NCBI GenBank assembly: GCA_027475525.1
Contig: JAMWFC010000032.1
Location: 930,001 to 994,000 of the forward strand
Direction: 5' to 3'
From: Macrolepiota albuminosa
Taxonomy: Eukaryota; Basidiomycota; Agaricomycetes; Agaricales; Agaricaceae
Length of the DNA: 64,000 bases
Shown: piece by piece, positions 1 through 64,000 of the stretch
How the letters are laid out: each line of letters starts with the position of its first letter
Position numbering within the stretch: position 1 is the stretch's first letter
Notes under the pieces: generated by a model
The model's database searches: none
Seen by the model: the letters and a program-made list of their open reading frames with translations, nothing else
What the model was told of the DNA's origin: nothing
Program-made: the position numbers and the translations under genes

Positions 1-1
1 T

Positions 2-145
2 CACTTCATTTGACACTCCGTGGAAGAGGGGAAGATCAAGATCGACTACGTGCCTAGTAACGATAACCTAGCCGACCTATTCACCAAGCCCCTCGCACGC
101 CCGCAACACCATAAGTTCTGCACAGCCTTACGCCTCTGCGAATGA
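2..145 (+). pseudogene. Ty1/copia RNase H C-terminus, truncated by the window edge
   Basis: Reading the second frame from base 2 gives the typical end of a copia polyprotein: I-D-Y-V-P-S-N-D-N-L-A-D-L-F-T-K-P-L, then a short tail ending at the stop at 143-145. N-x-A-D-L-F-T-K-P-L is the hallmark of the RNase H end of Ty1/copia pol. A TGA at 11-13 interrupts the frame where Arg is usual (CGA to TGA), so this copy looks dead. It lies directly before a polypurine tract and LTR, as expected for the 3' end of the element. The rest of the element lies left of the window. Confidence 0.85.
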
Positions 146-160
146 CAACGCGTACCGCGA

Positions 161-171
161 GTCCGGGGGAG
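161..171 (+). other. Polypurine tract of the copia element
   Basis: A G-rich run (GTCCGGGGGAG) sits immediately before the TGTTGA start of the LTR, the place where plus-strand DNA synthesis is primed in LTR retrotransposons. Confidence 0.6.
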
Positions 172-221
172 TGTTGAGCAGAGGGATCACGGTACGCGCG
201 GGGGAGCAGACGCGCCTGGTC

Positions 222-375
222 ACGTGAGTGCGACACCGAAAAAGGAGGAGGGAAATCAGGGAGAAAAAGAGAGAACTATACAGTTCAAGGAAAATAATAC
301 GTGAGTGCGACACCGAAAAAGGAGGAGGGAAATCAGGGAGAAAAAGAGAGAACTATACAGTTCAAGGAAAATAAT
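222..375 (+). repeat. 77 bp direct tandem duplication (probable assembly join)
   Basis: 222-298 and 299-375 are identical and the identity stops at exactly 77 bp on both sides. The same period recurs at 18 other places in the window. Confidence 0.9.
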
Positions 376-398
376 GATCGGACTCGGATACCACGCAA

Positions 399-426
399 CC
401 TCAGTCGTTTACCATATCGACTGAGG
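399..426 (+). repeat. Hairpin in the LTR
   Basis: CCTCAGTCG and CGACTGAGG form a perfect 9 bp stem around a 10 bp loop. A second, slightly shorter copy is at 509-532. It may be a structured part of the LTR transcript; no function is demonstrated. Confidence 0.55.
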
Positions 427-548
427 TGCGTATACTCAGTCACAGGTCCATACAACGTACTGATACCGTAAATAGTATTTATCTGTCAACAGGTACATAT
501 CAGCAATACAGTCGTTTACCATATCGACTGAGTATTTATCTGTCAACA

Positions 549-1083
549 GCTTGATTCGGCTGAAATTTGCTAGATTTTCTGGACTCTTATTCTATTATTC
601 GAAAGCGAGCAGTATCTAGGGGTATCTTACACAGAAAATAGATTCAGATTTTGCTCTTTTGTGGAACTTGCTGTTCTAACATACGAGCTACTGTAACCAC
701 AGAAACTTCTATGTGGCATTAACTCCGGTGCAGCAAGAACTCGCTATTGGGTTGGATTTTTTTCGCGGGATGATGAACTGGGTTGTCGTCTTTGACTGTT
801 CGCAACTGTGAGAGAAGTCACCAGAGTGAGTCAACGTAATTGAGGCATACCAACACTTTTGGGTCTAAGTCTGTATTACCTGCAACACATCTCCATTACA
901 TTCAGCTGCGTTTGATCTGACGTCGCGCACTAAGTTTTGTGGACCACAACTCATGCAGTGCTTGAAACAGGCCAAGGAATGGTGATGGTCTTCTGCAGGG
1001 GATTCTAATAAAGAGACTACGTCTACCGAGACGCTAATACGCAGTAGCAAAAGCATCTCAAGATACGAACCTGAGAGCATAGA
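549..1083. other. Intergenic stretch, no gene seen
   Basis: Between the copia LTR and the stop codon of the minus-strand MAGE gene. Only a 71-residue minus frame (865-1080) is open and it shows no recognisable features. The right part presumably includes the 3' UTR of the MAGE gene. Confidence 0.5.
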
Positions 1084-2417
1084 TCATTTAATGTCCGATA
1101 AGTGTCCACCGGCAGCCCTTTCTATGCCCTTCGTCATACGTTCCAATCTTGATCCGGCATCTTGTCGGGTCCTTGTACCTTCGTCTTCATCGTCATCGGC
1201 TTCCCCAATCATGAACTCTGCGACAAATTTAGCGATCGCTATCTCACCAACTTCACTCTGCGCACGGCTGCCCCACCGCCACTCGTAAGTCACTCCATTC
1301 TCTTCGTCGGCTTGGGTCAATCGTGCCCGCTTGGCATTCTTGCTCGTCCTGCCCTGTTTGGCATCGCCTACTTGAATCCGATCAAGATATCCTTGTCTAA
1401 TCAATGTGGATAGATAATTTTCAACACTTTGCGTTGGTTGGGTTGATTGGGCGGTGAAGCCGATGACAGTGGTAGATGAAAGGCCAAGTCGCTTGAGGTA
1501 TGCACGCAGTTCAGCTATAGAGTTCAGTGTGACGCAACTGTGAAGACCTACTCAGAAGGAGACGTACCATCAGATACGACGCGACCACTGACGAGGATCA
1601 GGGCAAGGATGGTGTAGAGTATCCCGAGTGTGTCAAGCTGGTCGGCGGAGCTCCATGATAGGAGGCAGCCGTAATGTGGGGGTGGATAGGTTTCGTCATC
1701 GTCGTCTTCAGAGGGTGCATCGGCAGCTTCCTCCTCAAGAATTCGTTCATCTGTCAGTGCCGCATGCTCAATTATATTCGGATGCAATACAGAACGCAGA
1801 ATATATGTTTTTGACCCGTGGGCGGCGGCTGATAACGTGGTTAAAGCTTCATCAACGATGTAATTTTGGTTTAAATGTACTTTTTTTCCTGACACCTGTA
1901 ACATTTCGTTCTCCATCTTGAGCCGTTCCATCCGTCTCAAGACCAGCCCGAGTCTGGAGTTCAGCAACCTCCATGCCAAAAGTTTTTGCGAGGATGTCCT
2001 GAGCGAGAGCCAAGATGTGATTAAACGCTCGCGCATTTGGACCAAGGACTGACTGGTGGTCAGAGACCAAGATGGCACACAATACACGCAGTCAAGTACC
2101 TTTTTTCAATATATCTTCCTTGCGCAAAGGCAGTCTCCTTCTTTCAGCAAACAATGCCAGACGCGCCAACTCGTTCGCTTTCCGCCTGAGTTCCTGTCAT
2201 GCTATGTCAGCGTCTGCAGTTTTCCTGATGGAGGACACTGTATCACTGCGTCCCCAAGGTCGGTGTCGCCATCTGCGTCAGCATGGGCATCCGCGTCGTC
2301 TTCTTCCTCCTCTGACGTATTATTTCTCACGCGACGCGTGGACTGAGACTGACTAGAACGGTTTTGGGATTGTGGGATTGTGGGTGGCCTTTGAGATCGT
2401 TTCGTAGGGCGAACCAT
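1084..2417 (-). CDS. nse3: MAGE-domain protein, Nse3 subunit of the SMC5/6 complex
   Basis: Five exons splice into a closed 374-residue frame: 2417-2247, 2193-2100, 2048-1881, 1828-1568, 1514-1084. The introns are 53, 51, 52 and 53 bp, all GT..AG, with ACs at CTGAC/TTAAC-like branch sites. The first exon is a Ser/Gln-rich then acidic tail. The winged-helix MAGE fold follows: A-N-E-L-A-R-L-A-L-F-A-E, then P-L-R-K-E-D-I-L-K-K-V-L-G, then T-Y-I-L-R-S-V-L, G-I-L-Y-T-I-L-A-L-I-L, and near the C-terminus G-Y-L-D-R-I and Y-E-W-R-W-G-S-R-A followed by F-V-A-E-F-M. Fungi have a single MAGE protein, Nse3, which with Nse1 and Nse4 forms the DNA-binding kite module of SMC5/6 in DNA repair; that role is by family. 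The start at 2417 is preferred to an in-frame ATG at 2519 because it gives a basic fungal-type N-terminus. Confidence 0.9.
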
Positions 2418-2764
2418 ACCTGAGGTTGTGTTGTCAAGCGTTTTCAAGATATCGAATTCAAGGATATGGATGGAGGTCAGGTGATAAGTACTAAGTATTT
2501 TGTCCCCATTTTGACTCATTCCTTTGCTTTCATGAGAAATGCGATTGAAGACGCTCGCTTAGGGTACAGCATCGAAAGGTGACGAGTCAATGACGATGGC
2601 GAGTAGCCCGTTTTCAATTTCTTCCGCTGTCTCTGGGGATCTGCCATTGTAGGCTCGACTTATGTCCTCTCGCGGTATTTTCCGTTATATTTTCAAAAAA
2701 AAAGTCCTGGAAGCATTATAGATACTGAAAGACAACTTGGACAACGAGATGGATACGAAAGTTC
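2418..2764. promoter_or_regulatory. Spacer between the two minus-strand host genes
   Basis: 347 bp that must hold the 3' end of the upstream FAH-like gene and the promoter of the MAGE gene. An A-run near 2695 is visible. I see no clear TATA box or other named site. Confidence 0.4.
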
Positions 2765-3852
2765 TCATACATAGGTAATGGTGTTGGTGCAGGTTCCTAC
2801 ATTTTCTAAACCTACTTCCACAACGTCTCCGTTCACCAGCCACACCGGATCAGCCTTTCCAAGATTGACTCCACTCGGCCTAACGTTTGAACGTCAGCAA
2901 ACTCTGATATATGATATAATGTTATTGTACTGACGTTCCAGTGAAAATCACGTCTCCGGGAAGCAAGGTGATACCCATTGAGAAGAATGATACCAGATGT
3001 TTGACACCAAAGATCATATTCGCAGTGGTATCATTCTGCTTAGTTTCGCCATTTACCTTTGTCCAGATGTTCAGCGTCTGTGGATCGCTAATTATATTGG
3101 TGGAGACAATTGCAGGCCCCCAGGGTGCCCAACCATCTGCGCCTTTCCCCATGGAAAATTGAGGTTCCGGTTCCCCTCCGCGATCAATTTGCCAGCCGCG
3201 GTGGGAGACGTCATGACCCACTGAGTAACCAAGGACATGATCCAAAGCTTCGTCATCAGATATGTTGAAAGCCTTCTTCTTGATCACGACTACAAGCTCT
3301 GTCTCGTAGTCCATGGTCGAGGTGAAGTTTCCCTGCGTCTGGTAGCCTGCGGTTACTGGAATTGGGTCACTAGGCGTGTTGAGCGCGGTGAAAGGTTTGT
3401 AGAACAGGATTGGCCAGCCAGGAATGGGTTGACTAGCCTGTACGAGTGATCAAACTTAGCGAAGCAATCAAGATAAAGAGCTCTGATCTACCTCGGCATC
3501 GTGTGCAGCATAATTGAATCCAACACAGCGAACAGTACGAACCCGTTCGTTCGGAAGAGGAGACAGAAGCTTCTTGATAGGCTAAACGAGTTGCATCGTT
3601 ATTGACACAGGGAGATGTGGTTCTACTACATGTCCTCACCTTGACTTGATTTGTAATGGTAAAGTCGCCTAAAATGTCGCCTTGTATGACCTTTGCGCTT
3701 GTACTTTTGGAAGCATCTGTTGTGTCTGGGGGCAGGATAACATCTCCGGTGTATTCTTGTCCATCGGTGGAAATAAAGCGTACAAAACGCTGCGCTTCAA
3801 CGGCCAACGATAGAGCGCAGAATAAGAGTAATCGACCTAGAGTTGGGCGCAT
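2765..3852 (-). CDS. Secreted fumarylacetoacetate-hydrolase (FAH) family protein
   Basis: Four exons, 3852-3640, 3572-3492, 3437-2935 and 2879-2765, splice into a closed 303-residue frame; introns are 67, 54 and 55 bp. Residues 1-20 are a clear signal peptide (basic start, then L-L-L-F-C-A-L-S-L-A-V-E-A). The FAH domain shows V-R-C-V-G-F-N-Y-A-A-H, the metal-binding E-x-E (Glu143, Glu145 in D-Y-E-T-E-L), the following Asp174 in V-G-H-D-V-S, F-S-M-G-K-G-A-D, and near the end P-G-D-V-I-F-T-G-T-P-S-G-V. By family it would act on C-C bonds of beta-diketo acids (FAH, acylpyruvase or oxaloacetate decarboxylase activity) with Mg/Mn. A secretory signal is unusual, since most FAH proteins are cytosolic or mitochondrial. 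The substrate cannot be told. Confidence 0.88.
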
Positions 3853-5613
3853 TTTGATTTCATGTACACACCCACGTTTCTGTTTTTAAGTGTCTTTCAT
3901 GCGAAAGTGGAGCGTTTGATATATACAGCGTGAGACCTGGCCAAGAACAAGTTGTACGGCGGTCCGCAACAGTCAATTTAGATGGACGAGTAGTAGTCAA
4001 ATTGTATAATCGAATTGGAGGTAACAAAAGGAAAGCCATGGTTCACATAAGAGCTTGCTGGTAAGGCCTGATTTGACAATGACAATGGCAAAGGGAAGTC
4101 CTACGCGCTAGGGACCGCTTCCGGCGTTGCTTCCTCTTTCCGTGCATGGAGTTCCGTTGACAAGGGACTCGCTTCCGGGGTCAGCTTTTTCCGTGGAGAT
4201 GTTCCTCCCGCGGTAGCGTTTTTCTAAACTTGTGTTTGTCTCGTGATGGGCAAATGAAACAGTATCCCACAGCATCTGATGACCCCATGAGTCGACCGTA
4301 ACCACTACATGGGATCATTCGCAAACCAGCCAAGGAATGCTGATTATTACAAGAACATATGGCTAAATTGAAGTGGAACATTACTGCGAATAACTGGCGT
4401 GAGGAATTCAGGTCTGATTTAGTTGTTATGACCAGATGGAACGTCAATCACATGTATCACATGTTCGCATTGTTAGGTTCTTGCCGGAAGATCGCAACGC
4501 GGTTCGACAATGACTCTAAAATGAGAATGTATTGTATCGTAGTAATACATGAGATACGTTGTGTAACGTACAGTTGTGGACAGCAAAACACGACCAATGT
4601 TTTTGACCCAATTATGTAGCCTCCTACAATCAGTTTGCGGCCCCAAAAAATAGTCGGAATACACTCCTTTAGACACTCCTTTGATTTCTACGAGCACTTT
4701 CTTGTATTTCATGAATTTCGACCCAAAAATTTGACCAATTCGCTAAAAAAATGGAGAAAAATAGATAAAAAATGCCAATCAACAGCTTTTGTCGCGTGGA
4801 CCATTGTAGCGGTTCCGTGACTACGTGACCCCTACTATCATCGGTTACGGCTTTCAAAACAGTTGGGAGTTTCAAAATCTGGAATTTTGAGAGATCGCGG
4901 ACATAGAGCCACTGATCCTTTGCACAGTATCTTAGACCTATACTAGTATAACCTATCTCACCAAAGAAATGAAGGGATTGACCTATATCCTGATTGCGAT
5001 GTAGGCAACAAGACTGAGAAAATGAGAAAAATGGATTCAAACAGCTCCGGATTTAAGTATCATTAAACGTACTGCCACCAGAGTTTCCAGAATTCATAAA
5101 TGCATATAAGAGATGTTATATCCAAAGTTTTAGAGCATCCCGAGTTGTGATGTGCGAGATACAAGGGTTAAAGTGTCTGAGCGTGTGTCAGAGCGCAGAT
5201 AATAACTAGAGCGTTTAAATAGAATAAGCAGATTTAGATTCAGAGTTTCGAGATAGAACTTAGGATGACTGAGATTTGAGACGAAACAACTGTGTTGATT
5301 GCCTAGAGACTTGTAACAAAGACAGAGTTTTTATATGTAGTTATGTAAAGGAGAAGTAATAAGGAGCGATAAAGAATAGGAAACTGAATCAGTCTATGAG
5401 GTCATGTATGACAAGATAAGAAAAGGAAAAGGAGAAAAAGGAGAATGAGAATTTGAATAAGGAGTAGTCGACGAAATTAGAATGAATCAGAAATCGGAAT
5501 ATACTTGGTGATTTTCTTGATTTTCTTGACAGCGTGACAATGGGTGATTCGACGTTGATCAGATTTCAAAGTCCGCAGCATGTCACATCACGTTTAGTTG
5601 AAATTGCCCCTAT
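3853..5613. other. AT-rich gene-poor stretch
   Basis: Upstream of the FAH-like gene, so the first few hundred bases should hold its promoter. Frames up to 123 residues are open on both strands but none resembles a protein. 5040-5520 is A/G-rich. A 17-mer at 4861-4877 (AGTTGGGAGTTTCAAAA) recurs inverted at 6016-6032 and 6193-6208. Probably decayed transposon sequence. Confidence 0.5.
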
Positions 5614-5984
5614 CACTGGGTGCAGGAAATGATGTTCTTTGGCAAAACAATGTAAAAACACAGCAAAAATAATCCAATTAATTTCAGGATTTTATTTAAA
5701 TATTTCTGTCAAAACTATAGAAAAAATATTGTAACCAAATTTTTAATAGCACTTGGTCTGATGCTCTCAAATGTATTGGAGAGGACTGTATTGGTAATTA
5801 TCAAGCCTAAGAACCAGAGCAAGCCTCCTGTGGCAATTTGTTCTTTTATTCTTTTAAGTTTAGTTAAAATATTTTTTCTATAGTTTTGACAGAAATATTC
5901 AAATAAAATTCTGAAATTAATTGAATTGTTTTTACTGTGTTTTTACATTGTTTTTCAAAAGAATATCATTTCCTGCACCCAGTG
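5614..5984. mobile_element. MITE-like element with long terminal inverted repeats
   Basis: About 120 bp at the left end (from CACTGGGTGCAGGAAATGAT) returns as an inverted copy at the right end with roughly 88% identity by eye, leaving a short unique centre. The element is 371 bp and is flanked by TAT on both sides (5611-5613 and 5985-5987), consistent with a TA or 3 bp target duplication. There is no coding capacity, so it is a non-autonomous DNA transposon. The superfamily is not certain; Tc1/mariner or PIF/Harbinger would fit the flanks. Confidence 0.8.
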
Positions 5985-7108
5985 TATGAGTCAGCATTAT
6001 GATGTGTGACAGAAGTTTTGAAACTCCCAACTTTTGGAATGTGCCCAACCGGCATCGTCCTGACACAACAACACATCCACCATTCTCAAATCTGGTCTGG
6101 GAGTGTCTTGTTTGAAGGTTATCGCACCGACTACAGAAGTCCGATTGAAATAAAGTATTGTCGATGTCTCTTAATTTGCAAATTGGTAAAATTTTTGAAA
6201 CTCCCAACCAACGATAGTATACCCAGATGTTATTTCTTTTACATCACTTTCCTTAACAACCACTTAGTTTTACTTATATACTAGAACATCTATGTTGTAG
6301 TTAGGTAGCTTCTTGCAAGTCAAGGACTTACAACAGTTCACACCATGAGACTCCATCAGTGTGCTGTGACTCTAGCCTAATCTGGCTGGCTCACATCACA
6401 TATTTTGAACTTCTAAAGTCTTACATACTACAGAAAAAAAGCTCACTTTGAGAGGATTTCAGACAGTCTGATCAACTAGAAGACAAACCCAGCAGTGAGC
6501 AAACCAATTGTTATGCGTAATAACCAGAATTCATCATCTAGCTACCCCCTCCAAACTCAGAATCTGATGGCTATGACTACTGGCCTGGGGACAAGAGCTG
6601 GATTGAATAGTTGTGAGACCAGAGTGGCCAGATCGCAGGCCAAGACTACTTAGGGCATCGAGGTGGGAACTTGGATCCCTCAAGACAAGGGTGGGCCTAG
6701 CTATAATGCACAAAGCATCCTGGAGCCAGTGGCCCCAGAGATCCCTCAGATGAAGAGAAATCCAACATCTTGAATGTTGAAGAGGTGGAAGAGTCCTGCA
6801 CATCTGTAGGAACATTGGAATTAACTGACCTGTCTGTTAGAAGTCCAGACTGATGGTTAGACAGAGACTAAGATTAACGTTAAGTATTCCTCAGTCCGAT
6901 ATAAGTGACTCTATTGTTTCGTACCTAAGAATAACGTTAAGTATTCTAAAGTACAGTCAATGACACATACATTGAGTCCTGGTATCAAGTAGCACATGAC
7001 CAGTGGCAGCTCATAGAGCTAAAGCATGAGCTCTACTGAGGAACTACCTCTTGCTCCACCTCACATGCATCCCTACCTGCTTGTTCTCCCACCCAACCTT
7101 TATTTCCA
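5985..7108. other. Non-coding stretch
   Basis: No convincing gene. It carries two of the three GTTGGGAGTTTCAAAA copies. A minus frame at 6534-6815 (93 residues) shows no family signal. The right part may be decayed upstream sequence of the recombinase relic. Confidence 0.4.
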
Positions 7109-7752
7109 CTCCACACTTCAGCCTCCAGAGAAAACAACTGTTACATTTACATCACCTCAAATCTTTCATGGATAAAGCACAATCCACAAAAGATTATGAT
7201 GATTTCTTATTTGCCACCATGATGACATTTTGTTTCTATGCTTGCCACAGATCAGGAGAGTTGGTTAAGAAGACGGCAAAGGAACCACCTGATTGGCAAA
7301 AAATTATAAAATGTTCATCATTAAAATTCACTCCAGGACACATAAACTATAGACTACCAGCCATATCATAAGGCTGATACTTTTTTCCATGGTACTGACA
7401 TTCTCTTCACCCATCATGATATAGCTGATCAGTGGAACTATTACGAGATTCTGTCAAAAAGCGAGATAAACTACACAGGTTTCAATGGGCTTTGTTTATT
7501 CAAGAGGAGGGTTCACTCCCAACTAGAGCATGGTCCGAGTCAAGATTGTTTGCATTCGTGGACCGATCATTTGGAGGGCATTTGGCACGAGCAGGCAGGG
7601 CCGGCCACCTACGCAGCATTGGAAATTTCAGAAGACATTATAAAAGCAATAGGACAATGGTCTTCTTCAGCATGGACAAATATGTATATGTTCACGAGAA
7701 CCCTTGCGTCAGGATGGCTCGACAGCTGGCAATTATCAAAAAGCGTTGTTAA
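7109..7752 (+). pseudogene. Crypton-type tyrosine recombinase, decayed
   Basis: Fragments in three frames line up in the order of a fungal tyrosine recombinase. They are: C-H-R-S-G-E-L-V with the first catalytic Arg (near 7245), K-F-T-P-G-H-I-N-Y, then P-Y-H-K-A-D-T-F-F-H-G-T-D-I-L-F, then G-G-H-L-A-R-A-G (the H-x-x-R box, near 7576), then A-L-E-I-S-E-D-I-I-K-A-I-G-Q-W-S-S, and finally a Tyr-bearing end, Y-V-Y-V-H-E-N-P, followed by A-R-Q-L-A. At least three frameshifts separate them, so the copy is dead. In fungi such enzymes move Crypton elements by cutting and rejoining through a Tyr-DNA bond. The N-terminal part is missing or unrecognisable. I saw no target duplication, as expected for Cryptons. 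Confidence 0.7.
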
Positions 7753-8349
7753 GCTCATTTTTCTCTCATCAGCTACTCGCAGCATCTTCCTCACCACCAC
7801 CATCCCTCCTCACTCCTTATCAGCCTTTTCTCATTAGCCGTTGCTACGCCGCTGCCTCGAGAAAATACCGAAAAGTGGTCGCCTCAGCCGGGCGATCGAT
7901 ATGCGCTGAAGCTTCGACTAAAACATTCCACGCGACGAGCTGCAGAGGCTGGTTTTCAATCATCTCACTGGCTGGAGCCGAAACCGGCCCGACCCAACCA
8001 CCATGGCTGACATAATATCACTCCATCCTGAAATTAGGTTTGACGTCTCTACAGATTTTAGTTTCGACCAGCGGTTGGTCTCATAATATTGCTCTCGCTA
8101 ATGTCAATCGGATCCGATTCCTCCCCAACATGGATCCAATCGTCGATCTGGAGCGTCTTTCGAATTCCTATAAAGCCGCGTCGAAATCCTTGTTTTCACC
8201 ATCCTTTGAGGAATCCCTCCTGGGTAGCTCTGTATCTCGACTCTATCTCTTAGCTTCAATCACCTCTCAGTACCAGTATCTTGGCCTTACTCTTGTCTGC
8301 GGTCTTCTAAGCCTCGACTTTTGTATCGTTCGTTAAGTATACGGTGCCT
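7753..8349 (+). promoter_or_regulatory. Upstream region of the large secreted-protein gene
   Basis: About 600 bp without a gene. CTATAAAG at 8168-8175 is a good TATA box about 180 bp before the chosen ATG, with pyrimidine-rich sequence after it (8226-8265) as is common at fungal transcription starts. Confidence 0.5.
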
Positions 8350-11300
8350 ATGATCAACAAACTGCTTCCTCTGTTCCTCCTCGCCGGAGGAACTGCCCTC
8401 GGCAAGCCATTGGAAGCGCGTGGCCAGTCGTACAAAGTGCGTATACTTTACCAACATCTAATCGAGCTCGTCGTGAGTACTTTTCCGGACTAGGATCTCG
8501 ATTGCACCTTGAAGGTACACACTCGCTGCTTTATTCTTGGCGTTCCTTTCAACAACCCTGAAGAGGCCTACAAGCGCCTGAAAGAAGACAACCGTCATTG
8601 CTCCAACGATGTCAATCGTCGTCTCTTAGCCGCGTTGTTGGAACAATGTATCAAGCACAAGCACGATCACCCCGACCACAAACACAAATATCAATGCGGT
8701 AAAGGCAGCAGCGAATACCCCGACAGCATGGTCACCTACTCTCGCGAATGCTGCACTGTACGCGATTCGAAGCATATATATGAAATGCTTGAGTGTAAGC
8801 AGGATAAGAACGGTGGTGGAAATGGTGGAAATGGCGGCGCCGGTGGAGCGGGCGGAAATGGCGGAAATGGCGGAAATGTTGAAGGCGGGAAAAGCTGTGA
8901 CGACGATGGGAAATCTTCGGCTGGTAATGGTGGGGCTGGTGGAGCGGGTGGCAAGGGAGGCGATGGGGGAAATGGGGGAAATGTTGTTCAAAAGTATTGG
9001 CGTAGAGGATTCGGGTCGGATAAAGGTGGCGCAGGTGATGGTGGTGATGGTGGAAGTGGTGGAAATGGCGGTGACGGCGGTGACGGCGGCGACGTCAAGG
9101 GTCATGGACATTCTTGCGACGACTGCCATGTTGAGCACGAATCTGGCGGTGGTAACGCCGGTGATGGAGGTGCTGGAGGTAATGGTGGAAATGGTGGAAA
9201 TGGTGGAAATGTCGACCATGGCAGACCTCGTTATCGTCACCAGAAGTACAATCAGGTGCATGGCAAGAAGAGCGGCAGTGGACATGGAGGTGATGGAGGT
9301 GCAGGTGGGAATGGCGGAAATGGCGGAAATGGCGGAAATGTTGAGCGCGAGAAGGGCGACTGCTGCGGACATTGCGAATCAGGGAAATCATCGGCTGGAA
9401 ACGGAGGTAACGGTGGCGCTGGCGGCAACGGTGGGGACGGAGGCAAGGCCGGCAGTGCTCATGGTGGCCATCACTGGCGCAGAGAGGACCATCATGACGG
9501 TGGAGGTGACGGTGGCGACGGTGGCGATGCGGGCCACGGTGGCAAAGGTGGCGACGGTGGCGATGTACGCTACGACGACGATCATCATCACGGCCATCAC
9601 TGGCGCAGGGGGCACCACCACGACCACCACGACCACCATGACGGTGGCGGCGACGGCGGCGATGGTGGAGAAGGAGGAGATGGAGGCAAAGGCGGCCACG
9701 GCGGCGATGTAGACTATGGCCACCACCATCATCATGAGAAGCATCACCACCGTGGTCATCATCGTAGGGGATACCATCACGACCACCACGACCATCACCG
9801 CCATCACGACGGTGGAGGTGATGGTGGCGACGGAGGCGATGCGGGCCACGGCGGCAAAGGTGGCGACGGTGGAGATGTACACTACGACGACGATCATCAT
9901 TACGGCCATCACTGGCGTAGGGGGCACCACAACGACCACCACGACCATCATGACGGTGGCGGCGACGGCGGCGATGGTGGAGAAGGAGGAGATGGAGGCA
10001 AAGGCGGCCACGGCGGCGATGTAGACTATGGCCACCACCATCATCATGAGAAGCATCACCACCGTGGTCATCATCGTAGGGGATACCATCACGACCACCA
10101 CGACCATCACCGCCATCACGACGGTGGAGGTGATGGTGGCGACGGAGGCGATGCGGGCCACGGCGGCAAAGGTGGCGACGGTGGAGATGTACACTACGAC
10201 GACGATCATCATTACGGCCATCACTGGCGTAGGGGGCACCACCACGACTACCACGATCATCACCGTCATCACGACCACCATGACCATTACGACCACCACG
10301 ATCATCACCGCCATCACGACGGTGGAGGCGACGGCGGCGACGGTGGCGATGCGGGGCACGGCGGCAAAGGTGGGGATGGCGGTAATGTCTGGGAAGGCCA
10401 TAAAGGACGTCATCACCACCACGACCATTACGACCATTACGACCATCACGGCCACCACGATCATCACCGCCATCACGACGGTGGAGGCGACGGTGGCGAC
10501 GGTGGCGATGCGGGCCACGGCGGCAAAGGTGGGGATGGCGGGAACGTAAACTACGACGACGATCATTACGGCCATCACTGGCGTAGGGGGCACCACAACG
10601 ACCACCACGACCATCATGACGGTGGCGGCGACGGCGGCGATGGTGGAGAAGGAGGAGATGGAGGCAAAGGCGGCCACGGCGGCGATGTAGACTATGGCCA
10701 CCACCATCATCATGAGAAGCATCACCACCGTGGTCATCATCGTAGGGGATACCATCACGACCACCACGACCACCACCGCCATCACGACGGTGGAGGTGAT
10801 GGTGGCAACGGAGGCGATGCGGGCTACGGCGGCAAAGGTGGCGACGGTGGGGATGTACACTACGACGACGATCATCATTACGGCCATCACTGGCGTAGGG
10901 GGCACCAGGCAAAGGTGGCGACGGTGGGGATGTACACTACGACGACGATCATCATTACGGCCATCACTGGCGTAGGGGGCACCACAACGACTACCACGAC
11001 CACCATGACCATCACCGTCATCACGACCATCATGACCATTACGACCACCACGATCATCACCGCCATCACGATCACCATGGCCATCACGACTATCACGACA
11101 ATTACGACCATCATCGCCATCATGACGGTGGAGGTGACGGTGGCGACGGCGGCGATGCGGGCCACGGTGGCAAAGGTGGCGACGGTGGGGATGTACACTA
11201 CGACGACGATCATCATTACGGCCATCACTGGCGTAGGGGGCACCAGGCAAAGGTGGCGACGGTGGGGATGTACACTACGACGACGATCATCATTACGGCC

Positions 11301-14202
11301 ATCACTGGCGTAGGGGGCACCACAACGACCACTACGATCACCATGACGGTGGCGGCGACGGCGGCGATGGTGGAGAAGGAGGAGATGGAGGCAAAGGCGG
11401 CCACGGCGGCGATGTAGACTATGGCCACCACCATCATCATGAGAAGCATCACCACCGTGGTCATCATCGTAGGGGATACCATCACGACCACCACGACCAC
11501 CACGACCACCACCGCCATCACGACGGTGGAGGTGACGGTGGCGACGGTGGCGATGCGGGGCACGGCGGCAAAGGTGGCGACGGTGGGGACGTACGCTACG
11601 ACGACGATCATCATTACGGCCATCACTGGCGCAGGGGGCACCACCACGACCATTACGACCATCACCGTCATCACGACCACCACGACCATTACGACCACCA
11701 CGATCATCACCGTCATCACGACCACCATGACCATCACGACTATCACGACAATTACGACCATCACCGCCATCACGACGGTGGAGGTGACGGTGGCGACGGT
11801 GGCGATGCGGGGCACGGCGGCAAAGGTGGCGACGGTGGGGACGTACGCTACGACGACGATCATCATTACGGCCATCACTGGCGCAGGGGGCACCACCACG
11901 ACCACCACGACCATCATGACGGTGGCGGCGATGGCGGCGACGGTGGAGAAGGAGGAGATGGAGGCAAAGGCGGCCACGGCGGCGATGTAGACTATGGCCA
12001 CCACCATCATCATGAGAAGCATCACCACCGTGGTCATCATCGTAGGGGATACCATCACGACCACCACGACCACCACGACCACCACCGCCATCACGACGGT
12101 GGAGGTGACGGTGGCGACGGTGGCGATGCGGGGCACGGCGGCAAAGGTGGCGATGGCGGGAACGTACACTACGATGACAATCATCATTACGGCCATCACT
12201 GGCGTAGGGGGCACCACCACGACTACCACGATCATCACCGTCATCACGACCACCATGACCATTACGACCACCACGATCATCACCGCCATCACGACGGTGG
12301 AGGCGACGGCGGCGACGGTGGCGATGCGGGGCACGGCGGCAAAGGTGGGGATGGCGGTAATGTCTGGGAAGGCCATAAAGGACGTCATCACCACCACGAC
12401 CATTACGACCATTACGACCATCACGGCCACCACGATATGTCTGGGAAGGCCATAAAGGACGTCATCACCACCACGACCATTACGACCATTACGACCATCA
12501 CGGCCACCACGATCATCACCGCCATCACGACGGTGGAGGCGACGGTGGCGACGGTGGCGATGCGGGCCACGGCGGCAAAGGTGGGGATGGCGGGGATGTA
12601 CACTACGACGACGATCATCATTACGGCCATCACTGGCGTAGGGGGCACCACCACGACTACCACGATCATCACCGTCATCACGACCACCATGACCATTACG
12701 ACCACCACGATCATCACCGCCATCACGACGGTGGAGGCGACGGCGGCGACGGTGGCGATGCGGGGCACGGCGGCAAAGGTGGGGATGGCGGTAATGTCTG
12801 GGAAGGCCATAAAGGACGTCATCACCACCACGACCATTACGACCATTACGACCATCACGGCCACCACGATTACCACCGCCATCACGACGTTGGAGGCGAC
12901 GGTGGCGACGGAGGTGATGCGGGCCACGGCGGCAAAGGTGGCGACGGTGGAGATGTACGCTACGACGACAACAATCATTACCGCCATCACTGGCGTAGGG
13001 TGTACCATCACGACCACCACGAAGGTGGCGGCGACGGCGGCGACGGCGGCGATGCGGGGCACGGTGGCAAAGGTGGAGACGGAGGCAACGTGCATCTCAA
13101 TGACCGTCATGGTCAATGGCGTAAATCGCATTCATCCGAGGTTCGTGCCGGAAATGGGGGAGCTGGTGGAGCTGGTGGAAACGGAGGTGATGGTGGAAAA
13201 GGCGGAAATGTCCAAAAGGCAGGACACTGCTGGGGTGATTGCCGTAAGAACTGCAAGGGCAATTGTCAAGGTGGGTCTCGCGCTGGTCACGGTGGCGATG
13301 GTGGCGCAGCAGGTGATGGTGGCAAAGGTGGCGATGGTGGCAACGTTGTCAAGAAGAATTGGCGCCGAGGGCTCTATCGTCGCGGCGGAGCTATAGAACG
13401 CTATTGGCGTCGTTATTACGACCCTGGAGAAACGGCCTACTACAAAGCTGACTATTACAAATACAATGGGTCTGGAAACGGCGACAAGGCGGACTACAAG
13501 AATTACAATCGGTACAATTATTATGACAAAACCCATAAAATCAAGCAGAACCTCGACTGGTGGAGTCACAACGGCAACCTCAAATTCGCGAATAACAAGG
13601 TTGTATTGGGCGACCTGTTCGGCAATGGCCATGGTGGTGGAAATGGCGGTGGAAATGGCGGCGGTGATGGCGGCGGTGATGGCGGCGGCGATGACGATGG
13701 CGGTGGCAATGGCGGCGGAAATGGCGGTGGCAATGGCGGCGGAAATGGCGGCGGAAATGGTGGCGGCAATGGTGGTGGTAATGGTGGCGGCAATGGTGGT
13801 GGCAATGGCGGCGGCAATGGTGGCGGCAATGGTGGCGGTAATGGTGGCGGCAATAATGGAAATGGAAATGGTGGCGGCAATAATGGAAATGGAAATGGTG
13901 GCGGCAATAATGGAAATGGTGGCGGCAATAATGGCGGCAATAATGGAAATAATGGCGGCAATCGCGGTGGCAATGGCCGCCGCCCCTTGGGCATCGGCGA
14001 TGACGTTTTCAACAATGACTCGATCTTGCGCCGTGCTCTAGGCGCGTTCAGGAAACGGGATCACCATGGTGGTGGTGATGGTGGGACTGGCGGCGACGCT
14101 GGTCACGGTGGCCATGGCGGAAACGGAGGAGATGTACGAGACGGAGGCCACTATTGGCGTCGTGGCCAGGCTACAAAACTCAGCCGTAGAGGCAAATTCT
14201 GA
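8350..14202 (+). CDS. Large secreted Gly/His-rich repeat protein, candidate KEX2-processed precursor
   Basis: Exon 1 is 8350-8436, a 57 bp GT..AG intron spans 8437-8493, and exon 2 runs to the TGA at 14200-14202. The start gives a signal peptide ([18 protein letters not shown]). Residues 30-134 form a domain with eight cysteines (33, 41, 65, 81, 97, 115, 116, 130). Then come more than a dozen blocks of G-G-X triplets ending in V (such as [10 protein letters not shown]) alternating with His/Asp/Tyr/Arg linkers. Most linkers contain W-R-R-G or R-R-G. Around 13380-13620 is a Tyr/Asn/Trp-rich non-repeat segment, followed by about 110 residues of G-G-N and a last W-R-R-G and R-R-G-K-F end. Three 77 bp duplications (starting 10831, 11169, 12360) shift the frame between 10908 and 12513. 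They add 231 bp, so the frame is restored; without them the gene is a single open frame of about 1,854 residues. G-G-X repeats can form polyglycine-II bundles and His clusters can bind Zn, Ni or Cu. Both roles are inference, and I know no named family. Confidence 0.82.
9640..10255 (+). repeat. 312 bp higher-order coding repeat
   Basis: The block starting at 9640 is repeated almost base for base from 9952 (312 bp, 104 codons). Close variants recur near 10615, 11340 and 11925. The near identity at DNA level points to recent unequal crossing over or gene conversion rather than old divergence. Confidence 0.8.
10831..10984 (+). repeat. 77 bp tandem duplication in the secreted-protein gene
   Basis: 10831-10907 equals 10908-10984 with exact 77 bp borders. 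It throws the His/Gly frame into a Thr/Ile-rich frame. Confidence 0.92.
11169..11322 (+). repeat. 77 bp tandem duplication in the secreted-protein gene
   Basis: 11169-11245 equals 11246-11322. The junction sequence is the same as in the copy at 10831. Confidence 0.92.
12360..12513 (+). repeat. 77 bp tandem duplication in the secreted-protein gene
   Basis: 12360-12436 equals 12437-12513. This third event brings the frame back to that of the N-terminus. Confidence 0.92.
13630..13960 (+). repeat. GGN-type codon minisatellite
   Basis: A run of GGCGGN-AAT/GAT units coding for Gly-Gly-Gly-Asn and Gly-Gly-Gly-Asp in the C-terminal part of the large secreted protein, with AATGGAAATGG variants at its end. 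Confidence 0.85.
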
Positions 14203-14829
14203 AGGCGTGAACAATGGAAACGAACATAGTTGTAGCTCCAGTACATCACCTATTTCGGAGAATGCAGGCAGACCTTTCGTTGACCTGACGTTCCTTTCTA
14301 TGTTTCTTGAGTTGTCTTGGGTTCTCATCAACCTGAAGAATTGTGTGCATTGCGCGAGTTCCCAAATAGATCTTATTTGTTCGCAATATTCAGTCAGGTT
14401 CAACCCTACGCATCGTGACATGAACAGTTGCTTCAGCCATCCCTCTCCTGATTCTTCTCCTTTCACACTTTCATTGACAGAATGCTCTGACTTCTGTTCA
14501 CTGTTTAAGAGTTGTGTGACACATTCTTTTGCCGTGTCAACGTAAAACTTCATGACGCCAATGTGCACAGAGTCGCGGGACTCGCGTGCTCATCCACTAG
14601 GGAGCGAGTTGAGACATTGGTATTCTTTTCCCAATCTCAACGCTTGCTCCCTAGGTGGGTTTCTACTTACTTAGTTCTTTCTTTTTCTGAACGCTCGTAG
14701 TACCGCGACGTAGTGTATCTCAACGCTTGCTCCCTAGTACCGCGACGTAGTATATTTTTGTGTATTACGTGGCTTCGCAATCGTTGCAACTCAATACACT
14801 TCATATCGCACTTTGTATCACTCCGATAT
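14203..14829. other. 3' flank of the large gene, with short repeats
   Basis: No gene. The motif CTCAACGCTTGCTCCCTAG occurs at about 14637 and 14719, with an inverted variant at 14593-14612. TAGTACCGCGACGTAGT occurs at about 14698 and 14736. These look like ends of a decayed repeat or LTR, but I could not close an element. Confidence 0.45.
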
Positions 14830-15189
14830 ATGAGTTCGCATGGTAGACAAGCCTCCAGTTCCACTCCTCAGCGCACGGCTACTGGACCGGCTCGAGAACC
14901 TGGCCCCTCAGGATCCACCTCCCAAACATTCACGGAAAATTTTTCCGAAAACCAGTCTGGAGAAGGAGCTCATGTCCCGGCCGAGCCTCGCCGAACGTCT
15001 CGGGACCCTACCCCAGAAGCAGCACAGCTGTCTGAAGAGGAGAAGCAAATCTTTGACGTGTTAGAACTCAAGCACTCTATTACCTGGCAGATACGTAAGT
15101 ACAATCTGCCCGGTATGTCTATCAGTATGCGTTGTAGTGTTGTGTGTGTAAGAATCTGCTCACCCTCAGTTCAACGTATGATTGACTGA
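14830..15189 (+). CDS. Short hypothetical ORF, Ser/Thr/Pro-rich
   Basis: ATG at 14830 opens a 119-residue frame. The first 60 residues are low complexity (S-S-S-T-P-Q-R, G-P-S-G-S-T-S). E-E-E-K-Q-I-F-D-V-L-E-L-K-H-S-I-T-W-Q-I-R follows. A strong splice donor, GTAAGT at 15095, suggests that exon 1 ends there and the rest is intron. Such N-termini are common in fungal gag-like or unknown proteins. I do not recognise it and found no matching second exon. Confidence 0.3.
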   Translation: MSSHGRQASSSTPQRTATGPAREPGPSGSTSQTFTENFSENQSGEGAHVPAEPRRTSRDPTPEAAQLSEEEKQIFDVLELKHSITWQIRKYNLPGMSISMRCSVVCVRICSPSVQRMID

Positions 15190-15223
15190 GGGTGTTGATA
15201 CGTCTGCCTCACTCGAGGCAGAC
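15161..15223. repeat. Two adjacent perfect hairpins
   Basis: CACCCTCAGT (15161-15170) pairs with ACTGAGGGTG (15185-15194). GTCTGCCTC and GAGGCAGAC at 15202-15223 form a second 9 bp stem with a 4 bp loop. Confidence 0.6.
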
Positions 15224-15501
15224 AAGGAGAGAAATAAGACCCCGAATAACAAATCAAAACGCTGAAAACTGTACGTCAAAAATTGTAGACGTGGGGCTAC
15301 CTCACCTTTAAATATTACCCTGAAAACCATGAAAAAGAGACCAAGTCAGCCTGTAGAGCAGTAAGCGCGCGTTAAGGGAAAACAACGATCGAAAGTTTGA
15401 TCGGCACGGAAACAGCCGATGAGTGGCAGTGCCCGGCAAAAGATGAGATCTCTGATCTCAGATTGTGATCCGAGATCGGTCTGACATCATCAAAGCCATC
15501 G

Positions 15502-15655
15502 ACTTGTAGGACGCAGTCCTCACTTAGGAAAAGGAGACCAACAGACAATAGAACCTCGCTGTATTCTGTAAGCGAGATACTTGTAGGACGCAGTCCTCAC
15601 TTAGGAAAAGGAGACCAACAGACAATAGAACCTCGCTGTATTCTGTAAGCGAGAT
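15502..15655. repeat. 77 bp tandem duplication
   Basis: 15502-15578 and 15579-15655 are identical; the identity runs 3 bp further by chance. Confidence 0.9.
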
Positions 15656-15720
15656 ACTACGAATATGTGCACGTCATAAGATGATAGTAAGAAAACAAGT
15701 AAGTAAGTAATCCAGCGGGA

Positions 15721-15874
15721 TCACGACTCCCCAAACAGTGTCCCAAAACAGACACTAAGTCAGCCACACAATGCTAAATACCGCTATCTATGAGTGGTCA
15801 CGACTCCCCAAACAGTGTCCCAAAACAGACACTAAGTCAGCCACACAATGCTAAATACCGCTATCTATGAGTGG
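15721..15874. repeat. 77 bp tandem duplication
   Basis: 15721-15797 and 15798-15874 are identical. Confidence 0.9.
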
Positions 15875-16125
15875 TTGTAATCCTTGGATTACACCCCTCC
15901 CCGACCAAAAAAAATTCACAGTCATTATGAAGATGAAATGGAAAATGGAAAATGTTAGTAATATACAAAAAAAAACTGCTCACATGGGTGCGTCAAAAAC
16001 CCTGTGGGAAAAGCTACCGGTGGCAGGCACATGGCGAAGAGGAACAGATTAAGCCAAATTCAAACCATCACCTGCCAACCACGTGTCGAGAGCTTCATTG
16101 TTTTCAAGTTCTTGACCTGACTTCC

Positions 16126-16378
16126 TGTAACAAAGTTACAGTTATGTAAGAGCTTAAGATTCACACTGCACAGAATCAGACTAGTCCGGTCTATTGACTA
16201 TGTAGTATGAACAAAAAGTAAGCTGCTTAATAAGCAGCAAGTTAAGACTATTTATACTAATGTAAGTAATAATAATATATTACAATAATAATAATATATT
16301 ACAATAATATAATATATTATTGACTACTAAAGTAAGTAAAAGCTATGTGGCCAATGCCACATAGTGGACTACGCTACA
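16126..16378 (-). repeat. 3' LTR of element A
   Basis: 253 bp, TGTAAC..GCTACA on the plus strand. It is homologous to the LTRs at 34713 and 49602, with an expanded ATA-rich microsatellite (16265-16325). Confidence 0.8.
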
Positions 16379-16406
16379 CATCTTCCAATTAGACCAAACT
16401 ACGGTC

Positions 16407-19358
16407 TCAAAGCACTTCGACGGTCAGGCTGTTGGCAGGGATGGGGGCAATTGGAGAGTCTCCAGGCTCCCAGAATGGATCGGCAGTCACGTCGTCCATA
16501 TCGTAGTCAAGAAGTTCATCCTCAGGTGTAGGCTCATAAGAGGTACACGATGGCCCTGCCAGAGGCAGGGAGTTGTCATAGTTCTGTTCTGTAGTGGGAA
16601 CAGCGTAATAGTGGGGTCGAAAGTCGGCCCCAGAGTAGGGGGTTGAGGATCAGGGAGATCCCCATTGTTGGATGAGTACTGGCACATCCAGATTTCTCGG
16701 GCGTGAATGTCTTGCCCGATGAGGAGATACATCCCTTTGGTGAATGCGTTGTCGAACACATGACAACTCTCCTGTTGCTGGAGCATTAGTCATTGGCAGT
16801 CACCAATGGTGGCTTCGCACTACCCATCCCACTGAGCAAGGGACTGAGGTGTCTCATAGTGATCAAGACGTTGCAGCCTCTCATCGTCAATGGTGGCCAC
16901 CTTGTTGTAGAGCTGGCTGTCACTGAAGAAAATGTGGGCCAAGTAGGTGACCCCATAGGTGTATGCATGGTCAGCCCAGCTGACTGGGATTTGATTGTGA
17001 AGAAGGACATGTAACACATCTGAAGTGGTAAAGACGGAAGCTGAAGCTTCCAGGATGTCCACCATCCAAGCCTCAAAGTTTGGTAGCTGCCTCATATTTG
17101 GCGATGGCCTCTTTATAGAGGCCTGGCCATGCAAAGACATACGCCAGGTGCTTGTGCACTGTGGACTTGGATGGGTGGCTCATGCAGAAAGCACGTACAA
17201 GCACAAACCCAAAGAGGCTGCACCAATGGATGCGCATGGCACGGTCCATGGCCAGACTGGTCTACACATTGGGCATCCTGGGATGCCCATAGAGAAGGGC
17301 ATATGAGCCCAGATAGTCCAAAGCAAAGGGTTGCTTTGGGTCAGAGGGAGTCAGGCCGACAAAGGCCAGCCTCCCACTTTCCTTGCAGCAGTAGATCCAC
17401 AGGATTTTCTCCCACTCCTCTAAACTTGCAAAAGGTACCGCAATGGTCTTGTATGGGACCTCCTCAAGTAATTGAGACATTACTCTGTCTCAAGCTGTGG
17501 GGTAACAGTTCATAGTCACCCGTTTGAATTTGTTGAGCAGGAAGTAGCCCAACTGATGCTGACAAATCAGTGTAAACTGGTTGTTCACCAGTGCATAGAG
17601 CCTGCAGAGCTCTCGAGGGCTGTGGAGGAACCCGCGAGGTGCAACTTGGTACACCTTACTGTTGTGGGGCATATGCACGGCATTGCCCTCTTTGTCAGCC
17701 TCAAAGGCCCTGGCTGGGCAGGCTTCTTGCCCGATGAAGATAGTGTTGGTTACTGGTGACTAGTAGAATTGGGGAGACAACCCTGCACCGAAGAACGAGT
17801 TCTGATGCTCGATAGTGTAATTACAATAGATCACAACATGGAGTGCATCAGGGTTGCGCCTGGTCTCATCTTCGAGGAGGGCAACTCCTTGTTTGGCGCT
17901 ATCTTGCACCTGACAGTCCATCTTGGCCCACCGATTACTGTTGCGCTGCTCATGCACCATACATTGTGCTGCAGTTTCATGTGGCACCAGGAATTCCATA
18001 TGAGCCTCTTCAGGCTCCTCATATCATTCATCATTGGAGAGCAGGGATGGCAGCCTCTCCAGCCCAGCATTCTTCAAACATGGGTCTATTGCCCACACAC
18101 ACTGAGGGTATTGGGCAGGAGGGCCCTCTACCAATACAGCAGGTAAGAAGGGGATGCTAGCCTCTGGAGCCTCTTTCAGGGCATCCTCGGAGAAGTGCAC
18201 ATTAACGTATGCGTGCCCTTCTAGGTTCTTACCCCGACGATCATTTTGGGGTTGCAAGGCCTTAGCCTCAGTGAGGCGTGTACTGACGCCCTGAGAACTC
18301 TGCTCCCCAGAGTGTGTGGTGGATACTATGGATAATGGTCACAAAGATGCAACCTCAGATGCGCCACTAGCGAGGTGCTGGATCAGCCAGGGGGTGACTA
18401 GAGCAGGGACATCTTTATAGGAAAGAATGTCCTGCCCTAGACCGACCTCCCAGCCAGGAATGACAACGCTTGACTGAGTCGAGCGGAAGGGTGTGTCCTC
18501 CACTCCTTGCTGACATGCCCTTTTGCTGGAGTTGGTGTCCCGACTCAGGGGTATAGTCTGCCGCTTACAAGCGGCCAATAGGGCAAGGAGATCAGTTTTG
18601 TGCTGAGTGCACATATGATCTATGTCGTCTATCATCCAGCTGATGAGGACGACAGCCTCCACATTGCAGAGGAATGATGACTCTGTGGGTATGTTGTACC
18701 CGTTGTTCTCCAGGTGTTGGAGGAGAATAGCCAGGACTAAGTCCTGGTTGAGACTGGGCTTGACAGCCTGTGCTTTTCTTTTGTTGCATCAAGGACATGA
18801 CTCTTCTTCTGAGCTGGGCTCAGGTTGGTGCGGCATCTTCAGCCACTGTAGCAAGGAGAGCCTAGCCAGGCTCTCTGTTGGTGCATCAGCCAAAGAGGTG
18901 GTGCCTTGTTCTGTATTGAAAGTTTCTGTGCTCTTAATGGCCACATGGGCCTGCATGAGGGATGCTTGGCAGCCCTACAGGTTGTCAGCTGGTACTGTGA
19001 TCAACAGGAAAGCCAACTTACCTCCCTTGGCTAGCGCCTCATACAAGGCATCGTACTGGGGCATTGCGCCTCAAGCTCCCATCCAAGCTGAGGGGTACGG
19101 CATCATTACGGGTGCACCACCCATGCCAGGGTAGTATGCTGGGGCGGTAAACTGGGGAAAAGGATGTGTCCTCATTGGCCCCGTTGCCAGTATGGGAGCA
19201 AGCTGCCTCTATCTTGACGTTGCTTGGAGGCTGACAAGCCTCCTGTACTGGTGTTGCTAGGATTGGCCCTCAGCATGATGTGGCGCATAAGCATCTGCTA
19301 CTGGTTGCTGGGGCTGATAGCCGCCTATAGGTGCATTTTGGGGCATAAAGTTGCCCAT
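16407..19358 (-). pseudogene. ORF3 of element A, decayed
   Basis: Homologous along its length to the third ORF of element B (34993-38309). Shared stretches include G-G-Y-Q-P-Q-Q-P, Y-P-G-M-G-G, N-S-F-F-G-A-G-L and D-H-A-Y-T-Y-G-V-T-Y-L-A-H. Many stops and frameshifts interrupt it, and CpG sites of B are TpG or CpA here. The Gln-rich N-terminal 80 or so residues of B are missing. Function unknown. Confidence 0.75.
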
Positions 19359-19461
19359 GGTTAAGGAAAGAAAGGGAAAAAAGAAATTTTGAATTTTAGA
19401 CATGTCTCAGCCACAGCTGCTGATCAACTCAGCCAAGCCAAAATCAGCACTGCTGATCAAA

Positions 19462-22400
19462 TTAAGCACCAGCATGCTTACCTAACTAATGTGGGCACTT
19501 AATGCCCTTCAACTTCAAATAACAGTCAAGTGCCACCAACTTAGAGCAATGGGAGTATGGCTCCCATGTTGTGTCCCTGAGGGACCACTGTACCTCAAAC
19601 TCAAGCATATTCCACTCAGTCCACCGGTGCCCTATGATGCACTCAATGAACCATTCATCATCGTCTCATGCTTCAAAGTCATAGGGCCTGAGGTCGCCCT
19701 GTTAGGAAATAGTGTGTCATCAGAGGTGCTATATGGTCGCAACAGCGACACATGGAACTTTGGAATGATTCATCGTTCCTGTAATGCCTGAAGCAGCTCC
19801 AGCACATAGTTGGAGGTACTTGGCTCTGTGTCTAGCATGCAGTACAGGCCTACCCATTTTGGGCAGAGTTTACTTGCCCATCCCTTTGGAAGTTTCAGGT
19901 TACGCGTTGACAGATAGACCAACACTCCTACTGATATTTGCGGATCCGTTTGCCTACAGTAATTGGCATTTTTTGCCTGAAAGACTTGCATCTAAATGAT
20001 GGTGTCATGTGCCACCACAATATTCTCCAGGGCCTGCCTGGCAAATTTGACAACTCCTTGGTGGGCCACCACATCCGCACAAATTTTGTGCAGCATGGAG
20101 GGCAAGTACCCTCCATTGAGCTCAAAGGGTGCATACCCTGTCATATCTGAGATACTCATGTTAATCGCAAACTCAGTGAGTGGACACCAGTCCACCCAGT
20201 CTTGTTAATCAGGGCAAACAACTGCCCTCAAGATCTGGCCTATACTACAGTTGGCCTGCTCAGTTTGCCCATCTGTCTGAGGGTGGAATGAAGTTGACAT
20301 GAGGAGTCTAGCTCCTAACAGCTTGTGGAGTTCTCTCCACCATTGAGACATGAACTTTGAGTCACAGTTACTCACAATAGTACTAGGCAGCCTATGCAGC
20401 CTAATGATCTCCCTGAGGTAGATCTACGACAGCTCCTTAGCCGTCAGTGTAGTTCGCACTGGTATAAGGTGCACCATGCTTGTCATGTAGCATATCACTA
20501 CCCAGAGGTAATCAAACCCTCTAAACTCGGGAAAGGGACCTACAAAGTCCATTCCAATGGAGTCCCAAGATTTTATTGGCATGGGTAGCTAGTGTAACTT
20601 CCTGGCAGGGGCTCCAGGGGGCAACTTTGCCCTCTGACATGCTGCACATGATGCGCAGAACTTGGTAACCTCTTGGGCCATACGTGGCCACCAGTACCAT
20701 CTACAGATGTATCCCAACACTTGTGCAGCACCGAAATGCTCCACCAGTGCATGGGCCTGGTCCAGTACTCACATAACAATAGTTCATGTATGGGGAAGGC
20801 AGACCACTGCCACTCCTTGATGGTTTTTCATCATGATCAGTCTGCCAGGCCCCTGCCTGAACCGAGGGTAGTTGTCAGGATTGGTGATTATCTCAGTGAA
20901 GAGAGAATCATGTCCATATGTCCGCACCACTTCTATGCAGAAGTCATTGTTGCTCAGGCTAGGGAGCTGGGATGAAGGCAATTCACCTTCAAGCATCTCA
21001 GCCAGAGTAACGGGTCTATCAGGGTGCTCATGCTCCCCAGGTGACGCTGGATCCATGACTTTATGCTCCTTGAGCAGTTGGGTGGCTATGTCCTGCTCTT
21101 CACGCTGCTTCCTGAGGCAAGTGCTTTGCCTTTGTTCATCATTGTGCATCATGCGTACATCCAGGACATGCTCCCTGATTTCCTGGTACCGGTAGAGAGG
21201 TAGATCCTCCCTGTCTGGGTCTATACGGCAGTCTGCCTGCACATACTTGTGAGGCTCATGAGCCTCCCCGACTATATCACTCTCAAAGTAGCAAGACAAG
21301 CAGTCTGCCATTGAGTTCACCTTTAACATAGGTGATGTCAAACTGGTATCTTGACATGTAGTTGATCCAATGTCACTGACATAGTGACAAGTTCACCTGA
21401 ATTTTGAAGAACTCAAGTGCCTTATGATCCATTATGATATGGATGGGGTATCCCATCAGCTTATCCTCCTATTTGAGGAGGGCCTTGAAGATAGCTAGGG
21501 TCTCTAGCTCGTGCACAGCATAGTTTTGCTGGGCAGTCATGAACTTCTTCAACATGAATCTGGCTGGCCAGCAAGTCTGCCAGCTACTTCCCTGGCCATA
21601 CATGACCCTGACGCCTGTCTTAGACACATCGCAAATGAGCCAAATAGGCTCATCCTGTCTAGGGTTGATTGGTTAAATTACCAGAGTCTTTGTACAGATC
21701 TGTTTGACCATTTTGAAGCACTGCTGGTGTAGTGGCCTCTAGTTGAATGGTGACCTGTTCTGCATCATGGCCATAAGTGGCCCAGTATAGGCAGTGACGT
21801 TGGGCAAGAAGCTCAATATGTAATTGACAAGACCAACAAATTGTTGGATGTCATTGTATTTTCATGGCATGCACCACTCCTGAATGCGGTTGAGCTTGTC
21901 CTGATTGGGGTGAATGCCCCATTCATTGATGACATGCCCTAGGCAGTCTATACTTTGAGTGTAAAGTTCACACTTTTCCATTTCAAGTACAACTTGTACT
22001 TGCATAGTCGTTCAAATATGACTCTGAGGTGCTGCTCATGCTCCTCCATGGAATCTGAATAGATGAATATATCATCTAAGTAGACGTGCATAAAGCATCC
22101 TATTATGTCTCGAAATATAGAGGTCATTAGCCTCTGAAAGGTTGCAGGGGCGTTACAGTCCCCAATCTGCATTATATTGCTTGTAAACGTGCCTATAATC
22201 AAGGCAAACACAGTCTTGAGTATGTCTTTGATGCAGATGCACACCTGCTTGTAAGCATTAGTAAGGTTGATCTTTGAGCAATACTTTGCTTGAGCCACAT
22301 CTTCCTGGATCACCTTCTGATCTGGTAAAGACATTACATCCTTTATGGTATTGTCATTGCGCTGACATGCATCAAGAGCTGTTCAAAGGGTTCCATCCTT

Positions 22401-23354
22401 CTTCAGAATGCACAGTAATGGTGCAGCCTAAGCAGTGGTGCATGGTGACTACCACTGAGCATTTAAATAGCAATTAGTTTTATCATGTAATTGCTCCTGG
22501 AGTGTGCGTGGTCAGTGTGGCAAGTGGTACTTGTATTGCTTGCTCTCATCTATGAGATTAATTTCATGGTTCACTTCCCACCAGGACAGGAGCTCTTCCT
22601 TGGTCCCATTGACTATATCAGCAAATTCTTCTTGCCATTGCTGACACAACCGAGGTATATCTTTCTCACAAAGGCTTGTCACCTTCTGTTTCCCCTTTAG
22701 ATGCACCAGGGAAAGTACCTCCACCGTTTCTGATGGTGGCCAAGGCTGCGGTGCATATTGCTTGCAAATTGTGAGCACCCAATTAACACTGTCATTGGGT
22801 ATATGCAGTCTCAGCAGGAGATCTACTACCGCTGCCTTACAAGCCACAAGGCTTGTCCCTTTGTGTATGAGTAAATATGCTATCGACACTTTGTCTGAAG
22901 CTGGCTGGCAATACACTGGTGTGATGGTCATCCATCACTAGTGCGCATTTTGCACACACGTGGCTGCCACCAGTTTGTTCTACTCCTGCAGCATTTGAGG
23001 ATCATATGCCTTGTACTTAGAAAGGGGAGCTGGTTACTCCCATAAGGACCGCATGTCCTCCCCACATGAGGCTTCCACCTCTTGGTTGCTGTACCTTAAG
23101 TTATCTAACTTGACTCATGAGGACGTAGGTGGGCATACATCCACTGAGTCCTCACGCTGTTTCATCTTTTGCTGGCACTTGTCTGGAGGCTTTGTGTCTT
23201 GATCATCAGGAGTGAGTATTCACTCGTCTCTCATCTTGGAGGCTTGATACTCCTCCTCGCTCATCATCACCACGTTGTGGTCTGAGCTCAGCCCAGGCAT
23301 AGCCTGAACTTCCTCATCCACATCCTCCACCACCGGCACTTTGTGCCGGCTGAG
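19462..23354 (-). pseudogene. pol of element A (RT, RNase H, integrase, chromodomain), decayed
   Basis: Pieces in all minus frames match element B pol. The RT Y-L-D-D box is still readable near 22070, with I-G-D-C-N-A-P-A-T-F-Q-R-L before it. The integrase core and the G-Y-A-P-F-E-L-N-G-G region are near 20100. The chromodomain end W-F-I-E-C-I-I-G-H-R-W is near 19640. The protein ends in H-A-G-A like B. Stops occur every 50-150 residues, so it cannot be active. Confidence 0.85.
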
Positions 23355-25290
23355 TCATGGAGAATCCTTGTGCTTCTCTGTAGTGCGGTGATGTTGCAGA
23401 CCATTATCAGTGTCATCTGCTGTAGCCCATTCAGCTGGGATCACTTTCCCATTTACTAGCACTTGACAGTGTGCAAAGTCTAGCATGACTTTGTTATGCT
23501 GCATAAATGGCATTTCCAGTATCATATCATAGCGATCAAAGTTTGCTACATCCATGTATTCCTGGCTACATGAGCCCAGTGTTTGGACAGTTACATTTGT
23601 CTCATACTGCACCATAGCACAGCTTTCTACGGTGCCCAGCTGCAATGCCAGCGGTGTATCTAACTCCTGTATGGAAATTCCGTACATGTGGGTGAACTGG
23701 GACATTATACCTGACATAGTACTTTCGGAGTCCCATAATGTCCAGGCTTTGTGGCTATTTACATCCACATATGAGACCAGACACTCCTTGTCTGCCCGTT
23801 TCAATGTAGGGCACTGCAAAGTGCCCTCTGCTCAACAAAGAGTTACCTTCTTCATCCGAACAACGTTATTTTTGTCGTGATTGTTCGAGAATGGCCAATC
23901 CATCATTGCCGCTAGGCACTCAGAGTCACTGTTGCAACTGTAGTACTTGTTGTTGTAAACGTTGACTGTGACATACTCCTCCCCCTCCATGACCACACTC
24001 TCAGGCTCAGCACCTGATGCCTCCTCTGGGGGCTCTTGGTCGTTTATGGAGTGCTCAGCCTCAAACTTGGCAGAGATGTCTCCATCACTCCCACTCATGG
24101 CTGCAGTATGTGCAGCTCAAAGGTGGGTGCAGGGTGTATACCCCTTTCTCAGAGGTCCCATCTTTGCAGGGCAATTGGTGGCATAGTGGCCTGGCTGGCC
24201 ACATGCAAAACAGGTCCCTGTCTGACCAGGAGGGTTGGCCGGCTTAAATTCTGGCCTTGGTTTAGGACATTCTCTGTCCAGCGCCTGCTCCAGTTGTGGG
24301 CAGATTCATCCTCAAGTTGCCACAGGGGTTCTGCATACCACAAACCGTGTGTTGCGGTCACAATCCAAGTTGGTCTTCTTGGCCAAGAAGGTTCCCACAT
24401 GCTGACTCCGTAAGGGTGCCCCAGCAGGCGGTAGTCGCCTGCTTCCCCCTTTGTGGCCACTACAATGCTCATAGTGGTTAGCAGTCTTAAGGGACTGCTC
24501 ATACCTGATGGCATACACTACAAACTCTTCCACATTGTTGACCTCTGGAGACAGCCCATCCTCATGTATCAGATAGCGGTGCATGTCTGCTGGAATACCA
24601 TCCAAGAATGTTTTGAGCATTGTATACCCATCCAGATATACTGCCATATTCTGGGCATGGTTGTTAAGGGTATTGTAGAACCCTTGTACTCCCAGCTTCT
24701 TGGTGTACTTGGCAGACTGGAAGTCTCACCTTGCATCCTGTAGCGTTGAGGGATGCATGAATCAATTGTACAGTCCTGTTAGGACTCCTTTGAACGTCCA
24801 CTCATACTAGACCCAGTTGACGTGCAATACTGCTCGTTGAAACCACCCCATAGCCTCTCCAGCCAAGAACTCAGATAGAACAAAGATTTGTTCTCGTTCC
24901 ATATGGTCATCTCCATATAAGCACATGGCGAGGTGAGTGCATACATCCATTGCCCAGTTCTCCAAGTCACTGAACTTGGACGTGCCTGTGTAGGCGTGAA
25001 TGTGCCTACTATCTGCTTTACACAGCTTCATCCCATCTGGTAACCGTAAGGTTACCTCCAGGGCATCATCAACTACTCAATGCAGGCAATCATGCATGGC
25101 TTCACAATGCATCTGAATGGCCTCCTACTGACCTGGGGATCTAGTTGCTAAATCAGCAGCTTGGGGAAGTGACTTTTCTTGTCCACCCTGCGGCAGACGT
25201 CCTGAGCCTCCTTGACTGTGGACATAATTGCCCTCGTCTCAGGGAGTTGACCTAGGGCAGTCATCCTGGCCGCTACCAGGGGCATCATGT
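23355..25290 (-). pseudogene. gag-protease of element A, 3' part
   Basis: Contains the gag capsid-like region (F-S-D-L-E-N-W-A-M-D-V-C-T-H-L near 24960), a zinc knuckle C-F-A-C-G-Q-P-G-H-Y-A-T-N near 24200 and a protease region with D-S-E-S-T in place of D-S-G-S-T near 23725. The frame ends in a TGA at 23357-23355, and RT sequence follows in the same frame; the same TGA exists in B. The 5' part lies beyond element C at 49195-49467. Confidence 0.8.
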
Positions 25291-25611
25291 TGATAGAACC
25301 CCATACAGGATCAGTGCATCAACGGCAAGCTACGGCAACACGGCACAGGCTCGGGATACCTTAGCGCACGCTAATTAACACCGTGTTCTTGCTGCTCACA
25401 TTGCTGTGTTTACTTACCACTTCTTTCATAGGCGCTTTACATTAGCGCTTGACACTTGCCGACCTTTTTCCGACTTTACTTTATTTTCATAGGCACGTTC
25501 TCTGGGACCTGTCTGGGACTCCTCTCATCACTTTTAGCGTGCCCAACACAAGCTTTTAGTACGGTAACACTATTGATATATTTGTTACTGACCAAACTCT
25601 GGGCGTCATCA
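25291..25611 (+). repeat. 5' LTR of element C, internally deleted
   Basis: Begins TGATAG and ends GTCATCA. Compared with the 936 bp 3' LTR it lacks about 620 bp after GCTAATTAAC. Confidence 0.8.
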
Positions 25612-25613
25612 AA

Positions 25614-25631
25614 TTGGAGCCCACCGTGAGG
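25614..25631 (+). other. Primer binding site of element C
   Basis: TGGAGCCCACCGTGAGGG follows the LTR end after a few bases. It begins with TGG as expected for pairing with a tRNA CCA end. Element D has the near-identical sequence at 51979. Confidence 0.65.
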
Positions 25632-25994
25632 GATCTCTAGGGCAGAATTCTGCCAGAAACCTGTCTCCAGCGTAGGCGCCGCCTGCTAGAGCAGTCGGCA
25701 GAAGGCATAGCTCCTTCCTACCCATCAACCCCACAACCACCTGGTGCCTTACCAGGTCTCTCTCTCGCACAGGAACTACAGAATGCCACTGTAGACGAAT
25801 TTCCTGATCTCTTCCCGCATTCTCTTGACTTTAGCGCCAACAACCTCTTAGCGTTGCTGCTTGCCGTACCGCAACCAGTTACCCCCATCACTCTGTTAAC
25901 ACCTCTTTCTCAACTCGCCATTTCTCTTATCCCGTCGCCAATACCTAGAACCCCTTCCCCACAACTGCTAACCGAACTCGGTACCACCGTTGCC

Positions 25995-28542
25995 ATGGAA
26001 CAACAAGTTCAGCGCATGCCGCCACGCAATCACTTCTCAGCACCAACATAGGACAAGTCCAAGCCACGGGAGCTCTCCCAGTATTTCAAGGAATTAGAGT
26101 ATTTATTCAGGGATTGTGGCATTACCGACCACACACAGATGAAGGAGTACGTGGCAAGATATGTGTCGTATGACACGGCAGAGACATGGACAGGTCTTGC
26201 CGAGTTTGCCGCCTTTGTTCCTGCCGCTGATGACGCCCAAAGTTTGGTCAGTAACAAATGTAACTATAGTGTTACCGTACCAAGAGTTTGCGTTGGGCGC
26301 GCTAAAAGTGATTTGAGGAGTCCCGGGCAGGTCCCAGAGAACGCGCCTGTGAAAAATGGGTAAAAGTCGGTAACGGGGTCGGCAAGTGTAAAGTGCTAAG
26401 GTAAAGCGCTTAGAGAAGAAGCGGTAAGTGAACACGGCAAAGGTAAGCGGCAAGAGCGCGATAAGCTTAGCGAAGTCTAAGCATCAATAATGCCTGCCGT
26501 AGTTGCAAGGCGTGAGGGTGTCGAGTGTTGGCGAGCGTCTGCAACTGCCGATGAGTTTGATGTTGCCGACCGTAAATGAGCTCTTGAGTGTAAGGGAGAC
26601 TGAAGTAAGGGGAGCAGGAAATTCTGGTCTGTTTTTCTCTGATGGTATGTACAAGTCGGTAAGTACTTTATATACTACAAGGAGTTCACCATCGCCAGTG
26701 ACCAACCATTGCCAAAGTGCGGTAAACTGGAAAATTTCATAGGGGTAGCTCCAACGGTTTCAGATCCCTACCGTCCATTGAAGACCCTTGGCGCCACCAG
26801 GCGGCAGATCGCGGTGCTAAATCATCAATCCATCACCCTTCTGTCTGTCAGAACACCTAAGCAACGTTAGGCGCCAAATCGAGGCGCTAAGCGGTGTCAG
26901 ACACCAAGGTCAAACGCCAAGCTGTCCGTCAGTTTTTGATAGATCATCAGGCTTCTTGCTAAGCGCTGTCGTCAGTGACTGATGCCATCTGTCAGTTGTC
27001 ATTCTGTCTGCTGTCGGCGCTATCATTGATTGGATCTGCTTCTTGCCGTGCGCGGCCGTCAAATCTTGCCAAAATTGGTTAGTTAGCGTGCGCTAAGGTA
27101 TCCTGAGCCCGTGCCGTGTTGCCGCAGCCTGCCGTTGATGCGCTGATCCTGTATGGGGTCCTATCACCGCCCCACCTGTTCCAGCCCAAGGCGCCTCGTA
27201 TGAAGGCTGGAAGACGGCAGTAATCCAGCTGTACCCTGGCACTGAAGAAGCTACCCGATACTCGGTAAACGAATTACAGAAACTAGTACAGGAATCATTT
27301 GACAATGGCACATCGTCTCTTGGCGCATTTTCCATGTATTACCGCGAATTCCAAAAGATCGCTAGGTGGTTAGTACAAAACGGCAAGCTGTATATTAACG
27401 AGGAATGTTGCCTATTCCAATAAGGCATCCCGACTTCCCTTTGAACTCGCATTGCTCATTGCCTAGAGATAGTTCATCAGGCCCATCACCCAGACGAGCC
27501 CTATAACGTTGCCGACGTCTTTGAAGCCGGTAAATGGGTTCTCAAGGGGACAGACACTGGTGTTGGGCTGCAACGCGCTAGGATGAGCCCACCACCTGAG
27601 CGAACTAACGGTATTATTCCCATCCCGCCTCCTGCTGCCAACTTTGTTAAGAAGGAGGATCTCAACGCTGCCATTACGGCTGCTGTCGCTTCCGCCATGA
27701 CTCGTATTGAAACTATGATTACCACCAATCTCGCTAACCAACCTGCTAATGTATCTGCATCTGGCCCTTGCCACTTCTGTGGGGAAATTGGCCACACCAT
27801 GACTAGAGGACGCTGCGCTACCCTCAAAAATTATATTCGGCAAGGAAGAATTTGAAGGGCTATCGACAGCAAGATAGTTCTTACTACTGGCGCCACCATC
27901 CCCAACTACCTGGACAAGAAGTCCTTCTAGGAGCGGGTTGATGAATGGCATAGGCGCAACCCAGGACAAATTGTGACCGGCACGCTTTCTGGCAACGCCA
28001 ACCCTGACCCTGAACAGGCGACCCAACAGCAAATGATTCACGAGGTCTTACACTTTGACAGCATTGGCGACCATCCTACTTTCTCGTGGGAAGAACGAAT
28101 CGCTAAGCTAGAGAAGGAATTAGATTCACTTAAGAACCAGGTTTTTGATGGGATTGAAGTTAAGCAGCCTAAACAGCCTCTCAAAGGATACAAGCCAATG
28201 CCTCCCGCTAGCAAGTTACCGACTCCTGCTCCTGCCGCACCGCCAGCCACCACTCCAGAACCATTGTCGTCCTCTGCCGCTCCTGAACCACCTTTACCGC
28301 CTCTCCATCCCTACTCAGGGATTTCCAACCGATATCACGCACCCGCACAGCAAAATTTTGCCGCTCCCAAGAAGCGTCCTGAGGGTGGCTACCAACCTAC
28401 CGCGCCAATTTTTGACATAGAGAAATCAAACCATGTATTCAGCTGCATCATGAAAACAGCCGTCACCTTGTCAGTAGAAGAACTTTGTAGTATTGCTCCC
28501 GACGTTTGCAACCAAGTCAAGATGGCAGTCACTCCTCAATGA
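25995..28542 (+). pseudogene. gag of element C
   Basis: ATG at 25995 starts M-E-Q-Q-V-Q-R-M-P, followed by P-R-E-L-S-Q-Y-F-K-E-L-E-Y-L-F-R-D-C, a capsid-like gag region. A solo LTR splits it at 26228-27166. Then come G-W-K-T-A-V-I-Q-L-Y-P-G, R-W-L-V-Q-N-G-K-L-Y and the zinc knuckle C-H-F-C-G-E-I-G-H-T-M-T-R-G-R-C near 27772-27815. A Lys/Glu coiled-coil (L-E-K-E-L-D-S-L-K-N-Q-V) and a Pro-rich linker end it. Stops at 26048, 27421, 27853 and 27929 break it. Confidence 0.85.
26228..27166 (-). repeat. Solo LTR of the C family, inverted, in gag
   Basis: 939 bp, reverse complement of the TGATAGGACCCC..GTCATCA LTR, flanked by CCGC on both sides (26224-26227 and 27167-27170). A clean solo LTR from recombination between the LTRs of an inserted copy. 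Confidence 0.88.
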
Positions 28543-28545
28543 CTC

Positions 28546-29098
28546 TTGGCGACAGCCATTGCCAAGGTCGATGACCTTGACGATGCGCTTCCTGGTTTTT
28601 CCGTTACCGTCGACTCTCTAGACACTAAAGACTCTCCTGCCGACACCATCGCTCTGTGGATCCAGTGGAGACCTATCTTAGGTCAGTAGACCATGGAGAA
28701 GACCCCGCAATTCCATTGCTCAAGAATCGCATGCTATTTGTTCAGTCGTGCTAACCGTAGACAACAAGCATGAGTTGGAGACAATCGTGGATAGCGGCTC
28801 TCAAATTATTTCTATGGCAGCGGAAGTCGCTAATGATTTAGGCCTCATTTATGACCCTACTGTGATACTAAACATGCAGAGCGCTAACGGTATGGTGGAC
28901 AGATCCCTAGGCCTTGCCAAGAATGTGCCTTGCACCCTTGGCGACATCACTCTCTACTTGCAGATACACATTTTGCGCTCCCCGGCATATGACCTACTAC
29001 TTGGCAGACCCTTCAACGTCTTGGCGCAATCAGTCGTCAAGACAGTTACCAATGACAAAACGACTTTAACAATCAGCGACCCCAATTCTGGAATCTGA
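28546..29098 (+). pseudogene. Aspartic protease region of element C
   Basis: E-T-I-V-D-S-G-S-Q-I-I-S-M-A-A-E-V-A holds the D-S-G active-site triad (near 28790), and D-L-L-L-G-R-P-F-N-V-L-A-Q-S (near 28995) is the second hydrophobic-Gly box. It continues from gag after a stop at 28540. The Pro/Thr-rich spacer before it has a frameshift. Confidence 0.8.
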
Positions 29099-29408
29099 TG
29101 AACGGTGCCAACGTTCCCTAGGAGACAACGAAAAGGTGCCCACGCTAAGCCCCCAGAATTTACCGACCAACACGCCAACAAACCTCCCCACCGGTGTTTT
29201 CACAGACCATCAAGGAGGTGATTGGCGACAATCACGGAGATGTGGCGCTAACACTGGAATATGAACATTATACTGGTCTTGTAAATGTTGTGTCTACCGC
29301 TTTTCTTGATGAAGACATTTTAACTACTTTATCTGCTACCGATGCTGAGCTTTCCCAGAAAAATCAAAACATTACCGACTCCGCTCTAGCATACTTATAC
29401 CTTACCGC

Positions 29409-30451
29409 TGATGACGCCAACTGTAGTTGGGTGCGCTGGACGTATATGCAGTACAACGCCGTCTCCAGCGCCTGGCGTACGGGTTTGTGAGGAGTCCCGG
29501 CAGGGTCCCGGTGTGCTCGAGCAGAGGTGATAGGGCAATGTGCTAGATGATAGCGCCTCAGGTGCTACCTAGCAAGTGGTAAGCGTCGTAGTTTAGGAGA
29601 AGTTATAGAGAATAAAACGAATAGCGCAGCGTAGCGTGCCCGTAGGTGGCACCATAAACGACGAGGGCGAGATAGACGAAGCTAGCGCCGAACTTGGTGA
29701 CAAAGTCAGGCAATGCTAGTGCAATTTGAACGCTAAGTGTAACTGGGTGCTCAAGAGGTTACGATTTGTTTTTATATACATGGCAAGTAGCTAGTTTTTA
29801 TACTATGCACTACGGTATTTCCAAAATAAGTCCATTGACGGCGCTACCAATTAGTGCCTCTCTTTGTGGCTGTAGCTAATGGCTACCTGTCAACAGCGAC
29901 CTGCAGCACATGGGTGACGGCAACCAACGGCGACTCTAAAACTACTTAGAAATGGTACGAGTTTGCTCCCTTTTTGATGTAATTTAATTGGCCATGCCAT
30001 CCCGGAGTATGGTCGGGGAATCCTCAACAGATTCTATAAGCGCTAATTCCGGCGCTAAACATTGTACCATCTTTTGATAGATTTAAATGTCAGGTCTGTG
30101 TGTATCCTGTCTTGTCGTCATTGATTCCTTTAGACTTCTGATTGAAGTGCCTTGGTGATTGACAGTGCCAATTGCTAACTCCTTTTGGTATTGATTGGGG
30201 TTTGGTCAGAGTCACCTCCCACCATTGTGCTAGCGCTATGAGTTCTGAGCCTTCTTGGTCTTCAAAGTAACTGAGTGGAGTGTGCTGAGGGGCTGATACT
30301 GGTGATTGAGATGAATGGATAAGTCTTGCCATAGAGCGCCCGCGCTAGGGCTGCTCTGTACCCAAGGCTGGTCGCTAGAGTCTCTAGTGTGTCAAGTGTT
30401 GGTTGGCCTATAATGTCCCTTGATGCGCTCAGTCCAAGTAGAAGCCTATCA
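29409..30451 (-). repeat. Solo LTR of the D family, inverted, in pol of C
   Basis: 1,043 bp, reverse complement of the 50901-51976 LTR type (TGATAGGCTTCTAC..CATCA). Flanked by CCGC at 29405-29408 and 30452-30455. Pol reading resumes directly after it (A-Y-L-Y-L-T-A to S-E-S-F). Confidence 0.87.
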
Positions 30452-31545
30452 CCGCTTCCGAATCATTTCAAAATATCGTGTCTACCAATACTTATCTCAC
30501 TACCCTTCCCAGAGCCTCGTCTCCTGCCATTCTTGGACTTGCCACCCTTCAGGCTACAGTTCCCCTTTCCACCTCTGTATATAACCAAGCTAACGCTCCC
30601 AAAAGGAAAGGGGTTCAAGTCAAAAAGAAATATAAGCCAGTTGTGCTTAAAACAAAACCTGTCGCTATGCACTCTCCCAAGACCTCTAGAATTGAGCGCC
30701 AGATCATTGGCGACCCTCTTGCCAACATGCCAACCTTATCACCAAATCTGCCACCCTTTCAGCCCACAGGACGTTTTACCGTGGAACGCCAACAACAATT
30801 TGCAAAGGAGCATGACACAGGATTTTTGACCAAAGATGAGTTGAATGTCCTTACCGACCTCGTCGCTAAGCAAGATAAAGCCTTTGCTTGGGAGGACTCA
30901 GAACACAGCAGTCTACGTACAGACTTCTTCCCGCCTGTTATAATCCCGACCATTTCTCATGTACCGTGGACTGAGCACAACCGACCATTACCACCTGGAA
31001 TCAAAGCCGAGGTCTGCCAAATCATTAGGACCAAGATTAAGGCTGGCGTCTACAAACTCTCCAATAGTTCTTACCGCTCCCAGTGGTTTTGCGTCCTCAA
31101 AAAGAACAGCAATCTACGCATAGTTCACAGTCTCAAGCCGCTGAATAGAGTTACAATACGACACTCTGGCGTACCACCTTTTCCTGACCACGTTGCCGAG
31201 TCCTTTGCCGGGCGTATTTGTGGCGCCACCCTTGACCTCTATGTTGGCTACGACAAACGCCTGATACACTCTTCTTCCCAGGATCTCACTACTTTTCAAA
31301 CTCCGTTTGGCGCGTTGCGCCTAGTCACTTTACCGATGGGCTGGACAAACTCAGTCCCTATATTTCATGACGACATCACTTTCATCCTCCAACCCGAGAT
31401 ACCACATCATGTCCTCAGCTTCATTGATGACGTTGGCGTCAAAGGCTCCAAAGACTGGCGACTCGTAAACGGCTTACCAGCAACCCATCCCGAGAACCCC
31501 AACATCCACTTAGCGCTATGGGAGTTTTTCCAGCTGCTTAACTGA
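30452..31545 (+). pseudogene. Reverse transcriptase of element C
   Basis: An N-terminal linker rich in basic residues leads to F-A-W-E-D-S-E, H-V-P-W-T-E-H-N-R-P and P-P-G-I. The RT palm follows: S-L-K-P-L-N-R-V-T-I-R, G-A-T-L-D-L-Y-V-G-Y-D, L-P-M-G-W-T-N-S and the catalytic F-I-D-D-V (near 31420), with Phe in place of the usual Tyr. The frame ends at a TGA at 31543 (Arg in D), then continues as the connection domain. A linker part also lies at 29180-29408. Confidence 0.87.
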
Positions 31546-32515
31546 GTTCTCCAACATATGAAGTATAGCGGGGAAACCTTTAGCAGCCATAAGCTCCTCC
31601 TTTGCGCGCCAAGGTTCAGAATACTTGGTCACATCTGCACTCCCGACGGTCGCGTTTCCGACAAGTCTTGCTTAGCACTCTTGGAGCGATGGGGTCCTTG
31701 CCACGACTTATCTGAAGTTTGTGCCTTTCTTGGTACCGTAGGCGTTCTTAGGATATTTGTCAAGAATTTTGCCCATTGCGCACATGCCCTTAACCGACTC
31801 ACCTGCGCCAACGAGCCCTTCAAATTTGGGCCAGACCAGGTCACTGCACAACAAGACTTAGTAAAAGCCCTACAAGATGCCAAACCCCTAGTTCCAATCA
31901 ACTATAGCTCTGCCAACCCTGTTATCTTGGCGGTGGATACCTCATACATTGCCGTTGGCTACTTCTTGTGCCAGTGCCTTAGCGACAATTGGAAACAGCG
32001 ATGCTACAACCGCTTTGGGTCTATCACACTAAACAACCAAGAATCTCGCTACAGTCAGCCTAAACTAGAGCTCTATGGACTCTTCAAAGCCTTCTGGTCG
32101 CTAAAGATGTATCTGATTGGCGTACAGAACCTGATTGTTGAAGTCGACGCCAGGTACATCAAAGGCATGCTGCAGAATCCCGATATCCAGCCATCCGCTA
32201 GTATGAACCGGTGGGTAGTCGCTATCCTCATGTTTCACTTTGAGTTGGTACATGTCAAGAGCTCTTTCCATGGACCAGATGGACTCTCTAGGCGACCGCA
32301 GCAGTGGATCTACAGGCGGATAGCAATTTTGAGGACTAGATCGACCGATTACATGGTTTTGTGCACCTCATACAACAGCCAATTCCTTTATTATGACGGC
32401 AGCAGCCTACCAGTATCCTTCTACATCCCATTGTCCCTTACCACCCCGAGACCTTTAGCGCACCTCACACCTTCTACATGGCAAGCATTTTTGGTCAAAA
32501 CTCGTCTCCAGTAAA
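31546..32515 (+). pseudogene. RT connection and RNase H of element C
   Basis: C-A-P-R-F-R-I-L-G-H-I-C and F-L-G-T-V-G-V-L-R are the RT thumb/connection. V-I-L-A-V-D-T-S-Y-I-A-V-G-Y-F is the RNase H start (first Asp), Q-P-K-L-E-L-Y-G-L-F holds the Glu, and L-I-V-E-V-D-A-R-Y the second Asp. S-F-H-G-P-D-G-L-S-R-R-P closes the domain. The downstream tether is frameshifted. Confidence 0.82.
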
Positions 32516-32799
32516 AATCGTACAAGAACCCCATCCACTAAGAGAAGACAGCAGAAACCTGACCTACGATGCCGTTCCCCGATCCACCAAGGCAAAGGCA
32601 GAAGACAGTTGTCTGTAATAGTTGAACATTGGATACAAGACTTTAAGCAACCTGCAGGCCTTACCGACGAACAGTACGCGACCTTTATCTGATATGCCAC
32701 CCACTTCTTCTTTACCGACAACCGCCTTTGGCGACAAAATTGAGATGGCGCTCACAAGCTGATCATCAAGCCAGAAAGTCACTTACGAGTCCTGCACGC

Positions 32800-33749
32800 T
32801 GATAGGACCCTATACAGGTTAGGCGCATCAACGGCAGGCTCGGCACTGGCTCCGGAAACCTTGCCGCACTCGTTCCGAACTTAGCGCACGCGTTTTACCT
32901 ATTTTAAGCCACTTCTGACGGCCGCGCACGGCAAGAAGCAGATCCAATCAATGATAGCGCCGATCGGCAGACAGAATGACAACTGACAGATGGCATCAGT
33001 CACTGACGACAGCGCTTAGCGAGAAGCCTGATGATCTATCAAAAACTGATGGACAGCTTGGTGTTTGACCTTGGCGTCTGACACCGCTTAGCGTCTCGAT
33101 TTGGCGCCTGACATCGCTTAGGTACTCTGACGGACAGAAGGGTGATGGAGTGATGGTTTAGCTTCGCGATCTGTCGCCTGGCGTCGCTAAGGCTCTTGAA
33201 TGGACGGTAGGGATCTGAAACCGTTGGAGCTACCCCTTTGAAATTTTCCAGTTTACCGCACTCTGGCGTCATTAGCCACTGGCGACGGCGAACTTATTGT
33301 AGTATAAAAGTACTTACCGACTTGTACATTGGAGAGCAGAACAATAGACCACAGTTTCCCCCACTTACTTCAGTCTCCCTTACGCTCAAAAGCTCATTCA
33401 CGCTACGGTCGGCAACGTCAAAACTCATCGGCAGTTGCAGACGTTCGCCAACACTCGACATACTCGCGCCTTGCAACTACGGCAGGCATTATCGACGCTT
33501 AGACTTCGCTAAGCATATCGTGCTCTTGCCGCTCACATTGCCGTGTTCACTTACCGCATTTTCCTTAGGCGCTTTACCTTAGCGCTTGACACTTGCCGAC
33601 CCCGTTACCGACTTTCCTCATTTTTATAGGCGCGTTCTCTGGGACCTGCCCGGGACTCCTCAAATTACTTTTAGCGCGCCCAACGCAAGCTCTTGGTCCG
33701 GTAACACTTTAAGTTACATTTGTTGCTGACCAAACTTTGGGCGTCATCA
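32800..33749 (+). repeat. Solo LTR of the C family between RNase H and integrase
   Basis: 950 bp, TGATAGGACCCT..GTCATCA, same orientation as C, flanked by ACGC at 32796-32799 and 33750-33753. Removing it rejoins the integrase start L-R-V-L-H-A-M-H-D-E-L-G-H. Confidence 0.87.
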
Positions 33750-34712
33750 ACGCCATGCATGATGAACTAGGACATAGAGGTCTGTACGCTATCTGAGCTT
33801 CTCTGTTAAAACGATTCTGGTGGCCACACGCTAGTGCCGACATTGCCTGGTACATTAGGACTTGCCACCTATGCTAAATTCAACAGACACGCCAAGTGCT
33901 TATCCCACCAACCATTGCAACGCCAGCTCCCCTCTTCAGCAAAATCTACGTTGATACCATGCACATGCCCAAATCTGGTCACTACAAATACATTATTCAA
34001 GGTTGTTGGTTGCTAATCCACTGGCCTGAATTTTGAATGCTTCAGAGAGAAAATACGGATGCGGTCGCCAAGTGGCTATTTGAGGATGTCATTTGCTGTT
34101 GGGGCACGCTAAGAGAAATTGTCATGGATAACAGTGCACCCATTATCAAAGCGCTAACCTATCTCGCCAAGAAATACAATATCCATCATATTCGAGTATC
34201 TGGCTACAACAAGCGCACCAATGGCCTGGTAGAAAGACCACACTTTGACGTTTGGCAAGCGCTCTTCAAGGCAGTTGATGGCGATGAGTATCGTTGGAGT
34301 GAGGCGACATATTCAGTATTTTTGGTCAGAAAGAGTTACCATTCAAGCAACTTATCCACAGCCAGCACCTAACAGCATCTTAGCGACTACCGATCTGATC
34401 GCCAGACGAGCCATTAATCTCCAGCGAAGGAAAGAAGATTTAGAGTGACTTCATGAGGTAGTCTTTAGTGCCTGTCGCCAAGCCACACTGCGATTTGAAA
34501 CCGAGCATAGCACTACTATTAAGGATTACAACTTCCCAAGAGGAGCGCTAGTACTTATGCGCAACTCCAAAATTGAAACCTCATACAATAAGAAAATGCG
34601 CCCACGCTATCTAGGACCTTTGGTAGTTATCTCTCGCAACTGTGGAGGCGCTTATGTGCTCTGTGAATTAGATGGCTCAGTACTGCATCGACCTGTTGCC
34701 GCCTTTTGCCTA
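33750..34712 (+). pseudogene. Integrase of element C, core
   Basis: G-H-R-G-L-Y-A and C-H-L-C are remains of the H-H-C-C finger. I-Y-V-D-T-M-H-M (first Asp) and I-V-M-D-N-S-A-P (second Asp) follow, then G-L-V-E-R-P-H-F (Glu), so the D-D-E triad is visible though frames change. The tail C-E-L-D-G-S-V-L-H-R-P-V is cut by element B at 34712 and resumes at 45136. Confidence 0.82.
34708..34712. other. Target duplication of element B, left
   Basis: GCCTA, identical to 45136-45140 on the other side of B. Confidence 0.9.
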
Positions 34713-34947
34713 TGTAACGAAGTTACAGAGATTGTGAGAGCTTAGGTTCACACTGCACAGAATCAGACCAGTCCGGTCTATTGACTATGTAGTATCAACA
34801 CAAAATAAGCTGCTTTGTAAGCAGCTGGTAAACTAATTTATATAATAATGTAAATTAATATTATATTATAATAAATATAATATAATAGTATCTACTGTAA
34901 GGTAAGTAAAGCTATGTGGCCAACGCCACATAGCGGACTACGCTACA
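34713..34947 (-). repeat. 3' LTR of element B
   Basis: 235 bp, on the plus strand TGTAACGAAG..ACTACGCTACA. It contains the GCTATGTGGCC..GCCACATAGC hairpin also present in the other LTRs of this family. Confidence 0.88.
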
Positions 34948-34958
34948 TACCCCCCAAT
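34948..34958 (-). other. Polypurine tract of element B
   Basis: On the minus strand GATTGGGGGGTA abuts the LTR start TGTAGCG. In element A the same place reads GAAGATG and is decayed. Confidence 0.75.
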
Positions 34959-34992
34959 CAGACCAAGCTACGGTCTTGAGATAATACGACGG

Positions 34993-37900
34993 TCATGCCG
35001 TCGGTAAGTCAGGGACGGGGGCAATGGGAGAGCCCCCAGGCTCCCGGAATGGATCAGCAGTCGCGTCGTCTATGTCGTAGTCGAGGAGTTCATCCTCGGG
35101 TGCGGGCGCGTAGGACGTACCCGAAGGCCCTGCTACTGGCAGGGAATCGTCATAGTCCCGGAGGGAGGACAGTGTGAGATTGGGGTCAATGGTCGACCCC
35201 GGGACAGGTGGTTGGGGATCAGTCAGATCCCCGGTGTCGGACGAGTACTGGCGCGTCCAGATTTTGCGGGCATGAATGTCCTGCCCGATGGAGAGGTACA
35301 TCCCCTTGGCGAGCGCGTCGTTGTATGCACGACGACTGTCCTGCTGCTGGAGCATCAGGCGTTGGCGATTGCCAATGGTGGCCTTGCGCCACCCATCCCA
35401 CTGAGGGATGGACTGGGGTGTACCGTAGTGGTCGAGGCGTTGTAGCCTCTCGTCGTCGATAGCAGCCGCCTCGTTGTAGAGCCGGCTGTCGCTGAAGAAT
35501 AGATGGGCCAAGTAGGTGACCCCATAAGTGTACGCGTGGTCAGCCCAGCTGACCGGAATTTGATTGTGAAGAAGGACACGTAACGCGTCCGAAGTGGTGA
35601 ATACGGAAGCTGACGCTTCCGGGATGTCCACAGCCCGAACCTCGAAGGTAGGGTCGTCGGCGTGGAGAGGCTCAAAGGCTTGCCCCGTGGCCGCCTCGTA
35701 CTCAGCCACGGCCTCTTTGTAGAGGCCTGGCCTGGCAAAGACGTAGGCCAGGTACTTGTATACCGTGGCCTTGGAGGGGCGGCTGGCGCTGAGGGCGCGT
35801 ACAAGTGCAAACCCAAAGAGGCTGCGCCAATGAATGCGCATGGCTCGGTCCAGAGCCAGACTGGTCCACACGTTGGACGTCCCAGGGCGTCCATAGAGGA
35901 GGGTGTATGAGCCCAGGTAGTCCAAAGCAAATGGTTGCTTTGGATCAGGGGGGGTAAGGCCGACGAAGGCAATTTTCCCTCCCTCTTTGCGGCGATAGAG
36001 CCGCGACAGCACAATCATTTGCGGGACGTTCTCCCGCTCCTCTGGACTCGCAAAGGGTACCGCGATAGTCCTATACTCGACCTTGTCGAGTAAATGAGAC
36101 ATAGCTCTGTCTCGGGCCGTAGGGTGGCAGTTGAGCGCCACCCGCTTGAATTCGTTGAGCAAGAGGTAGCCCAACTGACGCTGACAAAGCGGCGTAAACT
36201 GGTTGTTAACCAGTGCGTGAAGTCTGCGGACTTCTCGAGGACTGCGGGGAAACCCGCGAGGTGCAACTTGGTACACCTTACTGTTGTGGGGCGTCGCGGC
36301 GGCATTGCCCTGTTTATCGTCCTCGAAGGACCTGGCTGCACGGGCTTCTTGCCCGACGAAGATGGTATTGGTCATTGGCGACCAATAGAATTGGGGAGCC
36401 AACCCCGCGCCAAAGAATGAGTTCTGGCGCTCAATAGTGTGATCACGGTAGATCACCACACCGAGCGCATCAGGGATGCGCCCAGTTTCGTCCTCAAGGA
36501 GGGCGGCCCCTCGTTTGGCGCTGTTCTGCGCCCAACGCTCCATCTTGGCTTGTCAATTGCTGTTGCGCCGTTCACGCGCCATACGTTGTGCCGCCGTCTC
36601 GTGCGGCACTGGGGATTCCATACAAGCCTCTTCAGGCTCCTCATACCAATCGTCGTCGGAGGGAGGGGAAGGCAGCCTCTCCGGCTCCGACTTCTCAGAT
36701 CGTGGGTCCATTGCCCACACACACCGTGGGAGTCGGGCTGGCAGGCCCTCTACCAGTATAGCGGGTAAAAAGGGGATGTTAGCCCCTGGGGCCCCTTTTG
36801 GGGCATCCTCGGGGAAGTGCACGTTGACGTAGGCGCGCCCTTCCGGTTGCTTACCCTGACGATCCTTTCGGGGTTGTGAGGCCTTGGCCTCAATGGGGCG
36901 TGTGCTCACGCCCCTGGAACTCTGCTCCCCAGAGTACGTGGTGGATACCACAGATACTGGTCGCGAAGACGCGACCTCAGACGCGCCGCTGGCGAGGCGC
37001 TGGATAAGCCGGGGGGCGGCTGGAGCAGGAACATCTTCATAAGGGAGGATGTCCCGTCCTAGACCGGCCTCCCGGCCGGGGGCAGCAACGCTCGACTTAA
37101 TCGAGCGGGAGGGCGCGTCCTCCACTCCTTGCCGACGCGCCCTTTTGCTGGAGTCGGTGTCCCGACTCGGGGGTGTAGTCTGCCGCTTACGAGCGGCCGA
37201 AATGGCAAGGAGATCAGTTTTGCGCTGAGCGCGCATATGATCCATGTCGTCCATCATCCGGCAGATGAGGACGACTGCCTCCGCATCGTGGAGGAATGAT
37301 GACTCTGCAGGTACATCGTACCCATTATCTCCCAGACGTTGGAGAAGGGTAGCCAGGACTAAGTCCTGGCTGTGAGTGGGCTCGACAGCCCGTGCTTTTC
37401 CTTTGTCGCGTCGAGGACGCAACTCTTCTTCCGAGCTGGGCTCGGATTGGTGCGGCATTTCCAGCCGCTGTAGCAAGGAGAGCTTGGCCAAGCTCTCCGT
37501 CGGCGCATCAGCCGATGAACTGATGCTCCGTTCTGTATTGAGAGTTTCTGTACTCTCGATGGCCGCGGTGGCCTGCCCGAGGGATGCTTTGCGTCCCTCT
37601 AGATTGTCAATTGGTGCTGTGGTCGACAGGGAAATCGACCGGCCTCCCTTGGCTTGCGACTCATGCGAGTCGCTGTACTGGGGCATTGCGCCCCAAGCCC
37701 CCATCCAAGCCGGGGGGTACGGCATCATTACGGGCACACCACCCATCCCAGGGTAGTGTGCCTGTGCCCCCAAGCCCCCATCCAAGCCGGGGGGTACGGC
37801 ATCATTACGGGCACACCACCCATCCCAGGGTAGTGTGCCAGGGCGGTAAACTGGGAAAAAGGATGTGTCCCCAGTTGCCCTGTTGCTGGTACGGGGGCAA

Positions 37901-38309
37901 GCTGCCTCCATGCCGACGCTGCTTGGGGGCTGACTAGCCCCCCGTAGGCCTGTTGCTGGAATTGGCCCTCGGTGTGATGTGGCGCATAAGCGCCCGGTGC
38001 TGGTTGTTGGGGCTGATAGCCGCCCACAGGTGCGTTCTGAGGCATGAAGTTGCTCTGCATGGTTTGAAGTGGCGGATAGCCACTGATCACCGGCTGCTGC
38101 GGCAGGTAGCCCGCCGCTGGTGGTTGCTGCTGCTGTGGGAAGCCCACAGCTGGTTGCGATTGTCCCCACTGGGGCGCATTTTGGGTCAGCGGGGGAGCCA
38201 TCTGCCCCCCCCCTTCAGCCGACGGTAAGACCGACGGCGTACTCTCAAACTGCTGCTGCTGTAGCTGCTGCTGCTGCTGGTCACTCAAGTCCACGGGCAT
38301 GCTGTCCAT
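34993..38309 (-). CDS. ORF3 of element B, unknown protein after pol
   Basis: Starts M-D-S-M-P-V-D-L-S-D-Q-Q-Q 102 bp after the pol stop and ends at 34993. With the 77-period duplication at 37691-37839 discounted it spans 1,080 codons, with one in-frame TGA at 36553-36555 that is a sense codon in A. Residues 1-170 are Gln/Pro/Gly/Tyr-rich. The middle is charged and low complexity (S-S-E-E-E-L-R-P-R-R-D-K-G-K-A, K-R-A-R-R). The C-terminal 520 residues look like a folded domain with W, Y and L spread evenly (N-S-F-F-G-A-G-L-A-P-Q-F-Y-W, Y-V-F-A-R-P-G-L-Y-K-E-A, H-A-Y-T-Y-G-V-T-Y-L-A-H-L-F-F), then an acidic tail. No signal peptide or membrane segment, so it is not an envelope protein. I know no family for it. 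Confidence 0.75.
37691..37839. repeat. 77 bp period duplication in ORF3
   Basis: 37691-37762 returns at 37768-37839: a period of 77 with 72 matching bases and five unmatched at the join. Element A has no duplication here. Confidence 0.85.
38255..38285 (-). repeat. CAG/CTG repeat
   Basis: Short interrupted CTG triplet run coding for the Gln stretch at the start of ORF3. Confidence 0.8.
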
Positions 38310-38411
38310 GGTTGGGGAAAAAAGCGAAAAAGAAATTTCGCCTTTTAAGACGTGTTTCAGCCACAGCTGCTGACCAACTCAGCCAAGCCGCGATCGGCAC
38401 TGCCAATCAAA

Positions 38412-41400
38412 TTAAGCGCCGGCATGCTTACTTAATTGATGTGGGCGCTTAACGCCCTTCAACTCCAAATAACGGTCAAGTGCCGCTAGCTTGGAGCAAT
38501 GGGAGTGTGGCTCCCATGTTGTGTCCCCCAGGGACCATCGTACTTCAAACTCGAGCGTGTTATGCTCAGTCCACCGGTGCCCAATTATGCACTCGATGAA
38601 CCATTTGTCATCGTCTCGAGCCCCAAAATCATAGGGGCCCGGGGTTGCCCTGTTAGGGAACAGCGCATCGTCAGACGCGCTGTAAGGTCGCAACAGCGAC
38701 ACATGAAACTTAGGAACGATGCGTCGTTCCTGTAATGCCAGAGGCAGCTCCAACACGTAGTTGGAGGTACTTGGCTCTGCATCTAGGATGCGGTATGGGC
38801 CTACCCATTTCGGGCAGAGTTTACTCGCCCATCTCTTTGGGAGCTTCAGATTACGCGTTGATAGGTAGACCAACGCTCCTACTGCTATTGGCGGGTCCGC
38901 TCGCCTACGGTGATTGGCGTTTTTCGCCTGGAAGACTCGCACCTCTATGATGGCGTCATGCGCTGCCGCGATGTTCTCCAGGGCCTGCCTGGCGAATTCG
39001 ACAACTCCACGGTGAGCCACCGTATCAGCACGAACTTCGTGCAGCATGGAGGGCAAGTATCCTCCGTTGAGTTCAAAGGGCGCATACCCTGTGGTATCCG
39101 AGATACTCACGTTAATCGCAAACTCGGTGAGTGGACACCAGTCCACCCAGTCCCGTTGGTCAGGGCGAACAACTGCCCTCAAAATCTGACCTATACTGCG
39201 GTTAGCCTGCTCTGTCTGCCCATCCGTTTGAGGATGGAAGGACGTCGACATGAGGAGTCGCGCTCCTAGCAGTTTGTGGAGTTCTCTCCACCATTGAGAC
39301 GTGAACTTCGAGTCACGATCGCTCACAATGGTGCTAGGCAGCCCATGCAGCCTAACGATCTCCCTCAGGTAGATCCACAACAGCTCCTTAGCCATCAGCG
39401 TAGTTCGCACCGGTATGAGGTGCACCATGCTCGTCATGCGGCATATGACTACCCAGAGGTAATCGAACCCTCTGGACTCGGGAAAGGGACCTACGAAGTC
39501 CATTCCGATTGAGTCCCAGGGTTTCACCGGCACAGGTAGCTGGTGTAGCTTCCCGGGAGGGGATCCAGGGGGCAACTTTGCCCTCTGACACGCTGCACAT
39601 GACGTGCAAAACTTAGTCACTTCTTGGGCCATACGTGGCCACCAATACCATCTCCGGATGTAGCCCAGCGTCCGGGCGGCACCAAAGTGCCCCACCAGGG
39701 CATGGGCCTGGTCCAAGACCCACGTAACAATGGTACGCGTACGGGGGAGGCATACCACTGCCACCTCTTGACGGTTCTCCGTCGTGATGAGTCCACCAGG
39801 CTCATGCCTGAACCGAGGATGGTCGTCAGGGTTGGCGATTATCTCGGTGAAGAGAGGATCATCGCCATAGTCCTGCACCACCTCCTGCCGGAAGTCGTCA
39901 TTGACCAGGCTAGGAGGCTGGGATGAAGGCAATTCGCCTTCGAGCATCTCCGCAAGCGTAACGGGTACATCATGGTGCTCGTGCTCCCTAGTGGACGCTG
40001 GGTCCACGGCTTCATGCTCCTTGAGCAACTGGGTGGCTATGTCCCGTTCTTCACGCTGCTCTCTGAGGCGAGTGCTTCGCCTCCGTTCATCATCACGCAT
40101 AGCGTGTACTTCCAGGACATGCTCCCTGAGCTCCTGGTATCGGTGGAGAGGTAAATCCTCTCCATCAGGGTCTATGCGGCAGTCTGCCTGCACATACTCA
40201 TGAGGCTCGTGAGCCTCCCTGACTACATCACTCTCAAAGTAGCGCGACAAGCAGTCTGCCACTTTGTTGAGTTCACCTTTAACATAGGTGATGTCGAACT
40301 GGTATCTCGACATGTAGTCTATCCACCGTCGCTGGCACGGCGACAAGTTCACCTGAGTTTTAAAGAACTCAAGGGCCTTGTGGTCCGTTATGATGTGGAT
40401 GGGGTATCCCATCAGCTTATCCTCCCACTTGAGGAGGGCCTCAAGTATGGCAAGAGTCTCCAGCTCATGCACTGCATAGTTTTGCTGGGCCGTCGTGAAC
40501 TTCTTCGACATGAACCCTGCTGGGCGGCATGTCTGCCAGCTGCTTCCCTGGCCGTACATGGCTCCGCCGTCGTGAACTTCTTCGACATGAACCCTGCTGG
40601 GCGGCATGTCTGCCAGCTGCTTCCCTGGCCGTACATGGCTCCAACGCCTATCTTGGACGCGTCGCAAATGAGCCATATTGGCTCGTCCCGTCTAGGGTCG
40701 ATTGGTTGAATCACCGGAGTCTTCGTACAGATCCGTTTGACCATCTCGAAGCACCGCTGGTGCAACGGCCTCCAATTGAACGGTGATCTGTTCTGCGTCA
40801 TGGCCATAAGTGGCCCAGTATAGGCTGTGACATCGGGCAAGAAGCTCAATATGTAGTTGACAAGGCCAACGAATCGTTGGATGTCATTGTAGTTTTATAG
40901 GCTGTGACATCGGGCAAGAAGCTCAATATGTAGTTGACAAGGCCAACGAATCGTTGGATGTCATTGTAGTTTCAGGGCGTGCGCCACTCCCGAATACGAT
41001 CGAGCTTGTCCTGATCAGGGTGGATACCCTGCTCGTCTATGACATGCCCTAGGCAGTCTATACTCTGAGCGTAGAGCTCACATTTTTTCCACTTCAAGTA
41101 CAACTTGTACTTGCGCAGTCGTTCGAATACGACTCTGAGGTGCTGCTCATGCTCCTCCATAGTATCCGAGTAGATGAATATGTCATCTAAGTAGACATGC
41201 ATGAACCGTCCTATTACGTCTCGGAAGATAGAGGTCATTAGCCTCTGGAAAGTTGCTGGAGCATTGCAGTCTCCGATCTGCATTATATTGCTCGTGAATG
41301 TACCCATGATCGACGCAAATACGGTCTTTGGTACGTCCTCGGTGCAAATGCGCACCTGCTCGTAGGCGTCAGTAAGGTCAATCTTCGAGCGATACTTCGC

Positions 41401-42468
41401 CCGAGCCACGTCTTCCCGGATCACCTCTTGATCTGGTAAAGGAGTTACATCCTTTATGGTATTGTCATTGCGCTGACACGCATCAAGAGCTGTTCGAAGG
41501 GTTCCATCCTTCTTCGGGATGCACAATAACGGTGCAGCTTGAGCGGTGGTGCATGGGGACCACCATTGAGCATTCAAATAGCGATTAGTCTTATCGCGTA
41601 GTTGCTCCTGGAGGGCGCGTGGACAGCGCGGCAAGTGGTACTTATACTGCTTGTTCTCGTCTATGAGATTAATCTCATGGTTCACCTCCCGCCATGGCGG
41701 GAGCTCCTCCTTGGTCCCATTGACCATGTCGGCAAATTCTTCTTGCCATTGCTGACGCAACCAAGGAATATCTTCCTCACGAAGGCTTGTCGCCTTCTGC
41801 TTCCCCTTCATACGCACCGGGGGAAGTACTTCCACCGTCTCTGAGGGTGGCCGAGGCGGCGGTGCATACTGCTCACGCATTGCAAGCACCCGATTGACAC
41901 TGTCATCAGGTATATGTAGTCTCAGCGGAGCACCCGCTGCCACTGTCTTATAAGCCACGAGGCTTCTTCCTTCACGTACAAGCGAGTACGCTATGGATAC
42001 CTCGTCCAGGGCTGGCTGGCGATACGCTGGTTTGACGGTCATCTGTCTCTGGTGCGCATTTTGCGCACACGTGGCTGCCACCAGCTCGTTCCACTCTTGC
42101 GGCATTCGGGGGTCGTATGCCCAGTCGTACTCCGGCAGGGGAGCTGGTCGCTCCCATAGGGACCATGTGTCCCCCTCTACTGAGGCTTCCGCCTCTTGGA
42201 TGCTGTCTTTCAAGTCTTCCAACTTGACTCGTGAGGACGTAGGTGGACATACATCCACTGAGTCCTCCTGTCGTCTCGCCTTTCGATGGCGTTTGTCCGG
42301 AGGCCTTGCGCCTCGAATCTCAGGAGCGATTATTCGCTCGTTGCTCCTCTTGGAGGCTTGATACTCCTCCTCGCTCATCATTACCACGTTGTGGTCTGCG
42401 CTCAGTCCAGGCATAGCCTGCACTTCCTCCTCCACATCCTCCACGGCCAGCACTCTGCGCCGGCCAAG
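38412..42468 (-). CDS. pol of element B: RT, RNase H, integrase, chromodomain
   Basis: RT: P-L-L-C-I-P-K-K-D-G-T-L-R, S-K-I-D-L-T-D-A-Y-E-Q, I-G-D-C-N-A-P-A-T-F-Q-R and catalytic Y-L-D-D (41182-41193). RNase H: I-W-L-I-C-D-A-S-K-I-G-V-G-A, N-Y-A-V-H-E-L-E and I-I-T-D-H-K-A-L. Integrase: H-A-L-V-G-H-F-G-A-A-R-T-L-G with C-T-S-C-A-A-C (zinc finger), G-M-D-F-V-G-P-F-P-E-S, V-S-D-R-D-S-K-F-T-S-Q-W and Q-T-D-G-Q-T-E-Q-A-N-R (D, D, E). The C-terminus W-F-I-E-C-I-I-G-H-R-W..W-E-P-H is a chromodomain, known in chromoviruses to steer integration to marked heterochromatin. It is in the same frame as gag-protease after a TGA. Two 77 bp duplications (40491 and 40820) break the frame artificially. Confidence 0.9.
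40489..40642. repeat. 77 bp tandem duplication in RNase H of B
   Basis: 40489-40565 equals 40566-40642, with exact 77 bp borders. Confidence 0.92.
40819..40972. repeat. 77 bp tandem duplication in pol of B
   Basis: 40819-40895 equals 40896-40972, with exact 77 bp borders. Confidence 0.92.
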
Positions 42469-45066
42469 TCATGGAGAGTCCTTGCGTTTCTCCGTAGTGC
42501 AATGACGTCGCAGACGATTATCAGTGTCGTCTGCTGTAGCTCGTTTGGCTGGGATCACTTTCCCATTCACTAGTACCTGACATTGGTCAAAGTCTAGTAT
42601 GACTTTGTTACGCCGCATGAATGGCGTTCCCAGTATCATATCCTAGCGATCAAAGTTTGCTACATCCATGTATTCCCGGCTACGTGAGCCCGGCGTTTGG
42701 ACATTCACATTTGTCCCATACTGCACCATGGCTCGGCTCCCTACGGTGCCCAGCTGTAACGCCAATGGCGTATCCAACTCCTGCACGGATATTCTGTACA
42801 CATGGGCGAACTGGGGTGTTATGCCCGATGTGGTACTCCCAGAGTCCCATAGGGTCCATGCCTTGTGGCCGTCTACGTCCACATACGAGACCAGGCACTC
42901 CTTGTCTGCTTGTTTCAATGTTGGGCGCTGCAAAGTGCCCTCTGCACGACGAAGGGTCACCTTCTTCATCCGAACTACGTTATTCCGTTCGGGATCATTT
43001 GTGGACGGCCAATCCGTCATTGCCGCTAGGCACTCAGAGTCGCTGTCGCGACTGTAATACTCATTGTCGTAGACGTCGTCATATACGTTGACTGTGACGT
43101 ACTCCTCCCCCTCCACGACCACACTCTCGGGCTCGGCACCCGATGCCTCCTCTGGGGGCTCCTGGTCGTTTGTGGGGTGTTCCGCCTCAGACTCGGCAGA
43201 TACGTCTCCATCACTCCCACTCGTGGCTGCAGTATGTGCAGCTCGAAGGTGGGCGCGGGGTGTATACCCCTTCCTCAGGGGTCCTGGCTTCGCAGGGCAG
43301 TTGGTAGCATAGTGGCCTGGTTGGCCACACGTGAAACAAGTCCCCGACTGCCCCGGTGGGTTGGCCGGCTTGAAGTCCGGCCTTGGTTTAGGACGTTCGC
43401 CGTCCAGCGCCCGCTCTGGGCGTGGGCGGCTCTGCTCTTGGTTCGCAGCAGGGGTTCTGCGTACAACAAACCGTGTGTTGCGGTCACGGTCCAAATCGGT
43501 CTTTTTGGCCAGGAAGGTCCCGCAGCAGGGGTTCTGCGTACAACAAACCGTGTGTTGCGGTCACGGTCCAAATCGGTCTTTTTGGCCAGGAAGGTCCCTA
43601 CATGCTGACCCCGTGAGGGTGTCCCACCAGGCGGTAGTCGCCTGGGTCCCCCTTTGTGCCCACTCCGATGTTCGTAGTGGTTAGCAGTCTTCAGAGACTG
43701 CTCATACCGGATGGCATATGCCACAAATTCTTCCACATCGTTGACTTCTGGGGACAATCCGTCCTCACGTATCAAATAGCGGCGCATATCCGCTGGAATG
43801 CCATCCAAGAACGTTTCGAGCATTGTATACCCGTCCGGGTATACTGCCATGTTCTGGGCATGGTCATTAAGGGTATCATAGAACCCTTGTACTCCCAACT
43901 TCTCGGTGTACTTGGCGGACTGGAAGTCCCGCCTTGCATCCTGGAGCGTTGAGGGGTGTACGAATCGATTGTACAGTCCTGTAAGGACTCCTTTAAACGT
44001 CCAGTCATATTGGACACGGTTGACGTGCAGTACTGCCCGTCGAAACCAACCCATGGCCTCTCCGGCCAAGAACTCAGGCAGAACGAAAATTCGTTCTCGT
44101 TCCATACGGTCACCTCCGTATAAGCACATGGCAAGATGGGTGCATACATCCATCGCCCAATCTTCCAGGTCGCTGAACTTGGACGCGCCTGTATAGGTGC
44201 GAATGTGCCTACTGTCTGCTTTACGCAGCTTCACTCCGTCTGGTAACCGTAAGGTTACGCCCAGGGCATCATCGACTACTCGATGCAGGCGATTGTGCAT
44301 GGCTTCACGATGCATTCGGATGGCTTCCAGGTTACGCCCAGGGCATCATCGACTACTCGATGCAGGCGATTGTGCATGGCTTCACGATGCATTCGGATGG
44401 CTTCCTGCTGACCCGGGGATCTAGTCGCCAAATCAGCGGCATGGGGAAGTGACTTCCCCCATCCACCTTGCGGGGGACGTCCTGAGCCTCCTCGACTGTG
44501 GGCATAATTGCCCTCGTCTCGAGGAATCGACCTAGGGCCATCATCCCGGCTGTTACCAGGAACATCACGTCTTGTGGCGCCATCTCGATCGAGGAAGTCT
44601 CCTCGATCATGATCGTTGCGCCGCCCTGGACCTGGAGAAGCTTGATTCTCCTGACCCTGCGTGACGAATTGACGACGCATCTCGTCAATGGGCTTAGTGC
44701 CCTCGAATACGATGCCCTGATTGTCTATAAGGGACTGTCCCTTAGTCCTGAGGTCGCCATTGCGCATACGTTGGTACGCGACTCTGTCGCTCAACGTTTC
44801 GGCCATGGGCACGCTCCCTTAGTCCTGAGGTCGCCATTGCGCATACGTTGGTACGCGACTCTGTCGCTCAACGTTTCGGCCATGGGCACGCACAGCATCA
44901 TGGATGCCTCGCTTTCCACTTTGAGCACAGTGCTATCGTGCCCATCCGGACCTGACATATCTGTCCTACGGTCATGGTTACGCATGTGCGGGGGCTCCTC
45001 ACGCCACCCTTGTCCTGCTGGAGTATAAAAAGTACTCACCGGTCTTACTTCGTGCACTTCTTGCAT
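42469..45066 (-). CDS. gag-protease of element B, 5' end truncated
   Basis: The frame opens at the deletion junction 45066. The N-terminus is charged (R-R-N-D-H-D-R-G-D-F-L-D-R-D-G-A). The capsid-like region reads F-S-D-L-E-D-W-A-M-D-V-C-T-H-L, W-F-R-R-A-V-L-H-V-N and D-G-I-P-A-D-M-R-R-Y-L. A zinc knuckle C-F-T-C-G-Q-P-G-H-Y-A-T-N-C lies near 43296-43340. The protease has L-W-D-S-G-S-T-T-S-G (near 42840) and Y-D-M-I-L-G-T-P-F-M. A TAG at 42643 replaces a Tyr codon of A, and the reading ends in TGA at 42471-42469, also present in A. Three 77 bp duplications (43444, 44252, 44738) are probably artefacts. Confidence 0.85.
43444..43597. repeat. 77 bp tandem duplication in gag of B
   Basis: 43444-43520 returns from 43521, period 77. 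Confidence 0.92.
44252..44405. repeat. 77 bp tandem duplication in gag of B
   Basis: 44252-44328 returns from 44329, period 77. Confidence 0.92.
44738..44891. repeat. 77 bp tandem duplication in gag of B
   Basis: 44738-44814 returns from 44815, period 77. Confidence 0.92.
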
Positions 45067-45135
45067 AATATAATAGTATCTACTGTAAGGTAAGTAAAGC
45101 TATGTGGCCAACGCCACATAGCGAACTACGCTACA
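45067..45135 (-). repeat. Truncated 5' LTR of element B
   Basis: Only the 69 bp next to the target site remain, matching the right end of 34713-34947. The rest of the LTR, the primer site and the gag leader are missing, with gag joined directly. Confidence 0.85.
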
Positions 45136-45284
45136 GCCTATTACCGTATCTCGCCAGGGAACAAATTGACTTGCCGCTTGAAGCGCTAGATATTGACACT
45201 GCTAAACTAAGGGAACTTGAAGAAACTGACTTATTGGATGATGATGATTTGCCGACTCTGGTTGAAGAAGAAGAAAATGATTAA
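45136..45284 (+). pseudogene. Integrase tail of element C, right of B
   Basis: Resumes the frame broken at 34712: L-P-Y-L-A-R-E-Q-I-D-L-P-L-E-A-L-D-I-D-T-A-K-L, then an acidic end. Element D has the same end (59575-59717). This proves that B inserted into C. The first five bases are the target duplication. Confidence 0.88.
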
Positions 45285-45714
45285 AAAAGAATATATTGAT
45301 GAGCTCCCTTTTTCTATTACTTATCTTACTTATCTTTCTTGCCGATACTTACTATACTATATTCAACAGACATTTCCTTACATAGTCAAGCCGCAGCACT
45401 AGCGTGTTGCCAACGCTTAGCGCCCTGCGCAACTCTCGCCAAGGGTTTTTTGCTATGATGATTTACTGAGTGTTTCCCTTTTTTCCTCGAAATTTGTCTA
45501 AGTCCCTCACCTACTTCTCCTCTTACTGGCACCTACCTTAAAAATGCTTACCGCTCGTCTTCCCTTTGCCTTACTTGACTTACCCTGTGCTGGTGCACTA
45601 ACTCAGACTGGTCTTATACTTTCACTCGCCAATGAAGCAACAAAAACTTGTACAAGATGGGCAGTAACAAAAACAAAATATATACAGAAACGGCCTATCT
45701 ATGCTAAGGTCCGT
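45285..45714. other. Spacer between convergent pol and antisense gene of C
   Basis: No gene. A block around 45445-45485 (GATTTACTGAGTGTTTCCC) is conserved in element D near 61645, so this is likely the shared 3' end region of the two convergent transcripts. Confidence 0.5.
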
Positions 45715-48089
45715 TTACTTGCTATTGTCGTCCATTGGTAAGGAGTCGTCAGAGACTGGCAGGGAGGAATCACGAAGAGGAAGAAGGTCGCCAGGCAAGA
45801 TGTTGTTGGAAGTTTGCCAGTCCAGGGTGGCTTGGCAATCTGCTTGGTAATTGCACAGGACATGCAGGCTGCGACCCAAGTTAGAATAGCACAGACAAAG
45901 CGCCATGAGCTGGCCCCGGACTCATTCTTGTTCCCACTCCATTGCCGACTCCATCATTGCCACCCTCCTCAAAAACCTCTCAAGCATCTCCTGTGGGTTA
46001 AGCGCCACCACCGGGTATATGAGGTCTTGCCCCAGCCAGTTGAAAGCGTCGCCAGTAACCATTGGCTGCAGCTGGGGAGTCCAAGAGGAATTGACCCTGG
46101 CGACCACGGGGTGCCTAGGCTCCAATCCGGCAACGTCCTCGGAGTCTGACACCTCCCAAGGGGCAACGCTACCATAGGGAGGCAGCCAGCGCCACTCAGG
46201 CTCCTCCCGGGTAACTCCTGCTGCTCCCTCCCCTTCTCCCCCTACCGCCTCCTTTGCGGGTGCCTCCTCCTCGTCACCTTCACACTGGGTCGCCAAGGTC
46301 TCGTCTTCCTCCCCATCTGCGTCTTCGTCACCAGCAGTGGTGGCCACTGCCAATAGTTCCTCCTCCTGCTGCTCTTCCATTGGTGGGGGGACCATACCCG
46401 CATCGTCCTCAGCGGCAGTCGGCAGAGAAACCCCCCTCAGATGGATGGGAGAAAGCAACTTACTTGGCCCAGCCTCCGAATCCCTTACTGGTAGGCGAGA
46501 GGCAGCAAGCGCCTTCTCTAGCTCCTCCATCTCCACGTCCTCGGGGGTAGGGGGAGAAGACTCCACTACCCACGCACGCTTAGCCTTGCTCTTCCCTTTG
46601 GCGGGCGAGGAGACTTGTTGTTTCAAAGAGACCGTAGTCCCTTGGCGCTCTCTGGTGCCACGGTTGCCGACTGTTGCGGATTTGTCCTCTTGACACGTCA
46701 GCAGCGCCAGGGAACTCTTGTTGATTGTTGCCGTGTCTCCAGTGGCCTGCTTCTTCCTCTTCCCCTCAACAAACTCCCACGCCCTCTTGACAAGGACGGT
46801 GCGCTTGAAAGTGCGCTCCACTACCATGTCGGGAGCTCCACCGCGTTCATGACTCTTAGCGCCGTCCAGAGTGCAAGCCCGTTTCAGCGTACCGCACCGG
46901 TAGCAGGGCTGGCCACCAGTGGGATACCAACACCCCTCTGGGTCATTGTCAGCCCAGCACTTGTCGCACTACAAGAATGTTAACAAGAGCGGTAAGGAAA
47001 GCCAAAGTACTTACCGCTCCTTGGGAGTCCTTGAACTCCCGTCTTACCGCTGGGCTTGCCGTCCTCTTGTCCTTCATCTCCGGCAAGACCACCCCCGCCT
47101 CCATTCCTTCATCCAAAACCACCTCATCTCGTCGCGCTACCAGCAAACCCTTCAGCTCTGCATTGCTAAAGGAAGTTTGCGTTGGCGCCTGCCAACTAGT
47201 TGGTTAGCAGGGGAAGTACCTTGGCATAACAAACTTACCGTGTAACAAGGGGCGGCAGCCTTACGAGACTTAGAATAGGATAAGAGACGGGCGCCAGCGG
47301 TAAGAACACCTGAACTTATCTTCTTTTTCAAAGTCTTGCCAGGCTTGACCAGAGAGCCTGATTTGCTTGCCAGCAGTGCTGGGCTTCGGGCACTACTGGC
47401 ATGGGAATCCTTCTCACCTGACACCTGCCTCCTTGCAACTGGCGACTTCTCGCTGGCAACCAGGTTCTTGCCAAGGGCCTCTCGCTCCTCCAAGGCCTTG
47501 GTCCTCTCCTTGGCGTCTTGGGAGGCCTCTTCCAGCACGCTCTTGCGAATTGCTGCCATCTCAGCATCCACCTGCAAATTGGCGAGAGGCGCCAATACCT
47601 CTTGCTTACTGTGAGGGGACAGATCAGACCACAGCTAAGTTAGGAATCACAGTTAGAGATACTCACTCAGGCGCTGGCGCGCTTACCGTCATTGGCAAGG
47701 TGCCAGAGAGGATGTCCTCCAACTCGTTCTCAATAGTTGGGATGGGAGGAGGCACCTGGGGGATCGGTTAGCTAGCAATGCGGCAAGCAACTAAAAGAGC
47801 TTACAAAGCGAGAAAACGGCGCTAACCAGTCGGTGCCACGATTATCAACATAGCGGGCTTGGCACCACTCCCGCACCTCGATCTCCCTATCCTACCCTAC
47901 GCCAAGAACGCAAACCTCATACCAGCGTTCTAACAGCTTCATCACAGCAACAATCAAGTTTGGAGGCGCCTCCACACCCACACCCTCGATGTGCCTAATA
48001 AAGTTGTTTGCCTTGTCAATATAGGCGGAGGCGGCGTCTTGAGCCTCACGAGACAGTATGGGAGGCAGAGTTGGAATGTGGAAAGACAT
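45715..48089 (-). pseudogene. Antisense gene of element C, Zn2Cys6-like six-cysteine protein
   Basis: Runs opposite to gag-pol. M-S-F-H-I-P-T-L-P-P starts at 48089. Exons follow with a Glu/Ala/Lys coiled-coil-like part (K-E-R-T-K-A-L-E-E-R-E-A-L), then the 58-codon exon 47188-47015 between introns 47189-47238 (50 bp) and 46969-47014 (46 bp), then an exon from 46968. The latter begins with C-D-K-C-W, giving C-X2-C-X8-C-X8-C-X2-C-X6-C with C-W-Y-P and C-Y-R-C. An acidic, Pro/Glu-rich middle and a C-terminal part (A-F-N-W-L-G-Q-D-L-I-Y-P-V) follow. A TAG at 47892 and a TGA at 45922 interrupt it; D lacks the second. Cysteine spacing is close to the fungal Zn2Cys6 cluster (X6 in place of X8), so DNA binding is possible but inferred. 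Confidence 0.7.
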
Positions 48090-48246
48090 ATTATTTTTAA
48101 AGAGCACCAGGTAAAATCAGAGAAGAGAGGTGAAGTCCAAACTTATGCGCCAGGACTATAAACGAAGTTTGGAGAATGCACAGACCACTTGTCACAAAAG
48201 CGGTAACGGTAGCCTTATTTGGTGACTGAGGACAGTCAATTTTTCA

Positions 48247-48258
48247 GTTGGGGGGAGA
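48247..48258 (+). other. Polypurine tract of element C
   Basis: GTTGGGGGGAGA directly precedes the TGATAGGACC start of the 3' LTR. Confidence 0.8.
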
Positions 48259-49194
48259 TGATAGGACCCCATACAGGATCAGCGCATCAACGGCAGGCTA
48301 CGGCAATGTGGCACGGGCTCAGGGTACCTTAGCGCGTGCTAACTAACCAATTTTGGCAATATTTGATGGCTGCGCATGGCAAGAAGCAGATCCAATCAAT
48401 GATAGCGCCAACGGCAGCAAGAATGACAACTGACAGATGGCATCAGTCACTGACGACAGCGCTTAGGGAGAAGCCTGATGATCTATCAAAAACTGACGGA
48501 CAGCTTGGCATTTGTCCTTGGCGTCTGACACCGCTTAGCACCTCAATCTGGCGCCTGACATCGCTAAGCATTTTGGACAGAAAGAAGGGTGATGGATTGA
48601 TGGTTTAGCTTCGCGATCTGCCGCCTGGCATCACTAAGGGTCTTGAATGGACGGTAGGGATCTGAAACCATTGGAGCTACCCCTATGAAATTTTCTAGTT
48701 TACCGCACTTTGGCAATGGTTGGTCACTGGCGACAGTGAACTCCTTGTAGTATATAAAGTACTTACTGACTTGTACATACCCATCGAACAATAGAGCAGA
48801 GTTTCCTGCTCCCCTTTCTTCAGTCTCTCTTACGCTCGAGATTTCATTTACGGTCAGCAATGTCGAACTCGTCGGCAGTTGCAGACTATCGCTAGCCCTC
48901 GACCTATTTGTGCCTTGCAGCTACGGCAGGCATTTACAACGCTTAGACTTCGCTAAGCTTACTGTGTTCTTGCCGCTGACATTGCCATGTTCGCTTACCG
49001 CTTCTTTCATAGGCGCTTTACCTTAGCGCTTTACACTTGTCAACCCCCTTACCAACTATACTTTTATTTTCATAGGCGTGTTCTCTGGGACCTGCCCGGG
49101 ACTCCTCATATCACTTATAGCGCACCCAACGCAAGCTTTTGGTATGGTAACACTATTGATATATTTGTTACTGACCAAACTCTGGGCGTCATCA
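48259..49194 (+). repeat. 3' LTR of element C
   Basis: 936 bp, TGATAGGACCCC..GGGCGTCATCA. A TATATAAAG at about 48752 on the minus strand side and an A/T-rich stretch follow the same layout as the solo LTRs at 26228 and 32800. Confidence 0.85.
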
Positions 49195-49467
49195 CCGTTG
49201 CAGTCCTTCTGGCAGCTGTGTAACTGGGGGAGTTAATCTCCCTGGCATCTTGTCCCGTGGCCATGGCTGGCTATCCTGTTGTGAGCTCTCAGCTCTTCGG
49301 GCCTCACTCTCATTCCCAAGCAGGTTAGTGCTCTGATCTTGGTCTTGAGCCTTGGGTCTTGACTAACCCACATTGGACACTGGTGCATCCTGAGTGTCTG
49401 CTGAGTCTCCCTGTAGGTCGTGGGCATTCCGCCTGCTATCAGTGGAAACTGCAGGTATGTGATTACT
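49195..49467 (-). pseudogene. gag N-terminus of element A, right of C
   Basis: M-S-N-H-I-P-A-V-S-T-D-S-R-R starts at 49467. After one TAG the frame runs through R-P-K-A-Q-D-Q-D-Q and N-E-S-E-A-R-R-A-E-S-S to L-P-E-G-L-Q-R at the C boundary, where the gag at 25290 picks up. It is Gln/Asp/Ser-rich like the N-terminus of B gag. Confidence 0.65.
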
Positions 49468-49601
49468 CATTGATTCTCTGTTTGAAATTTGCATGGTGTG
49501 GCTGTGCAAGAAGCTCGAGAAGCTGATAGAGTTCTGTCAATGAACTTAGCGACTGACGTCGGATGCTAGGCAATAGATCCTAGCTGGCAGATTCAAAAAA
49601 G

Positions 49602-49817
49602 TGTAACAAAGTTACAGTTATGTGAGAGCTTAAGATTCACATTGCACAGAATCAGACCAGTCCAGTCTATTGACTATGTAGTATAAACAAAAAGTAAGCT
49701 GCTTAATAAGCAGCAAGTTAAGACTATTTATACTAATGTAAATAATAATAATATATTATTGACTACTAAAGTAAGTAAAAGCTATGTGGCCAACACCACA
49801 TAGCAGACTATGCTATA
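49602..49817 (-). repeat. 5' LTR of element A
   Basis: 216 bp, TGTAACAAAG..GACTATGCTATA, sharing decayed positions with 16126-16378 (for example AAAGTTACAGTTATG) against the less decayed LTR of B. It lacks the expanded ATA repeat. Confidence 0.8.
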
Positions 49818-50900
49818 TGGTACCACAGTCAATGATGACGCTGATGGATGGAGATGCGGCATGGACTTCATGGCTGTGTCCAGATGTAATTGCAAGTGTG
49901 ACATTTTCACCTGTAATGTCATCATGGGCATTGATGGCAAGGGAAGTGAGGAAAGCATAATTTTCTTCCTTCTCCTCAGTTTCAGCAGCATTTGCTGATT
50001 TGCTTTTATCTGCCTTATCTTTTCCCTTTCCTTTGTGCTTTTTCAGCCACCATTTGGATGCTTTGCCCACCATACCACTGCCTTCCTCAAAGCATTTGTC
50101 CTTTGTATGTCTATCCTTGTTGCAATTTTCACAGTGTCGCTTACTCTTGTCTTTGGATTTAGGTTTTCTCTTTTCCTTTGTATCTTTGGGATCATTGCAA
50201 GCCTTTGCATGTGCAGCAATCATTGTCTCATGCTGGCAATTAATGCTCGTTTCAATAGCAGCACTATTTGCTTTCTCATTGAGGTGCCAGATGAGATCCT
50301 GGCTTGAGACTGGTTTCTTAGAGTTGCATGCAGATATTGCAAGCATGGTGAACAAAGGTTTGTATGTGGGGGCAAGAGATAGCAATGTGCAGATGTAGCT
50401 TGTAAATAATGCATCGGACAGTGGACAACCGATTTCAGCAAGACGTTCTTTAATTACAACCTACTAGTGAGGTGCGTATGCATGTCAATTTCACTATTCT
50501 CGACAAAGTGGGTGTTTTGCAGTTGATCAAGGAGATCAGTTTTGTACATGGCCCCTTTACTGCCATGAATTGACACGAGCTTTTTCCACACAGCAGTAGC
50601 AGTGGGTTCACCTTTAACTTGGTGAAAGGTAGACTGATTGACCATGCTGTAGATAATTTCACAAACTTGAGCCTCTTTCTGCAACCACTCCTCCATGGCA
50701 TCCTCAATTTTGTCAATCTGATTGTCAGACAACGGAGCCAGGGATTTGTCATCACAATGAAAGGATCCCTTGCACTTGACAAGCATGACCAGTTTACACA
50801 CAGTACCTGTAAGGTGTCTCCAGAGCTTTTTTGATGTTACAGCGTTGGTGATGCATTCCTGGTATGTAGGCCAGTTTGAACTGTCAGCTGCAAGCATCGG
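49818..50900 (-). pseudogene. Ty1/copia gag and start of protease, fragment
   Basis: Minus strand. D-S-S-N-W-P-T-Y-Q-E-C-I starts at the D boundary. K-L-W-R-H-L-T-G-T, A-T-A-V-W-K-K-L-V-S-I-H-G and N-E-K-A-N-S-A are typical of the copia gag (UBN2-like) family. The zinc knuckle is C-E-N-C-N-K-D-R-H-T-K-D-K-C (near 50085-50130), followed by V-I-I-D-C-G-T, where a Cys replaces Ser in the protease D-S-G. Both ends are cut: by A at 49817 and by D at 50901. A frameshift lies near 50455. Confidence 0.85.
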
Positions 50901-51976
50901 TGATAGGCTTCTACTCGGGCTGAGCGCATCAAGGGACACATGATAGGCCAACCAACACTTGACATACTGAGGACTCTAGCGACCAGTTGGGAATATAGAG
51001 CAGCTCTAGCTCTGGCAACCGACTACAGGATTTAGACATTTATTCTAACCACTAGCTACCAAGCCTTCAGCACACTCCATTCACCTATCCCAAGGACAAA
51101 GGAGGCTCATAACGTATAGCGCTAACACGACGGCGGGAGAGGACTCTAACTAAACCCCAATCACTTCCAGAAGGAGCCAGCAGCAGGTGCTGCCATTTGA
51201 CGAGGCACTTCAATCAGAAGTCTAAAAGGATCAATGACGGCGGCACTGGATATACTTAAATCCGACATCTGGACCTGTCAGGAACTAGTACAATGTGTAG
51301 CACTGACATTAGCGCTCACGGCGTCTGTCAAGGATTTCCCGACCATACACCAAAACAGCCTGGCCATTTGGAGTTATAATAAAAGTGAGCAGACTCAGGC
51401 AATTCTAAGCCAAATATGGAGTCACTGCTGGTCGCCGTAGGTCAGAACGCCGTTGGTTGCCGCCATCCATGTGCAAAAGGTCGCCGTTGACAGGTTTCCG
51501 TTAGAGGAAACCACGAGGAGAGGCGCTAGGAGGTAGCGCCGCAGATGGACTTGTATCTTGGTAAACACAGTAGCGCATAGTATATAAAATAGCTACTTTA
51601 CGTGTATATAACAACGAATCATAACCCCTTGCACCCGCACAGTTACACTTAGCGTTCAAATCGCACTAGCTTTCTTTGACTTTGTTACTAAGTTGGGCGC
51701 TAGCCTTGTCTATCTCGTCTTCATCATTTACGGTGCCACCTACAGGCACACTACGCTGTGCTACTTGTCTTTTCTTCAATATCTTTGTCTAAACTACGAC
51801 GCTTACCGTCTGCCAGGTAGCCCCCGAAGCGCTATAATCTAGTGCATCGTTTTACCACCTCCACTCGAGCACACCGGGACCCTGTCAGAACTCTTCACAA
51901 CTACACACGCCAAGCGCTGGAGATGGCGTTGTACTGCGTATACGTCCAGCGCACCCAACCACAGTTGGCATCATCA
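50901..51976 (+). repeat. 5' LTR of element D
   Basis: 1,076 bp, TGATAGGCTTCTAC..GGCATCATCA, followed by the primer site. The inverted solo copy at 29409-30451 confirms both borders. TATATAAAATAG at about 51581 is a likely TATA box. Confidence 0.85.
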
Positions 51977-51978
51977 TT

Positions 51979-51996
51979 TTGGAGCCCACTGTGAGG
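51979..51996 (+). other. Primer binding site of element D
   Basis: TGGAGCCCACTGTGAGGG; one change from the site in C (CpG to TpG). Confidence 0.65.
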
Positions 51997-52584
51997 GGTT
52001 CTTCTGAGACAGAATTCTGCTGGAAACTCAAGCCCAGCGACAGCGCCACCTTCTGTTGGAGAGCGCGTTTGAACCAAGTACCACCGACTCACCACACTTA
52101 CCAGGTGCGCTACTGAGACAGACTTTGGATCAGGAGCTTGAGGCCGCCCCAGACAGCCTAGCCAAAAGCTTTTTCCCTTTTTCCTGACCGTTTGAGTACT
52201 TAGCAGGCGAAAACCATATGCTGCTTACTCCTCTAGAAGAGTTATCTAGGTTATTATTGCCAGAACCTAGCGACTCGGAGCCAACTGAGCCAATACCTAT
52301 GACATCAACGCTAAGTAATATGAGCATCACCGTCCTTCCTACCTCGACAAACACACCTATTGGTATGGATCAGCCAAACAATCAGCGCATGCCATCCAAA
52401 AACCACTTCTTGTCGCCAAAATGGGACAAAACAAAGCCCCGTGAACTAATGCAGTATTTCAAAGAGTTGGAATATTTGCTACGCGATTGCCGGGTGACCA
52501 ACAATACACAGATGAAGGAATACGCCACCAGATACGTCTCATACGATACAGCCAAATCATGGACAGGGTTGAAGGAGTTCCAAG

Positions 52585-52738
52585 GACTTACTAGTGACGC
52601 AGCACCAAGGCCTTTTACCTATGATGAATGGAAAAAGGCTATCATTCATTTATATCCTGGCGACTTACTAGTGACGCAGCACCAAGGCCTTTTACCTATG
52701 ATGAATGGAAAAAGGCTATCATTCATTTATATCCTGGC
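52585..52738. repeat. 77 bp tandem duplication in gag of D
   Basis: 52585-52661 returns from 52662, period 77. Confidence 0.92.
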
Positions 52739-53128
52739 GCTGAAAAAGCTACGCGTTATATGGTAATGGAGATCCAGAAGCTAGTACAGGACACCTTTGC
52801 GGCCGGGATCTATACTCTAGGGGCGTTATCAACTTATTATCATGACTTCCAGCGGATAGCGAGATGGCTGGTCCAAAATGGGAAGTTATATGGGAACAAG
52901 GAGCGCCGTTTGTTTCAACAAGGATTCCTGACCTCGTTATGGACTAAGATTGCGCGACGCTTGGAGATCATTATGCATGACCATCACCCCGAGGAACCCT
53001 ACGACATAGAAAAGGTCTTTGAGGCAGGAAAGTGGGTATTAAAAGGCACGGATACGGGTATACCATTGCAGCGACCTGGCGTGGACTATGAAGGAATGGC
53101 ACCCAAGATAGAGTCGCCAGCGCCTAGC

Positions 53129-53282
53129 GCCGCCAATAACCATAACGGGTACGTCAAGAAGGAGGATTTGGAAAATGCCGTCAACAATGCAGTTGCTAAT
53201 GTCATGCCGCCAATAACCATAACGGGTACGTCAAGAAGGAGGATTTGGAAAATGCCGTCAACAATGCAGTTGCTAATGTCAT
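53129..53282. repeat. 77 bp tandem duplication in gag of D
   Basis: 53129-53205 returns from 53206, period 77. Confidence 0.92.
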
Positions 53283-53588
53283 GAATAAACTGGAAACCTT
53301 GATCTCAACTAGTCTTTTGGCACCTAGAAACAACGTACAGATGGGACTTTGCCATTTTTGTGGCGAGGCAGGACATACCATGACCCGGGGTAGGTGCGCT
53401 ATCCTTGAACAGTATCTGCGACAAGAGAAGGCGTGCCGTGGAATGGACGGGAAACTAGTCTTACCTTTGGGCACTAACATTCCCCTTTATCCCGAACATA
53501 AGACGTTCCAGGGATGCATTGACGAGTGGCACCGTCAGAACCCTGGGAACTTAGTGACAGGCAACCTGAATAGCACAGCGACAACAGA

Positions 53589-53742
53589 AGCTGAGGCAAC
53601 TCCTCAACAAGCGCTAATTCACGAAGTACTCCAGCTAAACGCTATCAGTGACCAACCTATGCTGTAGCTGAGGCAACTCCTCAACAAGCGCTAATTCACG
53701 AAGTACTCCAGCTAAACGCTATCAGTGACCAACCTATGCTGT
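53589..53742. repeat. 77 bp tandem duplication in gag of D
   Basis: 53589-53665 returns from 53666, period 77. It creates an in-frame TAG at the join. Confidence 0.92.
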
Positions 53743-54601
53743 CCCGCGAGGAGAAAATTGAGATGCTAGAGAAGGAACTGAAGTTGCTAAAGAATCAGGT
53801 CTTCAATGGGGTAGAAATCAAAAAGGGCAAGCAGCCTTTGAAAGATTATAGACCGTCAGGCGCGACGACAGGCGCCGCCCCAGCACCAGCCTCAACCTCT
53901 AGCGCTAACGACAAAGTACCCGAAGCAACCAAGGTGCCGGCCGTTCCGGAGCCACCGCTACATCCTTACGCTGGTCTCAGGGGCAACTACGCCCCGCCCC
54001 TTAACCATAACTTCGGAGCGCCAGATAAATCTATGGGGGATATCGACCCACAGCGCCTATATATGATCTGGAAAAGTCTAAGTTAGTTTTTGATCGCATT
54101 ATGCAAAGTCAGGTTACGCTATCGGTAGGAGAGTTATGCAGCGTGGCGCCAGATGTCAGGAACCAGATGCATACTGCGGTTACCCCACGACAAAATGTAG
54201 CTAACAATGTAGCGACAGTGGACAAATGTGACGACGCGCTGCCTGGTTTTGCATACATAACCGAGATGGTAGCTCCTGAAACCAAGGAAGAGGTCACACC
54301 ATCTAAAGAAGCCATGTCCGTCGACCCGGTCAAAACCTACCTCAAATCACTAAGATCTAGCGACGACCCCACCATCTTGACTGTAGCCCAAGACTCTCAT
54401 GTGATTCACTCAATTATGCTGACAGTTGATGGGAAAAGTGAAATAGAGTCTATCGTGGACAGCGGATCACAGATTATTTCAATGGCTGCCGACGTCGCTA
54501 ATGAGCTGGGCATCATTTACGATCCAACGATCATTCTTAACATGCAGAGTGCTAACAGCACGATTGATCAATCCTTGAGGATGGCTCGGAATGTGCCATG
54601 T

Positions 54602-55593
54602 TATGGTTGCCCTCCAGGACCAGGTCAAACTTTCGACCGAGCAAGCCAAACACAAGCTGATGGGGTCCTTTTTCTAAGTTACATGTCACCATGTCACACA
54701 CAAAACTATTATATAAGTTTTTAAACCAATATATTTCCATTGATGTTTAACTTTAGGGCGGCTTTCTGCCAACAACTGATCATGTGCTCGGATTTCTGCC
54801 AAAAACTGATCATGTGCCTGGGAAATCCCAAGTCTCACATCAACTTCAATTAATATTATTTACTGCAATACGAAAGTAATGGGGTGCCAGATACCCCAGT
54901 CACCCCTCAAAATGGCTGATAGGCTCATCTTCTTCCGTGATACATGAACAATCCACGCTTAATTTACACTGAAATTTTGACCTGGTCCTGGAGATATGGG
55001 TCGCCCTCTAGGACCAGGTCATGAACAATCCACGCTTAATTTACACTGAAATTTTGACCTGGTCCTGGAGATATGGGTCGCCCTCTAGGACCAGGTCAAA
55101 ATCTCCACCGAGCAAGCCAAACTTTAGCTGATGGGGTCCTTTTACTAAGTTACATGTCACTATGTCACAGACACAACTAATATATTAGTTTTATGTTAGT
55201 TTCAGTTGGCAAGTGTAGTCTCCGTGTTTTCTGAGTTACATGCACTCCCCAATGGATAAGCACAGACTCCCACATACCAGGAGTGTGCGTAATGCATTTC
55301 CTAAGGGTGGACGGCTCAAAACAGACAAATAACGAAGGACTAACCACAAATTGGGCAAAGTTGTTAGTTGCCAATAGTGTTACCAAAATGGTAATGCTCC
55401 TCTAAAAAAATAAAAAATAAAAAATAAAAATAAAAAAACTTCAGTTAATATTATTCACTGGATGCTTATTTCGAATGTAACGGGGTGCCAGATACCCTGG
55501 TCACCCCTCAAAATGGCAACTTTTTTCGTGATATATGAACGATCCGCTTAATTTACGCTAAAAGTTTGACCTGGTCCTGGAGGGCAACCGTAC
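54602..55593. mobile_element. Dimeric MITE in the protease of D
   Basis: Terminal inverted repeats of 28 bp start TAYGGTTGCCCTCCAGGACC and differ by one base (a CpG change). CATGT is duplicated at 54597-54601 and 55594-55598. An inner pair of repeat ends meets near 55000-55040 (GACCTGGTCCTGGAG, then CTCTAGGACCAGGTC), and the sequence after the outer left end (CGAGCAAGCCAAAC) recurs at about 55110, so two copies sit head to tail. A 77 bp duplication (54943-55096) inflates its length; the corrected length is about 915 bp. No coding capacity. Superfamily uncertain. Confidence 0.85.
54943..55096. repeat. 77 bp tandem duplication inside the MITE
   Basis: 54943-55019 returns from 55020, period 77. 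Confidence 0.9.
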
Positions 55594-55873
55594 ATGTGCT
55601 ATTGGTGATCTTACGTTCTATCTGCAAATTCACATACTTAGATCACTGGCATACGATTTATTATTAGGAAGACCCTTCGATGTGCTAGCGCAATCAGTAG
55701 TCAAAACAACATCCGAGGATGAAATGACGCTAACTATTAGCGACCCCAATTCAGGAGTCAGGAGAACGGTACCGACATTTCCTCGAGGAAGGTTCCAGAA
55801 GCCGGGACCGAGAAAGCAACCTTATGTTAGCGACAAACCTTGCGAGTGTTTTCCGGTACCATCGAGGAGATGA

Positions 55874-57490
55874 GTGATGAGGATCATGGAGATGAAGCGC
55901 TTATCTTGGACTATAATCATCGGACTGGGCAAGTAACCTTTATATTGAACTGGGCAAGTAACCTTTATATCACATACCCCTTTAGCCCCTGAAATCTTGA
56001 ACATTTCTACGTCGCTTACTAGCAAAGCTTTATCCTACTTATACCTCACTGCATCCGATATTACTGAAAACCTTTCAACAAACACTTATTTCGTTTCTAC
56101 TCCTGATACTAAAGAACCTTTCATATCCGGTTTTGCTAGAAACCAGAGTTCCATTTATAATACGTTTGCTAACAACAGTACCCCTAAGTGCAAAGGGGTT
56201 CAGGTTAAAAAGAAGTACAAACCAGCGTACCTGAAGAATTTTGCATCGAGAGAAAGATCATTGGAGACCCATTAGCGACCTTTCCTGAGCTTAATCTGAA
56301 CCCGCCACCCTTCAAGCCTACCGGACAATTTACGGAAGAATGACGGGCGCTATTCCTTAGCGCCCACGATACAGGCTTTCTATCGATGGCAGAACTAGAT
56401 GTACTGACTGACATTATGCGAAAGCAAAACAAAGCATTTGCTTGGGAGGATTCCAAATGCGGTAAACTTAGAACTGACTTCTTTCCACCAGTGGTTATAC
56501 CAATGATACCTCACGTACCTTGGACCGAGCATAACCAACCTATACCACCGGGTATTGAAGCCAAAGTTTGCCAAATTATTTGTTTCAAAATAGCGGCAGG
56601 AGTTTACGAGCCTTCCAATTCAGCCTACTGATCACAATGGTTTTGTATACTGAAGAAAAATGGAAAGCTACATATAGTTCACAGTTTGGAGCCACTAAAC
56701 AAAGTCACAATTCGTCATTCAGGGGTACCGCCCTTCCCCGATCACATTGCTGAATCATTTGCAGGAAGAATATGTGGCGCTACCCTGGATCTGTACGTTG
56801 GCTATGATGAGTGCTTGATTCACCCTTCCTCTCACGACTTAACGACATTTCAAATACCATTCAGAGTGCTACGACTGGTTACACTTCCCATGGGATGGAA
56901 TAATTCGGTACCCATATTCCGTGACAACATTACGTTTATTCTACAACCCGAAATACCTCACCATGTGCTTAGCTTTATCGACAATGTAGGCGTTAAGGGC
57001 CCAAAAGATTGGCGCCTTGTAGATGGCAAGCCTGAAGTGCACCCAGAAAATCCCAATATCCGCATGGCGCTATGGGACTTCTTCCAATTGGTTAACCGGG
57101 TGCTCCAGCATATGAAATATTGTGGCAGAACGTTCTCAGGACACAAGTTGGTTCTTTGTGCACCACAATTTAAAATTTTAGGGCACGTTTGCATGCCAGA
57201 GGGCAGGATCCCTGAGGAGAGCCGATTAGCGCTTCTGGAAAAGTGGGGAGTCTGCCATAATCTCTCGGAAGTTCATGCGTTTCTAGGCACGGTAGGCGTG
57301 CTGCGCATGTTCATACACCATTTTTCACATCGAGTGCACGTGCTAAATTGCTTAACTCATTCAGGGGTCCCCTTCAAATTCGGACCCAACCAAATTAACG
57401 CCCAAAAAGATTTGGTGAAGGCGCTGCAGGAAGCGAAGCCATTGGTACCCATTGACTATACTACGTCCGATCCCATTATACTTGCCGTTG
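55874..57490 (+). pseudogene. Reverse transcriptase of element D
   Basis: The linker has the same K-C-K-G-V-Q-V-K-K-K-Y-K-P motif as C, and a 25 bp direct repeat (GAACTGGGCAAGTAACC) at 55924. RT: L-D-V-L-T-D-I, F-A-W-E-D-S-K, N-K-V-T-I-R-H-S-G, A-T-L-D-L-Y-V-G-Y-D, L-P-M-G-W-N-N-S and F-I-D-N-V (near 56975), where Asn replaces the second catalytic Asp. A TGA at 56629 replaces Arg. The copy is catalytically dead whatever the assembly errors. Confidence 0.87.
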
Positions 57491-57568
57491 AGTGAAGGCG
57501 CTGCAGGAAGCGAAGCCATTGGTACCCATTGACTATACTACGTCCGATCCCATTATACTTGCCGTTGA
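57415..57568. repeat. 77 bp tandem duplication in pol of D
   Basis: 57415-57491 equals 57492-57568 with exact borders. Confidence 0.92.
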
Positions 57569-58437
57569 CACCTCTTACATTGCGGTTGGCTTCTTTTTAT
57601 GTTAATGTAATAGTGCGAATCGAAAAATCAGACGCTACAATCGCTTCGGATCAATTACCCTTAACGACAGAGAGTCGCGCTATAGTCAGCCCAAACTGGA
57701 ATTATACGGATTATTTCGAGCGTTTCAGGCGCTATGCATGTATCTTATTGGGGTTCGAAACCTGATTGTTGAAGTTGACGCATGCTACATCAAAGGAATG
57801 CTCCAGAATCCAGCATGTATCTTATTGGGGTTCGAAACCTGATTGTTGAAGTTGACGCATGCTACATCAAAGGAATGCTCCAGAATCCAGATATTCAACC
57901 CTCGGCTAGCATGAATTGCTGGGTAGTGGCGATACTAATGTTCCACTTTGAGCTCGTGCACGTCAAGAGTGCGTTTCACAGACCTGATGGACTATCTAGG
58001 CAACCTAGGCAGCCAGAGGACAAAGCGCTAGACGAAAGCGATAATGACGTATTTGACGACTGGATCGACCGGTTGCACGGTTTCATACATATTATTCAAT
58101 TGCCTATTTTGGCCCTTCACGAAGACCAACCTGTCTCGACCTGGCTACACCCTATCATTCCGTATCAACCTAAACCATATCAGACTCCGTCGACTTTTTA
58201 CATGGCCAGTATCTATAACGTCGCTAAGCCATTTAATGATCTAAAAATAGTCAAGGAACCCAGACCTTTACGGGAAGATAGTCGCAACCTCCCATATTCG
58301 GCGGTACCTTGTAGCACCAAGGCTAAGTCAGAAGACCAACGAGTTGATCAGGTTAGGAAGTGGTTACAGGATTTGCGCCGACTATCAGACCTTACGGATA
58401 CGGAATACGCCACCTTCATTTTGCTCACAAATCGGTA
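57569..58437 (+). pseudogene. RNase H and tether of element D
   Basis: D-T-S-Y-I-A-V-G-F-F-L-C opens RNase H, followed by a stop. Then Q-P-K-L-E-L-Y-G-L-F (Glu), L-I-V-E-V-D-A-C-Y and F-H-R-P-D-G-L-S-R-Q-P. The tether runs to T-D-T-E-Y-A-T-F-I, before the integrase. A 77 bp duplication is at 57736. Confidence 0.82.
57736..57889. repeat. 77 bp tandem duplication in RNase H of D
   Basis: 57736-57812 returns from 57813, period 77. Confidence 0.92.
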
Positions 58438-59717
58438 ATCAAACCAGAGGGCCGTATTAGGATTTTGCGCGCTATGCACAATGACTTGGGACATTGAGGA
58501 CTCTATGCGATGCGAGCAAATTTATTGGAACGTTTTTGGTGGCCTCAAGTTAGCGCCGATATCGCATGGTATATTCGCACTTGTCATCTCTGCCAAATCC
58601 AACAGACACGCCAAGTTCTTATTCCCCCAACCGTAGCGACCCCAGCACCCTTGTTCGGAAAGATATATATTGACACTATGCACATGTCCAAGTTGGGGCG
58701 CTACAAGTACATTATCCAAGGAAGGTGCTCGTTGGTACATTGGCCGGAGTTCCGTATGCTCCAGCAGGAAAATACCGACGCTATAGCTAAGTGGCTCTTC
58801 GAAGATATTATTTGTAGGTGGGGAGCCCTTCACGAGATTGTTACAGACAATGGAGCGCCGATAGTTAAGGCGCTTACCTACCTCGCTAAGAAATACAACA
58901 TCCACCATATTCAAATCTCAGGATACAATAAACGCGCTAACGGTATAGTGGAAAGGCCGCATTTTGATGTACGACGTGCGCTATTTAAGGCGGTAGACGG
59001 TGACAAAAGTCGCTGGAGTGAAGCGACTTATTCGGTCTTTTGGTTTGAACGAGTTACCGTACGGAGGAGGATGGGCTGTTCTCCTTACTATGCGGCGACT
59101 GGCACCCATCCCCTGCTTCCAGCGGACATTGTGGAAGCAACATACTTACAGCCTCCACCTAACTCAATCCTGTCCTCTACCGATCTTATTGCTAGGCACG
59201 CCATTGATTTACAACGATGCATGGAGGATCTAGAGCGCCTACATGAGGTGGTATTTCAAGCTAGACGACAGGCCGCATTACAATTTGAAAGCGAGCATAA
59301 CGCTACTATCCGAGACTACAACTTTACAGCTGGCGCCTTAGTACTAATGCGCAACTCAAAAATCGAAGTCACCCACAACAAAAAGATGCAACCCTGATAC
59401 CTAGGACCCCTCATAGTAGTTTCCCGCAATAAGGGAGGTGCCTACGTACTCTGCAAGTTGGACGGCTACCCTGATACCTAGGACCCCTCATAGTAGTTTC
59501 CCGCAATAAGGGAGGTGCCTACGTACTCTGCAAGTTGGACGGCTCAGTTTTGCATCGACCGGTAGTGGTGTTCCGACTCATTCCCTACTTAGCGCGTGAA
59601 CATATTCCACTACCTTTGCCGGCGCTAGACATTGACACCGCCAAGCTTCGAGAGCTGGAAGAGACTGAGTTGGTGGACGATGATGAGAACACTCTGGATA
59701 AAGATGAGGAGCAATAA
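58438..59717 (+). pseudogene. Integrase of element D
   Basis: H-N-D-L-G-H and C-H-L-C mark the zinc finger. I-Y-I-D-T-M-H-M (Asp), E-I-V-T-D-N-G-A-P (Asp) and G-I-V-E-R-P-H-F (Glu) form the D-D-E triad, intact here. The C-terminal part has A-L-V-L-M-R-N-S-K-I-E, then Y-L-G-P-L, G-S-V-L-H-R-P-V and an acidic end D-D-E-N-T-L. A stop at 59396 (CGA to TGA) and one 77 bp duplication (59391) break it. No chromodomain, unlike A and B. Confidence 0.87.
59391..59544. repeat. 77 bp tandem duplication in integrase of D
   Basis: 59391-59467 returns from 59468, period 77. Confidence 0.92.
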
Positions 59718-59880
59718 ACTTATACAAAACACGAGGCGCTAACTGTTAGCGCCCCTTGGGATCAGACTTAGGCAATCCGAAAACCAGAAAAGAATAAATA
59801 AACAAGCGGTACTAGTACACAGGGAACAGGCAATCAGACTACGACTACAACTAATTGAACTACCCTAAAGATGCAGACCG

Positions 59881-61420
59881 TCAACGTGGACCTTTCACTT
59901 GATCTTTAGGTTGCCTGCGGGTGGGAGGAGCGCCTGGAGGTGGCGCATTAGCAGAGGGAATGGGAGGAACGAGAACGCTAGGAGCACCTGGGCGAGGAGC
60001 ACGAGGAGCACCTGGAGGAGTGGCAGGGGGGTTGGGGGATGAGTACCACCCGTCCTCATCCGGGTGGGACTCAAACAAGGGGTAAGGAAAGGCTGTGTGT
60101 TCTAATATTGCCCGACGTGCATCAAGGTTGACGAGAGGGGAAAGGGGGAGCCAGGAGAGACTCTTAGAGACGGCATGGAGTTAACAACCTCAGGTTAGAA
60201 AGAATAAGAACTAACCAAAGTTCCCGTTTTGTGGAGTAGGCTGGCCAGACTCAGAGCGGTACCCGTAATCGGCTCCTGCACAACGCATGAGTATTACTCA
60301 CGACCTGCGCTAAGAGGAGGCGTACGGTGACTATGGATGGGTCGATGGCGACCATCCATTCTTCAGAAGCGTCGAGAAGAATTCAGTACCTGCGTACCAG
60401 GGTCATAGTGTTACCGTTCTCGTGGGGAAAGCCACCGGTAGGCATGAGCATGAGGAACTGCTCCAATCGGTCTAGGATAGCGGGACGGTAAAGACGTTTG
60501 GGCTCATCAAGGAGAAGGGGAACTGCTGGCATGAAGTGATACTGACCAGGTTAACAGCGCCAGAACCCATAAAATACCTCAAGCTACTTGCAGGGTCGCA
60601 GATGCGAGGGAATTCTTACATGTGCAAAACAATCACAAGGGGGGGCGACAACAACAATGGATTTCATATATCTACAACAAAAAGAAATCAACTATCCAAA
60701 ATCTGTCAGCCTGGTGGCGCCACGGAAAAGAAGGAGCCGACTTACATAAACAACATGGGAGACGGGCGAGCATCAAGGACCGGGCAAAAGAAGAGGCCTG
60801 GGAGGCCCCCAGCCTTCAGCAGGACCACGAAAAAGCCGGCCACCGGTAGACGAGCGGGGCGCCTAGCGAAGCGACGTGTTAGAAGGAAGAAAAGAGGTAA
60901 TAAGGCAACAAACCAGGTAGTGACTCTCCTCCAGCAGCAGCTCCAGACGTTCTTTTGTTTCCTTGGTCGCAATTTGCTTTATTTGGAGACTATCAGAAGA
61001 GAAGGAGGGTGAAAAAAGCAATAGCGCACCTGAAAAATCCGACTCCAGTTCTTCCCCATACCAAATCAGGTCAGCAGCAGCTCATCGTTCCAAATCTCAC
61101 AAGCCGCACAAAGGAGCTGACAGCGACGACCTAACTCAACGACTCCGTTGGTCAGCCTGGGCATGCCAACCGCTGGGTAGTGGTAGAAGAACGAGGTAGC
61201 ACGTTCCAGGAAAGTGGGGGGATCAATCATGACATGAGCGCGATCACAGCAGGGGGTCCACACAATGCCGGTTGGGCTTTCCATAGCGAAGACTGATGAG
61301 ACGCTGTCAAGGCATGGGCAATTGATAGGACTCGGGCAGTGTTTCAACCAGCAACAGCATGGGAGGGCACTTCTCAAGAGGCTTGGATCCTGACGCAGAC
61401 ATGAACCAATAGGATGCGCT
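59881..61420 (-). pseudogene. Second antisense ORF block of element D, unknown
   Basis: Minus strand pieces: M-R-S-A-L-P-C-C at 61377, P-T-F-L-E-R-A-T-S-F-F-Y-H-Y-P, then L-Y-R-P-A-I-L-D-R-L-E-Q-F-L-M-L-M-P-T-G-G-F near 60450-60520, and a Pro/Gly-rich end P-P-G-A-P-R-A-P-R-P-G-A-P stopping at 59881. Likely introns (GTACTG, GTGAGT donors) and stops prevent a confident model. C lacks this block, so D may have gained it or C may have lost it. A basic plus-strand frame (60536-61012) overlaps and may be a shadow. I recognise no family. Confidence 0.4.
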
Positions 61421-61812
61421 TGAACTTATTTTAGGTCGCACAAAGAGGAAGTTAACCTTCGAGATCTAGCGCTTATAGCCACCATCACCAAATAACCACA
61501 AGCAATCAGTGTCACTCTATTTCTTATACATTAAAACTTCTTGCATGAATCGACTTATTTTTCTACAGACGATACCTATTTCTTCCTAGGCTGGCGTGAT
61601 ATTGGCTATTGGATCGTGCTGGTAATAGGGGTTTTTATGCCATGATAATTTACTGAGCGTTTCCCCTTTTTTCTTACTTTGTATTTTGATTACTTACAAA
61701 CTAACGATTTCGAAACAAGGAGAGGGGAGCGTTTATTTTTGGTAGGGCTATCACAAACTACGTATCAAAAATTTCAAAGTCCACAAAAGTTCGAAGCGCT
61801 ACAGGCTGGCGA
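61421..61812. other. Spacer with conserved 3' region
   Basis: No gene. AATTTACTGAGCGTTTCCCC near 61645 matches the spacer of C at 45460. Confidence 0.5.
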
Positions 61813-63975
61813 CTACACATCAGACACGGAGGGAGCGGGATCACCCAAAGGAAGCAAGTCCCCGTCCTGAATGGCGTTACTCGCTTGCCACTCAAGCGCA
61901 TCAGTGATGTTGTCATGGAGCTCAAGCAGGAGGAGCTCACGGCGCGCTAAGGTGGAGACATGAGGACGGAGGAGGGCGAGTTCACTACCAATGACGTCGG
62001 TCGCGTCCTCGACCTGGCAGAGTTGTTGATGAAGATCGGTGGCAGGACGAAGGGGAGTGATGGGATAAGAGAACTCATCCCCAAGCCAAGGGTAGGCATC
62101 GCCGAAAACACGCATGGCAGGGGGAGGAGTCCAGAAGGGATCAAACTTAGCGGAGGTCAGCGGAAAGGTGAACTAACTAGGAAATGCAGACTTACTCAAA
62201 CGGTTATGGGAGCACGGGGGGTCCATTCATAGCGCTCATTGCCTGGGGACATGGCCCTAGCGGCAGAAAGGTGGATGCTATAAGAAGGCAAATACCTCCA
62301 GCAGTGACGGCGCTCGCCCTGAGCCACTAAGGTCCCTTCGGACTCAGGCGCAGTGGAGGACTCGCAAGTACTGGGGAAGGAGGAGAGGCTACAAGGCGGG
62401 GTAAGAAATGGGGTAATAGGAAGGGCAACGGAGGAGGCGCTAGCCGTGACAGGCTCGGGAGCAGGGGTAGCACCGGCAACAGACATCACGACATCTTCGG
62501 CGGGAGGAATATTCACAACGACAGGAAGCGAAGGAGTAGGGGACCTGGCGACAAAGAAGTTAGTGCAATCTGACAAGGAAAACTCGAAGACTACGCACCG
62601 ATTACCACTGGGGCCACTCTGATAAGGGTTAGCAGCGATAGGGGGAGTAATGCGAAGCAGAAGAGCGTATACCACCAACAGTGCATTGGTGTCGACTACA
62701 GGCCCAGCCTCATCGTCATCCTCGCCCTCAGCATCCCTCTCGGTATCCTTGCCTTCATCAGTAGACGACATGGTAGAAGACAAGACCACGGGAGTAGCAG
62801 ACGCTAACTCCTGGCGCTTACGGGGACTCTTGCCAGAAGAGGCAACAACGGGCTTACGCTTTGAAGGGACAGGATGACGGGGAGAGCGGGCGAAGAGGGC
62901 TGCAATGGTGGTACCATCTTGGGTGGTGGGGAGCGCTAGGCTTGCAGTGCTAATCATAGTGGGCTGACGGGTAGCGGCCAGATTGCGTTGCTGCAGGATG
63001 AAGGCCCGGGCGTTACGAACTAAGACTGCGTGTTCGTAATTGCGTTGCATGATAGCATCCCTACCACGTTCACGAGTACGAATCCCATTGAAGGCACAGC
63101 CCCATTTCAACGCATCGCAGCGGTAGCAGGGAAGAGAGGTGGTAGGAAACCAGCAACCCTCGGAATCGTTTTCAGACCAGCATTTATTGCACTAAGAAAG
63201 AAGTTAGTGATGTCAGCAACCTTTCAGGGACGAACAAGCACTTACCACGCCAATCTTTGTCCTAAAAGCGCAGCGCTCCACGGGTGCCACTGTAACCTTC
63301 TTTTTAGCGCCGAGTACTTGGACACCAGCTGGGAGGCCGGTATCAATAACAGTAGTGTCACAACAAAGGCACAACAGATCACAAAGCTCCGCATCGGTAA
63401 ACATAGTCTGGTTGGGCACCTAAGGAGGGCTCGATCAGGCGCTAGAAACAAGCAATCTTAAAAGGAAACACTTACGACATATAAAGGGGCAACGTGAGCA
63501 GGGAGATTGACCTGAGAAGCAAAATTAATAAAAGGACCAGAGGCAAGAAAACAAGGACAGACGGTACGTTTAGGAGGGCTAGCGAGAGCAGGGGGCACGC
63601 GATTAATAACAACGGCAAAGTTACGGGGGGGAAGGCGAGAAATAGTATGGGTAGGTCCGGGCCGGGGCTCACTGGTGGTAACGGCAATCTGTTTGATGGC
63701 CGAGTGGGGAGGCGCAGTACAAGTGGGAGAAGCGACAATGGGTGCAGTACAAGGGGGAGAGGCATCGCCACAAAAAGGACTACCAAGAACGGGAGGAGGC
63801 AGAACAGAAACAGAAGCAGCAGGAGCGGAAGGAGTGGAAGGAACGGTAGGGCCGACGGGGCACTAGGAAGACTGGCGACGGTGGGCAATGTAGCAACCGA
63901 CTACTCATGGTTAACATGGAAAAGGTGAGGAAAACAAGGAGGGAACTCACTTCACCAACCTCAGTACTAGCCAGC
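61813..63975 (-). CDS. Antisense gene of element D, Zn2Cys6-like six-cysteine protein, 5' end outside the window
   Basis: Opposite strand to gag-pol and homologous to 45715-48089. Exon 63419-63246 is 174 nt, the same length as in C, and starts V-P-N-Q-T-M-F-T-D-A-E-L (C: A-P-T-Q-T-S-F-S-N-A-E-L). A 54 bp intron (63192-63245) follows. The next exon, from 63191, opens C-N-K-C-W-S-E-N-D-S-E-G-C-W-F-P and C-Y-R-C, giving C-X2-C-X8-C-X8-C-X2-C-X6-C exactly as in C. Then come a basic Arg/Gln-rich part, K-R-K-P and S-P-R-K-R nuclear-signal-like runs, an acidic Ser/Thr/Pro region and, after a likely intron near 62130-62200, F-G-D-A-Y-P-W-L-G-D-E-F-S-Y-P and a Leu-rich C-terminus ending at 61813. Upstream exons reach Q-S-N-E-I-D-A-L-L-A-S near 63975. 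Function unknown; a regulator of the element is one inference. Confidence 0.68.
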
Positions 63976-64000
63976 AGGGCGTCAATCTCGTTGGACTGAG

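What the first reader, a model, noticed from the sequence alone, without database searches (positions are those of the whole stretch)
45715..63975. Two Ty3 elements carry an intron-containing gene on the opposite strand with a Zn2Cys6-like motif
Seen: in C (45715-48089) and D (61813-63975) the same gene lies antisense after the integrase. Both have the 174-nt exon between short introns and the identical C-X2-C-X8-C-X8-C-X2-C-X6-C spacing with C-W-[YF]-P and C-Y-R-C, while the rest has diverged strongly. Preserved cysteines and exon borders amid divergence point to selection on the protein. Known: Zn2Cys6 regulators use C-X2-C-X6-C-X5-12-C-X2-C-X6-8-C. Inference: a captured host-type regulator or DNA-binding factor that controls, targets or silences the element. 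I know of no described fungal Ty3 family with this layout. This is my best candidate for a new system.
Basis: partly seen in the sequence, partly recalled or inferred. Interest (0 to 1): 0.85.

Follow-up and report, generated by a model that had tools for sequence, protein, structure and literature searches.

The report
Jumping gene's shuffled antisense zinc gene
A family of mobile DNA elements in a termite-farmed mushroom carries, on its opposite strand, a gene for a cysteine-rich protein whose versions are old and shuffled while the rest of the element is much more uniform, as if the gene told one element's kin from another's.

Summary
The window is Termitomyces. C and D are Ty3 elements with an intron-containing gene antisense between pol and the 3' LTR; the 174-nt exon and the C-x2-C-x8-C-x8-C-x2-C-x6-C motif are exact. 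Both window copies are decayed, but the gene is open inside LTR- and TSD-bounded 11.1-kb elements elsewhere in the genome. It belongs to the family: of 100 listed 3' ends, 65 have it by position and 12 of 12 more by sequence (23 unexamined). dN/dS is about 0.1; splice sites hold in introns that differ by 31-46%. New here: elements differ by 19-37% on average over exactly this gene, against 7-13% beside it. Median silent divergence is 1.90 in the zinc exon against 0.30 in integrase of the same copies. Exon alleles are reshuffled, and copies sharing an allele show no general excess of mutation. So old alleles, each under purifying selection, sit on a younger backbone. Best reading (inferred): a nuclear, zinc-binding, trans-acting regulator with allele-specific action, kept diverse by frequency-dependent selection. 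Every named homologue is from Termitomyces; it matches no Zn2Cys6 profile; host capture is unsupported. The layout is known from plants (Grande, Retand); the allelic cassette seems new.

The parts
25291..49194 (+). element C: old Ty3 copy, sense strand +, split by insertions (solo LTR 26228-27178 on -, fragment 29409-30450 shared with 50.9-52.0 kb, solo LTR 32800-33749, another Ty3 on - at about 34713-45135)
   Evidence: BLASTN and TBLASTN of element e1 against the window; self-comparison
25641..29218 (+). C ORF1 (gag plus aspartic protease), interrupted
   Evidence: TBLASTN, main pieces 85-89% aa identity to e1 ORF1; protease domain seen in e1 ORF1
29149..45281 (+). C ORF2 (RT, RNase H, integrase), interrupted
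   Evidence: TBLASTN; RT and RNase H Pfam hits in window ORFs
45715..48089 (-). C antisense gene, about six exons by comparison with e1 (borders of exons 2-4 read only by eye), decayed: stop in exon 1, early stop in zinc exon
47805..48089 (-). C gene exon 1 (285 nt)
47015..47188 (-). C gene exon 5, 174 nt
45715..46968 (-). C gene exon 6 with Cys6 motif at its 5' end
48259..49194 (+). C 3' LTR
   Evidence: 82% identity to e1 LTR
52011..59711 (+). element D ORF1 (52011-55870) and ORF2 (55831-59711)
   Evidence: TBLASTN; weak protease and integrase zinc-domain Pfam hits
61813..63975 (-).
63246..63419 (-). D gene 174-nt exon
62196..63191 (-). D zinc exon up to an in-frame stop

Best explanation
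The gene is a constitutive accessory gene of a Termitomyces Ty3 family. It is probably transcribed antisense from its own promoter between the 3' LTR and the start codon, and spliced; introns can persist because the genomic RNA is the other strand. It encodes a nuclear-type protein: N-terminal helical domain, six-cysteine motif, basic patch, acidic disordered stretch, C-terminal coiled coil. Shown by sequence: position, presence in every 3' end examined, splice-site conservation, purifying selection, and the gene being a cassette of old, recombining alleles on a younger LTR-gag-pol backbone. Inferred: transcription and splicing; and that the protein acts in trans on its own family (repressor/copy control, or anti-silencer) with allele-specific action, so that a rare allele spreads better. 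That negative frequency dependence would keep old alleles alive while backbones sweep.
For: Of ten fetched copies five have a clean LTR pair (96.7-99.9%), four of these with a 4-bp TSD, and carry the gene antisense between pol and the polypurine tract. 646 PPT-LTR junctions in the genome; gene at 65 of 100 listed by position and exon 1 in 12 of 12 more by sequence. dN/dS 0.09-0.12 at 0.1<=dS<=1, integrase 0.08. Intron 1 GT and AG 23 of 23; intron 5 GT 22 of 23 (one GC), AG 23 of 23; TATA-like TTTATAG at a fixed place in 20 of 20 C-lineage copies. Divergence steps up at both gene borders: zinc exon median dS 1.90 against 0.30 for integrase in 136 pairs of 17 copies, more than double in 102, less than half in 2; fourfold transversions 0.279 against 0.068. 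Reshuffling: e1/e4 share the zinc exon (dS 0.19) but not the 3' end (1.00); e4/e7 the reverse (2.51, 0.12). Copies sharing an allele show no general rate excess. Helical N-terminus and coiled coil predicted.
Against: No expression or binding data. No clear cognate target: LTR divergence does not follow the zinc-exon allele (Mantel r -0.03 to 0.15, L010 4979-5459). One LTR window (5339, only 70 pairs, not permuted) does correlate with the gene's 3' part (r 0.55), and exon 1 weakly with the LTR (r up to 0.41); 5' LTR correlations rest on 6 elements. Amino-acid change per silent change is no higher than in integrase, whereas recognition alleles usually show excess replacement (recalled). Deep zinc-exon classes number only 3 in the junction sample. 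The zinc motif is modelled with low confidence; no structural relative was found.
Confidence: 0.45

Rival explanations
1. Neutral mosaic: several old subfamilies each had their own antisense gene; template switching spread one successful LTR-gag-pol over all of them, and the genes, once too different to recombine, simply stayed different. The gene matters to the element but its diversity does not.
For: Sharp borders are expected where homology-dependent exchange stops; gene segments are linked to each other but hardly to the flanks; amino-acid change per silent change is as in integrase; only three deep zinc-exon classes in the junction sample.
Against: Old lineages must survive several-fold longer than the backbone's in one genome, and the three deep classes are even (3:3:3) in the 9 sampled copies that held the exon, a small sample.
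Confidence: 0.27
2. Escape from RNA silencing: sense and antisense transcripts overlap over this gene, so small RNAs arise there; copies with a nucleotide sequence unlike the majority escape, which drives silent and intron divergence while the protein is kept.
For: The divergent stretch matches the antisense gene, introns included (31-46%), while the leader differs by 5.8% in 18 copies; low dN/dS; Argonaute (Piwi) exons in the genome.
Against: Alleles do not avoid shared 15-, 18- or 21-base runs: observed counts are at or above the shuffle mean for all four gene segments. The leader, presumably transcribed too, is not diversified to the same degree (5.8%; 14.5% in the 12 junction-sampled copies). 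RdRP search did not complete. No small-RNA data.
Confidence: 0.2
3. Captured host transcription factor of the Zn2Cys6 class.
For: Six cysteines in two C-x2-C halves; a model puts a short helix after each C-x2-C, at low confidence.
Against: No PF00172 hit in 11 motif sequences at E up to 10; spacing x8 not x6; no named homologue outside Termitomyces.
Confidence: 0.05
4. Chance overlap: host genes independently overrun by elements, or a meaningless antisense frame.
For: None found.
Against: Same side, strand and distance from the PPT-LTR junction in the 77 of 100 shown, none of those examined by sequence lacking exon 1; dN/dS about 0.1.
Confidence: 0.01

Closest known systems
Plant antisense additional ORFs between pol and 3' LTR (aORF-3R: maize Grande gene23, rice RIRE2, Silene Retand, PvRetro13)
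   Same: Position and strand, presence in all or most copies, own promoter upstream of the gene (Grande), nuclear product (Grande), role undetermined. Seen in passages of PMC7264820 and PMC11963269.
   Different: Fungal host, several exons, six-cysteine motif, old alleles on a more uniform backbone. The word intron does not occur in either paper's main text, though PMC7264820 asks for spliced antisense transcripts to be looked for. No sequence comparison with these proteins was made here.
[quoted passage not shown] 2009; title only, in a reference list)
   Same: Variable stretch near the 3' LTR of otherwise related elements, by its title
   Different: The title speaks of an untranslated region and satellite repeats; here the variable stretch is a gene under purifying selection. 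Paper not read.
HTLV antisense gene with a promoter in the 3' LTR (HBZ; name and details recalled)
   Same: Antisense gene near the 3' LTR (promoter stated in PMC7264820); nuclear regulator (recalled)
   Different: The TATA-like box here lies about 97 bases inside the LTR edge; no bZIP match in Pfam.
VANC anti-silencing proteins of Arabidopsis VANDAL transposons
   Same: Element-encoded, sequence-specific, target range diverges between relatives (abstract of PMC5735166)
   Different: VANDALs are DNA transposons (recalled) with target motifs found; here no clear target and no homology tested.
Gal4-type Zn2Cys6 fungal regulators (PF00172)
   Same: Six cysteines, C-x2-C twice
   Different: First loop x8, no profile match, Termitomyces only so far
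Immunity regions of lambdoid phages (recalled)
   Same: Diverse cassette on a shared backbone
   Different: No clear operator co-variation found here

Membership tests
Ty3/gypsy LTR retrotransposons | RT - RNase H - integrase order in pol, aspartic protease upstream | tested here: met
   Pfam on e1: protease in ORF1; RT, RNase H, integrase zinc domain in that order in ORF2; the RT match is weak, E=0.002, below Pfam's cut-off
Ty3/gypsy LTR retrotransposons | LTR pair, target-site duplication, polypurine tract | tested here: met
   LTR about 950 bp, TG...CA ends, 4-bp TSD readable in e1, e5, e7, e8, not in e2
[quoted passage not shown]
aORF-3R (antisense ORF between pol and 3' LTR) | sequence homology with a plant aORF-3R | not tested
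   no plant aORF sequence was compared; database searches listed no named homologue outside Termitomyces
Zn2Cys6 (PF00172) | C-x2-C-x6-C-x5-12-C-x2-C-x6-8-C | tested here: not met
   x8 between second and third cysteine in 9 of 9 zinc exons found by homology and in the aligned relatives; one search's scan imposed x8 and is no test
Zn2Cys6 (PF00172) | profile match | tested here: not met
   0 of 11 motif sequences at E up to 10, with HMMER's filters on
Zn2Cys6 (PF00172) | binuclear zinc cluster fold | tested here: inconclusive
   models have pLDDT about 28-62 over the motif; no PDB match at E<=0.001
HBZ-like antisense gene | bZIP domain | tested here: not met
   no Pfam family at E<=1 for the zinc exon, P0014 or P0019; long C-terminal coiled coil predicted only
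VANC-like anti-silencer | binds motifs in its own element and removes methylation | not testable with these tools
   needs ChIP and methylation data; LTR differences mostly at CpG hint at methylation

The most novel reading that the evidence does not exclude
An LTR retrotransposon family with an immunity-like polymorphism: the antisense protein recognises elements of its own allele type (to repress or to protect them), so alleles are kept for ages by negative frequency-dependent selection and are traded between elements by recombination while gag, pol and LTRs sweep, like heteroimmune phages or a mating-type locus inside a transposon population.
Probability: 0.3. Interest if true: 0.92.

Novelty: new variant of a known kind. 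Interest (0 to 1): 0.74.

Why it matters
Antisense genes next to the 3' LTR are known in plants, but the 2020 review says their roles are not determined (passages of PMC7264820). Here such a gene occurs in hundreds of copies in one genome, is under clear purifying selection, and has alleles several times older in silent divergence than the pol genes beside them. That makes the question 'what is this gene for?' testable by evolution and by simple biochemistry. If alleles are specific, it would be a self/non-self system among transposons of one genome, and would help explain how a family stays active in spite of its own copies and host silencing.

Tried and rejected
Host capture and Zn2Cys6 membership: no profile, no PDB sequence match better than E=0.1, no named non-Termitomyces relative. 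One search scored only the 7994 candidates sharing most words, and 21 of its 141 hits were not listed. NCBIfam gave nothing for the gene.

Mutation hot spot as the cause of the divergence: rejected, because among 9 pairs sharing an allele zinc-exon dS is at or below integrase dS in 7, equal within 0.01 in one (0.30, 0.29) and higher in one (0.34, 0.24). CpG decay as the cause: rejected, because fourfold transversions are four times higher in the gene.

A co-varying operator: zinc-exon allele does not follow the 3' LTR; one LTR window (5339, 70 pairs) follows the gene's 3' part (r 0.55) and windows next to the gene show r up to 0.19 with P 0.017-0.03 (300 permutations, zinc exon and exon 1 only). 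In the 5' part r reaches 0.6 in LTR windows 151-450 and 0.8 in the last window, with 15 pairs from 6 elements, too few to trust.

Selection to break short identical runs: not seen. Structure search: two weak models (pTM 0.30 each), no hits at E<=0.001. RdRP family search: three tries unanswered. Literature: no paper on this family by title and abstract start (3 listed), nor by title in the listings.

Rows dropped or limited: of the ten copies, e3 (L013/L014) gave no open motif by the scan and was not used; e6 and e10 were not used. One search's integrase comparison had 17 of 20 copies (D-lineage L034, L040, L042 gave no integrase codons; L029 only 47); e5, a near-duplicate gene, was left out there. 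One search counts only BLAST-aligned positions, which flatters the gene. One search dropped D-lineage copies and L029. The 12 sampled junctions are every third of the 35 unmatched ones, so they lean towards copies whose motif differs from the pattern; decayed copies were kept. The 14 copies were picked by me for variety, so cluster counts from them are not frequencies. In one search the start-codon column read ATG in 13 of 23 rows and was gapped or shifted in the other 10.
Full report
SETTING. The window is part of contig C78 of a 100.1-Mb assembly. Named protein relatives are all Termitomyces: 27 of 28 with one unnamed, the 120 listed of 141, 18 of 18. So this is a Termitomyces genome. Argonaute exons appear in near-identical pairs or triples on different contigs, which suggests that both haplotypes may be in the assembly; copy counts may be inflated up to about twofold.

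OBSERVATION. The gene is there as described. The 174-nt exon is exactly 174 nt in C and D and in element e1. Of the motif's spacings the scan fixed some; those it left free are the same in all 27 exons, and exons found by homology show the same first loop (9 of 9). C's element is an old copy interrupted four times, and C's gene has two early stops. D belongs to a more distant lineage (ORF2 pieces 45-90%, ORF1 pieces 46-65% identical in protein to e1).

ANATOMY. The motif occurs 677 times in the genome with up to three mismatches, 0 in the reversed control. Ten copies were fetched with flanks; five (e1, e2, e5, e7, e8) have a clean LTR pair. e1, e5, e7 and e8 have LTRs of about 950 bp, 96.7-99.9% identical, and 4-bp TSDs; e2 has a 99.9% pair over 873 bp but uneven ends and no TSD. 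e1 is 11,143 bp: ORF1 (887 codons, protease near its end), ORF2 (RT, RNase H, integrase), a 0.4-kb gap, then the antisense gene, leader, polypurine tract and 3' LTR. e1's gene is open in exons 1, 5 and 6; the borders of exons 2-4 were read only by eye. The start codon lies about 170 bases inside the LTR edge; a TATA-like TTTATAG sits 72-76 bases upstream of it in 20 of 20 C-lineage copies and in 0 of 3 D-lineage ones. The promoter is thus probably internal rather than in the LTR (inference).

PRESENCE. The PPT-LTR junction has 646 matches, 0 reversed. Of the first 100 listed, 65 have a motif at the right distance and strand in partial lists. Of the 35 others 12 were read: 12 of 12 have exon 1, 11 of 12 exon 5, 9 of 12 the zinc exon within 1.6 kb; 23 were not examined. 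The gene is part of the family, not an accident.

SELECTION. Nei-Gojobori dN/dS over pairs with silent divergence 0.1-1.0 is 0.10 (exon 1), 0.12 (exon 5), 0.09 (zinc part), 0.09 (3' part), against 0.08 for integrase. In the 12 junction-sampled copies, decayed ones included, it is 0.05-0.13. The acidic middle gave a median of 0.23. Splice sites are kept (GT 23/23 and AG 23/23 in intron 1; GT 22/23 with one GC, and AG 23/23, in intron 5), while the introns differ by a median of 31% and 46% at aligned positions.

DIVERGENT CASSETTE. Compared with e1 in 200-base windows, e2, e4, e7, e8 and e9 are mostly 86-97% identical in LTRs, gag and pol (extremes 76-99%); over most of the antisense gene they are 65-88%, except where an allele is shared (e4 92-94% over zinc exon and exon 5) and in exon 1 of e7, e8 and e9 (87-91%). 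In a full alignment of 20 C-lineage copies, mean divergence per 150 bases is 7-8% just before the gene's 3' side, 19-37% inside, 8-11% over leader and LTR start, 13% further into the LTR and 21% in its last window (28 pairs); three integrase windows reach 10-13% because a few copies are damaged there. Silent divergence in the zinc exon has median 1.90 against 0.30 for the integrase end in the same 136 pairs of 17 copies; it is more than double in 102 and less than half in 2. Fourfold-site transversions, which CpG decay does not touch, are 0.279 against 0.068, more than threefold in 70 of 105 pairs. At dS<0.35, 18 C-lineage copies fall into 3 integrase clusters but 11 to 13 clusters in each gene segment (copies partly picked for variety). 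In the junction sample, the zinc exon shows 6 such clusters, but only 3 deep ones at dS<0.7, of three copies each (9 copies); exons 5 and 1 show 7 deep ones each.

RECOMBINATION, NOT MUTATION. Segments of exons 3-6 are correlated with each other (r 0.61-0.92), exon 1 less (0.18-0.52), and the flanks hardly (mostly r below 0.25, with the exceptions told under Tried and rejected). Mosaic pairs exist: e1 and e4 share zinc exon and exon 5 but not the 3' end; e4 and e7 the reverse; e7 and e9 share exons 1, 5 and zinc but not the 3' end; 7 of 210 pairs are strongly discordant between zinc exon and 3' end. Where two copies share a zinc-exon allele, its dS is not generally above that of integrase (8 of 9 pairs at, below or within 0.01). 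So the gene does not mutate faster; its alleles are older.

PROTEIN. AlphaFold2 on the Termitomyces relative P0014 gives a helical N-terminus (pLDDT 60-88), a disordered middle and a long C-terminal coiled coil (about 90); the zinc region is poor. Lysine-rich stretches after the motif look like nuclear signals (by eye). No fold or sequence relative was found. A tree of 66 zinc regions, poorly resolved, puts T159's versions in one clade, mixes those of J132, T112 and Mn162, and places G000's in at least two lineages, C-like and D-like.

MECHANISM. Deep, recombining diversity on a younger backbone is what negative frequency-dependent selection leaves; the likeliest actor is the protein, acting in trans on its own kind. 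Against this, replacement change is not in excess and no clear target was found. Silencing escape explains intron and silent divergence but predicts broken identity runs, which are not seen; the leader differs by 5.8% in 18 copies and 14.5% in the junction sample. A neutral mosaic cannot be excluded. LTR pairs differ mostly by CpG transitions (23 of 32 in e7, 11 of 12 in e8, 1 of 1 in e1 and e5), so copies are probably methylated, which keeps an anti-silencing role open.

KNOWN. [quoted passage not shown]). VANC anti-silencers (abstract of PMC5735166) are the nearest functional idea. I found no description of this family or of such a cassette in the searches (listings seen only); papers outside that library were not searched.

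Noticed in passing
window 8509-14568: Gene-like region of long ORFs rich in Gly-Asn/Asp and His-His-Asp repeats with 9- and 12-base periods; possibly a metal-binding or structural repeat protein.
   Followed up: no
window 34713-45135: A different Ty3 element on the minus strand (CCHC knuckle, RT, RNase H, integrase, weak chromodomain) inserted in element C; a relative at 80-86% lies at 16126-25287.
   Followed up: partly
L021/L022 and L023/L024 LTR pairs: LTR differences are mostly transitions at CpG (23 of 32 and 11 of 12), a sign of cytosine methylation of element copies.
   Followed up: partly
window 59712-61812: About 2.1 kb between pol and the antisense gene in element D to which e1 has no match; content unknown.
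   Followed up: no
L019/L020: 5,857 bases are repeated at 100% identity within the 19-kb stretch (G000:C30), a tandem duplication or an assembly artefact.
   Followed up: no
window 5614-5984: Inverted repeat, arms 129 nt at 91%, 113 nt apart; possible MITE.
   Followed up: no
G000, Argonaute exons: Near-identical Piwi hits in pairs or triples on different contigs suggest that both haplotypes are assembled.
   Followed up: no
L010 5339-5458 (3' LTR): Divergence in this LTR window follows the antisense gene's 3' part (r 0.55, 70 pairs, not permuted), a lead for a cognate site.
   Followed up: no
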